64,000 nt of DNA from Thermococcus sibiricus MM 739 (lineage in GTDB: Archaea; Methanobacteriota_B; Thermococci; Thermococcales; Thermococcaceae). The position numbers and the translations under genes were made by a program. Positions 1 through 64,000 of the stretch are shown here, piece by piece. Numbering within the stretch: position 1 is the stretch's first letter; every line of letters starts with the position of its first letter. The notes beneath the pieces are model-generated. The model was not told where the DNA came from. It saw only the letters and a program-made list of their open reading frames with translations, and searched no databases. The stretch lies in NCBI RefSeq assembly GCF_000022545.1, contig NC_012883.1, positions 310,001 to 374,000 on the forward strand. Reading direction: 5' to 3'.

Positions 1-1918
1 CCATCTCTATTCCAATTCCCGCTGGATCAAGCGTTGCGAATTTAATGAGGGCTAGGTTAAGGAGTTTGGTAATGAGATTTGTCCTATATATTTCTTCTCT
101 CCTTCCTGCTCTCATTATGTGCTTATGCTCTTTCCTTGAGTCTATTAGTGCCTTCTTCTCTTTATCCTCCACAAGAGAGTTATACTGCCTTACCTTTCCC
201 TTCTCAACAACATACCTTTTGCTCCTCGGGAGGACAACCATTGAATTATCGTAGTATGTGTAACTATAGTCTTCAAAGAGAAGCTCCTTCTTTTTGTCAG
301 GGTATATTCCCAAGTAGCTTTCTATTAGGTCTAAGTTATATGTCCAATGATCGCACCAGTAGCCTTCACCGTGGACGGCGTCGATCTCTTCCTCGCAGTG
401 TTTAAGGATTTGCCTGAGGAACTCCTCTTCGGATACTTTAAGCTTAATCCCACTGTCGTCAAGGAACATAATCAGCCTTCCTGGTGTGAAGGGTTCCTTT
501 AAGAACTCGGTAAGCGGTTCAGGATTCTCAACGAGCTCTTTAAGGAAGTCGGAATTTTGAACCTTAAGGCGATATTTCACACCATTAATAATGAGCGGAT
601 TGTAACCGTCTGCCTGTATGAGGTTCATGAAAAACCTTATGTCATAGTTCCTTATCTCGGGATGAAAGAAAACGTTCTCCCGCCTGTTCTGATTAACATC
701 TCTGTAAGCACCGTTTCCAGTCGAATAGTACTCGGGGGTGAGGGCGAAGTAGTTGTAATCCCTCTCCTGGTCGCCGTGTTTCCTCAGGTAGAGGTAGTAG
801 ACAAAGGGCCTTTCCTCTTCAAGGACAAGTGGATACCCACCCCGAAGGATGTTATCGAGGTAACACTGCTTGGCGTATTCATCAAAAAGCCTTAGGGAGG
901 TTCTCGTTGATATATCATTTACTATCTCATCTATTATCGCATTTCCCTCGGCATATTTCTGCTCAAGGTACCTTTTGTCGGCAAAATTCTTTGCGTAGCC
1001 TTCGAGCATTGCTATATGGGGCACGTAGCCGATTACAGAGTAAAGTTTAACATCCTCTCCCGGTTTGAGTTGGAGCTCAATGGGGGAGAATGCCGAGGGG
1101 AGTTTGTTAAAGGTTATCTGTCTCGCCTTGACAAGCTCGCTTAACGGCCTGTTGATGAAGTTTTCGGGCCGGAGCATAGATGTATCACTACCAAAAACAA
1201 GATCAGGGTCAACTATAGGCCTCACAAGTTCGCTCTTTCCGTCTCTGTTTACAAGGGAGATATAGAATGTACCCTCAGTTAGTTCCTCCACCTTTGGGAC
1301 ATCTTCTGTTGAGGATCTGAGCTTGAAGAAGGGCATCCCCTTTTCGAGGTTGTGAACTTCCATCCAAGCCTTTATCGTTGTGAGCATGTACTTTAGGACG
1401 TAGTCGTTTACGCCGTAAGGAACAATAGTGGACATGCCGTCAAGCACTTCAATCCTTTTGGTGGTAGTAGAAATATTTTCTATTGTGACTTTCCTAACGA
1501 GGGCCGGAATCCTCTCCCCTGGGATGGTGTAATAAAGGATGTTGATTTTTAACCCGAGGTCCTTGTTGAGTTCCTCGATCTCAAGCTCGTTCCGCCCAAT
1601 GTACATCCTCTGGGTGGCATGTTCATTGGGAGTGAAAGGCTCGTAGAAGGACCCTTCCTCCGGCAGTTTTATGAATGTCCTGAATCCGTGAGTTCTCACT
1701 CTCTGATAGGCCTTAACGGCAGACTCAAACTCCATTATTGGATGATCTTTGTCTTGTATACCAAAGGAGCTTATACACTGTGCCCTGTTAACGTAGAATA
1801 CCCAGAGAGGTATACCCCTTTTTCCGGCTATGCCAGGCAGAAAGCTTGCGAATGGCTTGGAATAGTTATAGTTCTCCATAAAAAACCTGCCTTTCTCGTC
1901 GAAGCCATATGGTGTCAT
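1..1918 (-). CDS. GH94-related glycoside phosphorylase, probably GH149/GH161-type (partial)
   Basis: The reading frame is open from an ATG at 1918 to the left edge (639 codons in the window); the C-terminus lies outside. A GGAGTGATGAG ribosome-binding stretch precedes the ATG. Hand translation gives blocks I associate with inverting beta-glucan phosphorylases: SFLPGIAGKRGIPLW near residue 27, SFGIQDKDHPIMEF near 50, TPEYYSTGNGAYRDVNQNRR near 390, and HGEGYWCDHWTYNLDLIE near 515. Such enzymes cleave beta-linked gluco-oligosaccharides with phosphate to give glucose 1-phosphate in the cytoplasm; no signal peptide is visible. It sits 39 bp after the laminarinase gene on the same strand, so laminari-oligosaccharides are the likely substrate. 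Family assignment within GH94/149/161 is from remembered motifs; cellobiose is the alternative substrate. Confidence 0.75.
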   Translation of the reverse strand, partial: MTPYGFDEKGRFFMENYNYSKPFASFLPGIAGKRGIPLWVFYVNRAQCISSFGIQDKDHPIMEFESAVKAYQRVRTHGFRTFIKLPEEGSFYEPFTPNEHATQRMYIGRNELEIEELNKDLGLKINILYYTIPGERIPALVRKVTIENISTTTKRIEVLDGMSTIVPYGVNDYVLKYMLTTIKAWMEVHNLEKGMPFFKLRSSTEDVPKVEELTEGTFYISLVNRDGKSELVRPIVDPDLVFGSDTSMLRPENFINRPLSELVKARQITFNKLPSAFSPIELQLKPGEDVKLYSVIGYVPHIAMLEGYAKNFADKRYLEQKYAEGNAIIDEIVNDISTRTSLRLFDEYAKQCYLDNILRGGYPLVLEEERPFVYYLYLRKHGDQERDYNYFALTPEYYSTGNGAYRDVNQNRRENVFFHPEIRNYDIRFFMNLIQADGYNPLIINGVKYRLKVQNSDFLKELVENPEPLTEFLKEPFTPGRLIMFLDDSGIKLKVSEEEFLRQILKHCEEEIDAVHGEGYWCDHWTYNLDLIESYLGIYPDKKKELLFEDYSYTYYDNSMVVLPRSKRYVVEKGKVRQYNSLVEDKEKKALIDSRKEHKHIMRAGRREEIYRTNLITKLLNLALIKFATLDPAGIGIEM

Positions 1919-1957
1919 TTCTCATCACTCCTTGTAGATAGAAAGATTAGAGAAGAA

Positions 1958-2917
1958 TTAGTTCTCAACAAGCCGGTAAACCCTCACGTAATCCACATAC
2001 ATCCTTGCGGGGAACTTAGTTCTTGCATTTGGTACTCCAGGCCAATTGCCCCCTACGGCCAGGTTGATGATTATATAGAAAGGCTTGTCGAAGACCCATT
2101 CATTATCCATAGTCTCCACTTGCTCCTTTGTGACCACATGGTAGAGTTTACCATCGACGTACCACTCTATCCTGTCGGGGAACCACTCTATGGTAAAGAC
2201 ATGGAAGTCTTCTGTAAAGTCGGGAACACCTTCAGGAAGCGTGTAGCTGTTTGTTATTGATCTGCCTCCAGAATAACCCGGCCCATGGACGGTACCGTGC
2301 ACAGTTCTAGGTTCATGACCGACGAACTCCATTATATCTATCTCCCCACACTGAGGCCAGCCTACTTCACCAATGTTTGTTCCAAGCATCCAGAATGCCG
2401 GCCAGAGTCCTTTTCCATTTGGGAGTTTCATTTTTGCTTCAATCCTTGCGGGGGGCTCAACTTCAACTTTACCCTGGGTTTTGAGTCTTGAGGAGGTGTA
2501 CATGTAAGTTCCGTATTCATCTGTAACCCACTCCTTTCTGGCCTCTATCACGAGGGTTCCGTTCTCGATTCTCGTGTTGTTGGGGGAGTAGTATTCAAGC
2601 TCGTAATTTCCCCATCCGGGAATTCCGTATGCGTGGCCGTTCCCTATCTCAAATGTCCAATAATTTTCATTCACTTTTTCCCCTTCGAAGTCATCGTACC
2701 ATATGAGTTCCCATGTTCTACCGTTTTCCTCTATTGTTTTGGTGATATATGTGGTTTCCGTTGTTGAATTTGTCTGAGTTGATGGGCTTTTTGTGACCGA
2801 CTCCGCCGGAGATGTTGAGAAAGTCTTTGTTGGGGTATTCCCTCCCTCTATGCACCCACCAATAAAGCCTACGAACACAACCACGAGCACTAAAAGTCCA
2901 AAGCTTCTTTTATCCAT
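1958..2917 (-). CDS. lamA: Laminarinase, endo-beta-1,3-glucanase (GH16), lipoprotein
   Basis: A 319-residue GH16 beta-jelly-roll enzyme that hydrolyses beta-1,3-glucan (laminarin) outside the cell. The N-terminus has a hydrophobic signal ending in a lipobox-like GFIGGC (Cys22), then a Ser/Thr/Pro-rich spacer (about 25-60) typical of archaeal surface lipoproteins. The catalytic block GEIDIMEF puts the nucleophile at Glu192, the helper at Asp194 and the acid/base at Glu197; GGYSG-type and IEWYVDGKLYH blocks follow. The catalytic part resembles Pyrococcus furiosus LamA, which from memory is shorter and lacks this long spacer. The start follows the PIN gene stop by 5 nt, so it is translated from the same transcript as the upstream glycosidase and toxin-antitoxin genes. 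Confidence 0.93.
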   Translation of the reverse strand: MDKRSFGLLVLVVVFVGFIGGCIEGGNTPTKTFSTSPAESVTKSPSTQTNSTTETTYITKTIEENGRTWELIWYDDFEGEKVNENYWTFEIGNGHAYGIPGWGNYELEYYSPNNTRIENGTLVIEARKEWVTDEYGTYMYTSSRLKTQGKVEVEPPARIEAKMKLPNGKGLWPAFWMLGTNIGEVGWPQCGEIDIMEFVGHEPRTVHGTVHGPGYSGGRSITNSYTLPEGVPDFTEDFHVFTIEWFPDRIEWYVDGKLYHVVTKEQVETMDNEWVFDKPFYIIINLAVGGNWPGVPNARTKFPARMYVDYVRVYRLVEN

Positions 2918-2922
2918 TTAAA

Positions 2923-3411
2923 TTACCCCCTCGCAGGCTCTTTGACATTGGCTCGGGAAGTTTCTTCAGAGAATTTCACAATGAGCTCGTTGAGTTCTTC
3001 TATAAACTTCTCTGTACTTATAACATCCAATCCATACTTTCTGAGAGGGTTATAAGCTTCAGGATGCTCCGTTATAAGAAGGCCGTCTTTTAAAATTGCT
3101 GTAACACCCACGAGAATCTCGGAAGAGGGCATTTTCTGTCTGTTTTTCAGGAGTTTATTGGTTATCAATGCGGCTTTAACGATGATTTCATCTTCCAGCG
3201 GGACAATGCTATATATCTCCTTTAGCAATCCCATTTCGTATTCAGGGGATTTTCCAAGGAACGCCTTTGCGAGAAGGTATTCGTACACGCTGATTTGGGG
3301 GACAAAGATACTAAATTTCATCATTGCGAACTCCAAAAGAGGCCTATTTCTCTTTGTGTGCATCCTTAGGAGTGTAGAGCTGTCAAACACTATTCTATTT
3401 GGCAGTGTCAT
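2923..3411 (-). CDS. PIN-domain protein, VapC-like toxin
   Basis: A 162-residue PIN-domain protein, expected to be a metal-dependent RNase acting as the toxin of a VapBC pair. The first acidic residue is Asp10 in RIVFDSS and the second Glu44 in SVYEYLLA. The later acids are atypical: SSEILVG and LLITEHPEAY carry Glu where many PIN domains have Asp, so activity cannot be assumed. Start ATG follows GGGAGGAATAACCCC; the gene begins 4 nt after the antitoxin stop. It is sandwiched between a GH1 glycosidase and the laminarinase, all on one strand with almost no spacing, an unusual position for a toxin gene. Confidence 0.8.
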   Translation of the reverse strand: MTLPNRIVFDSSTLLRMHTKRNRPLLEFAMMKFSIFVPQISVYEYLLAKAFLGKSPEYEMGLLKEIYSIVPLEDEIIVKAALITNKLLKNRQKMPSSEILVGVTAILKDGLLITEHPEAYNPLRKYGLDVISTEKFIEELNELIVKFSEETSRANVKEPARG

Positions 3412-3415
3412 GGGG

Positions 3416-3631
3416 TTATTCCTCCCACTCTTTCAATTTTTTAAGTATGTCGAGGGCTTTCTCACTTTCTTCATCATCAAGACTTATTTTTTCGATTTTT
3501 TTGCCCAGATTGGCAGTGTGCCATGTCTCCAAAAGTATTCTGAGCACCTGGTCATAGGACTTTGCGTCGAGCTTTGCTTTGAGCTTCTTTATTGTGTTCC
3601 AGGTTTCTTCATCAACTGCTATGGTCTTCAT
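3416..3631 (-). CDS. VapB-like antitoxin
   Basis: A 71-residue protein beginning MKTIAVDEETWNTIKKLKAK, the beta-strand plus helix start of the archaeal VapB-type (DUF217-like) antitoxins, followed by SYDQVLRILLETW and a charged C-terminal tail that would wrap the toxin. Its ATG overlaps the stop of the upstream GH1 gene (ATGA), and the PIN gene starts 4 nt after its stop, so the pair is translationally coupled to a sugar gene. I recognise it by sequence style and by its neighbour, not by any search. Confidence 0.75.
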   Translation of the reverse strand: MKTIAVDEETWNTIKKLKAKLDAKSYDQVLRILLETWHTANLGKKIEKISLDDEESEKALDILKKLKEWEE

Positions 3632-5133
3632 ATCATATCACCCCTGAGGTATTCTTTTCTAATCCTATCTGTTATGCCATCATTCTCTATGATCTCTCTG
3701 TACACACCAACACTTTCTTTCCGAGGAATTCTCTCTTTTGTTATCATATCGACTACATAAAGACCAAATCTCATCCTGAAGCCCATGGCCCACTCGTAAT
3801 TGTCCGTCAGAGCCCAGTGGAAGTAGCCCCGGACATCAAAGCCCTCTTCGATGGCCTTTTCTATGTAATCTATATGCGATGCTATGAAGTAGGGTCTCAA
3901 AAGATCTTTGGAATCGGCGATCCCGTTTTCCATTATATATATGGGCTTTCCATAGGACGATGCAGCCTTTATGCTGTTGTATATTCCTTCTGGATAAACC
4001 TCCCATCCAATGTCGCTTACGGGGTGTCCATCTAAGGATGATTCATTTGGTGGGCAAGAGTAACCATAGCCAGGTACTCCCTTGAAAGCCGTGATTGGGA
4101 TTTCCTTGAACTTAGGTTCTGAATGGGTAATAACCTCCCTCGAATAGTATGTCATGCCTATCCAGTCGAGCCGCTTTAAATGGGGTACCTTCAACATTGT
4201 TTCCATATCAAATTCAGCATTTAGCTCTCCCTCGGTCAGTGCTTTAAGCAGAAGTCCACTGTGGAAGAAGTCGACCATTTCAGCTGCTTTAACGTCCTTG
4301 GGGTTGTTAGGGTCTTTGGGGTAAGATGTTCCCACGTTGTTCGCGATTATTCCAACAGGCGCTTTTGAGAAATTCTTTATTGCTTCATAGGCCCTTGCGT
4401 GAGCGTTTATTATGTTAATAATTGCCTTCTTTGCGTTTTCTGGACTTATGACTCCCGGGGGAAATCCCGAATACGGAGCTAGGTAACCAAGCTCAACCAT
4501 TACCATAGGCTCGTTGAATGTTGTCCACATGTCCACAAGATGCCCAAACTTGTAGGCAAGGTAAGCTGCAAACTTTGTGAACTCTATTATGGAGCGTTGG
4601 TTTACCCATCCGTTTCTTTCGTTTTTTAGGTTGGTTTCCCTAGATTCTATTGGATCATGTAGCCATAGAGGATGTGTATAATGGACAATGGTTATAAACA
4701 CTTTGAATCCCATCTTCTTCAGGTTTGAGAGAACACTCATGTAGTGCTCAACTTCCTCAATGTTTGCAATATTGTTAAGTTCTTCAAGGACTTCTTTGGT
4801 GATTTTAACCTCTTTAATCAGCCCGTTACTATCAAGCTCGTAGTCGACGTCAATTCCATAGGTTGCACATGGGAATATTCTGCTCCATTCTAGGTTGAGG
4901 GAGTAGGCATTAGCCCCAAGCTTCTTTGCAAGGAGATGATCGATAGGATAAAGTTCGTAGTTATTTATACCTTCTTCGGGCAAATCTCCACTTACAAGTC
5001 CTTTTTTTAGATTGGTGGGATCCCTAACCCATTTCCACCAATCACTTCTTATGTCTAGGTGTCTATTGAATCTATCCCCCATTTCGAACTGGAAACCGGA
5101 CTGAGCAACTCCCCAAAGAAACTCTTTTTCCAT
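3628..5133 (-). CDS. GH1 beta-glycosidase (CelB/LacS-like)
   Basis: A GH1 TIM-barrel beta-glycosidase that releases glucose or galactose from beta-linked oligosaccharides in the cytoplasm (no signal peptide). From the ATG at 5133 the acid/base is Glu208 in TTFNEPMV and the nucleophile Glu402 in IMENGIADS; WFHWALTDNYEW-type aglycone/glycone residues are present as YFHWALTDNYEWAMGF. I prefer this ATG, with GGGGGA 6 nt upstream, over an in-frame TTG at 5139 that would overlap the upstream gene by 4 nt. It is one of two GH1 genes in the island; the other is at 17194-18657. Substrate (cellobiose, laminaribiose or agaro-oligomers) cannot be told from sequence. Confidence 0.93.
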   Translation of the reverse strand: MEKEFLWGVAQSGFQFEMGDRFNRHLDIRSDWWKWVRDPTNLKKGLVSGDLPEEGINNYELYPIDHLLAKKLGANAYSLNLEWSRIFPCATYGIDVDYELDSNGLIKEVKITKEVLEELNNIANIEEVEHYMSVLSNLKKMGFKVFITIVHYTHPLWLHDPIESRETNLKNERNGWVNQRSIIEFTKFAAYLAYKFGHLVDMWTTFNEPMVMVELGYLAPYSGFPPGVISPENAKKAIINIINAHARAYEAIKNFSKAPVGIIANNVGTSYPKDPNNPKDVKAAEMVDFFHSGLLLKALTEGELNAEFDMETMLKVPHLKRLDWIGMTYYSREVITHSEPKFKEIPITAFKGVPGYGYSCPPNESSLDGHPVSDIGWEVYPEGIYNSIKAASSYGKPIYIMENGIADSKDLLRPYFIASHIDYIEKAIEEGFDVRGYFHWALTDNYEWAMGFRMRFGLYVVDMITKERIPRKESVGVYREIIENDGITDRIRKEYLRGDMI

Positions 5134-5135
5134 CT

Positions 5136-6611
5136 TCAATCCCCCTCATAACCAGTGAGATGTATCTCCTCAAGTTTCCTATTTAACTCTTCGAACATGA
5201 TTACCATCTCCTCGTAAGGCTCATCTTTAATGTTTACAAGTCCATAGTTGCTGTTCTCTCCATCAAAGCGGCCTTCCTTGGGCTGGTCTGACCACTTGAA
5301 CCAGTGATAGCCGACTGCGTATGGGAGCTTCATGAAGCTCTCTATGAATTTTCTCGTATATTCAGCCCTCTCTTTTTGAGTTTGAACTGTTATTCCTGCT
5401 CCTCTTGTGTTTGGAAGACCAGAATCCATAGCCCTAAAAGAGAATTCCGTTATCATTATAGGTCTTCCCGTGATGTTATGAATGTGGTCAAGGTACTCTT
5501 TTGGAGCCACCTCAAAGTTATAGAGGTTGAGGGATATTACATCAACATATTTCCCTGCAACTTCAAAAACGACATCTGGTGGCCTGATGAATGGAGCTAC
5601 TGCGAATCTTACTCCCAATATGAGATGGTTTGGATCAACTTCCCGTATAGCTTTTGTAACTACACTAAAGTACCTTTCCGCATACCGTCTTGCAAACTCC
5701 CGTCTAGCCTCATTAAATGGAGCACTCGATGGGAGCTTCCCAGTGTAGTTAAGCAAATCATCAAAAGATGTATAACTTGTTTTAAGCTCTTCGTTTAGCT
5801 TGGAGATATCCCCATTGAAAATATCTTTTATGACATCCACTGCTACTCGTTTTCCGGGAGCGTCTGGGGGAAGTTTTATGAAATCGTCCAAAAGATGATT
5901 GCCGGATCTCCAGTCCGGACCCCAACGCAGTTCATTATCTGTAAAATATCCTATTATCAAAGGATCATCCTTGAGGGGAGCGACTTTAAAGGAGACTGCC
6001 TTTTTTACGTACTCTTCAAAATCTTTCTCGAATATATCTGGCATGGCTCCACTTTCCCAGTTAAAACCGTAACTTGCTCCTATATCAAGAAGGAGAGTGT
6101 AAGGAAGCATTACATAAAGTTCAGGAGAAGACCAAGCGCCAACAGTATTGAAACCCCACTCAACGAACCTTCTGGTTGTGGTGTTAATCCACCCTTCTAT
6201 ACTCCCGTATTTTCTAAGGACATTAAGATAGTAAGGAGAGTAACCAAGTGCGGGTGAATGATCTCCGAGGTAATTTATTGCGTTTACACCTTTAGATACA
6301 AAAACATAACCTTCAGGATCAACAAGCCAGTATTTTCCGTTTATAACTTCTACTCTAAAGTAACCTGAGCTTTCAACCCTCAATTCCTTCCATCCTCCAA
6401 ACTTGGAATATCCTTCCGGAAACTCCACTTGGGGTTTTATTCTCTCTTCGCTTTGAGTTGTCGTGGTTGAAGTTTCTATATAAGTAGTAGTGGTTTTTTC
6501 AGTAGTTTTAGAGGTGGAAGTAGTTTGGTTTCCTCCAAGACATCCTAGGAATAATGTGGAAATCAGGATTACTCCGAGGATCATGCCATAAACTGCTTTT
6601 CTCAAATTCAC
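5136..6611 (-). CDS. Agarase-like glycoside hydrolase lipoprotein (GH50/GH86-like)
   Basis: A 491-residue secreted (alpha/beta)8 hydrolase. The N-terminus has a hydrophobic signal with LFLGCLGG lipobox and a Thr/Ser-rich spacer. Likely catalytic acids are Glu in GYFTDNELRWGPDW (acid/base) and Glu in RPIMITEFSFRAMDSG (nucleophile), the arrangement of clan GH-A. The phrases FVSKGVNAINYLGD and GYHWFKWSDQP recall GH50/GH86 agarases; I also recall a beta-agarase in the Thermococcus sibiricus island. True substrate (agarose versus another galactan or glucan) is an inference. The start is uncertain: GTG at 6611 is very close to GGGGGT, while TTG at 6605 has better spacing. The next gene begins 2 nt after its stop. 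Confidence 0.75.
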   Translation of the reverse strand: MNLRKAVYGMILGVILISTLFLGCLGGNQTTSTSKTTEKTTTTYIETSTTTTQSEERIKPQVEFPEGYSKFGGWKELRVESSGYFRVEVINGKYWLVDPEGYVFVSKGVNAINYLGDHSPALGYSPYYLNVLRKYGSIEGWINTTTRRFVEWGFNTVGAWSSPELYVMLPYTLLLDIGASYGFNWESGAMPDIFEKDFEEYVKKAVSFKVAPLKDDPLIIGYFTDNELRWGPDWRSGNHLLDDFIKLPPDAPGKRVAVDVIKDIFNGDISKLNEELKTSYTSFDDLLNYTGKLPSSAPFNEARREFARRYAERYFSVVTKAIREVDPNHLILGVRFAVAPFIRPPDVVFEVAGKYVDVISLNLYNFEVAPKEYLDHIHNITGRPIMITEFSFRAMDSGLPNTRGAGITVQTQKERAEYTRKFIESFMKLPYAVGYHWFKWSDQPKEGRFDGENSNYGLVNIKDEPYEEMVIMFEELNRKLEEIHLTGYEGD

Positions 6612-6652
6612 ATACCCCCTTTAAAATTAAAATAAAATTTAAAAATAGAAAG

Positions 6653-7789
6653 CTAAAGTTTCCTCCTTAGTACCAGCGGAATCATTACTAGTCCCAAAAG
6701 AGCTGCTGGACCACAAATTCCTCCAGCGCTTTCGGTGACTGTCTCGGTCTCAGTGAGTGTCTCTGTGACTTTTTCGGTCTTGGTAGTCGTTTTGGTTTCG
6801 GTTATGGTCTTTGTTTCAGTAACGGTCTGGGTTGTCTTGATGATCTTTGGTGCTTCGCTTGGGGAAAGCACAGTTGCGTCGTAAATTATCCATCCGTATT
6901 CGAAGCTTGTCCCCTCGCTTCCGCTGTAGGAGCCTATTGAAATTGACGTCCATTGCTGGTTCTCCACCGGCATACCGAAGAAGTCGAAAAGCTGTTCAAC
7001 GACCTTGTCTATCATGGGTTTGATATCAATAACCACCTCTCCAGAAGTTGGAAGTGGCTCCTGTGGCATGAAGAGTAGTACACCCCATCCGCCTCCGGAA
7101 AGAGCCCTTTGAACAGTAAACTTTGCATTAGTATTAAGTTCTCCGTTTATGATTACTGTTGAGGTTACCTCACCAATTTCCGTTACATCACCAACAATTC
7201 CTCCGAAGTCGTCAAAGAATGGCACATATATTTCTCCGATTGGAGCTCCAGTGGCTGGGTCTTCGAACCATATGTTTATCCCGAACCTTACCAAGGTGTC
7301 ATCTCTCTTGGACACGTCATACTTAACCTTCACCCACATGCTATCATAGCTGGAGAGCTCTGAGGCTGGAAGCGGAAGCTGAAGGTAATCATAGCCCCCG
7401 ACAGGTGCTTTATCCCCCCACCACTGGGCAGGTGCTCTTCCGTCTATTATAACCTCTGGAGTTGCCCAAGCTATCCCGCCCCACTGTGTCTCAACGTTCT
7501 CGAGGTTAACGTAGAAGGCGAAATCTTCGGTTGCTTTGACAAACCTCATAAAGACTTCTCCTTGGCCACCAATGATGTTCCAGAAGTTGGTTTGCATCCA
7601 GACGGTTCTACCATCACTTAACTGGATTGGTTCCTCAAGCCACTGATCCCACCAAGTGAATTGGATCTCTCCTTCCTCTGCAGTTGAAGCCACAGCCTTT
7701 ATATCCTCAAGGCTGGCGGCTGTTGCCATCCCGGCGAAAACCGCCAATACCATAAATACTCCCAGTAGCTTTTTGAGAGTTTCACTCAT
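6653..7789 (-). CDS. Secreted GH12-like beta-glucanase-fold protein with CGP-CTERM anchor
   Basis: A 378-residue exported protein: signal peptide (about 1-24), one GH12-like beta-jelly-roll (about 35-310), a long Thr/Glu/Lys/Val repeat linker (TETKT, TKTEKV, TETVTES) and a C-terminal GGICGPAALLGL-hydrophobic-RRKL segment, the CGP-CTERM sorting signal known from Thermococcales surface proteins. Blocks match P. furiosus EglA by eye: FWNI, GGIAWATPEV, WVKVKYDV, then GEIYVPFFDDFGG, whose Glu fits the GH12 nucleophile. The usual acid/base position (IGTE) reads IGSY here. It has its own TATA-like element (GTTTATATG) and GGTGATT upstream of the ATG. Cellulase activity is therefore unproven; a carbohydrate-binding role is possible. 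Confidence 0.7.
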   Translation of the reverse strand: MSETLKKLLGVFMVLAVFAGMATAASLEDIKAVASTAEEGEIQFTWWDQWLEEPIQLSDGRTVWMQTNFWNIIGGQGEVFMRFVKATEDFAFYVNLENVETQWGGIAWATPEVIIDGRAPAQWWGDKAPVGGYDYLQLPLPASELSSYDSMWVKVKYDVSKRDDTLVRFGINIWFEDPATGAPIGEIYVPFFDDFGGIVGDVTEIGEVTSTVIINGELNTNAKFTVQRALSGGGWGVLLFMPQEPLPTSGEVVIDIKPMIDKVVEQLFDFFGMPVENQQWTSISIGSYSGSEGTSFEYGWIIYDATVLSPSEAPKIIKTTQTVTETKTITETKTTTKTEKVTETLTETETVTESAGGICGPAALLGLVMIPLVLRRKL

Positions 7790-7907
7790 GGGGAATCACC
7801 ACTTATAAATTGCACCCATTACATATAAACTTTTTCAAAATTATAGAATACTACATAAATTATAATAACTCAATGGTAAAATGATAGAAATTAAAGAAAA
7901 AATGGAG

Positions 7908-9749
7908 TCAGCCAATTGACGGAACATCCTCGGGCTTAACTACCCTGACGTCATGGATTATCCATCCGTACTGGAAGCCTGTGCCTTTACTGCCGCTGTA
8001 AGAGCCAACTGCCATTGACACCCAAGTGTTTTCTTTCCCGATGATTTTGGCGATCTCAGCCACTAGTGGCTTTACGTCTATGTAGACCTCTCCTGAAGGT
8101 ACTGGGTCTTCAGGTATGAACTCAAAGCTCCACCAGTTGCCCGGATTCCAGCCTCTCTGGAGTGTAAAGCTGGCTTGGGTAGCTCTTCCATTGATTACCA
8201 TGGTGGTCGTGACCTCCCCGAGGTTCTCTTTGTCACTGAGAACTAGTCCTCCAAAGTCATCGAAGAAGGGGATGTAAACCTCTGCCGCGGGCCATCCTTC
8301 GATGTTCTCGAACCATATGCCAATGCCAAACCTCACCAGTGTATCGCTCCTCTTTGTCACGTTGTAATCCACCTTGACCCATATACTATCGTAGTTGTTG
8401 ATTTCACTGGCCTTGAGCGGAAGGTCGAAGAATCCGTAGCCTCCCACCTTAGGCTTGCCTCCCCACCATACTGCAGGTGATCTTCCAGCGAAGATGACTT
8501 CTGGAGTTGCCCAGGCTATTCCGCCCCACTGTGTCTCAACCTTCTCTAGGTTAACGTAGAAGGCGAACTCGTCTGTTCTGTGGATATAACGCATGAAGAC
8601 TTCTCCTTGGCCACCAATGATGTTCCAGAAGTTGGTTTGCATCCAGACGGTTCTACCATCACTTAACTGGATTGGTTCCTCAAGCCACTGATCCCACCAA
8701 GTGAACTGAATGTCACCCGGCCCCTTGGTGGAAGCTATGCTCCAAAATTCCTTGAACTTTGTTGAGAAGATCACATTCTCTTCTAACTCTTCGGTGGCCT
8801 CTTTGATCAACCAATAGGCGTTTTTAATGTATTTTACCACTTTTAAATCGCCTTTTGGATATGAGATGGCGTTCATATATTCATTCTCAGCCTGAGTTTT
8901 GAGTTCCTCAGCTTTTTCAATGAGTTCAGGTTCAATGTTCAAATATTGTGCCTCTAAAAGAAGTGACTCGTATTCTTTCAAGAGGGAATGGTATTTCAGG
9001 GAATACTCACTGACCTCCTTGGCTGCTCTCATGAACAGGAAGGCCTTTCTTAAGTGGACAAACACTCTAAGATTGCCTGCTTGGGTGTAGACCGCCCCTC
9101 CGGATATTCTAGAGGCCTCGGAGTATTCTTTCTCTCCGAGCTCCTTTAGGGTCTGGGCAATTGCAGTTAAGTTGTCATTAAGAGACGAGAGATTTTCTTT
9201 AAGGATCATGTATTTGTTCAAGTCCCTTTGGTAGTTGAAATAGTAATAGAAACCAAGCACTGTGAAAATATTGGAAGCTTCGGTTGGCTTCTCTTCAAGT
9301 TTCTTTTCAGGTGTTGGGGGAGCGGTGAGCTGGATGACTCTGGCATCATACAGTATCCATCCGAGCTCGAAGTTGTTCCCGTTGCTTCCGGTGTAGGTTC
9401 CAAATGCTAAGGAGCTCCATATTATGTCCCCCTCAGTGTAGTCCGAGTACTCGTCAGCGATTATCTCTTTAACCACCTTATCAACGACAGGCCTTAGGTC
9501 AACAATGACCTCGCCTGAAGTCGCGAGTGGCTTCTCGGGTATGAAGTCAAAGGCAAAGTTGTTCCAGTTCCAAGCCTTCTGCACTCTGAAAGTAACGTTT
9601 TTGGCTTCTCCATTGATGCGCACGGTGAGCGTTACGCTCCCGACATCGGCAGGAGGGAACTGGGCACCCACGATTCCACCGTAGTCGTCAAAGAATGAGA
9701 TGTAGACCTCTGCGAGCTGGTAACCATCTTGCTTCTCAAACCACATCAT
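7908..9749 (-). CDS. GH12-like multidomain protein, C-terminal part (after in-frame stop)
   Basis: 613 codons in the same frame as the ORF that ends at 9753; only a TGA and one TTC codon separate them. The N-terminal 150 residues are the second half of the GH12-like domain begun upstream (AEVYISFFDDYGG, FGTYTGSNGNNFELGWILYD). Residues about 160-340 form a helical, charged segment unlike the other domains. Residues about 345-613 are a third GH12-like domain (QTNFWNIIGGQGEVFM, AEVYIPFFDDFGG, VGSYSGSKG). No ribosome-binding site lies before the ATG at 9749, so this half is probably not made unless the TGA is read through or is a sequence error. No C-terminal anchor is present. Confidence 0.7.
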   Translation of the reverse strand: MMWFEKQDGYQLAEVYISFFDDYGGIVGAQFPPADVGSVTLTVRINGEAKNVTFRVQKAWNWNNFAFDFIPEKPLATSGEVIVDLRPVVDKVVKEIIADEYSDYTEGDIIWSSLAFGTYTGSNGNNFELGWILYDARVIQLTAPPTPEKKLEEKPTEASNIFTVLGFYYYFNYQRDLNKYMILKENLSSLNDNLTAIAQTLKELGEKEYSEASRISGGAVYTQAGNLRVFVHLRKAFLFMRAAKEVSEYSLKYHSLLKEYESLLLEAQYLNIEPELIEKAEELKTQAENEYMNAISYPKGDLKVVKYIKNAYWLIKEATEELEENVIFSTKFKEFWSIASTKGPGDIQFTWWDQWLEEPIQLSDGRTVWMQTNFWNIIGGQGEVFMRYIHRTDEFAFYVNLEKVETQWGGIAWATPEVIFAGRSPAVWWGGKPKVGGYGFFDLPLKASEINNYDSIWVKVDYNVTKRSDTLVRFGIGIWFENIEGWPAAEVYIPFFDDFGGLVLSDKENLGEVTTTMVINGRATQASFTLQRGWNPGNWWSFEFIPEDPVPSGEVYIDVKPLVAEIAKIIGKENTWVSMAVGSYSGSKGTGFQYGWIIHDVRVVKPEDVPSIG

Positions 9750-9752
9750 GAA

Positions 9753-11276
9753 TCATGGCCTTACGAGGGTGTTCTCACTCTTAACGAGCTCAAAGTCAAC
9801 CTTGGCCAGTATGCTGGCATAGTTCGTTCTATCCTTGGCGGGCATTGGGAGGTCAAACCACCCATAGCCTCCTGCTCTTGGAAGCGGAGTCCCGCCGCTG
9901 AGGCTTGGAGGAACCCTACCGGCCAGGACAACGTTTGGGGTTGCCCAAGCTATCCCACCGTACCGTGTTTGGATATTGGTCATGTTGACATAGAATACTA
10001 CTGTATCCTCAGAACTTATGAACCTCATGTAGTTCTCGCCATCCCCACCGGCTATGTTCCAGAAGTTAGGCTCAACCCAGAGGGTGGTGTTATCGCTTCT
10101 CGTGACCAGTTGACCTGGCCATGTGCATACCTGCCTTGTTACCCCATTGTCGTCGTAGGGGGGAGCCCAGTAGTCACCAGATGTCCACTGGAGGACAACA
10201 TCTCCCGGTTCTGCCTCGGTCGAGAGGTTTTTGACCTTGTAGAAGAGGGCCTCCTTTAGGGATTCAAATACTCCAGCTTCTTTCAGGATCCATCCGAGCT
10301 CGAAGCTGTTCCCGTTGCTTCCGGTGTAGGTTCCAAAACCTATGGAAGTCCAGGTTATCTGGTCTGCTGTCCAGTCGGAGTACGGGTCATCCACGATGGC
10401 TTGTATTGATCTCTCAGCGAATGGTGTGACGTTCAGGGTGACTGAGCCTCCCGTTGTTATGGGTTCTGTTGGAACGAACTTAATGACGAAGTGGTCTGCA
10501 TTCCATGCTCTTTGGACTTTAAACTCCACTTCTTTGGGGGCCCCGTTTACGTAAACCGTAGCTGTAAGTGTTCCTATGTCTGCGGGTGGGTACTGGAGGT
10601 TCTTTTCATGATCATCGTAGAAGAAATCATCTTGGAATGCTATGTAGACTTCTGCAAGGGGCCAGGCTTTGCCAGTCCCGTATGGATCCCAGTCTGGGCT
10701 TTCAAACCACATTATTAAGCCGGTTCTTGCAAGGGTTTCTTCGCTTTTGGCCATTTCGAAGTCAACGCGGGCCCATACTTCTCCGAGGGTTGACACATCG
10801 GCCCCATTTACAGGAAGGCTGAAGAAGTCGTAACCTCCAACGAGTGGCTTGTCACCCCACCATGCTGCTGGTGCTCTTCCTACGAAGATGACGTTTGGAG
10901 TGGCCAGGGCGTCTATGGGGGAAGTGCTGCCGTCCCACCTTGGGGCAGTTTCAGTGTACGTTCTTTCAATGTTGCTCATGTTTGCGTAGAATGCTATTGT
11001 ATCTTCTGAGCTTATGAACCTCATGTAGTTCTCGCCGTCACCGCTGGCTATGTTCCAGAAGTTAGGTTCCATGTAAATTGTTGTCCCATCACTCCTCTGA
11101 ACAATCTGCCCCGGCCAAGGATTGCTTGGGGACCACTGAAGGGTTATGTCTCCCTGCTCTGACGACTTTGCTACTTCCTTAATCTCGGAAAGAGTAGTTG
11201 CTGCAACATATCCTCCAAGTAGAACCAATATCAAAAAGACCCCAGTTAAGTGCTTCAGTTTCCCTCTTAATGCCAT
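9753..11276 (-). CDS. GH12-like multidomain protein, N-terminal part (ends at in-frame TGA)
   Basis: 507 residues: signal peptide (about 1-27, ending YVAATT), one complete GH12-like domain (about 40-335; EPNFWNI, GRAPAAWWGDK, AEVYIAFQDDFF, FGTYTGSNGNSFELGWI) and the first half of a second one (from about 355), cut at LVRP by TGA 9753-9755. The other copies have Gly at that point (LVRFG, LARTG), so a GGA-to-TGA change is the simplest reading; the joined gene 7908-11276 would encode about 1122 residues. The ATG has GGTGATC 4 nt upstream and a TATA box near 11306-11317. It heads the minus-strand half of the island, divergent from the oligosaccharide transporter. A secreted two-thirds product truncated in domain 2 is what would be made as written. 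Confidence 0.72.
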   Translation of the reverse strand: MALRGKLKHLTGVFLILVLLGGYVAATTLSEIKEVAKSSEQGDITLQWSPSNPWPGQIVQRSDGTTIYMEPNFWNIASGDGENYMRFISSEDTIAFYANMSNIERTYTETAPRWDGSTSPIDALATPNVIFVGRAPAAWWGDKPLVGGYDFFSLPVNGADVSTLGEVWARVDFEMAKSEETLARTGLIMWFESPDWDPYGTGKAWPLAEVYIAFQDDFFYDDHEKNLQYPPADIGTLTATVYVNGAPKEVEFKVQRAWNADHFVIKFVPTEPITTGGSVTLNVTPFAERSIQAIVDDPYSDWTADQITWTSIGFGTYTGSNGNSFELGWILKEAGVFESLKEALFYKVKNLSTEAEPGDVVLQWTSGDYWAPPYDDNGVTRQVCTWPGQLVTRSDNTTLWVEPNFWNIAGGDGENYMRFISSEDTVVFYVNMTNIQTRYGGIAWATPNVVLAGRVPPSLSGGTPLPRAGGYGWFDLPMPAKDRTNYASILAKVDFELVKSENTLVRP

Positions 11277-11305
11277 TGATGATCACCAAAATACATTATG
11301 ATGAA

Positions 11306-11317
11306 GTTATATATAAG
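11306..11317 (-). promoter_or_regulatory. TATA box for the minus-strand glycanase operon
   Basis: On the minus strand the sequence CTTATATATAAC lies about 30 nt before the ATG at 11276, placing a transcript start close to the GGTGATC ribosome-binding site. Confidence 0.6.
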
Positions 11318-11366
11318 ATTTACCTAAAGCTATAACTAAGGAACCAGAATTATAATTTTGAAAAAA

Positions 11367-11374
11367 TTTATAAG
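11367..11374 (+). promoter_or_regulatory. TATA box for the cbt transporter operon
   Basis: TTTATAAG preceded by a purine/A-rich stretch; a start about 25 nt on leaves a leader of roughly 35 nt holding a small CCCTA/TAGGG hairpin before the GGGGG ribosome-binding site of the binding-protein gene. Confidence 0.55.
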
Positions 11375-11429
11375 TTATGAGCCCTATAGTCCCGTAGGGA
11401 ATATTAAAAATTTACTCGGGGGTATGGGA

Positions 11430-13472
11430 ATGAACGACTCAAAAAGAAAGTTGATAACTAGTTTCGGAATTTTTTTGATTTTTATGGCAATGTTACCGTC
11501 TGCAAGCGCGCAAGTCTCTCTTCCAAGGGAAGACACGGTTTTCGTGACCGGTGCGCAATGGAGCCCTGCATCAACGTGGAACCTGTTCTCGCCATCCCAG
11601 ACGTGGGGAACATACACATCGGGCGGATTCATGTATCTACCGCTCTTTCAGTACATAGCAGGTCTCAACATGTGGGTCCCCATAATAGGTGAGAGCTTTG
11701 AGCTCGTAAACGAGACAACTCTCCTCGTTTACCTCAGACCTGAAGCAAAATGGAGTGATGGAAAGCCCATTACTGCGGAGGACGTTGAATATACTTACAA
11801 ACTCTCCAGAGAAGTTGGTTCTGGGCCTGCTGCAGGTTCAGAGCCCTACATCAGCGATGTTAAGGTAATTGATACACACACAGTTCAGTTCACAATTGGA
11901 GAGGAAAAGAACCTTCCTATGTTCTTGCTTTATGCTCTCCAGTTTGCCCCTGCACCGAAGCATATCATTGAGCAAGTATATGAAAAAGTTGGAGCAGATA
12001 TCATAAACTGGAGAAACTGTGGTGGAACATGTGATGACATAGTCTCCACAGAGAGTGGAGATGTAAGGATAGATCTCCCCCAAGTAGTCTCGGGTCCCTA
12101 CAAGCTGTACTACTTTGATGAACTCAGAATTGTCTATGAGAGAATAGACGATTGGTGGGGGAAAGACATCTTTGGACTACCGGGTCCAAAGTACCTAGTT
12201 CACAGAATCTACCTAAGTAATGAGCAGGCACTTCTGGACCTTAGACAGGGAAATGTTGACTGGTCGGGCATATTTATTCCAAATGTCGGTAACTTCAAGG
12301 AAATAGGCACGTTCTATAAGAGTAAACCTTACTTTAGGCCAGGAGCTTTTGTTATGCTCTACTTAAATCACAGGGATCCGATTTTCCAGGACACCAACTT
12401 AAGAAAAGCTATTGCCTATGCAATAGACTATCAAGAGGTCCTAACCAAAGCATTCTACGGTTATTCAGAGCAACCTTCAATGTCTTTGGTGTTTACGGTA
12501 TTTCCCCACTATAGGATGTGGCTCAACACTACCCTTGCTCAAGAGTATTTCAGCAATCCCGAGGGCAGGATACAGACCAACAAGGAGTTCGCAAAGCAGA
12601 TTCTTGCTCAGGCGGGATATAAGGATGTGGATGGTGATGATTATCTTGAAACTCCCACTGGTGAAAAGATCGAGCTTAACATAATAATACCAACCGGATG
12701 GACAGACTGGATGATTGCAGCCGATTTGATTGCAAGTGACCTCCAGGACATTGGACTTAACGTCGTGGCAAACCCAGTGGATTACGGTGCCTACTGGGGT
12801 ATGGTAAACTCTGCTGGATACACCCTGGCCCTTGGATGGACAAGCTCCCCGTCCTTCTATCATCCATGGGACACCTACCGGTATGTTCTTGATCCAAGAC
12901 TCACTCCCCCAACCGGGAACTGGGGCTTCTATAACAACTCCAAGGCTTTGGAGTTCCTCGTTCAGGCAGCAAAGGCTGAGACCTCGGAAGAGCTCATGAA
13001 ATACTACACTGAAGTTCAAAGACTCATATATGAGGAAGTCCCTGCTATCCCAATTGCCTATTCGGTTCAGTGGTACGCTTACAGTGAAAAGTACTGGAAG
13101 GGATGGCCAAATGAAGACAACCCGTGGTGGACCGAAGTCGCTCCATACAGAGAGTACTCCCTACCACTCTGGCTCACTTTTGGTTTATCAAAAAGTGGAG
13201 AAGAGATTAAACCGCCACAGTGGGCCAAGCCCAAAGATGAAGGAGGAATTTTAATACCGAACAAAGAACTCCTCAGTCAGCTTACAGAAGTTTTTGTTCC
13301 CGAGATTACGCCAACCGAGACGTTTTCGACTTCATCCGCTTCGGAAACTGAGCCTCAATCACCCAGTGAACCACAAGAGCCGAGTAGAAGTTCAGGATTC
13401 ATTATAGGGCTTGTAGGAATTATCATAGTAGTCATTATAATTGTGATAGGTGCCAGAAAACTTCTCAAATGA
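11430..13472 (+). CDS. cbtA: Oligosaccharide/oligopeptide ABC transporter binding protein (CbtA-like, SBP family 5)
   Basis: The extracellular solute-binding protein of a Dpp/Opp-type transporter. Signal peptide (LITSFGIFLIFMAML to SASA), SBP_bac_5 body with WSDGKPITAEDVEYT near residue 95 and RKAIAYAIDY near 330, then an acidic Ser/Pro/Glu linker and a C-terminal membrane anchor (GFIIGLVGIIIVVIIIVIGA) followed by KLLK. I chose ATG 11430, 7 nt after GGGGG; ATG 11424 and an upstream ATG at 11358 lack proper spacing. The family also carries peptides, but position beside glycanases and a GH1 gene, and similarity in layout to P. furiosus CbtABCDF, argue for beta-gluco-oligosaccharides. Confidence 0.85.
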   Translation: MNDSKRKLITSFGIFLIFMAMLPSASAQVSLPREDTVFVTGAQWSPASTWNLFSPSQTWGTYTSGGFMYLPLFQYIAGLNMWVPIIGESFELVNETTLLVYLRPEAKWSDGKPITAEDVEYTYKLSREVGSGPAAGSEPYISDVKVIDTHTVQFTIGEEKNLPMFLLYALQFAPAPKHIIEQVYEKVGADIINWRNCGGTCDDIVSTESGDVRIDLPQVVSGPYKLYYFDELRIVYERIDDWWGKDIFGLPGPKYLVHRIYLSNEQALLDLRQGNVDWSGIFIPNVGNFKEIGTFYKSKPYFRPGAFVMLYLNHRDPIFQDTNLRKAIAYAIDYQEVLTKAFYGYSEQPSMSLVFTVFPHYRMWLNTTLAQEYFSNPEGRIQTNKEFAKQILAQAGYKDVDGDDYLETPTGEKIELNIIIPTGWTDWMIAADLIASDLQDIGLNVVANPVDYGAYWGMVNSAGYTLALGWTSSPSFYHPWDTYRYVLDPRLTPPTGNWGFYNNSKALEFLVQAAKAETSEELMKYYTEVQRLIYEEVPAIPIAYSVQWYAYSEKYWKGWPNEDNPWWTEVAPYREYSLPLWLTFGLSKSGEEIKPPQWAKPKDEGGILIPNKELLSQLTEVFVPEITPTETFSTSSASETEPQSPSEPQEPSRSSGFIIGLVGIIIVVIIIVIGARKLLK

Positions 13473-13484
13473 TAGGTGGTAGTG

Positions 13485-14492
13485 ATGAGACCATTATACA
13501 GGTATTTCCTCATTAAACTTTCTTTTTTACTCGCTACGTACTTTGTTGCCGTTAGTATCGCATTCTTTCTGCCCAGAATAGCTCCGGGCAATCCAGTGCA
13601 GCAGATTATAGCAGGACTATCCCAGGGTTCGCTCTCACCTGAGCTGCTCGATCAATATCAAAGGAGGCTTATAGAGGAGTTTGGGTTAAACAAGCCCCTC
13701 CATGTTCAGTATTTAGAATTCCTTAAAAACGCATTTTCAGGGAATCTGGGGACTTCGATATCTTCATTCAGACAGCCCGTGACGAAGTTAATAGCTTGGC
13801 ATCTACCTTGGACGCTACTCCTGCTCATACCGGCTACCTTGGTTTCATGGGCCGTTGGAAACTATCTCGGTGCAAGGGCGGCTTACAGAAGAGGCACATT
13901 GTTCGAAAAGATCACTGTCTCAACGGGCATAATAACCTCCCAAATTCCATATTACTGGATGGCCATGGTTCTCATATTCGCCTTCGCAATTAAGCTTGGA
14001 TGGGTGCCCTCGGGTTCAGCCTATGACCCAACTTTAGCTCCCTCCTTCAGCTGGGAGTTCATAAAAAGCTACCTCCGTCATTACATACTTCCATTCTTAT
14101 CCATAGCCCTTGTGAGTACTGGAGGATGGATAATAGGCATGAGAGTCTTAGCAACAATGGAACTTGGGTCAACGTACGTCAATTTTTCCGAGAGGCTCAA
14201 CGTTAGCAACGAGATTATATTTAGATATGTCCTCAGGAATTCCCTGCTCCCACAAGTGACAGGAATAGCAATCCAGTTGGGAACGGTTATGGCCGGACAG
14301 ATTATCACGGAGCAAATTTTCAACTACCAGGGTATGGGTATCCTTCTTGCTAGGGCACTTGGAACGAGGGATTATCCATTGATACAAGGGATCTTTCTCA
14401 TTCTGATAGGAACACTCCTGCTTGCGAACTTCATAGTGGAGTTCATCTACGTGCTAATAGATCCAAGAATAAGGCTTGGAGCAAGGGAGTGA
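13485..14492 (+). CDS. cbtB: ABC transporter permease (CbtB/DppB-like)
   Basis: A 335-residue inner-membrane permease of the DppB family: an N-terminal membrane helix, a conserved ARIAPGNPVQQ-like segment (PRIAPGNPVQQIIAG), five further helices and the C-terminal coupling region GTRDYPLIQGIFLI. The ATG at 13485 follows GGTGGTAGTG; the in-frame GTG at 13476 lies inside that ribosome-binding site and is rejected. It starts 12 nt after the binding-protein stop and pairs with the next gene to form the translocation pore. Confidence 0.88.
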   Translation: MRPLYRYFLIKLSFLLATYFVAVSIAFFLPRIAPGNPVQQIIAGLSQGSLSPELLDQYQRRLIEEFGLNKPLHVQYLEFLKNAFSGNLGTSISSFRQPVTKLIAWHLPWTLLLLIPATLVSWAVGNYLGARAAYRRGTLFEKITVSTGIITSQIPYYWMAMVLIFAFAIKLGWVPSGSAYDPTLAPSFSWEFIKSYLRHYILPFLSIALVSTGGWIIGMRVLATMELGSTYVNFSERLNVSNEIIFRYVLRNSLLPQVTGIAIQLGTVMAGQIITEQIFNYQGMGILLARALGTRDYPLIQGIFLILIGTLLLANFIVEFIYVLIDPRIRLGARE

Positions 14493-14503
14493 GGTGATTA
14501 ATT

Positions 14504-15352
14504 ATGAACAAGGAAATACTTTATGTACTCTTCAGAAATAATAGGTTCTCCATAGGGTTCGCCATATTGATGTTTGAAATCCTTTTAGCTTTATTTGGTG
14601 CCTATCTCTACCCCGTGGATCCTTTTAAGCCTGCTGGGCCTCCGGCAGTTCCACCAAGTAGTGAGTATCTTCTCGGAACAGATCAGTTTGGAAGGGATAT
14701 CCTTGCACAGGTGGTAATAGGTATAAGGAACTCTCTCTATGTAGGAGCCCTTACGGGATTATTCTCGATTCTCATAGGACTCATAATCGGAATTGTGGCT
14801 GGAATAAAAGGTGGGCTCATAGATGAAACGTTAATGGCCTTTACTAACGTTGTCATTACAATACCCAACGTCCTTCTAGCCATTATCATAGCGACCTACC
14901 TCGGCCTTGAGCATTCAGGACTCACATTGGTGGCTGCGATAATATCGCTGACTGCTTGGCCGTGGTTTGCGAGAGCAATAAGGGCACAGTTAATCAGTCT
15001 AAGGGAAAGGGACTTCGTTAACTTTTCCAAGATGACAGGTTACAGTGATCTTAAGATAGCAGTTTTTGACCTATTCCCCTACGTGACTACCTACACCATA
15101 GTTTCCTTTGTCACTTTCATGAACATAGGGATAAACGCAGAGGTTGGGCTCAGCATACTAGGATTAACACCAATTCAAATAATGACCCTCGGAAAGATGC
15201 TCTACTTCGCAGCAGTTACTCAGTCGTACTTCCTCGGTCACTGGTGGGTCTTCATACCTCCGGGAATACTTCTAGTGGCTCTTTCGACTTCACTGCTCTT
15301 GATAGCTACGGGAATAGAACAGGTATTTAACCCAAGACTGAGGGAGATGTGA
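14504..15352 (+). CDS. cbtC: ABC transporter permease (CbtC/DppC-like)
   Basis: A 282-residue DppC-family permease. It has the family start (one helix, then a loop with LGTDQFGRDILAQVVIGIR), the pore helices, and a cytoplasmic coupling loop REDFVNF-like (LRERDFVNFSKMTGYSD). GAGGTGAT lies 5 nt before the ATG. Second pore subunit of the oligosaccharide importer. Confidence 0.88.
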   Translation: MNKEILYVLFRNNRFSIGFAILMFEILLALFGAYLYPVDPFKPAGPPAVPPSSEYLLGTDQFGRDILAQVVIGIRNSLYVGALTGLFSILIGLIIGIVAGIKGGLIDETLMAFTNVVITIPNVLLAIIIATYLGLEHSGLTLVAAIISLTAWPWFARAIRAQLISLRERDFVNFSKMTGYSDLKIAVFDLFPYVTTYTIVSFVTFMNIGINAEVGLSILGLTPIQIMTLGKMLYFAAVTQSYFLGHWWVFIPPGILLVALSTSLLLIATGIEQVFNPRLREM

Positions 15353-15362
15353 GGTGTGAACG

Positions 15363-16379
15363 ATGGACAAAAGAATGGTTCTTGAGGAGTTAAGGGCATA
15401 CTATCGTCAACTCAAGGGAACGACCGAGTATCTCGTGAAGGCAGTGGATGGCGTTAATTTAGAAGTGTACAAGAAAGACATCCTTGGTCTTGTTGGTGAG
15501 AGCGGGTGTGGTAAGTCTACCCTCGCCAAAACCATGATGATAGATTTGACCCCCCCGTTGCAATATATGGGAGGTAGACTTGAGATTATAAGCAGAGATG
15601 GGGAAAGGTTTGAGATAGGTCAATTCAAAAGCAGAGATGAAGTTAAAAGACGTCTTTGGGGTAAACATATAACTTATGTCCCGCAAGACGCCCTGAACGC
15701 TCTCATGCCCACAATAAGGATTAAAAAAATTGCCTATGATGTTCTTCGCTCGCATAACAATGACATTAACTTCCAAGAAGCAGTGAAAACCACAAAAGAG
15801 CGGCTTGCTGAGCTTGACCTCCCTGACTATGTGGTTGAACTCTACCCCTTCCAGCTGAGCGGAGGGATGAGACAGCGAGTAGTGTTGGCCATGGCAACGC
15901 TTCTGAACCCGGAAATCCTTATAGTAGACGAGCCGACATCAGCACTCGATGTAACTACTCAGAAAATAGTCTTAAAGTCTCTCCTCAAGCTCAGGAAGTT
16001 AAATCTCGTGGACAGCATCATATTTATAACACATGATATAGCCACGGTGAGACAGATAGCAAACCGCATAGTGGTTATGTACGCCGGAAAGATAGTTGAA
16101 GTGGGTCCAGTAGATTCCGTAATTAGGGATCCTCTCCATCCCTACACGAAAGGTCTCATCGATTCTGTTACATCCATAGAGCCGGAGAAGAGGGAGAAGG
16201 GTATCTCCTACATCCCGGGACAGCCACCCAATCTTATAGATCCTCCAAAAGGATGTCGTTTCCATCCAAGATGTCCATATGCTATGGATGTTTGCAAGAA
16301 AGAGGAGCCAGGGGTTGTTGAAGTTGGAAAAACTCAAGTAGCGTGCTGGCTTTACGAAGGAGGTAGGAAAAATGACTAG
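15363..16379 (+). CDS. cbtD: ABC transporter ATP-binding protein (CbtD/DppD-like)
   Basis: A 338-residue ATPase of the DppD/OppD group. Walker A GESGCGKST near residue 45, signature LSGGMRQR near 165, Walker B ILIVDEPTSALDV near 190, and the C-terminal oligopeptide/dipeptide extension with PGQPPNLIDPPKGCRFHPRCPYAMDVC, whose cysteines often bind an iron-sulfur cluster in this family. GAGGTGTGAACG precedes the ATG; the 3' end overlaps the next gene by 8 nt, so the two ATPases are co-translated. Confidence 0.88.
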   Translation: MDKRMVLEELRAYYRQLKGTTEYLVKAVDGVNLEVYKKDILGLVGESGCGKSTLAKTMMIDLTPPLQYMGGRLEIISRDGERFEIGQFKSRDEVKRRLWGKHITYVPQDALNALMPTIRIKKIAYDVLRSHNNDINFQEAVKTTKERLAELDLPDYVVELYPFQLSGGMRQRVVLAMATLLNPEILIVDEPTSALDVTTQKIVLKSLLKLRKLNLVDSIIFITHDIATVRQIANRIVVMYAGKIVEVGPVDSVIRDPLHPYTKGLIDSVTSIEPEKREKGISYIPGQPPNLIDPPKGCRFHPRCPYAMDVCKKEEPGVVEVGKTQVACWLYEGGRKND

Positions 16380-17190
16380 AGAGATGCTCATCTGTGATAA
16401 CGTCACGAAAGTATTCACATCAGGCTTCATCAAAAAAATAGTGGTCAAAGCGGTTGACAACGTGTCCTTTACGGTTAAAGAGGGCGAGATAATATCCCTG
16501 ATAGGACAGAGCGGTTCTGGAAAAACCACTCTTGGAAAGATAATACTCCGGCTTATCCCTCCTACTTCTGGAAGGGTGCTTTTTTACGGGAGGGATATTT
16601 GGAAGGAGATAAAAACCAAAGAGGAGCGCAAAGAGTACTGGAGACAGGTGCACGCGGTCTTCCAGAACCCTATGGGGAGCTTTAACACTTTCTACAAGGT
16701 AGATAGAGTCCTAAACCAAGCTCTTGAGCTCATAGGTGTTGAACCCAATTCAGAGGAGGGCATACGCCTAAAAGAAGAGTCTCTTAAGGCAGTGGGCCTA
16801 AATCCAGGGGAGATCCTTGGAAAATATCCTCACCAGCTCTCTGGGGGTCAGGTTCAGAGGGTCATGATATCAAGAAGCTGGATTCTAAAGCCAAAGCTGT
16901 TAATCGCTGACGAAGCAGTTTCAATGCTGGACGTGTCAACGAGGGGTAGGATAGTAGAGATTTTCAAGGATCTCCGCAACAAGCTTGGAAGTTCTATAAT
17001 ATTCATATCCCATGACATAGGCTTATCCTACTTCATCTCTGACAGGGTCTTCATAATGTACAAGGGAAAGATCGTGGAGGCGGGGACACCTCAAGAAGTT
17101 ATTGATAACCCGCAGCATGAATACACTAAGACGCTCGTAGAAAGTGTTCCAACCGTTTACAGGAAATGGGAGGACTTTATGGAGGTGTGA
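16372..17190 (+). CDS. cbtF: ABC transporter ATP-binding protein (CbtF/DppF-like)
   Basis: A 272-residue ATPase that partners CbtD. Walker A GQSGSGKTT near residue 44, Q-loop VFQNPMGSFN, signature LSGGQVQR, and Walker B LLIADEAVSMLDV. It lacks the full cysteine-bearing C-terminal extension of its partner. ATG has GGAGGTAGG upstream, inside the end of the previous gene. Confidence 0.87.
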   Translation: MTREMLICDNVTKVFTSGFIKKIVVKAVDNVSFTVKEGEIISLIGQSGSGKTTLGKIILRLIPPTSGRVLFYGRDIWKEIKTKEERKEYWRQVHAVFQNPMGSFNTFYKVDRVLNQALELIGVEPNSEEGIRLKEESLKAVGLNPGEILGKYPHQLSGGQVQRVMISRSWILKPKLLIADEAVSMLDVSTRGRIVEIFKDLRNKLGSSIIFISHDIGLSYFISDRVFIMYKGKIVEAGTPQEVIDNPQHEYTKTLVESVPTVYRKWEDFMEV

Positions 17191-17193
17191 AAG

Positions 17194-18657
17194 TTGCTCA
17201 GGTTTCCTAAGGAGTTCCTATTTGGTTACTCTTGGTCTGGATTCCAGTTTGAGATGGGATTGAAAGGGAGTGAAGTGCCCCACAGTGACTGGTGGGCTTG
17301 GGTTCACGACGTGGAGAACATAGCCTCCGGTTTGGTTAGTGGGGACCTGCCAGAAAACGGCCCGGCCTACTGGCACCTTTACAAGCAGGATCATGACATC
17401 GCTGAAAAACTTGGAATGGGTGCCATAAGAGGGGGAATAGAGTGGGCGAGGCTCTTTCCGAAGCCCACCTTTGACGTTAAGGCAGACATTGAGAAGGATG
17501 AAGAAGGAAATATGGTTGCTGTCGATGTTCCGGAGAGAGCCATTGTGGAGATGGAAAAGCTGGCGGACATGAAAGCACTTGAACATTATCGAAAGATCTA
17601 TTCGGACTGGAAAGATCGGGGTAAGGTCTTCATCTTGAACCTCTATCACTGGCCACTTCCGCTCTGGCTTCATGACCCAATCAAAGTGAGAAGACTCGGT
17701 CCTGACAGGGCTCCAAGCGGGTGGCTTGACGAGAGAAGTGTTGTGGAGTTTGCGAAGTTCGTGGCTTTCGTGAGCTACCATCTTGACGAGCTGGTGGACA
17801 TGTGGAGCACCATGAACGAGCCCAACGTGGTCTTTGAAAACGGCTACTCAAGGCCAACTTCTGGCTTTCCACCGGGTTATCTGAGCTTTGAGGCCTCTGA
17901 AAAAGTCGCCAAAAATCTCATCCAGGCCCACGCCCGTGCGTACGACGCCATAAAAGAGCACTCTGACAAGCCCGTTGGACTAATATACGCTTACACATGG
18001 CTAGACTCTCTAAGGGAAGACATCGAAGATGAAGTAAAGAGAATACGCGAGACAAACCTTCACCGCTTCGTGGACTCTGTTTACTTCGGCAGTTCGAGCC
18101 TCTCTGAGGGTAGGGAAGACTTGAAAGGCCGCGTCGATTGGCTTGGGGTGAACTATTACTCAAGGCTTGCCTTTGATAAGGTGGGAGATTACATAATGCC
18201 CGTATCAGGTTATGGATTTTCGGGTGTCAAGAGGGGCTACGCAAAGTCAGGAAGGCCATGTAGTGACTTCGGATGGGAGATATATCCCGAGGGACTTGAG
18301 AAGCTTCTCAAAGAACTTCATGAGAAATACAGCGTTCCAATGATTATAGCAGAGAACGGGATTGCCGACGAGAGCGATAGGTACAGGCCCTATTACCTCG
18401 TGAGTCATCTCCAGGCGATTCATAACGCTATGAAAGCCGGGGCGGATGTAAGAGGTTACCTGCACTGGTCATTAACGGACAACTACGAGTGGGCTCAGGG
18501 CTTCAGGATGCGCTTCGGACTCCTTCATGTAGACTTCGAAACTAAAAAGCGGTACCTGAGACCTAGTGCCCTCGTGTTCAGGGAGATAGCGACACATAAG
18601 GAAATACCCGAAGAACTGAGCCATTTGGCAGATTTAACGCCCCTGATGCGGCAGTGA
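17194..18657 (+). CDS. GH1 beta-glycosidase (second copy), TTG start
   Basis: A 487-residue cytoplasmic GH1 enzyme: acid/base Glu209 in STMNEPNVV, nucleophile Glu387 in IIAENGIADE, and YLHWSLTDNYEWAQGF in the active-site wall. It starts at TTG 17194 with GGAGGTG 6 nt upstream, 3 nt after the last transporter stop, so imported oligomers and hydrolase are made together. It is clearly related to the GH1 protein at 3628-5133 (shared SGFQFEMG, GDLPE, RSVVEF/RSIIEF blocks) yet distinct, suggesting a split of substrate preference rather than redundancy. More GC-rich codon choice than the sugar genes at 32-45 kb. Confidence 0.92.
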   Translation: MLRFPKEFLFGYSWSGFQFEMGLKGSEVPHSDWWAWVHDVENIASGLVSGDLPENGPAYWHLYKQDHDIAEKLGMGAIRGGIEWARLFPKPTFDVKADIEKDEEGNMVAVDVPERAIVEMEKLADMKALEHYRKIYSDWKDRGKVFILNLYHWPLPLWLHDPIKVRRLGPDRAPSGWLDERSVVEFAKFVAFVSYHLDELVDMWSTMNEPNVVFENGYSRPTSGFPPGYLSFEASEKVAKNLIQAHARAYDAIKEHSDKPVGLIYAYTWLDSLREDIEDEVKRIRETNLHRFVDSVYFGSSSLSEGREDLKGRVDWLGVNYYSRLAFDKVGDYIMPVSGYGFSGVKRGYAKSGRPCSDFGWEIYPEGLEKLLKELHEKYSVPMIIAENGIADESDRYRPYYLVSHLQAIHNAMKAGADVRGYLHWSLTDNYEWAQGFRMRFGLLHVDFETKKRYLRPSALVFREIATHKEIPEELSHLADLTPLMRQ

Positions 18658-18855
18658 CTATATTTCCCTTTTTATTTTTGCCCTTATTTTTGCTGCCAAT
18701 TCTATTATTCCAATGAGCGTTATGAGTAGCATAAAAAGGCCCACCTTGAAGGTAAGTGTGTGCACTTCATTTCTAAGGGCAATGACGGTATAAAGGCTCA
18801 GCAGAAAGAACCAGACCATAAAAAAGAGAAAATGTCTGTATCGATCAACTTCCAT
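18658..18855 (-). CDS. Small two-helix membrane protein, unknown function
   Basis: 65 residues from the ATG at 18855, which has GGTGG 7 nt upstream: a short charged start (MEVDRYRH), two hydrophobic helices (LFFMVWFFLLSLYTVIAL and VGLFMLLITLIGIIELAA) separated by about ten residues, and a basic tail KIRAKIKREI. Convergent with the GH1 gene; its stop codon directly abuts that gene's stop with no spacer. I do not recognise a family. Confidence 0.5.
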   Translation of the reverse strand: MEVDRYRHFLFFMVWFFLLSLYTVIALRNEVHTLTFKVGLFMLLITLIGIIELAAKIRAKIKREI

Positions 18856-19098
18856 TTTCCTTCCACCATCAGAATGTCCCATCGTAGAAATATTAAGTTT
18901 TTGGGTTTCGTTTTTCACGATGTATTTATCTTAACTAAACTTTTTGTTTCGACAAAAGGGTTCAAGACTGAAATTACCAGATTGTATTGGAGGTTAGACC
19001 TTATTTCTTCCCCGTTCTTTCTTTGAAGTATGATGAAAAACTTAAATCTAACTCCCCCCACACCTTATTCTGTTAGTACTTATTTGACACTGTAAAGG

Positions 19099-19106
19099 TT
19101 TATAAC
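19099..19106 (+). promoter_or_regulatory. TATA box for cbf5
   Basis: TTTATAAC about 32 nt before the ATG at 19138. The predicted transcript starts at the GTAGGTGGG ribosome-binding site, so the leader is only a few bases. Confidence 0.55.
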
Positions 19107-19137
19107 CTCTTTTCTCAATTTTTTGTAGGTGGGTAGA

Positions 19138-20148
19138 ATGGGTAGAAAAAAAGAAAGGCGAGAGGCAATACTTCCCGCTGATCTCAAAAGAGAAATCATT
19201 ATCAAGGACGAGAAAGCTGAAACCAACCCAAAATGGGGTTTTCCTCCAGAGAAAAGGCCTATTGAGATGCATATGCAGTTTGGTATTATAAGTCTTGATA
19301 AGCCTCCGGGCCCCACGAGCCATGAAGTTGTGGCGTGGATAAAAAAGCTTCTTAACCTTCAAAAAGCTGGCCACGGAGGAACTTTGGACCCAAAAGTTAC
19401 TGGAGTTTTACCTGTAGCTTTAGAAAGGGCCACGAGGGTTGTTCAAGCACTTTTGCCGGCAGGTAAAGAGTATGTGGCTTTGATGCACCTTCATGGTGAA
19501 GTACCAGAGGATAAAATAAGGGTAGTTATGAAGGAATTCGAAGGGGAAATAATCCAAAGGCCTCCTTTGAGAAGTGCCGTTAAGAGAAGACTTAGAACTA
19601 GAAAGGTGTATTATATTGATGTCCTTGAGATAGAGGGCAAGGATGTGCTTTTTAGGGTAGGAGTTGAAGCAGGGACATACATCCGTTCGCTCATCCATCA
19701 TATTGGTTTGGCTTTGGGAGTAGGCGCTCACATGTCCGAGCTGAGAAGAACAAGAAGTGGGCCGTTTAAGGAAGATGAAACCCTTGTTACCCTGCATGAC
19801 CTTATAGATGCCTACTATTTCTGGAAAGAAGATGGCATTGAGGAATATTTTAGGAGAGCAATCCAGCCGATGGAAAAAGCTGTGGAGCATCTTCCGAAGG
19901 TGTGGATAAGGGATTCCGCAGTTGCTGCCATTACTCATGGTGCTGACTTAGCAGTTCCCGGGATAGTAAAGCTCCATAAAGGCATAAAACCCGACGACCT
20001 TGTTGCGATAATGACCCTCAAGGATGAACTCGTCGCTTTAGGCAAGGCAAAGATGAACACACAGGAGATGCTTACTAAAACCAAGGGCATTGCAGTTGAT
20101 GTTGAGAAAGTTTTCATGCCAAGGGACTGGTATCCGAAGATGTGGTAA
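19138..20148 (+). CDS. truB: tRNA/rRNA pseudouridine synthase Cbf5 (TruB family)
   Basis: The catalytic subunit of archaeal H/ACA ribonucleoproteins; it converts uridine to pseudouridine in rRNA and makes tRNA psi55. From ATG 19138 the catalytic Asp is residue 84 in GGTLDPKVTGVLPV; the KPPGPTSHEV start of the TruB core and a C-terminal PUA domain (about 255-330, DLAVPGIVKLHKGIKPDD) are present. 336 residues, normal for the family. An in-frame GTG at 19129 lies within the ribosome-binding site and is rejected. Confidence 0.95.
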   Translation: MGRKKERREAILPADLKREIIIKDEKAETNPKWGFPPEKRPIEMHMQFGIISLDKPPGPTSHEVVAWIKKLLNLQKAGHGGTLDPKVTGVLPVALERATRVVQALLPAGKEYVALMHLHGEVPEDKIRVVMKEFEGEIIQRPPLRSAVKRRLRTRKVYYIDVLEIEGKDVLFRVGVEAGTYIRSLIHHIGLALGVGAHMSELRRTRSGPFKEDETLVTLHDLIDAYYFWKEDGIEEYFRRAIQPMEKAVEHLPKVWIRDSAVAAITHGADLAVPGIVKLHKGIKPDDLVAIMTLKDELVALGKAKMNTQEMLTKTKGIAVDVEKVFMPRDWYPKMW

Positions 20149-20199
20149 GCTTTTCATTTTCCCACTTAGATTTATAAACCCCTCATCTAACTTTCGATC

Positions 20200-20787
20200 A
20201 TGAGCCACTATTATTCTCAAGAGCCGAACGTTCCGTTAAAGACCAAAATGATTGAGGTAGTCATTAGAGGAGAGCGTTTTAGATTCATAACCTCCAGCGG
20301 TGTCTTCTCCTTTGGAAAACTTGATAGGGGGACGAAGTTACTTATAGAGAACATGGTACTTGAAGAAAACTGGCAGGTTTTGGATTTAGGATGCGGCTAT
20401 GGGGCGATTGGAATAGTGGCTTCACGCTTTGTGGATTATGCTGTAATGACCGATATAAACAAAAGGGCCGTAAGCATAGCAAAGAAAAACTTAAAAATCA
20501 ACAACGTTATGAATGCCGAAGTAAGATGGGGCCATCTCTATGAACCTGTGAAGGGAGAAAGGTTTCACAGCATAATAACGAATCCCCCAGTGCATGCCGG
20601 GAAGGATATATTGAGGGAAATAGTTATAAATGCACCCTATCATCTCTACGATGGAGGATTACTTCAAATTGTCATTCGCACTAATCAAGGCGCAAAGTAT
20701 ATTAAGGGCCTCATGGAGGAGAATTTCAACGAAGTAAAAGAAATTGCGAGGGGATCGGGCTTTAGAGTGTATGCCGGGATAGCCTAG
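20200..20787 (+). CDS. RsmC-like class I methyltransferase
   Basis: 195 residues with a Rossmann methyltransferase core: SAM motif [13 protein letters not shown] near residue 63, acidic TDINKRA near 90 and catalytic-loop NPPVHAG near 128, the signature of RsmC/RlmG small-domain enzymes that methylate guanine N2 in rRNA. The exact RNA target is unknown. The last five codons and the stop (Ala-Gly-Ile-Ala-TAG) are the first 15 bases of the tRNA-Ser gene, an unusual same-strand overlap. A TATA-like TTTATAAAC lies at 20170-20178, so the ATG is nearly leaderless. Confidence 0.85.
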
Positions 20788-20859
20788 CCTGGGATGGCGC
20801 GGGCCTTGAGAGCCCGTGGGCGTTTGCCCGCCGGGGTTCAAATCCCCGTCCCGGCGCCA
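20773..20859 (+). tRNA. tRNA-Ser (anticodon TGA)
   Basis: Acceptor GCCGGGA pairs with TCCCGGC before discriminator G and an encoded CCA. The anticodon loop is CTTGAGA within a CGGGC/GCCCG stem, and a long variable arm (GGGC/GCCC) marks a class II serine tRNA. Its first 15 bases are also the end of the methyltransferase gene. Confidence 0.93.
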
Positions 20860-20900
20860 AAATCCTCTTTGAAGGATTGAGGTATGGAGGTGTAATTATA

Positions 20901-21347
20901 ATGGCTGACTTTAGACATATCGTGCGTGTAGCAAATGTTGATATAGACGGGCACAAACAACTTAGATTGGCCCTTACTGGAATTAGAGGGATAGGAGTAA
21001 ACTTTGCAACAGTAATATGCAGAATAGCTGGTTTAGATCCAAAAATGAAAGCAGGTTATCTTACAGAAGAGCAAGTGAAGGCTATAGAAGCAGTCCTTGA
21101 AGATCCTGCGAAACATGGCCTCCCTTCATGGATACTCAATAGACCTAAAGATTACGAACAAGGGAGAGATATGCATCTTATCGGAGCAAAGCTTGTTATG
21201 GCATGGCGTGAGGATGTTAACAGACTTAGGAAAATCAGGGCTTACAGGGGTATCAGACATGAACTTGGTTTACCATTAAGAGGACAAAGAACTAGGTCGA
21301 ACTTTAGAAGAGGATTAACACTTGGTGTGAGCAGAAGGAAGAAGTGA
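20901..21347 (+). CDS. rps13: 30S ribosomal protein S13
   Basis: 148 residues of archaeal uS13 ([19 protein letters not shown] start, [10 protein letters not shown] helix-two-turn region, RTRSNFRRG basic tail) at the head of the small-subunit. The ATG at 20901 with GGAGGTGT upstream is the expected start; an earlier in-frame codon at 20877 falls just after the tRNA and is rejected. It is the first gene of the S13-S4-S11-RpoD cluster. Confidence 0.96.
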
Positions 21348-21357
21348 GGTGGTACAA

Positions 21358-21900
21358 ATGGGAGATCCAAAAAGACAAAGAAAAAGGTATGAAACTCCCT
21401 CTCATCCATGGATTAAGGAAAGACTTGATAGGGAGAGGGTATTAGTACAAAAATATGCTCTTAAAAACAAGAAAGAGCTTTGGAAGCATGAAACTCAACT
21501 TAAGAACTTTAGGAGAAGAGCTAGACGTTTACTTGCTGCAAGAGGAAAACAAGCTGAAATTGAGAGGGCTCAACTTCTTCAAAGATTAGCGAGATTGGGC
21601 ATACTTCCAGAAGGAGCACACCTTGATGACGTGCTTTCACTTACAATAGATGACATTCTAGAGAGGAGGCTTCAGACATTGGTATTCAAGAAAGGTCTTG
21701 CAAGGACTATTAAGCAAGCAAGGCAGTTGATTGTCCATGGACATATCGAGGTAAATGGACAAATAATTAGATCACCGAGTTATCTTGTACTCAAAGAGGA
21801 AGAAGATGGAATAACTTATGGAAGGGCATCACCGTTTGCTAACTCCCAACACCCGGAGAGAATGGTTATTGAAGAGGTTCAAAAGGGTGAGGCACAATGA
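21358..21900 (+). CDS. rps4: 30S ribosomal protein S4
   Basis: 180 residues of archaeal uS4, starting [18 protein letters not shown], with the S4 RNA-binding domain ([20 protein letters not shown]) near 105. GAGGTGGT precedes ATG 21358. The last codon overlaps the S11 start (ATGA). Confidence 0.96.
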
Positions 21901-22316
21901 GTGAAGAGCAACAAACGGTTAACATAAAGAAGAAAGAGAAATGGGGTGTAGCTCACATTTACGCCTCTTACAATAACACTATTATTCACATTACAGATCT
22001 CACCGGGGCAGAGACTATCTCAAAGTGGAGTGGGGGGATGGTGGTAAAAGCAGATAGAGACGAGTCATCTCCATATGCAGCAATGATCGCAGCTAGAAGA
22101 GCAGCTGAAGAAGCCATGGAAAAAGGAATTAATGGAGTTCACATAAAGGTTAGAGCCCCAGGGGGAAGCAAGAGCAAGAACCCAGGCCCTGGTGCCCAAG
22201 CTGCAATTAGAGCACTTGCAAGAGCAGGTCTAAGAATTGGTAGGGTAGAGGATGTTACTCCAATACCACACGATGGTACGAGACCAAAAGGTGGCAGAAG
22301 GGGAAGGAGAGTTTGA
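21897..22316 (+). CDS. rps11: 30S ribosomal protein S11
   Basis: 139 residues of uS11: [22 protein letters not shown] start, [20 protein letters not shown] core and the [18 protein letters not shown] tail. Overlaps S4 by 4 nt. The preceding GGTGAGGC inside S4 is its ribosome-binding site. Confidence 0.96.
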
Positions 22317-22351
22317 TTCTCCCCCTTAAAACTTCTTTTTTGGTGAGAAAA

Positions 22352-23128
22352 ATGCAAATAAAAATTCTTGAAAAAAGAGATGATGCAATCCGATTCATCT
22401 TAGAGGGTATGGACATTGCGTTTGCAAATGCTCTTAGGAGAACGATAATAGGGGAAGTGCCAACTTTTGCAATTGATGAAGTGGAATTCTACGAAAATGA
22501 TTCTGCACTCTTTGATGAGATAATAGCCCATAGATTATCTTTGATTCCTCTAACTACTCCTTTTGATAGATTTGAACTTGAAAGCATGGAGTTAGAGGAT
22601 TATACTGTGACTTTAAGTTTAGAAGCTGAAGGACCGGCGATAGTTTATTCCGGAGATTTAAAGAGTGATGATCCAGATGTGAAGCCGGTAAATCCAAACA
22701 TACCTATTGTAAAGCTTGCAGAGGGCCAGAGGTTAGTGTTTAATGCATATGCAAAAATGGGAAAAGGAAAAGATCATGCTAAATGGCAGCCAGGCTTTGC
22801 ACACTACAAATACTTGACAGAGGTTCATGTAAGTAAAGAAGTTCCTAAATGGGAGGACATTAAAAAAGCTGCAAAAAAGAAAAAGTTACCTGTTGAAGAA
22901 ACTGAGAATGAATTGATAATAACTACTATAAGAAGCTTTTACATTCCGAGAGAATTTGAACAATACATTGGAGAAAAAATAAAGGAAGAGGTAGTACCGA
23001 ATACATTCGTCTTTACAGTGGAAAGCAACGGAGAGCTCCCTGTTGAGGAAATGATAAGCGTAGCGCTCAAAATTTTAATGAGAAAGAGCGATAAATTTAT
23101 AAACGAGCTTCATAAATTAGCCGAATAG
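22352..23128 (+). CDS. rpoD: DNA-directed RNA polymerase subunit D (Rpo3)
   Basis: 258 residues; archaeal counterpart of bacterial alpha/eukaryotic Rpb3 that dimerises with Rpo11 and seeds assembly. [26 protein letters not shown] near residue 20 is the alpha-motif. ATG 22352 has GGTGAG upstream; an in-frame codon at 22313 would overlap S11 and adds no conserved sequence. I see no ferredoxin-like cysteine set in the middle domain. The stop is followed after 1 nt by tRNA-Leu. Confidence 0.95.
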
Positions 23129-23129
23129 C

Positions 23130-23217
23130 GCGGGGGTTGCCGAGCCTGGTCAAAGGCGCGGGATTTAGGGTCCCGTCCCGTAGGGGTTCGCGGGTTCAAA
23201 TCCCGTCCCCCGCACCA
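23130..23217 (+). tRNA. tRNA-Leu (anticodon TAG)
   Basis: Acceptor GCGGGGG/CCCCCGC, discriminator A, encoded CCA, long variable arm. Anticodon loop TTTAGGG in a CGGGA/TCCCG stem. Embedded in the ribosomal operon, 1 nt after rpoD, so it must be cut from the polycistronic transcript or have an internal promoter. Confidence 0.93.
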
Positions 23218-23268
23218 TAATGATCACCCCGTCCCTCGATGCGAGAATTAAAGAAAGGAGGAATGTTC

Positions 23269-23631
23269 ATGAAGAGGACTGGTCCAACTGATATTAATTT
23301 GAGAAGACTCATTCGCTATCTAAGGAAGAAGTCAAATGAAGAGAATGTCAAAGTATGGAAGGATATAGCATGGCGCTTAGAAAGGCCAAGAAGGCAAAAA
23401 GCCGAAGTAAATATAAGCAAGATAAATAGACACACAAAAGAAGGAGATATTATTGTAGTTCCCGGTAGTGTCTTGGGTGCAGGGGACTTGGATCACAAAG
23501 TCATTGTAGCTGCATGGAAATTCAGCGAGAAGGCAAAGGAGAAGATAATTCAAGCTGGTGGAGAGGCAATAACAATTGAAGACCTCATTGAGAGAAACCC
23601 GAGGGGTAGTGGAGTAATCATAATGGAGTGA
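23269..23631 (+). CDS. rpl18e: 50S ribosomal protein L18e
   Basis: 120 residues of archaeal eL18 ([42 protein letters not shown]). ATG 23269 is 6 nt after AAAGGAGGA; the ATG at 23263 is too close to it. Confidence 0.95.
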
Positions 23632-23637
23632 TGAGCT

Positions 23638-24066
23638 ATGAGGATTATTAATGCTGAAGGATTAATCCTTGGAAGGCTTGCCTCAAAAGTTGCAAAAATG
23701 CTTCTTGAAGGAGAAGATGTTGTTATTATTAATGCAGAGAAGGCAATAATCACAGGAAATAGGGAGTTCATATTCGAGAAGTACAAGCAGAGGACAGAAC
23801 TTAGGACAAGGACAAACCCAAGAAAGGGTCCATTTTACCCAAAGAGAAGCGATGAGATAGTTAGAAGGACTATTAGAGGAATGCTCCCTTGGAAGACAGA
23901 CAGGGGAAGAAAAGCCTTCAAACGACTCAAAGTTTATGCTGGAGTTCCAAAAGAGTTTGAAGAGAAAGAGATTGAGACTATAATTGAGGCTCATATGTCA
24001 AGGGTTAAAACCCCCAAGTATGTAACGGTTGGAGAGGTTGCTAAATTCCTTGGTGGAAAGTTCTGA
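23638..24066 (+). CDS. rpl13: 50S ribosomal protein L13
   Basis: 142 residues of uL13: [22 protein letters not shown] start and the [24 protein letters not shown] block. GGAGTGATGAG, overlapping the end of L18e, is the ribosome-binding site. Confidence 0.96.
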
Positions 24067-24076
24067 GGTGATGATA

Positions 24077-24484
24077 ATGAGGATAATCCAAACCGCAGGA
24101 AAGAGGAAAAGTGCAGTTGCGAGAGCTACCATAAAAGAAGGAAATGGTAGAGTGAGGGTTAATTACAAGCCTGTTGAAATACTTGAGCCAGAAATAGCCA
24201 GATTTACAATAATGGAGCCATTAGTTATTGCTGGAGAGGAGATACTAGGTAAAGTAGATGTTGATGTTAAAGTTGAAGGCGGAGGATTTATGGGGCAGGC
24301 TGAAGCGGCTAGAATTGCAATAGCAAGGGCGTTGGTTGAATGGACAGGAGACATGAACCTTAAAGAAAAGTTTATGAAGTATGATAGAACTATGCTCGTG
24401 GGTGACTCAAGAAGAACAGAACCACACAAACCCAACCGCTCTACAAAGGGTCCAAGAGCAAAGAGACAGAAGAGTTACCGTTGA
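24077..24484 (+). CDS. rps9: 30S ribosomal protein S9
   Basis: 135 residues of uS9, start [39 protein letters not shown] core, C-terminal [12 protein letters not shown] whose Arg reaches the P-site tRNA in this family. GAGGTGAT fits ATG 24077 better than the in-frame ATG at 24071. Confidence 0.96.
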
Positions 24485-24532
24485 TCTCCTTCAAACTTTC
24501 CTTAAAATTTAAAAACCAAAAAGGTGGTTCAC

Positions 24533-24730
24533 TTGATAGTTCCTGTGAGATGTTTCACCTGTGGAAAGGTGATTGGAGATAAATATTACATATTCAAAGA
24601 ACGTGTGGAAAAAGGGGAAGATCCTGAAAAAGTCTTGGATGACCTTGGACTTGAAAGATACTGCTGTAGAAGAATGTTCCTAAGTCATGTTGAGTTAATA
24701 GATGAGATAATGCACTACAGGGTGTACTAA
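24533..24730 (+). CDS. rpoN: DNA-directed RNA polymerase subunit N (Rpo10), TTG start
   Basis: 65 residues, small zinc-binding subunit of the polymerase assembly platform. Zinc ligands are CFTCGK near the start and CCRR near residue 44. The family start is [12 protein letters not shown], which here needs the TTG at 24533, with GGTG 6 nt before it; the GTG at 24524 inside that site is rejected. Confidence 0.94.
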
Positions 24731-24749
24731 ACAACCACATTTCTTTGGA

Positions 24750-24827
24750 GGGGCCGTGGGGTAGCTTGGTCCATCCTCCTGGCTTGGGGTGCCAGAGACC
24801 CGGGTTCAAATCCCGGCGGCCCCACCA
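24750..24827 (+). tRNA. tRNA-Pro (anticodon GGG)
   Basis: Acceptor GGGGCCG/CGGCCCC, discriminator A, encoded CCA; anticodon loop TTGGGGT in a CTGGC/GCCAG stem. Lies between rpoN and rpoK in the same orientation. Confidence 0.92.
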
Positions 24828-24848
24828 AAATTTGCATGGGTGATAAAA

Positions 24849-25022
24849 ATGTTTAGATATACAAGATTTGAAAAGGCGAGAATTATAGGGGCGAGGGCTT
24901 TACAGATAGCTATGGGGGCACCAGTACTAATTAATGTTCCAGAAGGTGCTAGTCCATTAGATGCTGCAATAGTGGAATTTGAGAAGGGTATAATCCCAAT
25001 AACCGTTATAAGACCCAGTTAG
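24849..25022 (+). CDS. rpoK: DNA-directed RNA polymerase subunit K (Rpo6)
   Basis: 57 residues of the omega/Rpb6 homologue: [23 protein letters not shown] and the [15 protein letters not shown] end. GGTGAT lies before ATG 24849, 22 nt after the tRNA-Pro CCA. Confidence 0.95.
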
Positions 25023-25030
25023 GTGATCCG

Positions 25031-26056
25031 ATGACAGTAATTGAAAATGTGGTGGGTAGAATTTCAGTCCTCAAAGGTGGCAAATACTCCGTTGAAATTG
25101 ACGTTATTACTACCTCTGGCTTTGGAAGATTTGCAGCGCCTATTGATGAAGACCCTTCCCTATATATTGTGGAAGCACACAGAGCTGTGAGTGAGGTTGA
25201 TGAGATAATCGGGCCTGAACTAATAGGCTTTGACTCCCAAGAACAAGAGCTTATAGATTCCTATCTCTGGGAGATAGATGGTACCGAGGATCTAAGTCAC
25301 ATAGGTGCTAATACTGCATTGGCAGTTTCAGTAGCCGTTGCAAAGGCCGCTGCGAATGTGAAAAAAGTGCCTCTGTACAGTTACATTGGAGGGACTTTTA
25401 CCACTGAGCTCCCAGTCCCAATGCTCAAATTTGCTGAAGATGATAATTTTGAGTATATTGTGCTTGTTAGGGATTTGATGGAAATCTCCGATGTAGTCGA
25501 TGCAATGGTAAAAATCAAAGAAAACTCCAGGGAAGTAGCTCTAGAAGGACTATCAAAGGCTTCAGAACTGGCAGGTGATGAGTTGGGAGTGGAAGTTGCA
25601 CTAGGACTAATACAAAAGAGAAAAATGAAGCTTGAAGAAGTACTCCGAACAGTTGAGGATTATAATATTGCCTATATTAAACCATTGGGCGAAGAAGAGT
25701 TATTTCTTGAGCTCATAGCTGGAACTCATGGGATATTTGTGGACGGTGAGTACCTCTTTAAAACAAGGAACATACTAGATAGGAGATATTACAATGCTCT
25801 ATCAATCAAGCCAATTAATTTGGGCACACTTACAGATCTTTACAACTTGATTAATGACGTTAAATCTGAGAGAATAGCTCCAATATTAGCTGAAGCAAAA
25901 TACGAATCTGCTGATGAAGCATTGCCTCATTTGGCAGTGGGATTTAAATGTCCCGCCATAATGTTTCACGAGGGATCCCTCGTTAAAATAAATGAGCTTA
26001 TTAGGATAGCAGAAGATTTGGGTGAAAGAGGAAGAATAATAACATTTGAGGGGTGA
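25031..26056 (+). CDS. Enolase-like paralogue, probably not catalytic
   Basis: A 341-residue enolase-superfamily protein, about 80-90 residues shorter than true enolases. It keeps the N-terminal fold and phrases such as [17 protein letters not shown] and [19 protein letters not shown] (enolase catalytic Lys region), but the metal and acid positions look lost: IEDP is IKPL, GDDLFVTN is DGEYLFKTR and SHRSGET is AKYESADEA. From memory, this slot between rpoK and S2 is occupied by enolase in many archaea, so it seems a degenerate or repurposed copy, with the working enolase elsewhere. Co-transcribed with rpoK (8 nt gap) and S2 (which starts 5 nt after). Confidence 0.8.
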
Positions 26057-26061
26057 AGAAA

Positions 26062-26667
26062 ATGGAAGAATATTTGGTTCCACTCGATCAATACCTTGCT
26101 GCAGGTGTTCACATTGGAACGCAGCAGAAAACAAAGGATATGAAGCGCTTTATATATAGGGTTAGACAAGATGGTCTTTACGTTCTAGATGTTAGAAAAA
26201 CCGATGAAAGACTAAGGGCTGCAGGAAAGTTCCTTGCAAAGTTTGATCCGGATAGAATATTGGCAGTGAGCGTTAGACTTTATGGTCAGAAGCCAGTCAA
26301 AAAATTTGGAGAAATTACAGGAGCAAGGTCGATACCTGGAAGATTTTTACCAGGTAGTATGACAAATCCATTGGTTAGGAATTTCTTTGAGCCTGATGTG
26401 CTAGTAGTAACAGACCCGAGGGCAGATCACCAAGCCATGAAAGAGGCAATTGATATTGGTATCCCGGTAGTGGCCCTTGTTGACACTGAAAATCTTCTGA
26501 GTTATGTGGACTTAGCTATACCTACAAACAATAAAGGGAGAAAATCCTTGGCTCTTATTTACTGGATTTTGACTAGGGAAGTTCTCTTTAACAGAGGCGA
26601 TATAACAAGCAGAGAAGATTTTAAAGTCCCAATAGAAGAATTTGAGATGAGAATAGGTGGTGGTTGA
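26062..26667 (+). CDS. rps2: 30S ribosomal protein S2
   Basis: 201 residues of archaeal uS2 ([60 protein letters not shown]). ATG 26062 has GGGGTGAAG upstream. Last gene of the cluster; a T-rich run follows. Confidence 0.96.
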
Positions 26668-26700
26668 CTTCTTTCCACTCTTTGGTTTTTCCTTCCCTTA
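26668..26700 (+). terminator. T-rich terminator after the S13-to-S2 operon
   Basis: Pyrimidine-rich stretch with several T runs (CTTCTTTCC, CTTTGGTTTTTCC) directly after the S2 stop, the usual form of archaeal termination. Confidence 0.45.
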
Positions 26701-26754
26701 TTCTCTATCGAAAAATGTATTAATTCTTGAAGTGTTATTCTTTTGGTGGTGTCT

Positions 26755-27363
26755 ATGGAGTTAAAGGATGTAATAAATAGACGATTATCAGTAAGATATT
26801 ACGAAGATCGAGAAGTTGAGGAAGATAAGATCAGAGATTTAGTTAAAGTTGGCATAAGGGCTCCTACTGCGAGTGGTCTTGAAAACTGGTTGTTTGTTGT
26901 TTACAAAGATAAAAATTTCAGAAAACGAATTCACGAGACGATATATGAAGCTCATGCAGAGTACTACCGTGCACACGGTTTGCCCGAGGAAAAAATAGAA
27001 AAACTGAGAATGAGGATATTTGAAAAAGGAATGTACAAAGCCCCAGTTTACATTGGAGTTTTTGTGGATAAAGAAACACGCTTCTTAAAAGGAGAGGAGT
27101 ACAAGGAAATTGAATTTCTATGGAGCATTGAAAGCGCTGCAATGGCAATAGAAAACCTCATGCTGAAGGCAGTAGAGCTAGAATTGGGAACGTGCTACAT
27201 AGGAGTTACCAGTTTGGAGAAATACCAAAAAAAGCTCAGGAAAATGACTGGACTTGATGATAATTGGTACCTTGTTGGATTGATCCCTGTAGGGTATCCT
27301 GCTGAGAAAATAGTTCCCAGACCAAGAAGAAAACCCCTTGAGAAAGTTCTTAAGGTAATTTAA
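26755..27363 (+). CDS. Nitroreductase-family FMN oxidoreductase
   Basis: 202 residues of the NfsA/FRP flavin-reductase family: INRRLSVRYYEDREVEEDKI start (FMN-binding Arg residues), RAPTASGLENWLFVV, and GTCYIGV then LIPVGYPAE at the C-terminal side. Acts in the cytoplasm as an NAD(P)H-dependent reductase; substrate unknown. ATG 26755 follows GGTGGTGTCT; the preceding GTG is part of that site. Single gene with its own TATA-like region. Confidence 0.85.
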   Translation: MELKDVINRRLSVRYYEDREVEEDKIRDLVKVGIRAPTASGLENWLFVVYKDKNFRKRIHETIYEAHAEYYRAHGLPEEKIEKLRMRIFEKGMYKAPVYIGVFVDKETRFLKGEEYKEIEFLWSIESAAMAIENLMLKAVELELGTCYIGVTSLEKYQKKLRKMTGLDDNWYLVGLIPVGYPAEKIVPRPRRKPLEKVLKVI

Positions 27364-27378
27364 ATTCGGTGAAAAGGA

Positions 27379-28527
27379 ATGTTAAATGCAGTAATAATCA
27401 GATACGGTGAGATAGGCACAAAATCATCGAAAACTAGAAGATGGTTTGAAAGCATTTTGGTCAACAACATAAAGGAGGCCCTCTTAAGTGAGGGCATAGA
27501 ATACAAGAACGTCTTTGCAAAGCATGGCAGGATTATTGTAAAGACTAACAAAGCGGAAAAAAGTGTGGAAGTTCTTAGGCGGGTTTTCGGTATAGTATCG
27601 CTTTCACCTGCTGCTGAAATATACGTAGAGCTGGACAAAATATATAGAACCTCCTTAAAGCTGTTTAGAAGAAAAATGCGGGCACTTGAATTAGAAAGCC
27701 CAAGATTCAGAGTAACTGTAAGGAGAATAACCAAGGAATTCCCTCTAAAAAGCCAAGAGTTAGCAGCTAAAGTTGGGGAGTACATATTAGAAAATGAGGA
27801 ATGTAAGGTGGATTTGAAGAATTATGATATTGAAGTGGGAATTGAGCTAATGGAAGGGAAGGCATACGTCTATGTTGATAAGTTCCAGGAATTTGGTGGC
27901 CTTCCAGTAGGAACTCAAGGGAAGGTCATGGCTCTTTTAAGCGGGAGTATAGATTCTTCGGTTGCAGCTTTTCTGATGATGAAGCGTGGATGTGAAGTAA
28001 TCCCGGTTCATATCTATGTTGGAGAGAAGACCTTGGAGAAGGTTCGAAAGATTTGGAACCAGCTAAAAAAGTACCACTATGGGGGTAAAAGTGACTTAAT
28101 AGTTATTAAGCCGCAAGAAAGAGAAAAGATTATTCAAACACTAAAACAGCTTAAAAAAGAAAATTATACATGCGTTTTCTGCAAGTATATGATGATTAAA
28201 AAAGCGGATGAGATTGCAAGGGAATTTGGAGCAAAAGGAATCGTCATGGGTGATTCTTTAGGTCAAGTGGCATCTCAAACACTCGAAAATATGTATATAG
28301 TAAGTCAGGCAAGCGACCTACCAATTTACAGGCCTTTGGTGGGGATGGATAAGGAAGAGATAGTGGCAATCGCAAAGACCATTAGGACATTTGAACTTTC
28401 TACACTGCCAGAGGATGAAGTACCGTTTATTCCAAAGCATCCGGTAATAAGAGGCTCTTGGGAGGAGTTCAAAAAGCTTTACAAAACAATCTTCGGTGAA
28501 GAGCCGAGGAAAAGGGGATGTCAATGA
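27379..28527 (+). CDS. thiI: tRNA 4-thiouridine synthetase ThiI
   Basis: 382 residues: N-terminal ferredoxin-like plus THUMP domain (about 1-165, FRVTVRRITKEFPLKSQELAAKVG) and a PP-loop ATPase domain. ThiI adenylates U8 of tRNA for sulfur transfer. The PP-loop reads SGSIDSSVAA instead of the usual SGGIDSPVA, two substitutions in a nucleotide-binding motif; CVFCKY (CxxC) and GDSLGQVASQTL are intact. The next gene overlaps its 3' end. Confidence 0.88.
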   Translation: MLNAVIIRYGEIGTKSSKTRRWFESILVNNIKEALLSEGIEYKNVFAKHGRIIVKTNKAEKSVEVLRRVFGIVSLSPAAEIYVELDKIYRTSLKLFRRKMRALELESPRFRVTVRRITKEFPLKSQELAAKVGEYILENEECKVDLKNYDIEVGIELMEGKAYVYVDKFQEFGGLPVGTQGKVMALLSGSIDSSVAAFLMMKRGCEVIPVHIYVGEKTLEKVRKIWNQLKKYHYGGKSDLIVIKPQEREKIIQTLKQLKKENYTCVFCKYMMIKKADEIAREFGAKGIVMGDSLGQVASQTLENMYIVSQASDLPIYRPLVGMDKEEIVAIAKTIRTFELSTLPEDEVPFIPKHPVIRGSWEEFKKLYKTIFGEEPRKRGCQ

Positions 28528-29054
28528 AAAAGTGGGTAAAAGTGTTGGGATTTTCCTTTCCCTTTCTTGCTTTTGGTGGCATCTTTATCACTATCCACTT
28601 GAATCCTTGGTTTTCCCTAACAGAAAATGCCCTTAGTGACATGGGTTCTATTAAAAACCCTATTGGATACTTTTTCAATTTCTTGTTGATTCTTCTTGGC
28701 TTTGTAGGGATGGTATTTGGCGTTGAAATGTTAAAGGAAAAAACAGTCACTATCCTCTTTCCCCTTGGCATGTTCTCTTTGTTGCTCGTGGGAATATTCC
28801 CCGAAGAGTATAAACCCCATTCGTTTTTTGCGCTATCCTTTTACATTCTGCTCTTCGCGGATATCTTTATCTACGGCTTGAGGAAAAGGAGAAAAAACAG
28901 CTCTGCTATTGCATGGCTTCTTGGCAGCCCGATAGTATTCATGATGATGCTTTACCTTACCAAGGTGTTCGAAGGACTTGCCATCCCGGAACTTGTAGGG
29001 GCCCTCTTCATAAATGCTTGGATAATATACCTAACCCTGGGGGTGGAAGAGTGA
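28524..29054 (+). CDS. DUF998 family membrane protein
   Basis: 176 residues with six predicted membrane segments and the family phrases NPWFSLTENALSDMG and VGIFPEE. Function unknown. It overlaps the end of thiI and the start of the following PP-loop gene, so three genes are translated as one unit. ATG 28524 or 28518 are both possible starts (GAGGA and GGGG upstream). Confidence 0.75.
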   Translation: MKKWVKVLGFSFPFLAFGGIFITIHLNPWFSLTENALSDMGSIKNPIGYFFNFLLILLGFVGMVFGVEMLKEKTVTILFPLGMFSLLLVGIFPEEYKPHSFFALSFYILLFADIFIYGLRKRRKNSSAIAWLLGSPIVFMMMLYLTKVFEGLAIPELVGALFINAWIIYLTLGVEE

Positions 29055-29644
29055 AGGCTGTTGCGCTTCTAAGTTCGGGAATAGACTCTCCTGTGGCAAT
29101 CTACCTAATGCTCAAAAAAGGTTTTACGGTTTATCCGATCCACTTCATGCAGAGTGAGGTCAATCACCAGAAAGTTAGGAGAATCTGGATGAGACTTAAA
29201 GAGCTTTATCCCGACAGTTTAGAAGAACTGATTGCCGTTGATGCCTTTGAATACCAAAAACCCATCTTCGACAAGCTGATAGAGTTGAAAAAAGAAAAGT
29301 GGATATGCATTTTTTGCAAATTCAGCATGCTCATGAAAGCCGCAGAGATAGCAAAAGAAAAAAATGCCATGGTAATAATCACCGGAGATTCTCTCGGCCA
29401 AGTTGCCTCTCAAACCCTTGATAATCTTTTAATAATAAGCCTTGCAACTGATCTGCCGGTGCTCAGGCCGTTGATAGGAATGGATAAAGTGGAAATCGAG
29501 AAAATTGCAAAAGAGATAGGCACGTTTGAGATAAGCATAGAGCCCGAAGAAAGCTGTAATTTCGTGCCGAGGCATCCCATAATAAGAGGGGCTCTCGGCG
29601 AGTTCAAAAAGATTTATAGAGAAGTTTTCGGAAAAGAGTGTTGA
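29051..29644 (+). CDS. Stand-alone ThiI-like PP-loop ATPase, GTG start
   Basis: 197 residues covering only the C-terminal PP-loop half of ThiI, without THUMP. PP-loop SSGIDSPVAIYLM is canonical, as are CIFCKF (CxxC), GDSLGQVASQTL and the FVPRHPIIRG end. Starts at GTG 29051 (overlap GTGA with DUF998) with GGGTGG upstream. The longer frame opening at 28913 lies inside the membrane-protein gene. Likely a sulfur-transfer adenylase acting on a tRNA or small molecule; partner unknown. Confidence 0.82.
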   Translation: MKAVALLSSGIDSPVAIYLMLKKGFTVYPIHFMQSEVNHQKVRRIWMRLKELYPDSLEELIAVDAFEYQKPIFDKLIELKKEKWICIFCKFSMLMKAAEIAKEKNAMVIITGDSLGQVASQTLDNLLIISLATDLPVLRPLIGMDKVEIEKIAKEIGTFEISIEPEESCNFVPRHPIIRGALGEFKKIYREVFGKEC

Positions 29645-29721
29645 ATACACATTTTTGTATAAGATTGCCGCAAAAGAAACACTTATAAGCACCGATTAAG
29701 AGGCCAATACGGTGATCAAGA

Positions 29722-30631
29722 ATGAACGTGTTCAACAGTCCACTTGAGCTTTTTGAAAAATTTAAACCAACCCCCCTGCTCAAGCTTTCACTTTCAGATG
29801 AGAGGGGGGATGTATTTTGCCAAGTTGGAGTTCTTTAACCCCTTCAGCAGGAGCATAAAGGACAGAGCAGTTTTTAACATGCTTATGAAAGCCATTGAGC
29901 GTGGAGACATTAACGGTGTCAGAAGACTTTTTGAGGCGACTTCCGGCAACGTCGGGATTTCTCTGGCAGCCCTCAGCGACGTTCTGAGAATAGGGTTTAG
30001 AGCATACTTGCCAAAGCCGACGCCAATGACTACCCAAATCTTGCTCAAAGTACTCGGTGCGGAGGTAGTTATGACCGATTTTGAGGTCATAGATCCCGAC
30101 ATGGTCAAATATGTCATCGAAGAAGCGAAAAAAGCCGGGGCAGTTAATCTGAACCAATTCGAGAACGACGACAATTTTGATGCCCACTATCGCTTTACTG
30201 CCAGAGAAATAGACGAACAGCTGAAAAGCATAGGCAAAAGACCTGACGTTATAATAGCAGGGATAGGCACTTCGGGCCACATAGGTGGAATAGCGAAATA
30301 TTTCAAGGAACGTTACAACACAAAAGTTATTGGAGTGGTACCGGCCAAAAGCGAAAAGATACCAGGCATAAAAAGGCTTGAAACAAAGCCAAAATGGTTT
30401 TTTAAGGTGGAGATTGACGAAGTAATTGAGATTACCCAAAGAGAAGCAATCGAAGGATCAATACAGGTAGCCAGAAAGGAAGGTCTTTTAATAGGCTTGA
30501 GTTCGGGCGCAGTAGTTAAGGCCTTTGAGAAAATCCACGATAAGTATCTTGGAACTACGGTTTTGATATTTCCCGACGATGGGTTTAAATACGTTGAAGT
30601 CTTTGAAAAATACTTGAGTGAGGTTCGATGA
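29722..30631 (+). pseudogene. PLP-dependent cysteine-synthase-like protein, frameshifted near the N-terminus
   Basis: The true start appears to be ATG 29722 (GGTGATCAAG upstream, TATA-like TTATAAG near 29685), giving MNVFNSPLELFEKFKPTPLL to about residue 31. The rest of the protein is in the +1 frame: YFAKLEFFNPFSRSIKDRAV (PLP lysine), EATSGNVGISLA and GIGTSGHIGG (phosphate cup), to the stop at 30631. The switch falls at a run of six G (29804-29809). Family: cysteine synthase / O-phosphoserine sulfhydrylase-like. As written, translation from 29722 stops at a TAA soon after; an internal start gives a 295-codon frame missing the first strand. Could be a sequence error in the G run. Confidence 0.75.
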
Positions 30632-30969
30632 AACTAGCAGCGTACCTACTTTTCCTTCAATCGCTTTTTCTCTTATATTATTCTAGTGGAGCCGAGAATA
30701 TTGAGCGATATATGTTGCTTGCATTTGCATTGTTAAATTTTCTTCTTGCTTGGGGGATATTCAGAGGGCAGAAGAGAGCTGTTAAGATAGCTGTAATATA
30801 CAAAGGACTAGATTTTTTCTTTGCGATCTTGATGCTAATGGCAGGTTCGCTTCCCCAAGCTCTTAACGCTGGAATAGATTTATTGGTACTTCATGATTTG
30901 ATCGGCTTATTCGGCCAGAAGGAAAAAGAAGAATCTAAGGAAGAAATTGAAACTTCCCATAATGTTTGA
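30628..30969 (+). CDS. Small membrane protein, unknown function
   Basis: 113 residues with about four hydrophobic helices (LAAYLLFLQSLFLLYY, YMLLAFALLNFLLAWGIF, IAVIYKGLDFFFAILMLMAG, DLLVLHDLIGLF) and a charged tail KEKEESKEEIE. ATG overlaps the stop of the PLP gene (ATGA), and its 3' end overlaps the convergent PfkB kinase by 35 nt. No family recognised. Confidence 0.6.
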   Translation: MKLAAYLLFLQSLFLLYYSSGAENIERYMLLAFALLNFLLAWGIFRGQKRAVKIAVIYKGLDFFFAILMLMAGSLPQALNAGIDLLVLHDLIGLFGQKEKEESKEEIETSHNV

Positions 30970-31870
30970 GCTCTTCTAAAGTGGGCACGCTCCAGGCTCC
31001 TCTTTTTGTTGTTGAGAGGGCAGCTACTAAATTTGAGAAACGTCCGATCTCTTCTAGCTCGTGTTTTGAAAATTCTAGTGTTTTTAACTTGTTCATGTAA
31101 CTCAAAGAGGCCAAAAGGGCTGCCATATATGCATCTCCAGCTCCTGTTGTATCGGTGGGCTTTATCTTGTAAGAAGGAACTTCTACCTTTATTCCCCTGT
31201 GAATTATTGTGCTTCCTTTTGCACCTTTGGTTATTGCAATCAGTTTGAAATCAAAGTCATTTAGGTTGAATCCATTTTTTTGCAAATATTCCACCTCTTC
31301 GTCTCCTATTTTCACTATGTCTGCCAGTTTTAGAGCATGTTCTATATCTTTAAACATGGCATTTTCTCTTCCTTTCCAAAGATCAAGTCTTATGTTAACG
31401 TCGTAACTAATGGGAACCTTTCCTTTGGCCTTGTTTAGTATTTCAAATAATGTGGACCTACTGGGTTCTCTTGCGAAAAGAACACTACCAAAATGAATGA
31501 GAGTTGCACCCTCTATATCTACGTTCATATCTTCAGGCTTCATGTTGAAATAGGCCACTCCATCATAAAGTATGAATTCTGGTTTTGCACCTATTAACTG
31601 AACAAAAACTATTCCTGTGTGTTTTTCAATATCTTGAGAAATATACTTGATTTCTACACCCTCTCGTTCAAGAGCATTAATAAGGAATTCTCCAAAGGGG
31701 TCAGCCCCTATTTTACTTATCAAGGCACATTTGACCCCTAATCTTGCTAATCCAACGCTAACATTTGCTGGGGCTCCTCCAGGATGTTTTTCGAATTCTA
31801 TGACATCTTTTAATGCTCCCTCCTCTTTCGCAATAAAATCTATTAAGACTTCTCCTATTGAAAATATCAT
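30935..31870 (-). CDS. PfkB-family carbohydrate kinase
   Basis: 311 residues of the ribokinase fold: N-terminal GEVLIDFI and PGGAPANVSVGLARLG (sugar-binding), C-terminal DTTGAGDAYMAALLA with the catalytic Asp and anion hole. Phosphorylates a sugar or nucleoside; the PGGAPAN block resembles fructokinases. It is divergent from the sugar ABC transporter and a TrmB-type motif lies just upstream of its promoter, suggesting it phosphorylates a product of the imported sugar. GGGGGAG precedes the ATG. The end overlaps the convergent small membrane gene. Confidence 0.85.
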   Translation of the reverse strand: MIFSIGEVLIDFIAKEEGALKDVIEFEKHPGGAPANVSVGLARLGVKCALISKIGADPFGEFLINALEREGVEIKYISQDIEKHTGIVFVQLIGAKPEFILYDGVAYFNMKPEDMNVDIEGATLIHFGSVLFAREPSRSTLFEILNKAKGKVPISYDVNIRLDLWKGRENAMFKDIEHALKLADIVKIGDEEVEYLQKNGFNLNDFDFKLIAITKGAKGSTIIHRGIKVEVPSYKIKPTDTTGAGDAYMAALLASLSYMNKLKTLEFSKHELEEIGRFSNLVAALSTTKRGAWSVPTLEELKHYGKFQFLP

Positions 31871-31920
31871 GCTACTCCCCCTCTAGGATACTCATAAATG
31901 TTTAAAGTTTTTCTTTATTA

Positions 31921-31931
31921 TACTTAAAGTA
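31921..31931. promoter_or_regulatory. TACTNNNAGTA palindrome upstream of the PfkB kinase
   Basis: TACTTAAAGTA, matching the TrmB (TM) half-site arrangement as I recall it. It lies 51 bp before the kinase ATG, just upstream of a weak TATA-like TAATAAAG on the minus strand, a position that would suit activation rather than blocking. Confidence 0.5.
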
Positions 31932-32028
31932 AATATCCCTTATCATGTATTTGGCTTTTTGAAGATGTCACTAAAAGGGGATTTTTAGCACCTTTTTGTA
32001 ATTATAAGGAATGTACAACTCCAGATAT

Positions 32029-32044
32029 GTACACATATGTGGAC
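32029..32044. promoter_or_regulatory. Imperfect 16-bp palindrome upstream of the sugar ABC promoter
   Basis: GTACACATATGTGGAC: a perfect CACATATGTG core with two further matching bases per side and one mismatch pair. It ends 6 bp before the TATA box at 32051, where an archaeal BRE or an activator would sit. Confidence 0.35.
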
Positions 32045-32050
32045 AGTAAG

Positions 32051-32068
32051 GTATATATACTTTTAGTA
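32051..32068 (+). promoter_or_regulatory. TATA box overlapped by a TACTNNNAGTA operator (TrmB-type)
   Basis: GTATATATA (32051-32059) is the TATA box of the sugar transporter operon; TACTTTTAGTA (32058-32068) begins on its last bases. This is where TrmB is reported to repress the malE promoter, and trmB is the fifth gene of the operon, giving an autoregulated circuit. The ATG is 25 nt downstream. Confidence 0.65.
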
Positions 32069-32092
32069 TACATATTGTCTCGAGGTGTCTCT

Positions 32093-33334
32093 ATGAAGGC
32101 GGGGAAAATGTTGTTTAGTTTTTTGTTGGTAGGAGTTTTGGCAGTAGCAGTTGTGGCAAGTGGGTGTATTGGTGGTGAAACTACCACTCAAACTACAACT
32201 TTGGAACAAATTACTTTGAAAGTAATAGGCCCGTGGTCTGGAGCTGAGCTTGATGCTTTCAATGAGGTTATCAAGGAATTTGAAGCTGAGCATCCGGATA
32301 TAAAGATTGAATACAAGACCTATAGAGCAGAAGACCTTTCGACAATTTTACCATTGCAATTTGAGTCGGGAGATACTCCTGCAGACTTGATCTTCATGTG
32401 GGGATGGTTCATTGCAGACATGGGTACGAAAGGCCACGTAATGGAACTAGGCCAAATTATTAATCCAAATGAATATGTTCCTGGAATTTTAGACACAGTT
32501 ACAGTTGATGGAAAAATCTATGGAGCACCATTTACTGCAGCAGCTAAGCCAGGTTTCTGGTATAGAAAGTCCTTCTTTGAAGAGCATGGTTTAACACCAC
32601 CAGAAACATGGGATGAATTCGTGAAATTGCTTGAGCAAATAAAACAAATACCTGGAATAAAAGCACCAATAGTTAGTGGAGATAGCGTTGGATGGCCGCT
32701 CTCTGATGTAACTGAGCACTTTATTATGACCTTTGGTGGAGCAGAACTCCAACAGAAACTTATAAATGGCGAAGTTAAGTGGCAAGACCCGCAGGTGAGG
32801 AGCATATTTGAAGAAAGACTTGTACCACTTCTAGAGGCTGGATATTTCAGTGATCCGATTGAGTGGACGTCTGCTGTAGAGTTATGGTGGAAGGGAGAAT
32901 ACGCACTTTACTTCATGGGAACGTGGTTAACGGGTATGGTAGATGATCCCACTGACCTCGGACTAATATCACTTCCAGGAGTTAAGGCAATGGTTCTCGC
33001 CCCAGATTACTTTATGGTACCAAAGTACACAAGTCATCCAGATGAAGCATTAGAACTTGCCAAGTTTATAGCTACAGAAGGACAAAGGATTCACGTTGGT
33101 ACTAGCTCTGGAAAACTTGCGACATGGAAGGAGGTTACAATGGATGATTACTGGGAGCCAATGAAGGATGTTGCCAAAGTTGTTGCTAACGTTGAGTCAG
33201 CACCAGATTTGGATGATAGTGTTGGAGGAGAATGGCAGAAGGCATTCTGGGATCAATTAAAACTTTTATGGGTACAACCAGATAGATTGGATGAGGTTTT
33301 GAAGACACTTGATGAAAAGTTCCCAAAAGAATGA
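32093..33334 (+). CDS. Sugar ABC transporter binding lipoprotein (MalE-like, SBP family 1)
   Basis: 413 residues from ATG 32093 (GAGGTGTCT upstream): lipobox VASGCIGG (Cys near 24), Thr-rich spacer, then an SBP_bac_1 body (FNEVIKEFEAEHPDIKIEY near 50, DLIFMWGW, ALYFMGTWLTGM). It captures a sugar at the cell surface for the MalFG permease. By eye it is not close to the T. litoralis trehalose/maltose-binding protein, so the ligand may differ even though TreT and TrmB downstream point to trehalose or a similar disaccharide. Confidence 0.87.
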   Translation: MKAGKMLFSFLLVGVLAVAVVASGCIGGETTTQTTTLEQITLKVIGPWSGAELDAFNEVIKEFEAEHPDIKIEYKTYRAEDLSTILPLQFESGDTPADLIFMWGWFIADMGTKGHVMELGQIINPNEYVPGILDTVTVDGKIYGAPFTAAAKPGFWYRKSFFEEHGLTPPETWDEFVKLLEQIKQIPGIKAPIVSGDSVGWPLSDVTEHFIMTFGGAELQQKLINGEVKWQDPQVRSIFEERLVPLLEAGYFSDPIEWTSAVELWWKGEYALYFMGTWLTGMVDDPTDLGLISLPGVKAMVLAPDYFMVPKYTSHPDEALELAKFIATEGQRIHVGTSSGKLATWKEVTMDDYWEPMKDVAKVVANVESAPDLDDSVGGEWQKAFWDQLKLLWVQPDRLDEVLKTLDEKFPKE

Positions 33335-33347
33335 AAGGGGGATCTTA

Positions 33348-34229
33348 ATGAGAAAGTCTAAATTTTTGACTCCTCTCTTTTTTCTTTTACCAGCGTTGAT
33401 TTTAATGGTTCCATTTGTCATATATCCTGTATTTAAGACTGTATATCTTAGTTTCTTTCTAGATGACAAGTTTGTGGGGTTAGAAAACTATAAAAATGTT
33501 CTTTTGAGCCCTGACATTGTAAACCTTGATAGATTTCCCAATAAGTCTCCTCCTTGGGGCGCCCTTATCCATAACGTAGTGTGGATAGCGATTCATCTTC
33601 CGGCTACTGTATTTTTGGGATTAGGAATTGCGCTTTTATTAAGGAGGAAAGAAATTAAAGGAGCCTCTATAATCAAGTCAATAATCTTCTTGGGCATGGT
33701 AATTCCAATGATTGTAGGGGGATTAATCATCCGCTTTCTTTTCGAAGAAGGCGCTGGTGTTATACCTGCTATATTTAAAGCATTAGGAATTGAAGGGTTA
33801 GCAATTACATGGACAGCATACCCAAAAACTGCTCTATTTGCAGCAATTTTGGGTTCAATTTGGATATGGACTGGGTTTAGCATGTTAATGTATTCGGCTG
33901 GATTAGCGTCAATACCCAAAGATTACTATGAAGCAGCATTGATAGATGGAGCTAATCGCTTTCAGATATTTAAAAACGTAACATGGCCTCTATTGAAACC
34001 AATAACAATTGTGGTTGTTGCAATGACCCTTCTATGGGATCTTAAGATATTTGACGTTGTTTATGTAGCCACGGGTGGTGGTCCTGGTGGTGCTTCAATG
34101 GTGCTTGCACTCCAAATGTGGGACTATTTCGCAAGGGCTCTTAACTACAATTATGCTGCAGTGGTGGCAGTTTTGTTGACCACATTAACACTTATCCCAG
34201 CTTTATGGTTAATTCGGAGGAGGGATTAA
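33348..34229 (+). CDS. malF: Sugar ABC transporter permease (MalF-like)
   Basis: 293 residues, six membrane helices, with the EAA coupling loop YYEAALIDGANRFQIFKNVTWP near 195. AAGGGGGAT precedes ATG 33348; longer in-frame starts overlap the binding protein. Forms the pore with MalG. Confidence 0.88.
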   Translation: MRKSKFLTPLFFLLPALILMVPFVIYPVFKTVYLSFFLDDKFVGLENYKNVLLSPDIVNLDRFPNKSPPWGALIHNVVWIAIHLPATVFLGLGIALLLRRKEIKGASIIKSIIFLGMVIPMIVGGLIIRFLFEEGAGVIPAIFKALGIEGLAITWTAYPKTALFAAILGSIWIWTGFSMLMYSAGLASIPKDYYEAALIDGANRFQIFKNVTWPLLKPITIVVVAMTLLWDLKIFDVVYVATGGGPGGASMVLALQMWDYFARALNYNYAAVVAVLLTTLTLIPALWLIRRRD

Positions 34230-34230
34230 A

Positions 34231-35076
34231 ATGAATATACCCAAGTATAAGCTTAAAGAATTCATAATTTCAAACAGTATTGCATGGGTTTTGGGCTTAA
34301 TCTGGTTAATACCCTTTTTAGGAGTTTTAATGGCCTCAATAAGGCCTTATAGGGAAATAGTAAGCGGATGGTGGCATTTTAGTCCATTTACTATAACTCT
34401 AAAGAATTTTGTGGGTGCTTTTAACCATCCAATGTTTCCAATAAGTGAAGGTCTTAGAAATTCTTTGATAATAGCGATCCCTTCAACAATTACACCGCTC
34501 TTAGTAGCCGCATTGGCCGCTTATGCTTTTGCGAGATACAGTTTTCCAATAAAAAATTATCTCTTTGTTTTTATAGTTTTTTTAATGGCACTGCCTCAAC
34601 AGATGACCATAGTGCCTCTATACTTTCTTTTAAGGAATTTCCATCTCTTGAATAAATTTCAAGGATTAATCCTTGTTCATTCTGCTTGGGGATTAGCTTG
34701 GATAATCTTTTTTATGAGGAATTACTTCTCAATGCTCCCTACAGATGTTGAAGAAGCTGCAAGGATAGATGGGGCATCTGATTTTAAGATTTTTTATAAA
34801 ATAGTTCTTCCAATGGCACTTCCAGGATTGATATCTGCAGCAATACTTCAATTTACATGGGTTTGGAGCGACTTTTTCCTAGCCTTGGTTTTTCTGCAAA
34901 ACCCAGAGAAATATGTGGCTACTCAGAGATTACCCCTTCTTAGAGGGCAATATTTTGTTGATTGGGGCATATTGACTGCTGCATCAATAATGGTGATGTT
35001 GGTTCCCTTGCTGGTTTATACATTATTCCAGAAATACTACATAAGTGGCATGATAGGATGGTCTACAGAGAAATGA
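34231..35076 (+). CDS. malG: Sugar ABC transporter permease (MalG-like)
   Basis: 281 residues, six helices; EAA loop VEEAARIDGASDFKIFYKIVLP near 175. CGGAGGAGGG ends the MalF gene and serves as ribosome-binding site; ATG 34231 is one base after the MalF stop. Confidence 0.89.
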   Translation: MNIPKYKLKEFIISNSIAWVLGLIWLIPFLGVLMASIRPYREIVSGWWHFSPFTITLKNFVGAFNHPMFPISEGLRNSLIIAIPSTITPLLVAALAAYAFARYSFPIKNYLFVFIVFLMALPQQMTIVPLYFLLRNFHLLNKFQGLILVHSAWGLAWIIFFMRNYFSMLPTDVEEAARIDGASDFKIFYKIVLPMALPGLISAAILQFTWVWSDFFLALVFLQNPEKYVATQRLPLLRGQYFVDWGILTAASIMVMLVPLLVYTLFQKYYISGMIGWSTEK

Positions 35077-35090
35077 AAGGAGGAATGAAA

Positions 35091-36329
35091 ATGTATGAAG
35101 TGACGAAGTTTGGGGGAGAAGGAAAGAAATTAGGTGATTACGTAGGGATAATAGGTGAAGAAGGGTTAGATAGGGTTAAAGAGAAGGTGGAAAAACTTCA
35201 AGGGAAGAGCTTTGTCCATGTTAACTCCACCTCTTTTGGTGGAGGAGTAGCAGAGATTTTACATAATCTAGTTCCATTGATGAGGGATGTTGGACTTGAC
35301 ACAAGATGGTTTGTCATTGAGGGTGCAAATGAATTTTTTAATGTTACGAAAAGCTTCCATAATGCTCTTCAGGGAAACAAGGAGCTTGAATTAACTGAGG
35401 AAATGAAGAACCTCTATTTGAAAACCAACAAAAAGAATGCTGAAGATCTCGATCTAAGTGATTTTGACTACATTTTAATACACGATCCTCAACCAGCACC
35501 GTTAATAGAGTTTTATGAGAAAAAACAACCTTGGATTTGGAGGTGTCACATAGACTTAAGTGATCCAAACTTAGAATACTGGAAGTTTTTGAAGCAATTT
35601 GTGGCAAAATATGACAAGTACATCTTCCATATGGAAGAATACGTTCAAGAGGATCTTGATAAGAATAAAGTCGTCATAATGCCGCCATCAATCGATCCGC
35701 TGAGTGAAAAAAACATAGAACTGAGTAAAGCTGAAATATTAAAAATTCTAGAAAGATTTGATATTGACCCAGAGAGACCGATAATGACACAGGTAGCCCG
35801 TTTTGACCCATGGAAGGGGGTCTTTGATGTTATAGATGTTTACAGGAAAGTTAAAGAAAAAATACCTGACGTTCAGCTCTTGTTGGTTGGAGTAATGGCA
35901 CATGATGATCCAGAGGGTTGGATTTACTTTGAAAAAACCTTAAGGAAACTTGGAGAGGACTATGATGTTAAAGTCCTCACAAATCTCACTGGAGTTCATG
36001 CAAGGGAAGTGAATGCTTTTCAAAGGGCCAGCGATGTGATTTTACAAATGTCTATTAAAGAAGGTTTTGGATTAACTGTTACAGAAGCAATGTGGAAAGA
36101 GAAACCAGTAATCGGGAGAGCTGTAGGTGGAATTAAACTGCAGATAATAGATGGGGAAACAGGTTTCCTTGTCAAAAATATAGAGGAAGCTGCTGAAAAG
36201 GCCATTTATCTAATAAAACATCCCGAAACAGTGAAAGATATGGGTAAAAAGGCAAAAGAGTGGGTCAAGGAGAATTTTATTATAACAAAACATTTAGAGA
36301 GGTATCTTGACTTACTAAATTCTTTTTAA
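35091..36329 (+). CDS. treT: Trehalose glycosyltransferring synthase TreT (GT4)
   Basis: 412 residues, same length as known TreT. VNSTSFGGGVAEILHNLVPLMRD near 45 is the donor-loop start, IWRCHIDLSDP near 145, PSIDPLSEKN near 200, and the GT-B C-domain motif SIKEGFGLTVTEAMWKEKPVIGR near 325 (EX7E). TreT reversibly couples NDP-glucose and glucose to trehalose; in hyperthermophiles it is thought to consume imported trehalose. Start ATG 35091 has AAAGGAGGA upstream; the frame open from 34962 lies within malG. Confidence 0.92.
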   Translation: MYEVTKFGGEGKKLGDYVGIIGEEGLDRVKEKVEKLQGKSFVHVNSTSFGGGVAEILHNLVPLMRDVGLDTRWFVIEGANEFFNVTKSFHNALQGNKELELTEEMKNLYLKTNKKNAEDLDLSDFDYILIHDPQPAPLIEFYEKKQPWIWRCHIDLSDPNLEYWKFLKQFVAKYDKYIFHMEEYVQEDLDKNKVVIMPPSIDPLSEKNIELSKAEILKILERFDIDPERPIMTQVARFDPWKGVFDVIDVYRKVKEKIPDVQLLLVGVMAHDDPEGWIYFEKTLRKLGEDYDVKVLTNLTGVHAREVNAFQRASDVILQMSIKEGFGLTVTEAMWKEKPVIGRAVGGIKLQIIDGETGFLVKNIEEAAEKAIYLIKHPETVKDMGKKAKEWVKENFIITKHLERYLDLLNSF

Positions 36330-36360
36330 CTTCTTTTTCAATATTTTTTAGGTGACGGAT

Positions 36361-37377
36361 ATGGAGATGCATCCTGAAACCTTACACGCATTGAGTGAAA
36401 TTGGATTTACGAAGTATGAGATCTTGACTTACTGGACACTTCTTGTTCATGGACCCAGCACTGCGAAGGAAATTTCTACTAAAAGCGGAATTCCATACAA
36501 TAGGGTTTATGATACAATCTCATCACTTAAAATTAGGGGTTTTGTGACTGAAATTGATGGAACTCCTAGGGTTTATGCAGCATATTCCCCGAGGATAGCC
36601 TTTTTCAGGTTTAAAAAAGAACTTGAGAACACAATGGTGAAGCTAGAAAATGAGATTAAAAAGTTTAAACGCGAGGAACAGAGGCCGGCGATATGGAGGA
36701 GTCAAAGTTTTGAAGAGGCCCTTGAGATGTTTAGAGAAACTCTAAGGTCTGCAAGAAACGAGGTCATAGTAGTAACCCCCAGTGAGTTTTTTGAGGATAT
36801 TCGAAGTGATTTATTGAAAACCCTTGAAAAAGGAGTGACAGTGTCTCTCTATATTGATAAGATACCCAATCTAGAGGAGTTTAGAGATGTGGGAAATCTC
36901 TTTGTAAGGCAGTTTTATAAACTAAATCACTTAATTGGAATGGCAGATGGTAAAGAGGTTATAAATATCCAAAACATAAGTTTCAGGCCAAACCTCCCCC
37001 CAAGTTTTAAAGCAACTTATCCAGAGGTGATATTTTCCCAATATAGCCTTATAATTGAGATTTTTAAGGAGTCCTCCTTGGAGAAAGAATATCTCATTAA
37101 CCCACAGGATGTTAGATTTTTTGCAATGTTCCATGCTGCAGATTTTGTTAAGAGGCATATAGAGTCTATTCCAATAATGGCAGAATTGATCGGTAAAAAC
37201 GTGAAAACTGGGGAGACAGAAACTATTTATGGTAATGTTGTTGGGTATACCCTGTCTTTTAGGGAGGCAATTAATAACATTCACTTAGAGACGGAAAATG
37301 GTGTAATAAAAGTTGGTGGTATCTTCGCTGTTATTGAAGATTATGAAAGCAAAGAAATAAAATTTATGTTGGGGTGA
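36361..37377 (+). CDS. trmB: Sugar-responsive transcription regulator TrmB
   Basis: 338 residues, the length of TrmB. N-terminal winged helix (about 1-80; [40 protein letters not shown]) is nearly the published TrmB helix-turn-helix; the C-terminal part binds sugar ([40 protein letters not shown]). TrmB is a repressor released by maltose or trehalose. Candidate operators are the two TACTNNNAGTA sites at 31921 and 32058. ATG 36361 is preceded by GGTGAC. Confidence 0.93.
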
Positions 37378-37382
37378 GGTGA

Positions 37383-38501
37383 ATGGGAGAAGTAAAGCTC
37401 CTTGGAGTTTGGAAAAAATTTGAAGATGTTACAGCGGTTAAAGATATAACTCTGGAAGTCAAAGATGGAGAATTCATGATACTGCTTGGGCCTAGTGGAT
37501 GTGGTAAAACTACAACTCTTAGAATGATTTCCGGTCTTGAAGAACCCACGAAGGGTCAGATTTACATTGGGGACAAACTCGTCGCTGACCCAGAGAAAGG
37601 AGTCTTCGTGCCACCAAAAGACAGGGATATTGCAATGGTCTTCCAGAGCTACGCTTTATACCCGCACATGACAGTTTATGATAACATTGCATTCCCACTC
37701 AAGCTGAGAAAAGTTCCCAAGCAGGAGATTGACAAAAGGGTCAGGGAAGTTGCTGAGCTGCTCGGCCTGAGCCAACTATTGAACAGAAAGCCGAGGGAGC
37801 TGAGCGGTGGACAGAGGCAGCGCGTAGCTCTCGGCAGAGCAATAGTGAGAAAACCCCAGGTCTTCCTCATGGACGAGCCGCTGAGCAACTTAGATGCAAA
37901 GCTTCGTGTTAAGATGCGTGCTGAACTCAAAAAACTCCAGAGGCAGCTCAGCGTGACGACGATTTATGTAACCCATGATCAAGTTGAAGCTATGACTATG
38001 GGCGACAAGATTGCTGTAATCAACCAGGGCGTCCTCCAGCAGGTTGGAACTCCGGAGGAAGTTTACGATAAACCGGCGAACACTTTTGTTGCGGGGTTCA
38101 TTGGCTCGCCGCCGATGAACTTCATGGATGGCAGTGTAACAGAAGATGGCTTCGTGGACTTCGGCGAGTTCAGGCTTAAACTCCTTCCGGATCAGTTTGA
38201 AGTACTGAAGGAACAGGGTTATGTTGGGAGGGAGGTCATCTTTGGAATTCGCCCAGAGGACATCTACGATGCGATGTTCGCTCAGGTGAAGGTTCCGGGT
38301 GAAAACATGGTCAAGGCAATGGTGGAGATTGTAGAAAATCTCGGTGGAGAGAGGATTGTCTACTTGAGTACCGAGGACATTTCATTTATTGCGAAGTTTC
38401 CGCCAGAATCTAAAGTTAAAGAGGGCCAGAAAATTGAGGTTGTCTTTGATATGAAGAAAATCCACATCTTCGATAAAAACGCAAAAAAAGCGATATTCTG
38501 A
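37383..38501 (+). CDS. malK: Sugar ABC transporter ATPase (MalK-like)
   Basis: 372 residues. Walker [10 protein letters not shown] near 36, LSGGQRQR signature near 140, Walker [15 protein letters not shown] near 160, His in VTHDQVEAM, and a C-terminal regulatory OB-type domain (FIGSPPMNFMDG, GIRPEDIYDA). GAGGTGA ends trmB. The central 100 codons are markedly richer in G/C (GAGCTGAGCGGTGGACAGAG) than the flanking AT-rich genes, hinting at recombination with another malK copy. Confidence 0.92.
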   Translation: MGEVKLLGVWKKFEDVTAVKDITLEVKDGEFMILLGPSGCGKTTTLRMISGLEEPTKGQIYIGDKLVADPEKGVFVPPKDRDIAMVFQSYALYPHMTVYDNIAFPLKLRKVPKQEIDKRVREVAELLGLSQLLNRKPRELSGGQRQRVALGRAIVRKPQVFLMDEPLSNLDAKLRVKMRAELKKLQRQLSVTTIYVTHDQVEAMTMGDKIAVINQGVLQQVGTPEEVYDKPANTFVAGFIGSPPMNFMDGSVTEDGFVDFGEFRLKLLPDQFEVLKEQGYVGREVIFGIRPEDIYDAMFAQVKVPGENMVKAMVEIVENLGGERIVYLSTEDISFIAKFPPESKVKEGQKIEVVFDMKKIHIFDKNAKKAIF

Positions 38502-38523
38502 GATTTTTTTCTTCCTTAAATTT
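38502..38523 (+). terminator. T-rich stretch after malK
   Basis: GATTTTTTTCTTCCTTAAATTT follows the malK stop directly and may end or attenuate the transporter transcript before the isomerase-like gene. Confidence 0.35.
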
Positions 38524-38564
38524 TAAAAGGAATCCATGTTTATTTGGACATAAGGTGATGTGAT

Positions 38565-40049
38565 ATGCTTGCTGTTGTAACTTTTACAGACCCCCGAAAG
38601 ACATCCTTATCTTTAGAAAGAGAAAAAGCTCTTCTTGAAAAACACAAAACGCTTATAAATGAGTTGAAGGCCTCTGGATTCACAGTCTTTGATGTGAATG
38701 GAGCCCTTAAAAAATATGACTCACTAAAAAACGGTGAAAACTTCGGTATTGATAGCAAAGAAGAAGTGAGAAGGGCCTCTAATCTTATAGGAGCACAGGA
38801 TATTAGTGGAATTATTATTGGGTTGTGGCATTGGACAGAGAGTAATCTTGTAACACTATTAGCAAAAAAGGTCAACAAACCCTTACTCCTATATGCAGAT
38901 GATGATCCCGCATGGGCTGGGACTACATGTATAACCTCTGTCGGTGCCTCTCTTTGGGAAAGTGCTGTGAATTATTATGCTTTATGTCATACAAGACTTA
39001 AAGGCGATATTGAAAAAGTAAAAGCTTGGGTAAGAGCAGTTGAGGCAGTATCAGAGCTCTCTAGAAAATCTTTACTCATTTGGGGGGCCCCTTATACTCT
39101 TGGAATGGAACATCTTATGGATGATCTACCACAGTTAAAGCGTTTTATTGGAGATTTTATCTTTTTAGATCAGTATCTTATAGTAAAAAGGGCCGATTGG
39201 ATGCTTAGTGATGAGAAAAAGAGAGTTCGTATTGAAGAATTTTTCGACTGGCTCCATAAATACGCAACTATTAAATACGATGGTACCATGTTAACCCCAG
39301 AGGCCTTGAAGAGGCAGATAGGGATATATTTGGCAGCTAAAGACATATGGAGTGATCATGAGAATGAAACTGCTGCGGTTTCTATAAAATGCCAGCCAGA
39401 GTTGAGTGAAGTTTACGGTGTCACGGGTTGCTTGATTCCGGCTCTCTTCCCATTCAACAGGGATGTGAGGGGTGAAAAACCAATTATTCCAGCCACATGT
39501 GAAGGAGATATAAAAGGGACGATAAGTTCAGCGTTGCTCTTCTACTTAAGTGGAAAACCACCTCTCTTTGGAGACATTAAATATGTAGATGATGACCTTG
39601 TACTAATAGCCAATTGCGGGGCTTCTTCTCTTTACTACGCAAAACTTAGTGAGAATCCTGAAGAGAATCTAAGGGCCATCACAATTCAAGGCCAGTGTCA
39701 GGGAGCAGGTGGAGGGGCTTTGACCTATAGAACTCCTCCAACTACGCTAACCGTTGCAAGACTCATAAGAAAAGGTGGTGAGTATTACCTTCTTTATTTC
39801 CTTGCAGAAGGGGTTGAAATAGACGAAGAGATAGAGTCTAAACTAAAATGGGGAAGACAATGGCCACATACAGCTATTAAAAACCCCTTAGATAAAGAAA
39901 AGTTCCTAAATGCAATGGGCGCAAATCACCTATCAGCAGTTTCGGGGGATTTTAGGAGTGAAATAGAATTTTCTGCAAGGCTCTGGGGCATTAGAGCCAT
40001 AGACTTGGAAAAAGAGCGTGAAATCGAAATTCTTTTGCATTCTATTTAA
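38565..40049 (+). CDS. L-fucose/L-arabinose isomerase-family protein
   Basis: 494 residues of the FucI/AraA fold: an N-terminal Rossmann half (IIIGLWHWTESNLVTLLAKKV, LYADDDPAW) and a C-terminal half with AVSIKCQPELSEVYG, PATCEGDIKGTIS, and QGQCQGAGGG, typical of the fucose-isomerase C-domain group. Which sugar it acts on is unknown; many members have not been assayed. AAGGTGATGTGAT precedes the ATG. It starts a downstream trio with a debranching-like hydrolase and a GH130 phosphorylase. Confidence 0.75.
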   Translation: MLAVVTFTDPRKTSLSLEREKALLEKHKTLINELKASGFTVFDVNGALKKYDSLKNGENFGIDSKEEVRRASNLIGAQDISGIIIGLWHWTESNLVTLLAKKVNKPLLLYADDDPAWAGTTCITSVGASLWESAVNYYALCHTRLKGDIEKVKAWVRAVEAVSELSRKSLLIWGAPYTLGMEHLMDDLPQLKRFIGDFIFLDQYLIVKRADWMLSDEKKRVRIEEFFDWLHKYATIKYDGTMLTPEALKRQIGIYLAAKDIWSDHENETAAVSIKCQPELSEVYGVTGCLIPALFPFNRDVRGEKPIIPATCEGDIKGTISSALLFYLSGKPPLFGDIKYVDDDLVLIANCGASSLYYAKLSENPEENLRAITIQGQCQGAGGGALTYRTPPTTLTVARLIRKGGEYYLLYFLAEGVEIDEEIESKLKWGRQWPHTAIKNPLDKEKFLNAMGANHLSAVSGDFRSEIEFSARLWGIRAIDLEKEREIEILLHSI

Positions 40050-40072
40050 TTCTTAATTTTAGAGGTGGGATC

Positions 40073-41986
40073 ATGTCTGTGATCATTTCGTACAATGGAG
40101 CCTTCGTGGTCACAAGACAGAATGGAGACATGAAGGATAATTATGATGGTTTCTATATACTTGACACTCGCTTTCTGAAAGGGGTGAAGCTCAGGCTGAA
40201 TAAAGATGGAGTTCTCATAGGAAGTTCTCAAGACGGTCCAAGAAAGGCATACTCTCATTTCTCTATAGAAGATAAGGTGGTTCTGCTGAGAAAGCGGGAA
40301 ATAAAAAATAACTGGGCATACAGGGAAGAGCTTCAATTCTATAACACATCAAATGGAAAAATAGATCTTAGGATCGAGTACGTTTTCAAGGTTCCAATTG
40401 AAGATATTTTTGAAGTTAGAAAGTTTGGTGGGCAGAGGATTAGGCGTAGAATCAAGAGCTCCCTTGGGAAAGAAGGTGAGTACTCCTACAGCGGAAAAGA
40501 TAGAATCAAGAGGAACCTAAAAATCAAAACAAACATGAGAATTGAAAAAGGATTAGCGTTTGCTGAGATTACTCTGGAACCCTTTAAGAAAGAGATTCTT
40601 TATCTCGAATTCACCCCTCAAATCTCAAAAGAAGAGCTTGAGGTATTTTTGACAGAAAAGTCGCCAATTCTCTCAAATGTTGTTTCAACAAACTTGACTT
40701 GGCTTGATAGGACTTTTGAAGGAGCTATTGAGGACTTAACTGCTTTAACAGCATACACAAACTATGGAATGGTTCCGTTTGCTGGTATTCCTTATTATGC
40801 GTGTCCTTTTGGAAGAGACAGCATCATCACCTCTTGGTTCTTGCTTCCATATTATCCCCAGTATGCTGAGGGCACACTAAAATTCTTTGCTAAAATCCAA
40901 GGAAAGCAATTTAACCCTGTAAATGAAGAAGAGCCTGGGAAGATCCCTCACGAATTTAGATTTGGTGAGCTATCTCACTCAAGAAAAATGCCCTTTGCTC
41001 CTTATTATGGGACTGTGGATGCAACTCCCCTTTACGTTATTTTAGCCGCTGAATACCTCCGGTGGACGGGCGATAGGAATTTGATAGAGGAGCTTAAACC
41101 GAATCTGACTGCTGCTGTAGAATGGATTTTGAGACGGCTCAGGGAAGGAGGAGGATATATAAGGTATAAAGGAGGGTTCTTGGCCAATCAAGGATGGAAG
41201 GACTCAATAGAAGGTATTCCAACCGAAGATGGCACTCATACAAAGCCCCCCGTTGCTCTGGTGGAGGTGCAGGGATATGCTTATAAGGCCCTTGTAGATG
41301 CCGCTTCACTTGGTCTAACTTCATTGGATTCAAAAATGCTTGAAAAAGAGGCAAAGGCCTTAAAGAGACGCTTTAATAGGGATTTCTGGTGCAATGGCTT
41401 TTATGCACTTGCCTTGGATGGAGATAACGTTCCTTCCAAGGTGGTCTCCTCCAACATGGGACATCTTTTATTTACAAGGATAACTGAATATCAAAAAGAA
41501 ATAGCAGAGAGATTGTTTGAGGAGGATATGTTCTCTGGGTGGGGTATTAGAACACTTAGCTCAAATGAAAAAGCTTACAATCCATTTAGCTATCACAATG
41601 GCAGCATATGGCCCCATGACAATGCAATTATAGCCCTTGGACTTGCATCAATTGGAGAAAAAGAGAAGGCAAAAACACTTTCAGAGGCGATATTCAAAGC
41701 TGCAAAGTTCCTTCCAAACTCTCAGCTTCCTGAACTCTACAGTGGGCTTGAAAGTGAATACCCGCTCTTATGTCCCAGGGCAAATGCCCCACAGGCCTGG
41801 AGCGCCGCAAGTGTATTTGCATTCCTCACGGCTTTACTGGGTTTAAGAGTGGAAAAAGAATTGGCACTTTCTCCACTATTGCCTGAAGACATTAGAGTTT
41901 CCGTGTTAATTAGGTTTAAAGGAAAGCCATACTTAATTGAAGCTCAAAACAGGGAGGTTGTTAGGTTTGAAGAGCAAAATATTTGA
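40073..41986 (+). CDS. Amylo-alpha-1,6-glucosidase-like glycosidase (GDE family, (alpha/alpha)6)
   Basis: 637 residues. N-terminal beta-domain (FVVTRQNGDMKDNYDGFYILDTRFL, GDE_N-type) and a C-terminal (alpha/alpha)6 barrel with GIPYYACPFGRDSIITSWF, PYYGTVDATPLYVILAAEYL, GWKDSIEG and SYHNGSIWPHDNAIIALGL. This layout belongs to glycogen-debranching-like and GH63/GH15-related enzymes; members also hydrolyse glucosylglycerate and similar solutes. No signal peptide, so it works inside the cell. GAGGTGGGATC precedes the ATG. The GH130 gene starts inside its end. Confidence 0.8.
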   Translation: MSVIISYNGAFVVTRQNGDMKDNYDGFYILDTRFLKGVKLRLNKDGVLIGSSQDGPRKAYSHFSIEDKVVLLRKREIKNNWAYREELQFYNTSNGKIDLRIEYVFKVPIEDIFEVRKFGGQRIRRRIKSSLGKEGEYSYSGKDRIKRNLKIKTNMRIEKGLAFAEITLEPFKKEILYLEFTPQISKEELEVFLTEKSPILSNVVSTNLTWLDRTFEGAIEDLTALTAYTNYGMVPFAGIPYYACPFGRDSIITSWFLLPYYPQYAEGTLKFFAKIQGKQFNPVNEEEPGKIPHEFRFGELSHSRKMPFAPYYGTVDATPLYVILAAEYLRWTGDRNLIEELKPNLTAAVEWILRRLREGGGYIRYKGGFLANQGWKDSIEGIPTEDGTHTKPPVALVEVQGYAYKALVDAASLGLTSLDSKMLEKEAKALKRRFNRDFWCNGFYALALDGDNVPSKVVSSNMGHLLFTRITEYQKEIAERLFEEDMFSGWGIRTLSSNEKAYNPFSYHNGSIWPHDNAIIALGLASIGEKEKAKTLSEAIFKAAKFLPNSQLPELYSGLESEYPLLCPRANAPQAWSAASVFAFLTALLGLRVEKELALSPLLPEDIRVSVLIRFKGKPYLIEAQNREVVRFEEQNI

Positions 41987-42926
41987 GAAAGTGCTCAAAC
42001 TAGAGGGCAATAAAGCCGATGTAAAACCTCCAAAAAAGATCCCTCAACCCATTTTATCTCCATCAAGGGAAGGGTTTGATTCAAGGAATATTTACAATCC
42101 TGCAGTTGTTAAAGAGAAGGACAGAATAGTTATGCTTTACAGAGCGGAATCTAAAGATGATAATTTAACCGGTAGGATTGGACTTGCAATAAGCTACGAT
42201 GGCATCAACTTCTTTAGACATCCAGAGCCGGTAATGGAGCCAGAATACCCCTGGGAAAGTGCTGGTGTCGAAGATCCGAGGGTAGTGAAGGTTGGTAAAA
42301 CATATTATATGACGTACACAGGTTACGATGGCAAGACCGCAAGATTGTGTTTAGCTACATCAAAGAATCTCTTAACGTGGAAGAAGCATGGGCCAATATT
42401 TAAGGATTTCAAGTATGAGAAAAACAATATTGAAGGATGGACAAAAAGTGGATCAATCCTTCCTGAGAAGCTTAAAGATGGAGATTTTAGAGGTAAGTAT
42501 ATCATGTATTTTGGAGATTCTCACATTTGGATGGGAGTTTCAAAGGACTTGATAAACTGGGAATACATAGAAGAGCCAGTTCTTTCTCCTAGGAAAGAAA
42601 ATTTTGATAATGTTTTAGTAGAACCAGGTCCGCCCTTAGTCTCTATGGATGAAAAAATACTCCTGATATACAATAGTGCTGGCAACGAAGAAGGAACACT
42701 AAAGTATAGAGTTGGAGCAGCGATCTTTAGTAAGGATGATCCAAGAGAGCTCATTGCACGAACTGAAAACCCAATAATGGTTCCAGAGCATGAATGGGAG
42801 TTCTATGGACATGTTAACAACGTCGTCTTTGTTGAAGGCATGGTAGAGCACGAGAACAAACTCTTCCTGTATTACGGTGGAGCTGACAGATATATCGGTC
42901 TGGCATACTGGACAACAGACTTATAA
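41967..42926 (+). CDS. GH130 beta-mannoside phosphorylase-like protein, TTG start
   Basis: 319 residues, five-bladed beta-propeller. NIYNPAVV, MLYRAES, GVEDPRVVKVGKTYYMTYTGYDG and the LFLYYGGADRYIGLAY end match GH130. These enzymes phosphorolyse beta-mannosides to mannose 1-phosphate; some instead hydrolyse. The TTG at 41967 with GGGAGG 9 nt upstream is the best start; it overlaps the previous gene by 20 nt. Neighbours suggest a disaccharide or heteroglycan with mannose as substrate. Confidence 0.82.
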   Translation: MKSKIFEKVLKLEGNKADVKPPKKIPQPILSPSREGFDSRNIYNPAVVKEKDRIVMLYRAESKDDNLTGRIGLAISYDGINFFRHPEPVMEPEYPWESAGVEDPRVVKVGKTYYMTYTGYDGKTARLCLATSKNLLTWKKHGPIFKDFKYEKNNIEGWTKSGSILPEKLKDGDFRGKYIMYFGDSHIWMGVSKDLINWEYIEEPVLSPRKENFDNVLVEPGPPLVSMDEKILLIYNSAGNEEGTLKYRVGAAIFSKDDPRELIARTENPIMVPEHEWEFYGHVNNVVFVEGMVEHENKLFLYYGGADRYIGLAYWTTDL

Positions 42927-42950
42927 AATAATAAAACCCATTAAAAGTCG

Positions 42951-44582
42951 ATGGGGATGAGGTTAAAGAATTTAAATGCCCTATTACCTTTGGTTTTTTT
43001 ATTCCTGTTCTTTTACTTCCCCCTAATTAGCATATTAAAAGAAGGTCTGTGGGATAACGGGATTACGCTAAGATACATCCTTCGGGCTATCTCAAACAGC
43101 TACCATAGGAGGGTTATATTTTTCACATTTTGGCAAGCCTTGGCATCCACACTCTTGACACTCTTTCTTGGTTTTCCAGGAGCTTACATATTTGCAAAAT
43201 ATGAATTTCCAGGAAAAGGTATTCTAAAAGCCCTTCTAACTGTTCCTTTTGTGATGCCAAGTATTATGGTTGCTTTAGGATTTATTCTCCTTTTTGGCCG
43301 TGTGGGGATCATAACTCAGATTTTAGGGAGGGATTTAGGGATCCTTTACTCTTGGAAGGCCATAATTCTTGCTCATGCGTTTTACAATTTTCCTGTTGTT
43401 GTTCGAATGGTATCTTCACTTTGGCAACGCATAAATCCTCACTATGAGGAAGCTGCAATAAGCCTTGGGGCGAGAGGTTTCACACTTTTTAGAAAAGTAA
43501 CTCTACCAATGCTCATGCCTGCTATTTTTGCTTCTTCTATGTTAACATTTGTTTTCTGTTTTCTGAGTTTTTCTGTCCCCCTTATTCTAGGTGGATACCA
43601 GTATGCTACTATAGAGGTAGATATTTTTACCTCCATAATGACACTCCTTGATTTTAAGACTGGCGCCGCACTGGCAATAATCCAAATTTTCTTAAGCCTT
43701 ATTTTTATGTATCTCTACCTTAAAAGTTTGGACTTATATGCAAAAGCTGAGAAGCAAAAAGTGTTTAGAGAACCTGTTCATTTAACATTTAAAAAACTCA
43801 TAAGTGCAAGAGGTTTGTTGATAATCTTTTATTCTCTTGTGGTTTTTCTATTTATATTATCCCCTCTCCTTGCTGTTATTTATCATTCTTTTACATATGG
43901 GGGTAGTTTCACACTCGAATGGTACAGAAGAGTTTTTTCTCCTGAATATAATCCTATATTTGGTGCAAACAGTATAACTGCAATTAGAAATTCTCTTTTG
44001 TTTGGTTTTTCTGCAGTAATTCTCTCAACGTTTTTGGCCCTGAGTATAGCGTACATTATGTATAGGTGGAGGTTTAAAGGGAAAAATTTCTTCGATGCTA
44101 TTGTGATGCTCCCCCTAGCTTCTTCGGCAATTACACTTGGATTGGGATACATAAGAGCTTTCCATAAGCCCCCACTTGAGTTTCTTGGTACATGGTATTT
44201 GATAATCTTTGCCCACACAATAATAGCCTATCCATTTGTTCTAAGGTCTGTGTCTACTAGTCTGAAAAAAATAAATCCAAACTTAAAGGAAGCTGCAATG
44301 AGTCTGGGAGTCAATGAACTTGGTGCATTTCTAAAAGTTGAGCTTCCATTGGCATTTGGTGGGATAATTGTTGGAGCTATCTTTGCTTTTGCTATGAGCA
44401 TAGCTGAACTTGGAGCCACATACATGATTTATAGGCCAGAATATACCACAATCACAATAGCAATTTATCGATTCTTAGGTTCTCGGCAATTGGGACCGGC
44501 TTCGGCAATGTCTGTACTCTTGATATTAGTTAGCACAATAGCTTTTATAGTCATCGAGAAAACGGGTGAAGAGATATGGTGA
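42951..44582 (+). CDS. thiP: Fused ABC permease, thiamine/iron type (ThiP-like)
   Basis: 543 residues, about twelve helices in two homologous halves, each with an EAA loop ([24 protein letters not shown] and [23 protein letters not shown]), as in ThiP/FbpB permeases. TTATAAAA at 42921-42928 places the transcript start near ATG 42951, so translation may be leaderless; ATG 42957 is an alternative. The binding protein at 45591-46655 is of the thiamine type, which sets the assignment; iron or another small anion remains possible. Confidence 0.8.
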
Positions 44583-45580
44583 GGGTTAGGCTCGAAGGAA
44601 TAAAGATGTCTTGGGAAGATTTTCAGCTTGATATTCCCCATTTAGAAGCAAAAGCAGGAGAGTTCTTGACTCTTCTTGGACCGAGTGGTTGTGGAAAAAC
44701 CACAACGCTAAGAATAATCGTTGGCTTTGAAAGGCCAGACAAAGGGGCAGTCTACTTTGGTGAGAAGCTTATGAATCACGTTCCACCATACGAAAGGAAT
44801 ATTGGTATAGTTTTCCAAGATTATGCTTTGTTCCCCCATATGAATGTTTTTGATAACATAGCATTTGGGTTAAAGGTCAGGAAGATCCCTAGGAATGAAA
44901 TAGAGAAAAGGGTGATCTGGGCACTTGAATTAGTAGGGTTAAAAGGCTTTGAAAAGAGATATCCAGAACAGCTTAGCGGAGGCCAACAACAAAGAGTGGC
45001 CTTGGCCAGGGCGCTGGTAATAGAACCCCAAGTTCTTCTTTTGGATGAACCTCTCTCAAATCTTGATGCAAAGATTCGTGAGAGACTTAGGGGTGAGATA
45101 AAGAGAATTCAGCGGGAACTTGGGATAACCACAATTTATGTTACCCATGATCAAGAAGAAGCAATGGCAATAAGTGATAGAATCGCTGTGATGAATATTG
45201 GAAAAGTTGAACAGATTGGAACTCCATTAGAACTCTACTATAATCCAAATACTGAGTTTGTAGCTCAGTTTCTTGGACTATCAAACATCTTAGAACTTAG
45301 AGCTGTAGAGGGAAAAGTGTGTCTTGGAGAACTTTGTTTCAACGTTGGAAGAGATGGAAAGGTGAAGATATTTTTTAGGCCTGAAAGTGTGTATATCGAA
45401 GAAGGAAAAACCGGTGAGATAGTGAGTTACGAGCTTTTGCCTGGTAGAATAAGATTTAGAATCGATATAGAGGGAACAATAATAATAGCAGAACGCTTTC
45501 TAAGTGAAATTCCATTCTCTATCAAAAATCTACCAAAAAGAGTGGGAGTAAGAGTAAAGCAGTTTTCAATAATTGGATAA
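44576..45580 (+). CDS. ABC transporter ATPase (ThiQ/FbpC-like)
   Basis: 334 residues: Walker [10 protein letters not shown] near 35, LSGGQQQR near 135, [13 protein letters not shown] near 155 and VTHDQEEAM, then a C-terminal TOBE-type domain. Overlaps the permease gene by 7 nt. Convergent with the binding-protein gene, separated by 10 bp. Confidence 0.85.
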
Positions 45581-45590
45581 AAGAAAAAGA

Positions 45591-46655
45591 TCATGCACGA
45601 GCATTTATTATTTCTTCTGGACTTTTTCCTTCTACCATAAGTGCAGTCCACTCTTTGATCCAGCGTTCAAAGTTTTCTTTGATGTAAGTTGGTTCGAGAG
45701 TTAATGGCTTTATCTCATTTGGTTGCACTGCGTATTCAAAGACTTCTGGAAGTTTAATATTTGGATTCACTGGATACATCCACTGGTTAGTGGGAATTGC
45801 ATCCTGGAACTCTTCAGTGAGCATAAATTCTATGAATTTCTTTGCTAACTCCTTGTTCTTTGCTCCTTTTATTATTCCCGCTCCTTCTATTTGCATGTAG
45901 TTGCCTTCTTCGAATGCTATGGCCTTTACATAAGTTATATTATCGTAATAGACTGTTGCAGCAGGAGAAGTTGCATAGCTAAGCACGAGAGGGAATTCAC
46001 CGTTCATAAAAGCTGTCCAGGCCTCGGTCCATCCCTTAACTATGTGAACATCATTCTCCTTAAGCTTTTGCCAGTAGTAGAGATATCCTTCGTCACCATA
46101 AACTGCTATTGTCCATAGGAGAAACGCTGCACCAGGAGAACTTGTTCTTGGGTCTTCAATAACAAGTTTGCCTCTCCATTCTGGCTTTGTAAGATCTTCA
46201 AGACTCTTTGGTGGATTTTGTACCATATCTTCTCTGTAATTTATCGAGATATACCCGTAATCATAGGGGGTCAAGTGAAACGTTGAATCAAATATGAGAC
46301 TTTCTGGAAAGAGGTTTATATTCTCTGGCTTGTAAGGCTCTAGCACTTCAGCTTCGATTGCCTTTGCCAAAAGACTGTTGTCTATCCCTATAACTAAATC
46401 GGCCCTTGGATTGTCCTTTTCCAGAATCAATCTGTTTAAAACTTCTCCTGCATCTCCAATAAGTTGTAGTTCGACTTTAACTCCATACTTTTCCTCGAAT
46501 TTTGGAATTACTTCGCTTGCAAGATATTCAAAGCTGTCGTACGAGTAAATGATGAGTTTTTGCTCTTCTGTCTGGGTTGTTTGTGTTTGTTGATTGAGGC
46601 ACCCAAGTGCTGTTGCCATAAGTACAAGGCTTAAAATAATTGCAAGCTTCTTCAT
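45591..46655 (-). CDS. thiB: Thiamine-type ABC binding lipoprotein (ThiB-like)
   Basis: 354 residues from ATG 46655 (GGTGAAGGAG upstream; GTG 46664 rejected). Lipobox TALGCLNQ, then IIYSYDSFEYLASEVIPKFEEKYG, GDAGEVLNRLILEKDNPRADLVIGIDNSLL and SYATSPAATVYYD, which follow the order of ThiB/TbpA thiamine-binding proteins. Unusually, the binding protein is on the opposite strand from its permease and ATPase and has its own TATA box (TATATATA near 46679). Confidence 0.85.
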   Translation of the reverse strand: MKKLAIILSLVLMATALGCLNQQTQTTQTEEQKLIIYSYDSFEYLASEVIPKFEEKYGVKVELQLIGDAGEVLNRLILEKDNPRADLVIGIDNSLLAKAIEAEVLEPYKPENINLFPESLIFDSTFHLTPYDYGYISINYREDMVQNPPKSLEDLTKPEWRGKLVIEDPRTSSPGAAFLLWTIAVYGDEGYLYYWQKLKENDVHIVKGWTEAWTAFMNGEFPLVLSYATSPAATVYYDNITYVKAIAFEEGNYMQIEGAGIIKGAKNKELAKKFIEFMLTEEFQDAIPTNQWMYPVNPNIKLPEVFEYAVQPNEIKPLTLEPTYIKENFERWIKEWTALMVEGKSPEEIINARA

Positions 46656-46678
46656 CTCCTTCACCTAAAACTAATTTT

Positions 46679-46686
46679 TATATATA
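46679..46686 (-). promoter_or_regulatory. TATA box for the thiB-like gene
   Basis: Minus-strand TGTATATATAAAAA about 25-30 nt before ATG 46655. No TPP riboswitch core is visible in the very short leader. Confidence 0.5.
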
Positions 46687-46733
46687 CATAACTCTGTTCT
46701 GAATGTGATTTAAAAAGCTTCCCCATCGCAAAC

Positions 46734-46741
46734 TTTATAAA
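46734..46741 (+). promoter_or_regulatory. TATA box for tRNA-Gly
   Basis: CTTTATAAATCC about 32 nt before the tRNA 5' end at 46773. Confidence 0.55.
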
Positions 46742-46772
46742 TCCAAATCCACTCATGTTAAAACAGCTACAT

Positions 46773-46850
46773 GCGGTGGTAGTCTAGCCTGGTCTAGGAC
46801 ACCGGCCTTCCAAGCCGGTGACCCGGGTTCGAATCCCGGCCACCGCACCA
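46773..46850 (+). tRNA. tRNA-Gly (anticodon TCC)
   Basis: Acceptor GCGGTGG/CCACCGC, discriminator A, encoded CCA; anticodon loop CTTCCAA in a CCGGC/GCCGG stem. Confidence 0.94.
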
Positions 46851-46923
46851 AATCAATTTTTAGGTGGTTTCTGTTCTCCAAACTCTTAAATATAAGATGT
46901 TCAATTATCCATTGGTGGAGTTG

Positions 46924-47076
46924 ATGTCCAATCTCACAAAAGAAAAACTTGCTGAACTTTTAAGGGAAGCTGAAAAAGCCCATGCTGAATATGAAAAGCG
47001 CCTTGGAAAAAGAGACGAAAACTGGCCTGAATGGTATGCAGAATATATAATAAAAAGGCTTAAAGGGACGCCTTAA
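46924..47076 (+). CDS. Small conserved acidic/basic protein (WPEWYAEYI motif)
   Basis: 50 residues from ATG 46924 (GGTGGAG 4 nt upstream): MSNLTKEKLAELLREAEKAH helix, then GKRDENWPEWYAEYIIKRL. Probably a helical hairpin; function unknown to me. The 3' end overlaps the convergent BtpA-family gene by 17 nt. A longer frame back to 46864 is possible but lacks a ribosome-binding site. Confidence 0.6.
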   Translation: MSNLTKEKLAELLREAEKAHAEYEKRLGKRDENWPEWYAEYIIKRLKGTP

Positions 47077-47842
47077 GCTTTTCGGCTAAGTTTATTAGTT
47101 TTTTGGCCCGTTCTGGGTCAATATCATTGTTTGTTTTTCCATCTTTCTTAATCCATGTTCCCACTATAAACCCATCTGCATATTTCCATAGCTCTGGCAA
47201 GTTTTCGTAGGTTGTTCCAGAACCAACAAGAACTGGTACATTTGAGAGTTCTTTTGCCCGTTTGAGCTTTTTTAGATCGACTTCATTTCCTGTTCTTTTT
47301 CCGCTTATTATTACGGCATCGGCTAAGCCCCTTTCAATTGCATCACTCAAAGCCTCTTCAAAATCTCCAAAATGATGAGCATGTTTGACATGCACGTCTG
47401 CAAACACTTTGATTTTTGAGGGAAGAAGTTTTCTAAGTCTTGCGAGTTGGACTGCTATCCCTTCGATTACACCCTGATCCGTATATGCTACTCCGCTTAG
47501 GACATTTACCCTGATGAAATCAGCTTTAACAGTGTAGGCTATTGAATATGCCGCAATTGCATCGTTTCTGAGAACGTTTATACCAAGGGGGAGAGGTATT
47601 TCTTCCTTTATTGTTCTAGCAATGAGGGTCATAGAAGCAACGGTTATAGGTTCCACGGTTTTTGAAAAGGGTACATCATTGAAGTTCTCAATCATTATGG
47701 CGTCAAAGCCCGCCTCCTCAATCTTCTTTGCTTCACTAATAGCGTGTTCTACAACTCCATTAAAATTTCCATCGTAAAGATAAGAACCGGGGAGGGGTTT
47801 GAGATGAACCATCCCAATGAGAACTTTCTCCTCAAAATTCAT
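47060..47842 (-). CDS. BtpA/SgcQ-family TIM-barrel protein
   Basis: 260 residues starting MNFEEKVLIGMVHLKPLPGS, with AGFDAIMIENFNDVPF, PLGINVLRNDAIAAYSIA, VFADVHVKHAHHF and VLVGSGTTYENLPELWKYADGFIVGTWIKKDG, all typical of the BtpA family. Members are linked to photosystem stability in cyanobacteria and to sugar or nucleoside metabolism elsewhere; the role in archaea is unknown. AGGTGATTTC precedes ATG 47842; an in-frame start at 47923 has no ribosome-binding site. Confidence 0.82.
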   Translation of the reverse strand: MNFEEKVLIGMVHLKPLPGSYLYDGNFNGVVEHAISEAKKIEEAGFDAIMIENFNDVPFSKTVEPITVASMTLIARTIKEEIPLPLGINVLRNDAIAAYSIAYTVKADFIRVNVLSGVAYTDQGVIEGIAVQLARLRKLLPSKIKVFADVHVKHAHHFGDFEEALSDAIERGLADAVIISGKRTGNEVDLKKLKRAKELSNVPVLVGSGTTYENLPELWKYADGFIVGTWIKKDGKTNNDIDPERAKKLINLAEKLKASL

Positions 47843-47959
47843 GAAATCACCTGATCGTAAGTTAAGGTATTTGGTATAATAAACTTTATTCATTGAGCAT
47901 CTTGGGAGTAATATAATTACCAATCCTGATTTTGCCTTTTGTTTCGGTTAAGTTTGACC

Positions 47960-48060
47960 TTCTTTTTTCAAGCCTCTTTCTTTAGGGCAGGGAGGAGCTC
48001 AGAAACATTGGGGCGTACTGAATGTTACGGGGGAAGAGTATGAAGAAAAAAAGAAAGAAA
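47960..48060 (+). other. Possible right-end remnant of an IS200/IS605 (TnpB) element
   Basis: In the 251-bp gap between two genes, CCTCTTTCTTTAGGGCAGGG then GGAGCTCAG forms a short hairpin (47973-47979 with 47989-47995, including G-T pairs). The phrase TTTAGGGC-GGGAGG-TCAG recalls the right ends and omega-RNA scaffolds of archaeal TnpB elements. No transposase reading frame is adjacent. Recalled resemblance only. Confidence 0.3.
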
Positions 48061-48093
48061 CTTATAGAACAAATTTGATTCCTCCGAAAAAGT

Positions 48094-48678
48094 TCAGGCT
48101 TTTTCTATTAACTCATCTAGAACTTCCTTGAACCGAGCAGCATCGATCCATTTAATACCCATTTTCTGGGCCCATGTTAGAATACCAACATCTGCAGAGA
48201 CTATTGTGGCGTCCAGTTCTTTGGCGAGTAATATAAGCTCAAAATCTTCTTTGCTATCAACTATTCCCTCTCTTAAGGCTTTTCTATAATTTCTCCGAAG
48301 TTTTTGTATTATTGCATTTACGTTCTGGCTATCCACTACACTCTCTCTCACGGCCTTCTCTGCAACCCTAAGACCCTTATCTATTCTTCTTCTAATATCC
48401 TCGATTAGCTCATAAACAACAAAAGCAGGTATTCTAATGTCGTGCACGTTGGGAGGTTTTTTGATTATATAAAGCTCTATATCTGGGGAGACTTCCTCTA
48501 ATTCCACAAAATGGCTGACTTCCTTATAAATTCCAGGAGGCATATAAAATTCAACTCTCCCAAAAAGACGTTCAGCATATTCTAAAAAAATCTTCATAGC
48601 TTCTGTGGGATTGTCCCCAAATCTATTTCTGATCTCGGGGTTTACAAAAATACTTGTATCAAGGATAAAGCGAATCAT
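48094..48678 (-). CDS. PIN-domain protein, RNA-ligase-partner family
   Basis: 194 residues from ATG 48678 (GTGAT upstream). RFILDTSIFVNPEIRNRFG opens the PIN domain (Asp in LDTS); VDSKEDFELILLAKELDATIVSADVGILTWAQ supplies the later acids. This long PIN form matches the archaeal RNA ligase partner family (UPF0278). No RNA ligase gene lies in the window beside it. Likely RNA processing or degradation. Confidence 0.78.
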   Translation of the reverse strand: MIRFILDTSIFVNPEIRNRFGDNPTEAMKIFLEYAERLFGRVEFYMPPGIYKEVSHFVELEEVSPDIELYIIKKPPNVHDIRIPAFVVYELIEDIRRRIDKGLRVAEKAVRESVVDSQNVNAIIQKLRRNYRKALREGIVDSKEDFELILLAKELDATIVSADVGILTWAQKMGIKWIDAARFKEVLDELIEKA

Positions 48679-48765
48679 TTTTATCACGCTCTATTATTAT
48701 ATCTTAGACCTTAAAACGATAACCTTAAATTCCATTTAGCTGTTAAGACTTTGGAGGTTATTAAA

Positions 48766-49962
48766 ATGAAAGTAGGAGTGGTATTTGGAATTAGCGAAAT
48801 AGCGAATCCAAAAGCATTCGAGAAGAAAGCTTCTGAGTTTCTGATGAGTCTTGCAAACGATTTTGAGATAGAAGGGGGGCTTTTTGTATCCTCAAAATCA
48901 GATACTAGGGAGGTGGACTTTAAAGAAGTGGATATTATCGTTCTTTACCCACTAACAGGAGGTACTGAAAATGCTCTCAAAGAGTTTGCTTATTATCGGA
49001 AACCAATAGTTCTTTTTGGAGATTCTTTTAATAATTCAATTGCTGCAGCAATAGAACTTAGGGAGTATTTTAGGGATCTTCTAATACCAGCAGCGCTTGT
49101 GAAGAATTTTGACGAACTGAAAGCTGCAATTTTAGGGTATGATGACATGAAGGAGTTGTTTAATAAGGTTCTGAATACTAGATTAGGACTTATCGGGAGG
49201 ATATCAACATGGCTAATAAACGAAAAATTCAATCTCCCATATGTTCACATTAGCTTAAAAAAATTCTATGAGTACTACGATGCTACAACTGAGGCTGAAG
49301 GTTGGAAAGCTGTAGAAGGTATAGTTACAAAAGCAATGGATATTAAAGAACCTCAAAGAGAAGATCTTGTTAAAACTGGCAGGATGTATGTAGCCTTAAA
49401 GAAAATAATCCAAGATTACAAATTGGATGGATTTGCCATAGGTTGCTTTGAAATGCTTAACAAGCTTAATGCAACTCCTTGTTTGGCATTAGCAATGTTG
49501 AATGCAGAGGGAATTCCAGCCGCATGTGAAGGGGAGCTAAATTCTCTATTGGGAATGCTTATAGTGAGAAGATTCTTTGACAAACCAGCTTTTATGGGTA
49601 ACATAGCGGATTATGGAGAGAATCATATAATCTTGGCTCACTGTACTGCCCCATTAATTGCTAACTATATTTTAAGATCACACTTTGAAAGTGGAAAAGG
49701 TGTAGGAGTTGCTGTAAGCCTTCCAAAGGGAAGGGCTTCTTTATTAAAAATCAGAGGAAGAAAAGCTGTAGTTGCGGGAGTTGAGGTGATAGAGCAAGAA
49801 AGGAGTGAATATCGGTGCAGAACTCAAATGAAGCTTAAAATTGAGGAAGCAGAGGACTTCATAGATGGAACTCTTGGAAATCACCATCTTTTGGTTTATG
49901 CAGATAGTGAAGAACTTGCTGATTTATTAAGCGAGCTTGGTTTCGAGGTGATGCTTTACTAA
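48766..49962 (+). CDS. Fucose-isomerase-fold protein (second paralogue)
   Basis: 398 residues from ATG 48766 (GGAGGTTATT upstream). Rossmann half with DIIVLYPLTGGTENALKEFAYYRKPIVLFGD, then FAIGCFEMLNKLNATPCLALAMLNAEGIPAACEGELNS and MGNIADYGENHIILAHCTAPL, the FucI/AraA C-domain phrases. Shorter than the 38565 protein and only partly similar. Substrate unknown; context gives no clue. Confidence 0.7.
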   Translation: MKVGVVFGISEIANPKAFEKKASEFLMSLANDFEIEGGLFVSSKSDTREVDFKEVDIIVLYPLTGGTENALKEFAYYRKPIVLFGDSFNNSIAAAIELREYFRDLLIPAALVKNFDELKAAILGYDDMKELFNKVLNTRLGLIGRISTWLINEKFNLPYVHISLKKFYEYYDATTEAEGWKAVEGIVTKAMDIKEPQREDLVKTGRMYVALKKIIQDYKLDGFAIGCFEMLNKLNATPCLALAMLNAEGIPAACEGELNSLLGMLIVRRFFDKPAFMGNIADYGENHIILAHCTAPLIANYILRSHFESGKGVGVAVSLPKGRASLLKIRGRKAVVAGVEVIEQERSEYRCRTQMKLKIEEAEDFIDGTLGNHHLLVYADSEELADLLSELGFEVMLY

Positions 49963-50027
49963 CTATCTTTTCTTTTAACTAAACATTTATTAAGTTCTTT
50001 GATAGTTACTTTAACATGGTGGTTAAT

Positions 50028-50204
50028 ATGAATGAGCAAGAGAAGAAAATGTTAACGTATATCTTGGATAAATTGGTGGAGTTTATTGTGATAACTTTGG
50101 GTGTTGCTGTTGGGTTTATCATTGCTTCGGGATTTGTAGCAAGGCAGATAGCTCATGCACTCGGGGGGATGAAAAATGAAAAGAAATGCTCAGGCAGCTA
50201 TTGA
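50028..50204 (+). CDS. Small single-helix membrane protein
   Basis: 58 residues from ATG 50028 (GGTGGTTA upstream): a charged start MNEQEKKMLTYILDK and one helix EFIVITLGVAVGFIIASGFVA. Its last 29 bases overlap the following pilin-like gene, so the two are coupled. Unknown family. Confidence 0.6.
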   Translation: MNEQEKKMLTYILDKLVEFIVITLGVAVGFIIASGFVARQIAHALGGMKNEKKCSGSY

Positions 50205-50358
50205 ATATTTGATGATGATAGCTATTGTGTTAATAATAATTTTTGTAGTGATTCAAATTGTTAGAAGGACAGTAATAAATGCGGCTCAAAACATCCAGAA
50301 CTTAACTCAGACAATAGTTGAGGAATTACAAAAGGCAAAAGAAGGGATCAACCCCTAA
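50176..50358 (+). CDS. Class III signal-peptide (pilin-like) protein
   Basis: 60 residues: MKRNAQAAIEYLMMIAIVL is an archaeal class III (QxxxIEYL) signal, cleaved before Gln6 by an EppA-type prepilin peptidase, followed by the hydrophobic assembly helix and a short polar tail (NLTQTIVEELQKAKEG). GGGGGGAT precedes the ATG. At about 55 mature residues it is a minimal pilin-like subunit. The 3' end overlaps the convergent TRAP gene by 11 nt. Confidence 0.78.
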   Translation: MKRNAQAAIEYLMMIAIVLIIIFVVIQIVRRTVINAAQNIQNLTQTIVEELQKAKEGINP

Positions 50359-52648
50359 GTTTTTCTCCAAATAACTTAAGCCCAACGACTCCCGCAACAC
50401 CTAAACCTATTGGTATTATGTGGAGTGTGGCACTGGCAAGTCCTATTATGCCAATAATGACCCTAACCTCTTTTCTTAGGTTCTTTTGGAACCATCCAGT
50501 TAAGGAGATTGCTAGTAGGTACATTACCAAGAGAGTCGCTCCAAAGTTGTAAAGCACGTGAAGGGCTGTTAATAGTGTCCATTCTTGTACTGTTATTAGA
50601 AACATTTCAGGGTGTGTGAAATATATATACGGTCCTATATAACCAGCTAGTGCATATTTTACGGCATTCATTGCAGTTTTCCAGAAATCCCCCCCTGCTA
50701 AAGCAGAACCTGCATAAGAGGCCAAAGCAACTGGTGGGGTTACATCAGCGAGTATTCCAAAGTAAAATACGAAGAAGTGTGCGGCTAAGAGAGCTATTGG
50801 TGTTGTAAATCCAGGAACGGGGGAGCTGTATGATTGAAGACCCAAAACTGCATTGTATATTGCGGGGGCCGCTACAAGAGAAGTGATGATATAGTTTGCA
50901 GTTGTAGGAACTCCCATGCCCAATATTAGGCTAAATACCATTGTTAATAAGAGTAATAACCATAGATTTCCTGCTGTTAAATCTATAAGTCTGTATCCTA
51001 ACTTTGTCACCAATCCAGTCATGGTTAGAACTCCTTGGATGAGTCCAGCACTTGCAGCTGCAAGCATTACACTTGTGCTTGTTTTTCCTGCATCAATCAT
51101 AGACTCATAAGTGGCGGAGTACATTAGTTTGCCATCTTCACTTTTTGAGATATACCCCACTATTAGTGAGAACCCTATCCCCATTACACCGCTCATTAGG
51201 AGTATCTGCTCTTTTCTCATTCCCAAGTACTTTGTTAATGCTATAAAGAATATAAACAATAGAGTTATGTAAAATTTCTCATTAAACTCGACGAATTTTT
51301 TAGTAAAGCCAAGTGCCAACAAACCTAAAGTGAGTAATACAAGAAGTATTGTGACGGGGATTGCGACTTCTCTTCCTGTGAACATTAGCACGGTGCTCAC
51401 TAATACTGTTGCAACATACAGGCCCTCATGTCCTTTAATGTTATCTTTAGATATCCAGGCGACCCAAATTGCTATTCCAAGGGATGAAATGGCTGATATG
51501 TGTGGTGGGATTCCCCATATTAAGGCCACAGTAATAACGGCAATTGGGAGCAGAATGTAGAGCTTTCTTATGAAGTATCTAAGCGGTGCAAATTTTTCTC
51601 TTGGCATTCCTTTTAATCCAAGGCGCTTTGTTTCTAAATCTATGAAAAGGTAAACTCCAGAATAATACACGAGAGCAGGAAGTACTGCAGCAATGATTAG
51701 CTTGTTATATGGAATTCCAAGGAATTCTGCCATAATAAATGCAGCTGCACCCATAATAGGGGGCATTAGCTGGCCGCCTGTAGAGGCCACAGGTTCAACG
51801 GCTCCAGCAACCTCCGGAGGATAACCTGCCCTTTTCATTAGGGGAATTGTAAATGTCCCTGTAGTTAAAACGTTGGCAACGCTTGATCCACTCACAGTTC
51901 CCATAAGGCCACTCGAAACGACTGCAGATTTAGCGGGACCTCCAGGACGAGCTCCAAAGAGGGATATCATGAACTCTGTTATGTAATCACTTATACCAAT
52001 TTTTAGTAAGAACGCTCCAAAGAACACAAAAGCAAACACATAAATTGTCATCACAAAGAATGGGATCCCAAAGATCCCTTCATCAAAATACAGTTGCTGG
52101 GTAAAGCGAATCCAGTTAAATCCTATGTTGTTGATGCCATAAAGAAGGAAGACAACCACAACTAGTGGAAGCACCCAGCCGAGCACTCTTCTTGTAGCCT
52201 CAAGAACTAAGATTATTGCCATAAGACCGAACACTACGTCAGTCATGTAAACCTCAGCAAATTCTGCATATCTTTGGTATACGAAGAATAGATATAAGGC
52301 GGAAACAACTCCAAGAATTGCCAGTAGGTAGTCATACAGTGGAACTTTCTTTAAATATTTTTCTTTTTTTCTTATTGGATATAACAAGTACGTTATTAAG
52401 AGTATCATGGCAAGTACAAAGGCTTCTCCCTGCTTAGTTTGGAAGGTAGTTTTCAGTGGTCCAATTACAATACCCATTCTTGAAAAAAGGTCATATAGGG
52501 TGTAATTGAAATTGAATATGAACAGGATTTCATAGATACCAATTAATATTGCAGCCACCTTTATTATATTCTCAAGCGTTGGGGGGAGTGTCCTTGTTTT
52601 TTCTATCACAATTTTTTCAACTTTCTCAAATTTTCCTTCAATTTCCAT
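50348..52648 (-). CDS. TRAP transporter fused 4TM/12TM permease (DctQM)
   Basis: 766 residues, about sixteen or more membrane helices; the small DctQ-like part at the N-terminus is fused to the large DctM part (VVSSGLMGTVSGSSVANVLTTGTFTIPLMKR, LGMGVPTTANYIITSLVAAPA). Sodium-driven uptake of an organic acid, with the TAXI receptor two genes upstream. GGAGGTGCTA precedes the ATG. Confidence 0.93.
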   Translation of the reverse strand: MEIEGKFEKVEKIVIEKTRTLPPTLENIIKVAAILIGIYEILFIFNFNYTLYDLFSRMGIVIGPLKTTFQTKQGEAFVLAMILLITYLLYPIRKKEKYLKKVPLYDYLLAILGVVSALYLFFVYQRYAEFAEVYMTDVVFGLMAIILVLEATRRVLGWVLPLVVVVFLLYGINNIGFNWIRFTQQLYFDEGIFGIPFFVMTIYVFAFVFFGAFLLKIGISDYITEFMISLFGARPGGPAKSAVVSSGLMGTVSGSSVANVLTTGTFTIPLMKRAGYPPEVAGAVEPVASTGGQLMPPIMGAAAFIMAEFLGIPYNKLIIAAVLPALVYYSGVYLFIDLETKRLGLKGMPREKFAPLRYFIRKLYILLPIAVITVALIWGIPPHISAISSLGIAIWVAWISKDNIKGHEGLYVATVLVSTVLMFTGREVAIPVTILLVLLTLGLLALGFTKKFVEFNEKFYITLLFIFFIALTKYLGMRKEQILLMSGVMGIGFSLIVGYISKSEDGKLMYSATYESMIDAGKTSTSVMLAAASAGLIQGVLTMTGLVTKLGYRLIDLTAGNLWLLLLLTMVFSLILGMGVPTTANYIITSLVAAPAIYNAVLGLQSYSSPVPGFTTPIALLAAHFFVFYFGILADVTPPVALASYAGSALAGGDFWKTAMNAVKYALAGYIGPYIYFTHPEMFLITVQEWTLLTALHVLYNFGATLLVMYLLAISLTGWFQKNLRKEVRVIIGIIGLASATLHIIPIGLGVAGVVGLKLFGEKLRG

Positions 52649-52649
52649 T

Positions 52650-53099
52650 TTAGCACCTCCCGATGAGGGTGAGTATGATTGGGCACCTTTTTACTTTGAA
52701 ATTAACAAGGATGTCTTCTGTTGGAGACAATATAATCTCTTCGTTCACAGCAATCTTTGCTTGGTTTGAAGAGATAAACCAAAAACTAAGAGATTTTCCT
52801 AGAGGGATGTTTACTTTCTTCACGTAATAACCATTCTCTGAGTATTGAATATCCTCGGGGAGTCCAGCTCCGAAGTCTTTCCACCACATTTCAGCAACAT
52901 AGAGGCCAGTTTTATTCGCTTTGAGAATTTCTACTATTTTACTTCTTTGAACACTGTGTATGTACGTTATCTCTATCTCCTTCTCTCCGAGAATATCAGT
53001 ATAAGAGTGGTTCTCATCAGTTATTACAAGGGTATTGACAGGAATTAAGAATATTATAAGAAAAAAGGGCAAAAAAAGAAATTTTCTCAAAAGCTTCAC
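52650..53099 (-). CDS. DUF1850 protein of the TAXI-TRAP operon
   Basis: 149 residues: an N-terminal signal or anchor helix (FLFLPFFLIIFLIPVN) and a small beta domain with ITYIHSVQRSKIVEI and EMWWKDFGAGLPED, typical of DUF1850, which is repeatedly found between TAXI receptors and fused TRAP permeases. Function unknown; perhaps an accessory subunit. GTG 53099 overlaps the TAXI stop (GTGA); TTG 53090 is an alternative start. Confidence 0.8.
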   Translation of the reverse strand: MKLLRKFLFLPFFLIIFLIPVNTLVITDENHSYTDILGEKEIEITYIHSVQRSKIVEILKANKTGLYVAEMWWKDFGAGLPEDIQYSENGYYVKKVNIPLGKSLSFWFISSNQAKIAVNEEIILSPTEDILVNFKVKRCPIILTLIGRC

Positions 53100-54082
53100 C
53101 CTTTAAGGTTCTCAGGTATGGTAAGGCCTTTTTCTTCGTAATACTTTATTGCTCCTGGGTGAAGTGGTATGCTCATACCATCTAAAGCTGTTTCGAGGCT
53201 TATAGCTTGAGCTTTTTGGTGAACTGCTCTGAGTTGGTCCACATTCTCGAAAAGTATCTTTGTCATTTGATAGACGGTGTCCTCTGGAAGATCAGCTCCT
53301 ACAGCAAGCATTGCTTTAACAGCTATTGTTGGGGTATCTACATCAACCCCATTGTAGGTGTCTTTTGGAACTATCTGCCTAACATAGAATATATACCCTT
53401 CTTCTTTAAGCTTATTTAGTGTGTCATCAGGGATTGAAAGCACCCGGACAGGTGTTTGTACTGCAATTTGGTTAACAGATGGTGTTGGGATTCCAGAGAC
53501 GATGACAGCTGCATCTACTTGACCAAGTTTGAGACTTTGTGAGGCTTCATTGAAATCTTGGTTGACTTTCTCAATGCTATCCCAAACGCCTGCTGCTCTG
53601 AGTACTTGTTCAGCAGCCACAGCAGTTCCACTTCCTGGAGCACCTATTGCCACTTTTTTACCTGCTAAGTCGCTAAGGGTTTTTATATCACTGTCTGCTC
53701 TTACGATGAATTGAACAGTTTCTGGATAAAGGGCTGCAACACCTCTAATATTCGTTATTGCTTGTCCTTCAAACATGTAAAGGCCTTTGTAGGCATAATA
53801 GGCTACATCGTTTTGGAGAATTCCTGCCTGAGCAGTCCCATCTCCAATTGCTTTTGCGTTTGCTACACTTGCACCGCTTGTAACTGCAGTAGCTGGAACT
53901 CCATTTTTACTTAGAATCTCGGCATATTTGGAACCTAAAGGGAAGTAAACTCCTCCGGTCCCTCCAGTATAGATTGTTATTTCTTGGGCTTGGGTTGTTG
54001 TTTGTGTTTCCTGTTGTGTACAACCAGAAATGACCAAACCAAGGGCCAATACCAATATCAAACCAATTGCTTTCCACTTCAT
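53096..54082 (-). CDS. TAXI-family TRAP solute receptor lipoprotein
   Basis: 328 residues: lipobox LVISGCTQQ, Thr-rich spacer, then IYTGGTGGVYFPLGSKYAEIL, the TAXI signature region, SGASVANAKAIGDGTAQAGILQNDVAYYA and LHPGAIKYYEEKGL. It delivers a ligand (glutamate or another organic acid; unknown) to the fused permease. AGGAGATGTAAAA precedes the ATG. Confidence 0.92.
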   Translation of the reverse strand: MKWKAIGLILVLALGLVISGCTQQETQTTTQAQEITIYTGGTGGVYFPLGSKYAEILSKNGVPATAVTSGASVANAKAIGDGTAQAGILQNDVAYYAYKGLYMFEGQAITNIRGVAALYPETVQFIVRADSDIKTLSDLAGKKVAIGAPGSGTAVAAEQVLRAAGVWDSIEKVNQDFNEASQSLKLGQVDAAVIVSGIPTPSVNQIAVQTPVRVLSIPDDTLNKLKEEGYIFYVRQIVPKDTYNGVDVDTPTIAVKAMLAVGADLPEDTVYQMTKILFENVDQLRAVHQKAQAISLETALDGMSIPLHPGAIKYYEEKGLTIPENLKG

Positions 54083-54358
54083 TTTTTACATCTCCTTTTA
54101 TGGGTTTGGTATATCCATTACTGTCGTATTTATTGTAGTCGTGTTTCATTATATATTTTTTGGTAATAAACTTTTACAAGATTGTAAATTATCAATTTTT
54201 GAGTATTATACTTTATAACTGAGAAATCTTCTATATTGATCTTGTATTATCAATAATAAGCACTTGGAGAGAATATCTTAAAAAACTCTGCAATTTTTAT
54301 GTGAGGTATGAACTTAAGGTTTTTATGCTGTGATTCAATGTTTCCTAGGGGAGAAACT

Positions 54359-55180
54359 ATGAAAGTTATAATGACCACAAAAGTTGATCTAGCCTCTATG
54401 AACATTAAACAGAAACTAATCGAAAACTTTGGTTTTATAGAATCTGAGAAACGGTTTGATGGTAACGAAGTATATCAGTTTAAGAATACTCTTATACTGA
54501 CAACGGATAGAGAAATGATATACTACGATAATCTGGACAGGAAGATAACAAAACAATTGGGCATAATTCCTAAGATTATAATCTTCGCCTCAAGACACTC
54601 AAGCCAGCAAAAGCTTCCAGCTTTAACCACTCACGTTACAGGAAACTGGGGAAAAGCCATGTATGGAGGAAAGGATGAAAGCTTGGCTATTGTAGAGCCA
54701 ATAGCAATGAAACTCGCTCTTTTGAAACTAAATGAACTTAATGACTTAAATTGGACTGTTTGTTACGAAGCTACCCATCATGGGCCTAGTGAGCTTGGTG
54801 TGCCTTCTCTTTTTATAGAAATTGGTTCCAGTGAAGAGGAGTGGAAAAATGAGCAAGCTGGGGAAATAGTAGCAGAGACTATTTTTTATGTAATTAATAA
54901 TTACACTAAGATTCACAACTTTAAAACAGTAATTGGTATTGGTGGCGGTCATTATGCCCCAAAACAAACCAAAGCTGCTTTAAACTCGGAACTTGCATTT
55001 TCTCACATAGTGGCAAAATATGCACATCCCATTTCAAAGGAAATGCTTCTTAAAGCTATAAACAGAACCTCGGGAAGAGTACATGGAATTTATGTGGATT
55101 GGAAGGGCAGTAAAGGCGAGACCAAACAGATGGCAAGGAATATTGCAGAAGAGTTGGATTTGGAGTTTATTAAAGACTAA
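54359..55180 (+). CDS. dtdA: D-aminoacyl-tRNA deacylase (DtdA/GEK type)
   Basis: 273 residues. [50 protein letters not shown] and [16 protein letters not shown] with the histidine cluster match the archaeal GEK-type enzyme that removes D-amino acids from tRNA. ATG 54359 has AGGGGAGA upstream; a longer frame from 54308 is not supported. Confidence 0.92.
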
Positions 55181-55250
55181 CAAAGAAGCGAAACGTTTAA
55201 AGGTTTGAAAGTACACATTTAAATATCAGTTGAACAAACTTAGCTAAGGT

Positions 55251-55258
55251 TTATATAT
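55251..55258 (+). promoter_or_regulatory. TATA box for ftsZ
   Basis: GGTTTATATATG about 55 nt before ATG 55311, giving a leader of about 27 nt with GGTGGAGGGTG. Confidence 0.6.
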
Positions 55259-55310
55259 GTAGAGAATGTGAAAAAACATTTAGAACTGTTATCAGGTGGA
55301 GGGTGAAAAA

Positions 55311-56432
55311 ATGTTGAAATTGATTGAAAGTGCAATAGAAAGGACATCAGCAGAAGCAAACACTCCAGTTGAGGTTCAAACACCAGCTTCTGACATTGAT
55401 GAAGAACTTAAGAAGATTTTGGAGCAAGTACAAGCAAAGATCTATGTTATTGGTGTTGGTGGCGCTGGCTGTAATACCATTAATAGGATGATGGAAGTTG
55501 GAATTCAAGGAGCAAAGGTGATTGCGGTTAATACTGATGCTCAAGATCTGTTGAAAATAAAAGCACATAAGAAGATTTTAATTGGTAAGGATCTCACAAG
55601 AGGTCTTGGTGCTGGAAATAACCCAAAAGTTGGTGAAGAAGCTGCTAAAGAAAGTGAAAGAGACATTAGAGATGCTCTTGAAGGAGCTGATATGGTATTT
55701 ATTACTTGTGGTCTTGGTGGGGGTACTGGTACCGGTGGCGCCCCAATAGTTGCTGAGCTTGCAAAGAAAATGGGAGCGTTGACAGTTTCAGTAGTCACAC
55801 TTCCATTCACTGTTGAGGGTATAAGGAGAATCAAGAATGCAGAGTATGGTCTCGAAAGACTTAGGAAAAACAGCGATACTGTAATTGTGATCCCCAATGA
55901 TAAACTTATGGAAGTTGCTCCGAATTTACCAATTCAAATGGCATTTAAGGTTTCAGATGAGATTCTTGTGCAAGCTGTTAAAGGAATTACTGAACTCATC
56001 ACTAGGCCAGGTCTCATTAACCTCGACTTTGCTGATGTAAGAGCAGTCATGAAAGACGGCGGCATTGCAATGATTGGTATTGGGGAAAGTGATAGTGAAA
56101 AGAGGGCATTAGAAGCCGCGAATCAAGCTTTAAACAGCCCACTTTTGGACGTGGATATTAGTGGAGCTAAGGGTGCGTTGATTAGTATTGCAGGAAATGA
56201 CGTTAAGCTTGAAGAAGCCCAACAAATAATCGAACTCGTCACAAGCAAACTAGACCCAGAGGCGCAAGTTATTTGGGGAATTCAGCTAGATCCTGACCTC
56301 GAAAAGACAATAAGAGTCATGGTTGTTGTAACAGGAGTAAGCTCACCGTATGCTGTTGTCGAAGAAACCGAAGCGCCATATTCTCTTGAAGAAGAAAGAA
56401 AGGTCGTTAAGATAGATTTGACTGAGCTTTGA
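55311..56432 (+). CDS. ftsZ: Cell division protein FtsZ
   Basis: 373 residues. The tubulin-like GTPase signature GGGTGTG is at 136-142, [15 protein letters not shown] at 46-60, and VNTDAQDL near 73. Archaeal FtsZ with a 40-residue N-terminal extension; polymerises at the division site. Start ATG 55311 rather than 55296. It directly precedes secE-spt5 after a T-rich gap. Confidence 0.95.
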
Positions 56433-56440
56433 GGGACCTA

Positions 56441-56470
56441 CTTTTTGCATTTATTTTTTGATAGATTTTT
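56441..56470 (+). terminator. T-rich terminator after ftsZ
   Basis: CTTTTTGC then TTATTTTTTG and GATTTTTCC, about 10 nt after the ftsZ stop. A new TATA-like CTTTTAAATA follows at 56501-56510. Confidence 0.5.
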
Positions 56471-56553
56471 CCTAAGTCGTGTTTGTAGATAGAAGGATAA
56501 CTTTTAAATACTTTAGGCATAGTCAACTCTGAAGGTTGTGAGGGGTGTTGAAA

Positions 56554-56742
56554 ATGGCTGAGAGCTACATGGAAAAATTTAAAAGCTTTATATCTGAGTC
56601 CAAAAGGGTTTTCCTGGTAACAAAAAAACCAGGCTGGAAAGAATACAAGCTTGCTGCTAAAATAACCGGTATTGGAATAATTTTAATCGGTGTTATTGGA
56701 ATGATTATTCGTGTTATTGGATCTTTGGTTCAAGGGACTTGA
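56554..56742 (+). CDS. secE: Preprotein translocase subunit SecE (Sec61 gamma)
   Basis: 62 residues: amphipathic start with FISESKRVFLVTKKPGWKEYKL, then one membrane helix (ITGIGIILIGVIGMIIRVIG). GAGGGGTG precedes ATG 56554. As in most archaea it sits before Spt5 and L11. Confidence 0.93.
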   Translation: MAESYMEKFKSFISESKRVFLVTKKPGWKEYKLAAKITGIGIILIGVIGMIIRVIGSLVQGT

Positions 56743-56760
56743 ACTTGAGCGGTGGTAAAG

Positions 56761-57219
56761 ATGAGTGAGAGCAAAATATTCGCAGTACGTGTAACAGTAG
56801 GCCAAGAGGAGAATACAGCCAAGCTTATTTACAGTAAGGCCAAAACTTACAGCTTACCCATTATGGCTATATTATCCCCTTCAAAAGTTAGGGGGTATAT
56901 ATTTGTTGAAGCAACGGAAAAAGCTGCTGTAGATGAAGTTATAAGAGGCATCAGGCATGCAAAAGGTACACTTCCTGGCCCAATATCTTTTATTGAAATA
57001 GAGCATTTCCTTGAAGAGAAGCCAGCTGTTAGTGGATTTGAGCCTGGAGACATTGTTGAATTAATTGCTGGTCCATTCAAGGGCGAGAAGGCCAAAGTAG
57101 TTAGAGTTGATGAGTCAAAAGACGAAATTGTGGTTGAACTGATTGGAGCAATAGTGCCAATCCCTGTAACTGTTAGGGGAGAATACGTTAGGCTTATAAG
57201 CAAACGCTCAGAGGAGTAG
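56761..57219 (+). CDS. spt5: Transcription elongation factor Spt5 (NusG)
   Basis: 152 residues: NGN domain ([26 protein letters not shown]) and a KOW domain ([25 protein letters not shown]). Binds Spt4 and the polymerase clamp to increase processivity. GCGGTGGTAAAG precedes ATG 56761. Confidence 0.95.
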
Positions 57220-57232
57220 AGGGGTGAAGAGA

Positions 57233-57724
57233 ATGACAAAGAAACAAATCGTTGAGGTGTTAGTTGAAGGTGGTAAGGCTACTCCTGGTCCTCCATTGGG
57301 TCCAGCCATTGGTCCATTAGGGTTAAATGTTAAACAAGTTGTTGACAGGATAAATGAAGCTACCAAGGATTTTACGGGAATGCAAGTTCCGGTTAAGATA
57401 ATTGTTGACCCAGTAACAAGACAATTTGATGTGGAAGTAGGAACGCCACCAGTAAGTCAACTAATAAAGAAAGAACTTGGATTGGAAAAGGGTTCAAGTG
57501 AACCTACAAGAGCAATTGTTGGTAATCTAACAATGGAACAAGTAGTCAAAATTGCTAGAGCAAAGAAGCAACAAATGCTTGCAGCTGGTTTAAAAGCAGC
57601 TGCTAAGGAGGTTATCGGAACGGCTTTAAGCATGGGTGTCACTATTGAAGGCAAGGATCCAAGAGAAGTGCAGAAGGAAATTGATGAGGGAGTTTATGAT
57701 GAAATATTTGCAAAGGAAGAGTGA
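57233..57724 (+). CDS. rpl11: 50S ribosomal protein L11
   Basis: 163 residues of uL11: [25 protein letters not shown] and the C-terminal rRNA-binding [21 protein letters not shown] precedes ATG 57233. Confidence 0.96.
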
Positions 57725-57740
57725 GGGAAAAGTTTAAAAA

Positions 57741-57768
57741 TCTCTCTTTTTACGAATTTTTGATTTTC
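57741..57768 (+). terminator. T-rich stretch between L11 and L1
   Basis: TCTCTCTTTTTACGAATTTT with a further TTTT run follows the L11 stop; it may separate the SecE-Spt5-L11 and L1-L10-L12 transcripts. Confidence 0.4.
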
Positions 57769-57804
57769 CTTCCGGTTTAAATAAAAAAAGTGGAGGTCAG
57801 AAAG

Positions 57805-58455
57805 ATGGCCTTTGATAGGCAAAAAATCGTGGAAGCGGTGAAGGAGGCAAAGGCCCGGGCTAAGCCGCGTAACTTCACACAGACCCTAGAGGTGGCAGTA
57901 AACCTCAAGGATATTGATCTTAAAAAACCTGAGAATAGGTTTAAGCTTGAGGTTGTTTTGCCACATGGTCGTGGGAAGGAACCAAAAATCGCGGTTATCG
58001 CTGATGGTGCCGTTGCCGAGGCGGCTAAAAAGCTCGGGTTAGGTGTTATTAGTGGTGAGGAATTAGAAGAATTGGGGAGCAATCCAAGGACTGCGAGAAA
58101 AATAGCAAAGAACTATGACTTTTTCATTGCGGCTGCCCCATTGATGCCAAAGATTGGTAGGTACTTAGGTAGGTACTTAGGTCCAAGGAATAAGATGCCT
58201 GTTGTAGTTCCACCAACAATAACGGATCTTACCTCCTTTGTTGAGAGACTTAAAAAGACAGTTAGAATACAGCTTAAGAACACTCCAGCAGTGCATGCTC
58301 CGGTTGGAACAGAATCCATGGAAGATGAAAAAATCGCTGAGAACGTTGAAACAGTGTTAAACGCAATAATAGGGAAGCTTGAGAGGGGAGAAAACCAAAT
58401 CAAGTCAGCATACATCAAAACAACAATGGGTCCAGCTGTAAAAATAGAGGGGTGA
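57805..58455 (+). CDS. rpl1: 50S ribosomal protein L1
   Basis: 216 residues of uL1: [63 protein letters not shown] 12-bp tandem repeat (TAGGTACTTAGG twice) encodes the GRYLGRYLG part, which I believe is normal in this order. GGAGGTCAG precedes ATG 57805. Archaeal L1 often represses its own mRNA; no clear rRNA-like site was seen. Confidence 0.96.
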
Positions 58456-58460
58456 TATGA

Positions 58461-59477
58461 ATGGCTCATGTTGCTGAGTGGAAGAAAAAGGAAGTAGAAG
58501 AACTTACCAAGCTTCTTCAAGATTATCCAGTAATAGCCCTAGTTGACGTAGCAGATGTTCCAGCATATCCTTTATCCAAAATGAGAGAGAGCCTTAGAGA
58601 TAAGGCGGTTCTTAGAGTTTCAAGGAATACTCTCATTGAGCTCGCTCTCAAAAAAGCAGCACAAGAACTTAACGACTCAAATCTTGAAAAGCTTATCGAG
58701 CACATTCAAGGTGGAACAGGCATACTCGTTACTAAGATAAACCCATTTAAACTTTATAAGTTCCTTGAAGAGAGCAAAAAACCTGCCCCGGCAAAAGCAG
58801 GAGCCCCAGCCCCAAGAGATGTTGTAGTTCCAGCAGGACCAACACCATTATCCCCCGGACCTCTTGTTGGTGAGATGCAAGCGTTAGGAATTCCTGCAAG
58901 AATTGAGAAAGGTAAGGTATCAATACAAAAAGATACAGTTGTATTAAAGGCAGGCGAGATTATAACTCCCCAGCTGGCTAATATACTTAACCAGCTTGGG
59001 ATTGAACCTCTTGAAGTGGGACTTAAGCTACTTGCTGCATACGAGCATGGAATCGTTTATACACCAGAAGTACTTGCAATCGATGAGGAACAATACATCA
59101 GCATGCTTCAACAGGCTTATATGCATGCATTCAACCTCTCCGTTAACGTAGCATATCCAACAAAACAAACAATTGAGGCAATTATTCAAAAGGCATTCCT
59201 TGGCGCAAAGAATGTTGCAGTAGAAGCGGGCTACATTACTAAGGAGAGTGCTGGAGACATACTTGGCAAAGCCTTCAGAATTGCATTGCTTATAGCTCAA
59301 GAATTACCAGAGGAGTTGCTTGATGAGAAAACCAAAGAGCTTTTAAACCAACAAGCACAAGTTATAGCGGCTCAGCCTCAGCCAGCTGAAGAGGCTGAGG
59401 AGAAGGTTGAAGAAGAGGAAGAAGAGGAGAAAGAGGAAGAAGAGGCTCTCGCTGGATTGGGAGCCTTATTTGGTTAA
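58461..59477 (+). CDS. rpl10: 50S ribosomal protein L10 (P0)
   Basis: 338 residues of archaeal uL10, which anchors several L12 dimers on the ribosomal stalk. [16 protein letters not shown] near 55, a Pro/Ala hinge ([13 protein letters not shown]), three helical spine segments and an acidic tail ending [12 protein letters not shown], the elongation-factor-binding peptide shared with L12. GAGGGGTGAT precedes the ATG. Confidence 0.96.
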
Positions 59478-59523
59478 TGTGTATCTAATAATGGAAAATA
59501 AAGATAACTTGGAGGTGTAAAAG

Positions 59524-59838
59524 ATGGAGTATGTATATGCTGCTTTATTGTTACACGCCGCTGGTAAGGAGATAACTGAAGAAGGTATAAAGAGTGTCCT
59601 TCAGGCTGCTGGTGTGGAAGTTGATGAAGCAAGAGTGAAGGCTCTCGTTGCAGCCCTTGAAGGAGTTAATATTGAGGAAGTTATTGAAAAAGCTGCAATG
59701 CCCGTTGCAGTTGCAGCAACTCCAGCTGCAGCTCCTGCAGCTGAGGCTCCAGCAGAAGAAGCTCCAGCAGAGGAGGAAGAAGAGGAAGAGGAGAAGGAAG
59801 AAGAGGCTCTCGCTGGACTTGGTGCACTCTTCGGCTGA
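59524..59838 (+). CDS. rpl12: 50S ribosomal protein L12 (P1)
   Basis: 104 residues: [21 protein letters not shown] dimerisation domain, an Ala/Pro/Glu hinge and the [13 protein letters not shown] tail. GGAGGTGTAAAAG precedes the ATG. A pyrimidine-rich run (CTCCCTTCTATTTTCTCC) after the stop is the likely terminator. Confidence 0.96.
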
Positions 59839-59949
59839 ACTCCCTTCTATTTTCTCCTTTCACTTATATTTCTACGTAAAATCATTTTTGAAGTTTTTGT
59901 AGCATGTTAGTAGTATTAATCCACCTATGAAAACTGAAGAGAATAAAAA

Positions 59950-60420
59950 TTATCTTATTTTTCTTTTTGAAAGCTTTAAGTGTTGACTGCCTTGGTAAAT
60001 ACCACGATAAGGGTTTTTCGAGGGTTCCTCAAGGCGATGGAATGCTATTTGCACGAATCGTTCTTCATAATGGAGAATTACTTCCTCTTCAGAACTATTA
60101 AAAAATGCCAAAGTGAGATTTCCATCCCATCCTGGATCAACCCAAGCAAAACTCCCTAAAAGGCCTTCTCTTGCAAATGTGCTCCTTAGCCTCATGTCGC
60201 CCATGACATCATCAGGGAGTTTCACCCTTTCTAGGGTTAGTATCAATGCATGGCCTTTGGGAGGGATAACCAATTTCCCTTCCTCCTCGACATTTATGAA
60301 CTTCCCATTTACCATAGCTTCCTTTCCAACCCTTAGATCATAACCTGCTGGCTGAAGAGACTTTTCATTGAAAGGTTCAATAAGTATTTCCTTCCTAATT
60401 TTATGATCTGGTAGTATCAT
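59950..60420 (-). CDS. dcd: dCTP deaminase/dUTPase-family protein
   Basis: 156 residues of the trimeric dCTP deaminase/dUTPase fold: SLQPAGYDLRVG near 20, MRLRSTFAREGLLGSFAWVDPGWDGNLTLAF near 76 and QGSQHLKLSKRK at the end. In E. coli Dcd the deaminating Glu sits where this protein reads TLAFFN (Ala), so deaminase activity is doubtful although the nucleotide-binding Ser-Arg residues remain. Thermococcales homologues are usually annotated as dCTP deaminase. The start is ATG 60420 with GGTGATA just upstream. Confidence 0.8.
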   Translation of the reverse strand: MILPDHKIRKEILIEPFNEKSLQPAGYDLRVGKEAMVNGKFINVEEEGKLVIPPKGHALILTLERVKLPDDVMGDMRLRSTFAREGLLGSFAWVDPGWDGNLTLAFFNSSEEEVILHYEERFVQIAFHRLEEPSKNPYRGIYQGSQHLKLSKRKIR

Positions 60421-60467
60421 TTTATCACCGCAACTTTTATGTAGGCACCGTGTTATAACTTTTTTGA

Positions 60468-60543
<76 letters not shown>

Positions 60544-60721
60544 TTTAGGTATACATAAGTAGAATAATCTCTTTAGGGCCCAGTGATGTACATAAAAGTC
60601 ATCTTAATAGGATATTATTGACAATTCTTGGAAATTAAACTTACAAGCAATTACATGTTTTCAGGAGAATGTGATTATTGAGCATAACTAAAAAGAATGT
60701 ATTTCTTTTTGAGTAAAGAAG

Positions 60722-60799
60722 TGGTGGGCCCGGGGGGCTTTGAACCCCCGACCACGCGGTTATGAGCCGCGCGCTCTGACCAGGCTGAGCTACGGGCCC
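60722..60799 (-). tRNA. tRNA-Met (anticodon CAT)
   Basis: Minus strand: acceptor GGGCCCG/CGGGCCC, discriminator A, CCA; anticodon loop CTCATAA in a GCGGC-type stem. It lacks the three G:C pairs and A1-U72 of an archaeal initiator, so it is elongator Met or, if the C is agmatidine-modified, Ile2. Confidence 0.88.
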
Positions 60800-60807
60800 A
60801 CAAAGAC

Positions 60808-60883
60808 TGGCGCCGCCGGCCCGACTTGAACGGGCGACCACCGGATTAACAGTCCGGCGCTCTACCAACTAAGCTACGGCGGC
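60808..60883 (-). tRNA. tRNA-Asn (anticodon GTT)
   Basis: Minus strand: acceptor GCCGCCG/CGGCGGC, discriminator G, CCA; anticodon loop CTGTTAA in a CCGGA/TCCGG stem. Eight bases from tRNA-Met and upstream of it, so the pair is probably one transcript. Confidence 0.93.
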
Positions 60884-60911
60884 ACGAACCCAATCATAGG
60901 GAGTATAAGCG

Positions 60912-60923
60912 GATTTATAAAGC
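60912..60923 (-). promoter_or_regulatory. TATA box for the tRNA-Asn/tRNA-Met pair
   Basis: Minus-strand GCTTTATAAATC about 30 nt before the tRNA-Asn 5' end. Confidence 0.6.
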
Positions 60924-60949
60924 TTACGGTATGTGTTTTAGCGAAAAGT

Positions 60950-60957
60950 TTATATAC
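60950..60957 (+). promoter_or_regulatory. TATA box for tRNA-Thr
   Basis: GAAAAGTTTATATACTAA, with TTTATATA about 30 nt before the tRNA 5' end at 60983. Confidence 0.6.
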
Positions 60958-60982
60958 TAACTTAGGCCTTTCTTCATTCGGT

Positions 60983-61059
60983 GCCCCGGTAGCCTAGCCT
61001 GGTGGGGCGGCGGACTTGTAATCCGCAGGCCGCGGGTTCAAATCCCGCCCGGGGCTCCA
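60983..61059 (+). tRNA. tRNA-Thr (anticodon TGT)
   Basis: Acceptor GCCCCGG/CCGGGGC, discriminator T, CCA; anticodon loop CTTGTAA in a GCGGA/TCCGC stem. Followed 11 nt on by tRNA-Pro. Confidence 0.94.
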
Positions 61060-61070
61060 GTGGTTGCAGT

Positions 61071-61148
61071 GGGGCCGTGGGGTAGCTTGGCCTATCCTGC
61101 GGGCTTTGGGAGCCCGTGACCCGAGTTCAAATCTCGGCGGCCCCACCA
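61071..61148 (+). tRNA. tRNA-Pro (anticodon TGG)
   Basis: Acceptor GGGGCCG/CGGCCCC, discriminator A, CCA; anticodon loop TTTGGGA in a CGGGC/GCCCG stem. Very similar in its outer parts to tRNA-Pro(GGG) at 24750; co-transcribed with tRNA-Thr. Confidence 0.94.
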
Positions 61149-61175
61149 TTCTCTCATAATGAGTAAGCTTGGGAA

Positions 61176-61248
61176 CTCTACTCAGTAAATTTTATAACTT
61201 CGAAATTACAATGTTTCTGCGGAACATTGAGTATGAAGTTGAGTAGAG
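61176..61248 (+). ncRNA. Candidate structured RNA: three nested stems
   Basis: Three inverted repeats nest exactly: CTCTACTCA 61176-61184 with TGAGTAGAG 61240-61248 (9 bp); ACTTC 61197-61201 with GAAGT 61235-61239 (5 bp); CAATGTT 61209-61215 with AACATTG 61223-61229 (7 bp, loop TCTGCGG). The element lies 27 bp after tRNA-Pro and about 110 bp before the rpoH TATA box. No reading frame covers it. It may be an RNA from the tRNA transcript, or a DNA inverted-repeat element. Confidence 0.35.
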
Positions 61249-61358
61249 CCATGTCAATGTCGATATAAGTGCATCAATGAAATGTTAAGGCAGACGGAGG
61301 AGTTCTTAAACTTTACGCAAATAATATAAAGCCTCTCTCAGACTAAACTCTCGAAAAG

Positions 61359-61369
61359 CTTATATACTC
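61359..61369 (+). promoter_or_regulatory. TATA box for rpoH-rpoB
   Basis: AAAAGCTTATATACTC; a start about 25 nt later leaves a leader of about 45 nt. The leader includes GGAGGTA followed by a six-codon frame (GTG to TAA) ahead of the GGGGG site for rpoH, possibly chance. Confidence 0.55.
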
Positions 61370-61433
61370 TAATTAAAAGCTGGAGGTAGTGAGAGGGTGT
61401 ACCTTCTAAAAATTTTAAAGGGGGCAATTCTCT

Positions 61434-61682
61434 GTGACGGCGAAAAAAAGCCTTACAATATTTGATCATGTGTTAGTTCCTGAGCATAGGGTACTTAGTA
61501 AAGAAGAGACGGAAGAATTACTGAAAAAATACAATATAAAGCCTTCCCAGTTGCCGCAGATCAAAACAAGTGATCCGGCAGTTCAAGCACTTGATGCTAA
61601 GCCTGGGGATATAATAGAAATAAAAAGAAAAAGCCCTACTGCGGGGGTTTATTACTATTATAGGATTGTTGTGGAAGATTGA
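61434..61682 (+). CDS. rpoH: DNA-directed RNA polymerase subunit H (Rpo5), GTG start
   Basis: 82 residues; C-terminal-Rpb5 homologue in the polymerase jaw. ILVPEHRVL-type start ([16 protein letters not shown]), [15 protein letters not shown] and [28 protein letters not shown] 61434, 9 nt after AAGGGGG. Length equals that of other Thermococcales. Confidence 0.94.
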
Positions 61683-61699
61683 AATTTTGAGGTGAGAAT

Positions 61700-64000
61700 A
61701 TGAGAGGTCCTACTATTGTTGAGGTTACTCCGGATGATCTTTGGCACATTATGAAGGCTTACTGGGATGAAAAAGGGCTTGTAAGACAGCACCTCGACTC
61801 CTACAATGCCTTTATTGAGCATGGAATGCAAGAAGTTATTAGCGAATTTGAAGGAGTAAAACCAGATATACCTGATTTTGAAGTCAAGTTTGGAAGAGTT
61901 AGACTTGGAGAACCAGAATTTCAAGAAGCTCATGGACAAAGAAAGCCTTTATATCCCATAGATGCTAGGATTAGGAATTTAACTTATTCTGCACCGGTCT
62001 TCTTGGGAATGATACCAGTAGTGAAGGGGATTGAACAAGAGCCAGTTGAGGTAAGAATTGGTGAATTGCCGGTAATGCTGAAATCCAAAATCTGTCGTCT
62101 TTACAACTTAAGTGATGAAGAACTTATAGCACATGGAGAGGATCCTAAAGATCCAGGAGGATATTTCATTATTAACGGTTCTGAAAGAGTTATTGTGTCT
62201 ATTGAAGATTTAGCTCCAAACAGAACGCTTGTTGAGATCGACGAGAGACAAAATAGATACATAGCAAAATGTTTTTCATACAGACATGGTTATAGAGCTT
62301 TAATAACAGTGGAGAGGAGAAAAGACGGTTTACTTTATGTTTCAATTCCGAATGTACCAGGTGTTCTTAAATTTGTACACATTATGAGGGCTCTTGGTCT
62401 GGAGAGTGATAAGGAAATAGTTGATGCTGTGGGTAACAATCCTGAGGTTCAACAGGTTCTCTTTGACAATTTAGAGGATGCAAGTGATGTTCAAACTCAA
62501 GAGGAGGCTTTAGATTATATTGGAAAGAGAGCAATGCCTGGGCAGCCCAAAGAATATAGGCTTAGAAGGGCTCACTCAATAATTGATAACAATCTTCTCC
62601 CGCACATGGGGGTAAGTCCAGAGGACAGGATAAGGAAAGCATATTACCTTGGAATGATGGCACTTAAAGTAACTGAACTTTCTCTTGGACTGAGAGAGGA
62701 GGATGATAAAGATCATTATGCTAGTAAGAGGCTTAAACTTGCCGGAGATCTCTTGAAGGACCTTTTTAGAGTTGCATTCGGCCAGCTTGTAAAGGACATG
62801 CAATATCAACTAACTAAAACCTACCAAAGAAAGGGTGAGAAGTATACTTTCCAAGATATACAGAGGTTTGTGAGAAACTCTGTAAGGCCTGATGTACTAA
62901 CTGAAAGAATCGAACATGCTCTCGCCACGGGGGCTTGGCCGGGAGGAAGAACTGGTGTTAGCCAGTTGCTTGATAGAACTAATTACATGTCTACGCTTTC
63001 CCACTTGAGAAGGGTCACTTCTCCACTAAGCAGAGAGCAACCTCATTTCGAGGCAAGAGATCTGCACGGTACTCATTGGGGAAGAATATGTCCAACTGAA
63101 ACCCCAGAAGGACCTAACTGTGGACTGGTTAAGAACCTCTCGCTAATGTCTCAAATTACTACTGCTATTCCAGAAGAGGAAGTTTTTGCATATTTGGAAA
63201 GTCTTGGGATCGTGCACATTGAGGAAAGAAGACCAGAACCCGATGATTGGAGGGTTTATCTTAATGGAGTTCTTGTTGGGACATATAAAGATGGCGTAGA
63301 GTTAATTAATAAAATAAAAACCGATAGGAGAGAAGGGAGAATAAGTGAGGTTATAAATGTCGCGTACTATGAGGATGTTAGAGAGATTTACATCAACAGT
63401 GATGAGGGTAGAGTCAGGAGACCACTAATCATAGTTGAAAATGGTGTTCCAAAATTAACCAAAGATCATGTAGAGGCAATAAAGAAAGGGACACTTAAGT
63501 GGAGTGACTTGATAAGAATAGGTGTCATTGAGTACCTCGATGCTGAGGAAGAAGAGAACGCTTATGTGGCTACATGGCCCTGGGAAGTTACTGAAGAACA
63601 CACACATTTGGAGATAATGCCTGCCACCATTTTAGGATTACCGGCGTCACTGGTCCCATATCCAGAACATAATGCTGCTCCAAGAAATACTTATGGAGCA
63701 GGTATGGCTAAGCAAAGCCTTGGCCTTGGTTGGGCCAACTTTAGGATAAGAGTAGACACTAGAGGGCATTTGATGCACTATCCTCAAGTCCCACTTGTTA
63801 ACTCCAGGATCATGGAAGCGGTAGGATTTGAACAAAGACCTGCTGGTCAGAATTTTATTGTCGCAGTCTTGAGTTATAGTGGATATAACATGGAAGATGC
63901 CGTTATAATGAATAAGGCCTCAATTGAAAGAGGATTGGCAAGGTCAACATTCTTTAGAACTTATGAAGCTGAAGAAAAGAAGTATATGGGAGGACAAACA
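61700..64000 (+). CDS. rpoB: DNA-directed RNA polymerase subunit B (Rpo2), 5' part
   Basis: ATG 61700 (GAGGTGAGA upstream) opens a frame that continues through the right edge, 767 codons of about 1120 expected. [19 protein letters not shown] start; [15 protein letters not shown] and [18 protein letters not shown] (lobe), [20 protein letters not shown] (fork region), and [20 protein letters not shown] near the edge. Second-largest catalytic subunit; overlaps nothing and follows rpoH by 17 nt. Confidence 0.96.

What the first reader, a model, noticed from the sequence alone, without database searches (positions are those of the whole stretch)
6653..11276. Four GH12-like domains keep the nucleophile region but have Tyr at the acid/base position
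Each domain has an (A/G)E(V/I)YIxFxDDF block fitting the GH12 nucleophile, yet where EglA and fungal Cel12A read GTE the four domains read GSY or GTY, followed by (S/T)GSxGxxF. The change is consistent in all four, so it is not decay. They may be lectin-like binding domains, or enzymes with a different mechanism or acid.
Basis: partly seen in the sequence, partly recalled or inferred. Interest (0 to 1): 0.6.

Follow-up and report, generated by a model that had tools for sequence, protein, structure and literature searches.

The report
Archaeal cellulase-like domains lacking catalytic acid
A heat-loving archaeon carries cell-surface proteins built from cellulase-shaped domains that have lost the acid needed to cut sugars, so they more likely hold a seaweed-type glucan for neighbouring enzymes than cut it themselves.

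Summary
The finding holds in outline. The minus strand encodes four domains of GH12 (cellulase) fold: D1-D3 in one secreted protein, D4 in a second with a CGP-CTERM anchor. D2 is interrupted by an in-frame TGA (9753-9755); relatives have it intact. Tyr stands in the GH12 acid/base column in 12 of 12 domains from five genomes. The strand carrying it has no Asp/Glu in 12 of 12, against 2-4 in 8 of 8 thermococcal GH12s; another active-site Glu is also lost. D4's AlphaFold model (pLDDT 90) superposes on P. furiosus EglA (Z 29.9).

That the nucleophile is kept is only about 65% likely: alignment methods split between Glu161 and Tyr163, one structural clue favours Glu161, a weak fragment model opposes it.

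The domains occur in exactly the five of 94 family genomes that carry the neighbouring GH16 and GH50-like genes. The T. pacificus cluster that I take to be this locus reportedly improved growth on laminarin.

Best reading: GH12-derived, non-hydrolytic beta-glucan-binding modules (0.57). An enzyme with a rebuilt centre is not excluded. In the papers I saw, the family appears only as an 'Unknown GH domain' orthogroup (matched here by gene counts).

The parts
6653..7789 (-). 378-aa protein: signal peptide, one GH12-like domain (D4), Thr/Glu-rich stalk, CGP-CTERM anchor
   Evidence: ORF; CGP-CTERM TIGR04288 E 5.5e-6, 26.5 bits over cut-off 21; signal peptide and stalk by inspection
6860..7714 (-). 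Domain D4 (285 aa), the domain modelled; Glu161 codon 7232-7234, Tyr163 7226-7228, Tyr263 (acid/base column) 6926-6928
6659..6718 (-). CGP-CTERM sorting/anchor segment (residues 358-377)
7908..9749 (-). ORF downstream of the in-frame TGA: C-terminal part of D2, helical-looking spacer, D3
7932..8759 (-). Domain D3 (276 aa)
8760..9326 (-). spacer of 189 codons between D2 and D3, helical-looking by inspection; a counterpart is present in L066
   Evidence: not modelled
9327..10259 (-). Domain D2 (311 codons), interrupted by the TGA
9753..9755 (-). In-frame TGA inside D2; the other 11 domains have a Gly codon at this column
10260..11198 (-). Domain D1 (313 aa)
9753..11276 (-). ORF with signal peptide (by inspection), D1 and the N-terminal part of D2
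5136..6611 (-). lipoprotein-like GH50 homologue, next gene downstream
   Evidence: five agarase-type PDB chains at E 3.6e-53 to 2.7e-33 (their GH50 label is recalled); same five genomes
3628..5139 (-). GH1 glycosidase (BgaS-type)
1958..2917 (-). GH16 beta-glucanase/laminarinase-like lipoprotein
   Evidence: PF00722 E 1.4e-29; same five genomes
1..1918 (-). part of a 1058-aa GH149-like (beta-1,3-glucan phosphorylase related) gene that runs off the window
11358..17190 (+). divergent SBP_bac_5 binding protein and Opp-type ABC transporter genes
17194..18657 (+). second GH1 glycosidase (BgaS) after the transporter

Best explanation
These are GH12-derived domains that no longer hydrolyse and now bind beta-glucan. 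Shown by computation: they have the GH12 jelly-roll fold; the acid/base Glu column is Tyr in every copy; the strand bearing it has no carboxylate; another conserved active-site Glu is gone and the Asn that touches the acid/base has become Arg; two groove residues of the minus subsites (Asn43 and Trp45 of D4) and Trp149 are invariant; the proteins are repeated (3+1, 3+1, 2, 1 and 1 domains per genome), carry signal sequences by inspection and in part an anchor; and in all five genomes they sit with GH16, GH50-like and GH149-like genes. Inferred: the array holds beta-1,3-glucan (laminarin-like) at the cell surface through the old substrate groove, raising the local concentration for the GH16 and GH50-like enzymes, whose products are taken up by the divergent ABC transporter and split inside by the GH1 and GH149-like enzymes. 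Tyr263 and Tyr163 would serve as sugar contacts; Glu161, if it does sit where the nucleophile was, would bind hydroxyls.
For: Fold: D4 model pLDDT 90.3, pTM 0.89; EglA 3vgi Z 29.9, Thermotoga Cel12A about 28, other bacterial and fungal GH12 18.7-22.3. Acid/base: Tyr in 12 of 12 SY domains, Glu in 8 of 8 thermococcal GH12; acid/base strand 0 acidic in 12 of 12, against 2-4 in 8 of 8. E128 column I/M/G/N/L in 12 of 12, N124 column Arg in 12 of 12; N32 column Asn, W34 and W130 columns Trp in 12 of 12 (site residues as listed in PMC12265866, section 17 read). Constraint: dN/dS 0.17 at dS 0.37; one side of a 100/100 branch. Locus: SY family in 5 of 94 family genomes; GH50-like in the same 5 of 94; GH16 in the same 5 of 94; GH149-like in those 5 plus 2; order read in four other genomes. 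Function of the locus: a ~20 kb T. pacificus cluster put into T. onnurineus raised growth on laminarin (PMC11989552, sections 5, 6, 8 read). The characterised GH50 most closely related to the Thermococcus GH50s is a beta-1,3-endoglucanase (PMC11079163, passages). CBMs are said to be 'not common for archaeal glycosidases' (PMC4853606 section 26).
Against: No binding data exist. Several groove residues of real GH12s are not kept: the W71, E77 and W85 columns differ in 12 of 12, K83 in 2 of 12, E30 is Gln in 8 of 12, although the alignment around W71-W85 is uncertain. Glu161 is invariant, which a dead site does not require. PMC11989552 counts the orthogroup among glycoside hydrolases, and one sentence of its section 5 can be read as placing a characterised enzyme in the 'unknown GH domain' group; its reference 34 is by title a beta-glucosidase. 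Linkage inside one locus cannot separate binding from catalysis.
Confidence: 0.57

Rival explanations
1. They are working enzymes: Glu161 is the nucleophile and Tyr263, or an acid from a loop, or the substrate itself, replaces the acid/base, giving a hydrolase or transglycosylase for beta-1,3-glucans.
For: Glu161 and Tyr163 are invariant. The identity count against EglA wild type, E290A and E197A (21, 21 and 20% of 253 pairs) fits Glu161 sitting on E197, and hhalign puts Glu on the nucleophile in 7 of 10 settings. Invariant acids D34, E53, E151, D168 and D169 exist. None of the four carriers tested has a GH12 found by PF01670 (G103 was not in that call), so an enzyme could be wanted.
Against: No acid on the acid/base strand; E128 is lost and N124 is Arg. 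MAFFT, phmmer, hmmsearch and the fragment model put Tyr163 on the nucleophile, which would leave no catalytic Glu at all.
Confidence: 0.22
2. They loosen or disperse glucan without hydrolysis, in the manner of expansins, which kept one of two catalytic acids of a glycosidase fold (recalled).
For: At most one of the two catalytic acids is kept, the groove Asn and Trp are kept, and the proteins are tandem and secreted by inspection.
Against: Laminarin, the substrate the T. pacificus cluster supports, is soluble and needs no loosening. No direct evidence.
Confidence: 0.08
3. They bind something other than an external glucan, for example S-layer glycans or partner proteins, and only hitch-hike in the locus.
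For: An inactive GH12 that acts by protein binding is known: PsXLP1 of Phytophthora sojae (PMC8960721 passage).
Against: Same five of 94 genomes as the GH16 and GH50-like genes, and retained groove residues.
Confidence: 0.08
4. The genes are decaying remnants of cellulases.
For: The in-frame TGA at 9753-9755 and a cut copy in G043.
Against: Tyr in 12 of 12, dN/dS 0.17, intact 1077- and 414-aa copies in G103, D2 and D3 as close to their G103 counterparts as D1 (64, 64 and 62%).
Confidence: 0.05

Closest known systems
Pyrococcus furiosus EglA (PF0854, PDB 3vgi), GH12
   Same: Fold over 253 of 285 residues, Z 29.9, 21% identity; Asn/Trp of the minus subsites
   Different: E290 (proton donor) is Tyr, E178 (the E128 equivalent, by counting) is lost, N174 is Arg; no DxDxDG calcium motif by inspection; tandem repeats and CGP-CTERM anchor
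Thermotoga maritima Cel12A (PDB 3amh and others) and TMDG GH12-2 (7s8k)
   Same: Among the best sequence hits in PDB; same fold
   Different: Both catalytic glutamates present there
OG0002308 'Unknown GH domain' of PMC11989552 (T. sibiricus 3, T. pacificus 2, four species 1 each)
   Same: Gene counts match this family (3 ORFs here; 2 genes in G103; 1 each in G043, G045 and G047), so probably the same genes (inference from Table 1)
   Different: No domain assignment, active-site analysis or single-gene function in the sections I read; they list six species, I found five of 94 genomes
Phytophthora sojae PsXLP1, inactive GH12 decoy
   Same: A GH12 relative without the acid/base Glu that acts by binding (passage)
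   Different: Lost by C-terminal deletion, not by a conserved Tyr; binds a plant protein
GH11 xylanases (clan GH-C)
   Same: Same jelly roll, Z about 18-19; P-[LI]-x-E-x-Y-[IV] resembles the GH11 nucleophile pattern (recalled)
   Different: GH11 has the acid/base Glu (recalled); the model is nearer to GH12
Surface glycan-binding proteins (SusE/F-like) and expansins (recalled)
   Same: Proposed way of working: secreted, non-hydrolytic binding next to endo-acting enzymes
   Different: No shared ancestry tested; fold here is GH12

Membership tests
GH12 glycoside hydrolase | Clan GH-C beta jelly roll, closest to GH12 structures | tested here: met
   Z 29.9 to 3vgi, rmsd 2.3, 253 aligned
GH12 glycoside hydrolase | Recognised by the curated GH12 model PF01670 | tested here: not met
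   No PF01670 match at E <= 1 in the three window ORFs nor in the two G103 proteins; none at E <= 0.001 in G000
GH12 glycoside hydrolase | Acid/base Glu (E290 in EglA) | tested here: not met
   Tyr in 12 of 12 domains, Glu in 8 of 8 GH12; no acid on that strand
GH12 glycoside hydrolase | Nucleophile Glu (E197 in EglA) | tested here: inconclusive
   For: VIA identities 21/21/20% against wild type/E290A/E197A; hhalign, Glu in 7 of 10 settings, a gap in 2, none in 1. Against: MAFFT, phmmer and hmmsearch, the fragment model, constrained alignment score 73 to 63. Split: per-sequence hmmsearch 4 Glu, 5 Tyr, 1 mixed, 2 unaligned of 12; pairwise posteriors favour Tyr in 53 of 96
GH12 glycoside hydrolase | Assisting Glu on the neighbouring strand (E128 in TMDG GH12-2) | tested here: not met
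   I, M, G, N or L in 12 of 12
GH12 glycoside hydrolase | Hydrolysis of beta-1,4- or mixed-linkage glucan | not testable with these tools
   needs protein
Surface glycan-binding module | Secreted and, in part, surface anchored | tested here: met
   CGP-CTERM over cut-off in the window D4 protein and in the G103 414-aa and G047 722-aa proteins; signal peptides by inspection only
Surface glycan-binding module | Encoded with polysaccharide-degrading and uptake genes | tested here: met
   G045 lacks the transporter side next to the gene
Surface glycan-binding module | Measured affinity for a glycan | not testable with these tools
   needs protein
GH11 xylanase | Acid/base Glu on the equivalent strand | tested here: not met
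   No Asp/Glu on that strand in 12 of 12
Expansin | GH45-like fold plus CBM63-type partner (recalled) | not tested
   No GH45 comparison was run; the model's best matches are GH12

The most novel reading that the evidence does not exclude
A GH12-fold enzyme whose retaining Glu pair has been rebuilt into a Tyr/Arg/Glu centre (Tyr263, Arg143, Glu161, perhaps Tyr163): for example a Tyr nucleophile assisted by Glu, as in sialidases, or a Tyr-acid elimination, as in polysaccharide lyases (both recalled), acting on beta-1,3-glucan or a charged polysaccharide.
Probability: 0.1. Interest if true: 0.85.

Novelty: new variant of a known kind. Interest (0 to 1): 0.5.

Why it matters
If they bind, archaea made a carbohydrate-binding module by disarming a cellulase, which would explain how glycosidases that rarely carry CBMs hold their substrate in hot water, and would put a role on a gene group that a 2025 paper lists only as 'Unknown GH domain'. 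If they cut, GH12 chemistry is possible without its acid/base Glu, a mechanistic surprise that can be tested directly on a stable protein.

Tried and rejected
Catalogue searches: Pfam and NCBIfam gave no GH12 for the window ORFs or the two G103 proteins, and NCBIfam none for the G047 protein. Two scans of genome contigs and one of plasmids found no relative; genomes near the window's own may be left out of these collections, so this is not proof of absence elsewhere. Beyond these, only the window's own phylum was searched (115 genomes).

Many of the hits are shared Thr-rich CGP-CTERM tails (query from about residue 280-350 to 378), not domains; I did not count them.

Register of the nucleophile: I first took as supporting Glu161; recounting showed it supports Tyr163. 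I then took the two Viterbi rows as Tyr163, which reads the columns by script, shows Glu. In one search the upstream anchor of one GH12 (G008_2) was wrong; one search repeats it with the right anchor (53 instead of 51 of 96 for Tyr163). The fragment model was meant to settle the question; its ends have pLDDT below 50 and its acid/base register disagrees with MAFFT and hhalign, so I give it little weight; it is against my preferred register. In one search my acid/base pattern hit a wrong place in three GH12 rows and the script stopped with a parse error; one search repeated the hhalign part. These corrections leave the 0.65 for Glu161 as it was.

Alternative acids: none on the acid/base strand. 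The invariant acids D168 and D169 are seven and eight residues from Glu161 along or just past the same strand, too far by strand geometry to be the missing acid; the places of D34, E53 and E151 were not inspected in three dimensions.

dN/dS is of little use for most pairs because dS is saturated or nearly so; G045-G103d is the usable one. The GH12/SY tree puts each on one side of a branch, but it carries a long-branch warning and has no outgroup.

Paper searches with no result: GH12 + catalytically inactive + glycan binding + glycoside hydrolase, pseudoenzyme + archaea + two more terms, TSIB_0324-0329 tags, guessed, GH12 + tyrosine + catalytic acid + Thermococcus. The 2009 T. sibiricus genome paper is not held.
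Full report
What is there. On the minus strand between 6653 and 11276 lie three ORFs. The first, 9753-11276, starts with what looks like a signal peptide and holds domain D1 and the front of D2. It ends at an in-frame TGA (9753-9755), and the next ORF, 7908-9749, continues in the same frame with the rest of D2, a spacer of 189 codons and D3. The third, 6653-7789, has a signal peptide by inspection, D4, a Thr/Glu-rich stalk and a CGP-CTERM anchor (E 5.5e-6). The genome is a single 1,845,800-base contig; its size equals what I recall for Thermococcus sibiricus MM739.

The TGA. In the alignment of 12 domains the other 11 have a Gly codon at that column. Genome G103 has one intact 1077-residue three-domain protein, and G047 an intact two-domain protein. 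D2 and D3 are as close to their G103 counterparts (64 and 64%) as D1 is to its own (62%), so there is no sign of decay behind the stop. Whether it is real or an old sequencing error I cannot tell.

Relationship. Pfam and NCBIfam do not recognise the domains as GH12. The relationship is nevertheless clear: the D4 protein against the PDB gives T. maritima Cel12A at 2.9e-7; the seven-row profile gives nine GH12 chain sequences, variants of three enzymes, at 1.9e-9 to 1.5e-7; hhalign of 12 SY domains against 8 thermococcal GH12s gives 99%. The D4 model (pLDDT 90.3, pTM 0.89) matches P. furiosus EglA with Z 29.9, Thermotoga Cel12A with about 28, other GH12 with 18.7-22.3 and GH11 with 18.2-19.2 among the 50 rows shown.

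The acid/base. The Tyr of GSY/GTY stands where GH12 has its acid/base Glu in 12 of 12 domains; the 8 thermococcal GH12s all have Glu. The 12 are 11 full-length domains (one, D2, holding the TGA) and one from G043 that is cut just after the motif. hhalign agrees in 8 of 10 settings; the other two give no alignment there. Profile alignments of single domains are less tidy: 7 of 12 agree, 2 are one column off, 3 are not aligned there. Over the 11 residues from nine before to one after this Tyr, no domain has any Asp or Glu (0 of 12), while the GH12s have two to four (8 of 8). So no carboxylate on this strand can stand in. Two further active-site residues named for the Thermococcus 2319x1 enzyme (PMC12265866, section 17 read) have also changed: E128 to I/M/G/N/L and N124, which touches the acid/base, to Arg, each in 12 of 12. 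N32, W34 and W130 are kept in 12 of 12; W71, E77 and W85 are not kept in any, in an uncertain part of the alignment.

The nucleophile. Two registers compete: Glu161 of D4 on the nucleophile, or Tyr163, with Glu161 on the acidic residue two before it. MAFFT, phmmer and hmmsearch choose Tyr163. hhalign chooses Glu in 7 of 10 settings, leaves a gap in 2 and does not reach the place in 1. Domain-by-domain profile alignments are divided: 4 Glu, 5 Tyr, 1 mixed, 2 unaligned. Pairwise posteriors favour Tyr163 in 53 of 96 pairs. A constrained global alignment of D4 with EglA scores Tyr163 better, 73 to 63. Structure gives one clue each way. VIA aligned the confident model to three EglA entries over 253 residues with the same ranges: wild type 21%, 3wr0 21%, 3wy6 20% identity. 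One search shows that 3wr0 is E290A and 3wy6 is E197A. A drop with E197A alone is what Glu161 on E197 predicts, and Tyr163 would not cause it; but the step is one residue at a rounding edge. The Thermotoga pairs (wild type and E134C, all 24%) do not decide, and Foldseek's percentages for the EglA entries, 21, 20 and 20, do not show the pattern. A fragment model of residues 158-266 (pLDDT 71.6, ends below 50) starts, in its trimmed rows, at residue 162 on the residue just before the nucleophile of 3vgi and 3amq, and so puts Tyr163 on it; the nucleophile numbers of 7drb, 1h0b and 4hk8 are recalled and agree. Its untrimmed rows to 3wr0 and 3wy6 start at a pair that fits neither register. It also puts Gly265, not Tyr263, on the acid/base, against MAFFT and hhalign, so I trust it little. 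I put Glu161 at about 0.65, partly because P-[LI]-x-E-x-Y-[IV] also resembles the GH11 nucleophile pattern (recalled). Under either reading the classical two-glutamate mechanism is absent.

Distribution and constraint. In 94 genomes of the family the Tyr-type domain occurs in five (G000 4, G103 4, G047 2, G045 1, G043 1 cut copy), and in no further genome of the phylum sample of 115. The other eight genomes matched there hold GH12s or multidomain glycosidases with both glutamates, by inspection of the sequences printed. The GH50-like neighbour is in the same five of 94, the GH16 in the same five, the GH149-like gene in those five plus two. Four loci of other genomes keep the order GH12-like, GH50-like, GH1, GH16, GH149-like, three of them with the divergent transporter; G045 lacks the transporter and the tandem gene at that place. 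G045 against G103d gives dN/dS 0.17 at dS 0.37; the other nine pairs have dS above 1. The SY domains form one side of a 100/100 branch. The in-genome copies are old: D1 and D2 group with their G103 counterparts (100/100 and 92/90), and D3 is most like G103c (64%).

The locus. The next gene down matches agarases at 3.6e-53 (GH50 by recall). PMC11079163 (passages) reports a beta-1,3-endoglucanase as founder of GH50_3 and most closely related, outside its own class, to six archaeal GH50s, among them several of Thermococcus. The 1058-residue protein at the window edge matches a beta-1,3-glucan phosphorylase model weakly (93.7 bits, cut-off 1150). PMC11989552 (sections 5, 6 and 8 read) moved a ~20 kb T. 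pacificus cluster into T. onnurineus and obtained better growth on laminarin. Its Table 1 lists an 'Unknown GH domain' orthogroup with 3 genes in T. sibiricus, 2 in T. pacificus and 1 in four others. These counts match this family; that it is the same family, that the cluster is this locus and that G103 is T. pacificus are my inferences. One sentence of its section 5 can be read as putting a characterised enzyme into that group; the reference given is by title a beta-glucosidase.

How it most likely works. A repeated domain with a signal sequence, an old glucan groove, no acid/base and in part a stalk and an anchor, in all five genomes beside secreted-looking glucanases, is best read as a capture device: it holds beta-1,3-glucan at the surface while the GH16 and GH50-like enzymes cut it. 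PMC4853606 (section 26 read) notes that binding modules are not common on archaeal glycosidases, which fits a home-made substitute. Shown: fold, loss of the acid, constraint, linkage. Inferred: that it binds, what it binds, and the benefit.

Standing. GH12 members are defined here by two glutamates; one is tested and absent, so I do not file these as GH12 enzymes but as a GH12-fold lineage that lost its acid/base. An inactive GH12 acting by binding is known in Phytophthora (PsXLP1; PMC8960721 passage), so the kind is known and this variant is new to me. My searches for a published account of the Tyr substitution found none, within the open-access library only.

Noticed in passing
9753-9755, minus strand: In-frame TGA in a gene that is intact in G103, with no sign of decay downstream; a real nonsense change or an old sequencing error.
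   Followed up: partly
L011 2330-2470 (G043): The single GH12-like domain is cut right after GSYSGG; a CGP-CTERM-coding stretch seems to follow in another frame (by inspection).
   Followed up: partly
5136-6611: Archaeal GH50 homologue next to the GH12-like genes, likely of the beta-1,3-glucanase branch GH50_3.
   Followed up: partly
-1258 to 1918 (L070 4743-7919): 1058-residue protein with a weak GH149 beta-1,3-glucan phosphorylase match, in seven of 94 genomes; G002 has only residues 399-1057 and G006, at a contig edge, only 776-1057.
   Followed up: partly
2923-3411: Small protein (162 aa), looks PIN-like by inspection, between GH1 and GH16 genes here and in L066, L067 and L069.
   Followed up: no
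32027-44582: Further sugar-uptake region: SBP_bac_1 binding protein, L-fucose isomerase C-terminal domain match, permease gene.
   Followed up: no

Follow-up and report, generated by a model that had tools for sequence, protein, structure and literature searches.

The window, meaning the whole 64,000-nucleotide stretch analysed here (positions 310001–374000 of a single-contig archaeal genome of 1,845,800 bases), contains the gene cluster listed in Table 1. One of its members, here termed gene A, runs on the minus strand from an ATG at 11276 to a terminator TGA at 7908–7910, and within its 1122 codons there is a sole internal stop, an in-frame TGA at codon 508, with no other lesion anywhere in the frame. 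At the break the minus strand reads CTC GTA AGG CCA TGA TTC ATG ATG TGG TTT GAG, the TTC occupying 9750–9752 and the first ATG 9747–9749, directly followed by a second ATG. As the initial annotation had noticed, the two listed ORFs thus lie in one frame with only TGA-TTC between them, and the interruption falls inside a repeated domain, identified here as the second of three copies. The segment linking domains 2 and 3 evolves fast (30% identity to its counterpart in a related genome, G060). It also shows weak similarity to parts of many other large Thermococcaceae frames, and is perhaps a shared surface module.

Table 1. Genes and features of the cluster in the window, with the evidence for each
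Feature	Position	Strand	Evidence
GH16 enzyme	1958..2917	-	PF00722, E 1.4e-29
GH1 beta-glycosidase	3628..5139	-	BgaS model above cut-off
GH50 agarase-like protein	5136..6611	-	phmmer against beta-agarase 5z6p, E 3.6e-53
Gene B, 378 aa, fourth GH12-fold domain (6860-7711) and CGP-CTERM sorting tail (6659-6718)	6653..7789	-	domain search; TIGR04288
Gene A, joined frame, 1122 codons, three GH12-fold domains, signal-peptide-like N-terminus, own terminator TGA	7908..11276	-	uninterrupted orthologue, L062 6311-9544
Downstream ORF of 613 aa, running from mid-domain 2 through the linking segment to domain 3	7908..9749	-	ORF list
GH12-fold domain 3 of gene A	7932..8753	-	domain search
Segment linking domains 2 and 3, ~190 residues, unlike the GH12-fold domains	8754..9329	-	
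GH12-fold domain 2 of gene A, interrupted by TGA	9330..10238	-	domain search and predicted fold
Upstream ORF of 507 aa, spanning domain 1 and ending halfway through domain 2	9753..11276	-	ORF list
In-frame TGA, codon 508, replacing a conserved Gly codon	9753..9755	-	alignment of domain copies
GH12-fold domain 1 of gene A	10263..11192	-	domain search
Solute-binding protein of Opp/Dpp-type importer, divergent from gene A	11358..13472	+	PF00496, E 7e-59
Importer permease 1	13476-14492	+	model match
Importer permease 2	14504-15352	+	ORF sequence and order
Importer ATPases, two	15363-16379, 16372-17190	+	ORF sequence and order
Second GH1 beta-glycosidase (BgaS)	17194..18657	+	model match

Gene B, which lies next to gene A, is small and intact. 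Its C-terminus (residues 358–377) matches the CGP-CTERM model TIGR04288 with 26.5 bits against a cut-off of 21, and neither gene A ORF gave a match to this model. Clusters of the same type recur in three other Thermococcaceae genomes (G060, G054 and G048), in a fourth (G053) without an adjacent importer, and with one domain copy in a Thermoproteota metagenome-assembled genome (MAG). The latter relative was found by an alignment-based scan of genome contigs, a single-sequence scan of which returned no domain relatives, and its cluster also contains an 896-aa ORF (L150 1679–4369) that by eye resembles a GH3 enzyme with permuted halves. Across these five Thermococcaceae genomes, the host included, and the MAG, each cluster carries 1, 2 or 4 copies of the domain, all of them lacking the catalytic Glu residues of GH12 (window 6653–11276; L062, L063, L064, L065, L150).

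The codon at the break and the intact orthologue

At the position equivalent to the TGA, Gly is found in all 12 other domain copies, drawn from the host genome, four other Thermococcaceae genomes and the Thermoproteota MAG, which extends an earlier observation made on the sister domains of gene A. The motif LVRP*FMMWFE of gene A corresponds to LVRPGIIMWFE in G060 and LVRPGFMMWFE in G054, where the Gly codons are GGG and GGC, respectively. GGA is the commonest Gly codon of the locus (176/439) and the only one that lies a single base away from TGA. Most simply, then, the ancestral codon would have been GGA, converted to TGA by one substitution, the same route that the initial annotation had proposed.

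In G060 the orthologue of gene A is a single uninterrupted ORF of 1077 aa in matching gene order (L062 6311–9544), and therefore both halves belong to one gene and a chance joining of the two is excluded. This agrees with the joined three-domain protein of about 1120 residues that had been envisaged earlier; a second frameshift, or relatives in which each half is self-contained, had been named as evidence to the contrary, and the one open gene of G060 is the opposite. The two proteins are 61% identical before the stop and 54% after it, and dN amounts to 0.32 before the stop and 0.37 after, with its lowest value, 0.23, in the half-domain directly following the stop; synonymous sites are saturated in this comparison, so that dN/dS is rough. 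Such a pattern of divergence is that of a young lesion or a sequence error rather than of an old pseudogene, and a true lesion would probably be a recent one.

The TGA also creates a perfect inverted repeat, CATGA-T-TCATG, together with a direct repeat, CATGAT, at window positions 9747–9757. The local repeat is CATGATTCATGATG; across the locus, 4% of GGA-to-TGA changes produce a direct repeat of length at least 6, and 0.6% produce a direct together with an inverted repeat. A templated mutation would leave such repeats, but this idea arose post hoc and carries no weight here.

GH12-fold domains and the missing catalytic Glu residues

A profile of 11 domain copies matched the GH12 cellulases among PDB chains (E 7.8e-9 to 1.3e-6), and an AlphaFold2 model of the domain (mean pLDDT 91.5, pTM 0.90) found GH12 structures as all of its best PDB matches in Foldseek, including T. 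maritima Cel12A (3o7o, E 8e-20, TM 0.84 by target length) and P. furiosus EglA. The Pfam GH12 model PF01670, which recognises a true GH12 from the genus at 1.9e-27, gave no match to the domains. In the predicted fold the TGA corresponds to model residue 169, and since this residue lies midway along a beta strand (164–175), the half-domains on either side of it should not fold. A possible coincidence of the TGA with the GH12 nucleophile was considered and ruled out, as both profile and full-length alignments place the TGA one strand earlier.

Both catalytic Glu residues are conserved in GH12 (PMC4853606), and both are absent from the present family. The nucleophile (E134 of TmCel12A, E197 of EglA) is replaced by Tyr in 13/13 copies, and the acid/base Glu (E290 of EglA) is likewise missing from all 13, its position being occupied by Tyr in the profile alignment and by a gap beside Tyr in the MAFFT alignment. 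Because every copy lacks them, the domains are not expected on sequence grounds to hydrolyse sugars by the GH12 mechanism, and the reading as an active GH12 glycanase was rejected. Thus, of the earlier description as a GH12-like protein and a secreted glycanase, the GH12-like fold stands and the glycanase is not supported. Substrate-binding residues of GH12 include an N-x-W motif at the -2 subsite and a conserved Met and Trp adjoining the nucleophile (PMC4680936); the former is invariant in the domain copies (N65 and W67 of alignment A1), and the latter two are replaced. With N-x-W kept and the catalytic-side residues gone, sugar binding is a better guess than glycanase activity, and capture of polysaccharide at the cell surface appears to be the likeliest role of the domains. 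They share the predicted fold, sequence homology and N-x-W with the thermophile GH12 endoglucanases (Thermotoga maritima Cel12A, 3amh/3o7o; Pyrococcus furiosus EglA, 3vgi; Thermococcus sp. 2319x1 GH12-2, 7s8k), but differ from these enzymes in lacking the catalytic Glu residues and a Pfam GH12 match, in their replaced +1 subsite Met and Trp, and in their arrangement as tandem repeats.

The domains might instead still be enzymes, employing a new catalytic apparatus built from the conserved Tyr and a neighbouring Glu. The invariance of Glu184, Tyr186 and Tyr289 (alignment A1) is in keeping with this notion, as is the occurrence of Tyr nucleophiles in other families, such as the GH33 sialidases. 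However, we know of no GH12 member with a Tyr-based apparatus, and the otherwise conserved Met and Trp are replaced as well; an enzymatic role of this kind is considered unlikely.

Readings of the internal stop

The observations as a whole are best explained by a single-base nonsense lesion, either a recent mutation or a reference error, in an otherwise intact gene that would encode a non-catalytic GH12-fold surface glycan binder, a reading to which we assign a probability of roughly 85%. Gene A resembles the single-lesion nonsense pseudogenes and reference errors of microbial genomes (one stop substitution, a frame otherwise intact, an intact orthologue), and no unusual feature was found to set it apart from ordinary cases of this kind.

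The genome searches found no machinery for recoding the UGA. Neither tRNA-Sec (RF01852) nor SelB (TIGR00475) gave a match above cut-off in the genome, in accord with the earlier remark that Thermococcales are not known to use TGA for selenocysteine; those RF01852 matches below cut-off that were checked are ordinary Lys, Arg, Cys, Gly, Leu and Thr tRNAs, and the sub-threshold matches to the SelB model are, in our reading, other translational GTPases. A tRNA with a UCA anticodon was not encountered among the 45 tRNAs found in the genome (0/45), the Trp tRNA not being located among these; one tRNA that ARAGORN missed has a CAT anticodon by eye and seemingly an intron. TGA terminates gene A and seven others of the 12 genes inspected at the locus. 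Selenocysteine at the gene A UGA was rejected, given that RF01852 and SelB fall below cut-off and that homologues have Gly rather than Sec or Cys at the site, and a code in which UGA is reassigned to Gly was discarded in view of the tRNA anticodons (no UCA) and the continued use of TGA as a terminator. Where a review on archaeal recoding deals with UGA readthrough, it describes selenocysteine insertion, and a term search found Thermococcales nowhere mentioned in it (PMC8211752). One could still envisage programmed UGA readthrough without Sec or Pyl machinery, whereby one gene yields a short secreted product as well as a long glycan-binding protein of several domains, and indeed no further stop interrupts the frame for 614 codons and constraint persists beyond the TGA, as seen in the low dN of the half-domain that follows. 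Yet a sense codon stands at the site in the orthologue and in every other copy, so there is no conserved recoding signal, and in addition to the missing selenocysteine components the genome search found no UCA-anticodon tRNA. Readthrough is possible, yet no result favours it, and we regard it as very improbable. Just as improbable are two functional genes, with translation restarting at the ATG three bases past the stop. The tandem ATG ATG directly after the stop would suit a restart, but the downstream ORF, unlike most genes of the locus, has no Shine-Dalgarno sequence before its first ATG; it also lacks a signal peptide and starts midway along a beta strand, and its counterpart in G060 is part of a single gene.

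Within the favoured reading of a single-base lesion, a true recent nonsense allele of the sequenced strain is somewhat preferred over a base error in the reference, since G048, G053 and G054 have only one or two domain copies and the loss of gene A thus looks tolerable. An error of sequence or assembly taken alone, in which case the strain would have Gly and make the full-length protein, is a tentative alternative, at distinctly less than even odds. It gains from the nature of the lesion, one isolated substitution in a frame otherwise intact and still constrained, and is weakened by the state of the sampled genes of the assembly, almost all of which are intact, so that the sequence is generally clean. 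Substitution errors are moreover less common than indels in such data, which also counts against an error. In a disruption survey that set 464 kb of the host genome against 800 kb from a congener (273 genes, 91,216 residues), a single case besides gene A was clearly broken mid-gene, and in seven other flagged cases the stops lie near either end of the query frame, which suggests over-extended starts or late ends. The one clear case, outside the window at G000:C1:677288-679341 (within L166), is interrupted at codon 112 by an in-frame stop and shifts frame near codon 430 relative to a 685-aa congener ORF. The rarity of disruptions in the sampled part of the genome would fit mutation and error alike.

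Putative function and significance

As written, the sequence would allow the strain to make at most a secreted fragment of 507 residues, comprising domain 1 and half of domain 2, with the rest lost, and gene A function would presumably be abolished by the TGA. The intact protein, as in G060, may be pictured as secreted and made of GH12-fold domains in series, which would bind polysaccharide at the cell surface without cleaving it by the GH12 mechanism. It would act together with the anchored product of gene B and with the importer and the GH16, GH50-like and GH1 hydrolases of the cluster. In this scheme the surface modules would hold the polysaccharide while secreted hydrolases cut it, the importer would take up the pieces, and the GH1 enzymes would complete their degradation; the substrate could be an agar-type polysaccharide or a beta-glucan. 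The arrangement is reminiscent of Thermococcales polysaccharide-utilisation clusters with CGP-CTERM proteins and Opp-type importers, in that GH16, GH50-like and GH1 proteins, an importer and an anchored surface protein occur together, but here, unlike in those clusters, a GH12-fold module devoid of the GH12 catalytic residues forms the surface protein.

The break itself is ordinary in kind. Its main consequence concerns annotation, the two reference ORFs being one gene, and either half expressed alone would yield a broken domain. More interesting is the non-catalytic GH12-fold family, which is retained within a conserved cluster alongside beta-glycosidases and, mostly, an Opp-type importer. 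If its domains do bind polysaccharide, they would constitute an archaeal surface device for glycan capture derived from a cellulase fold.
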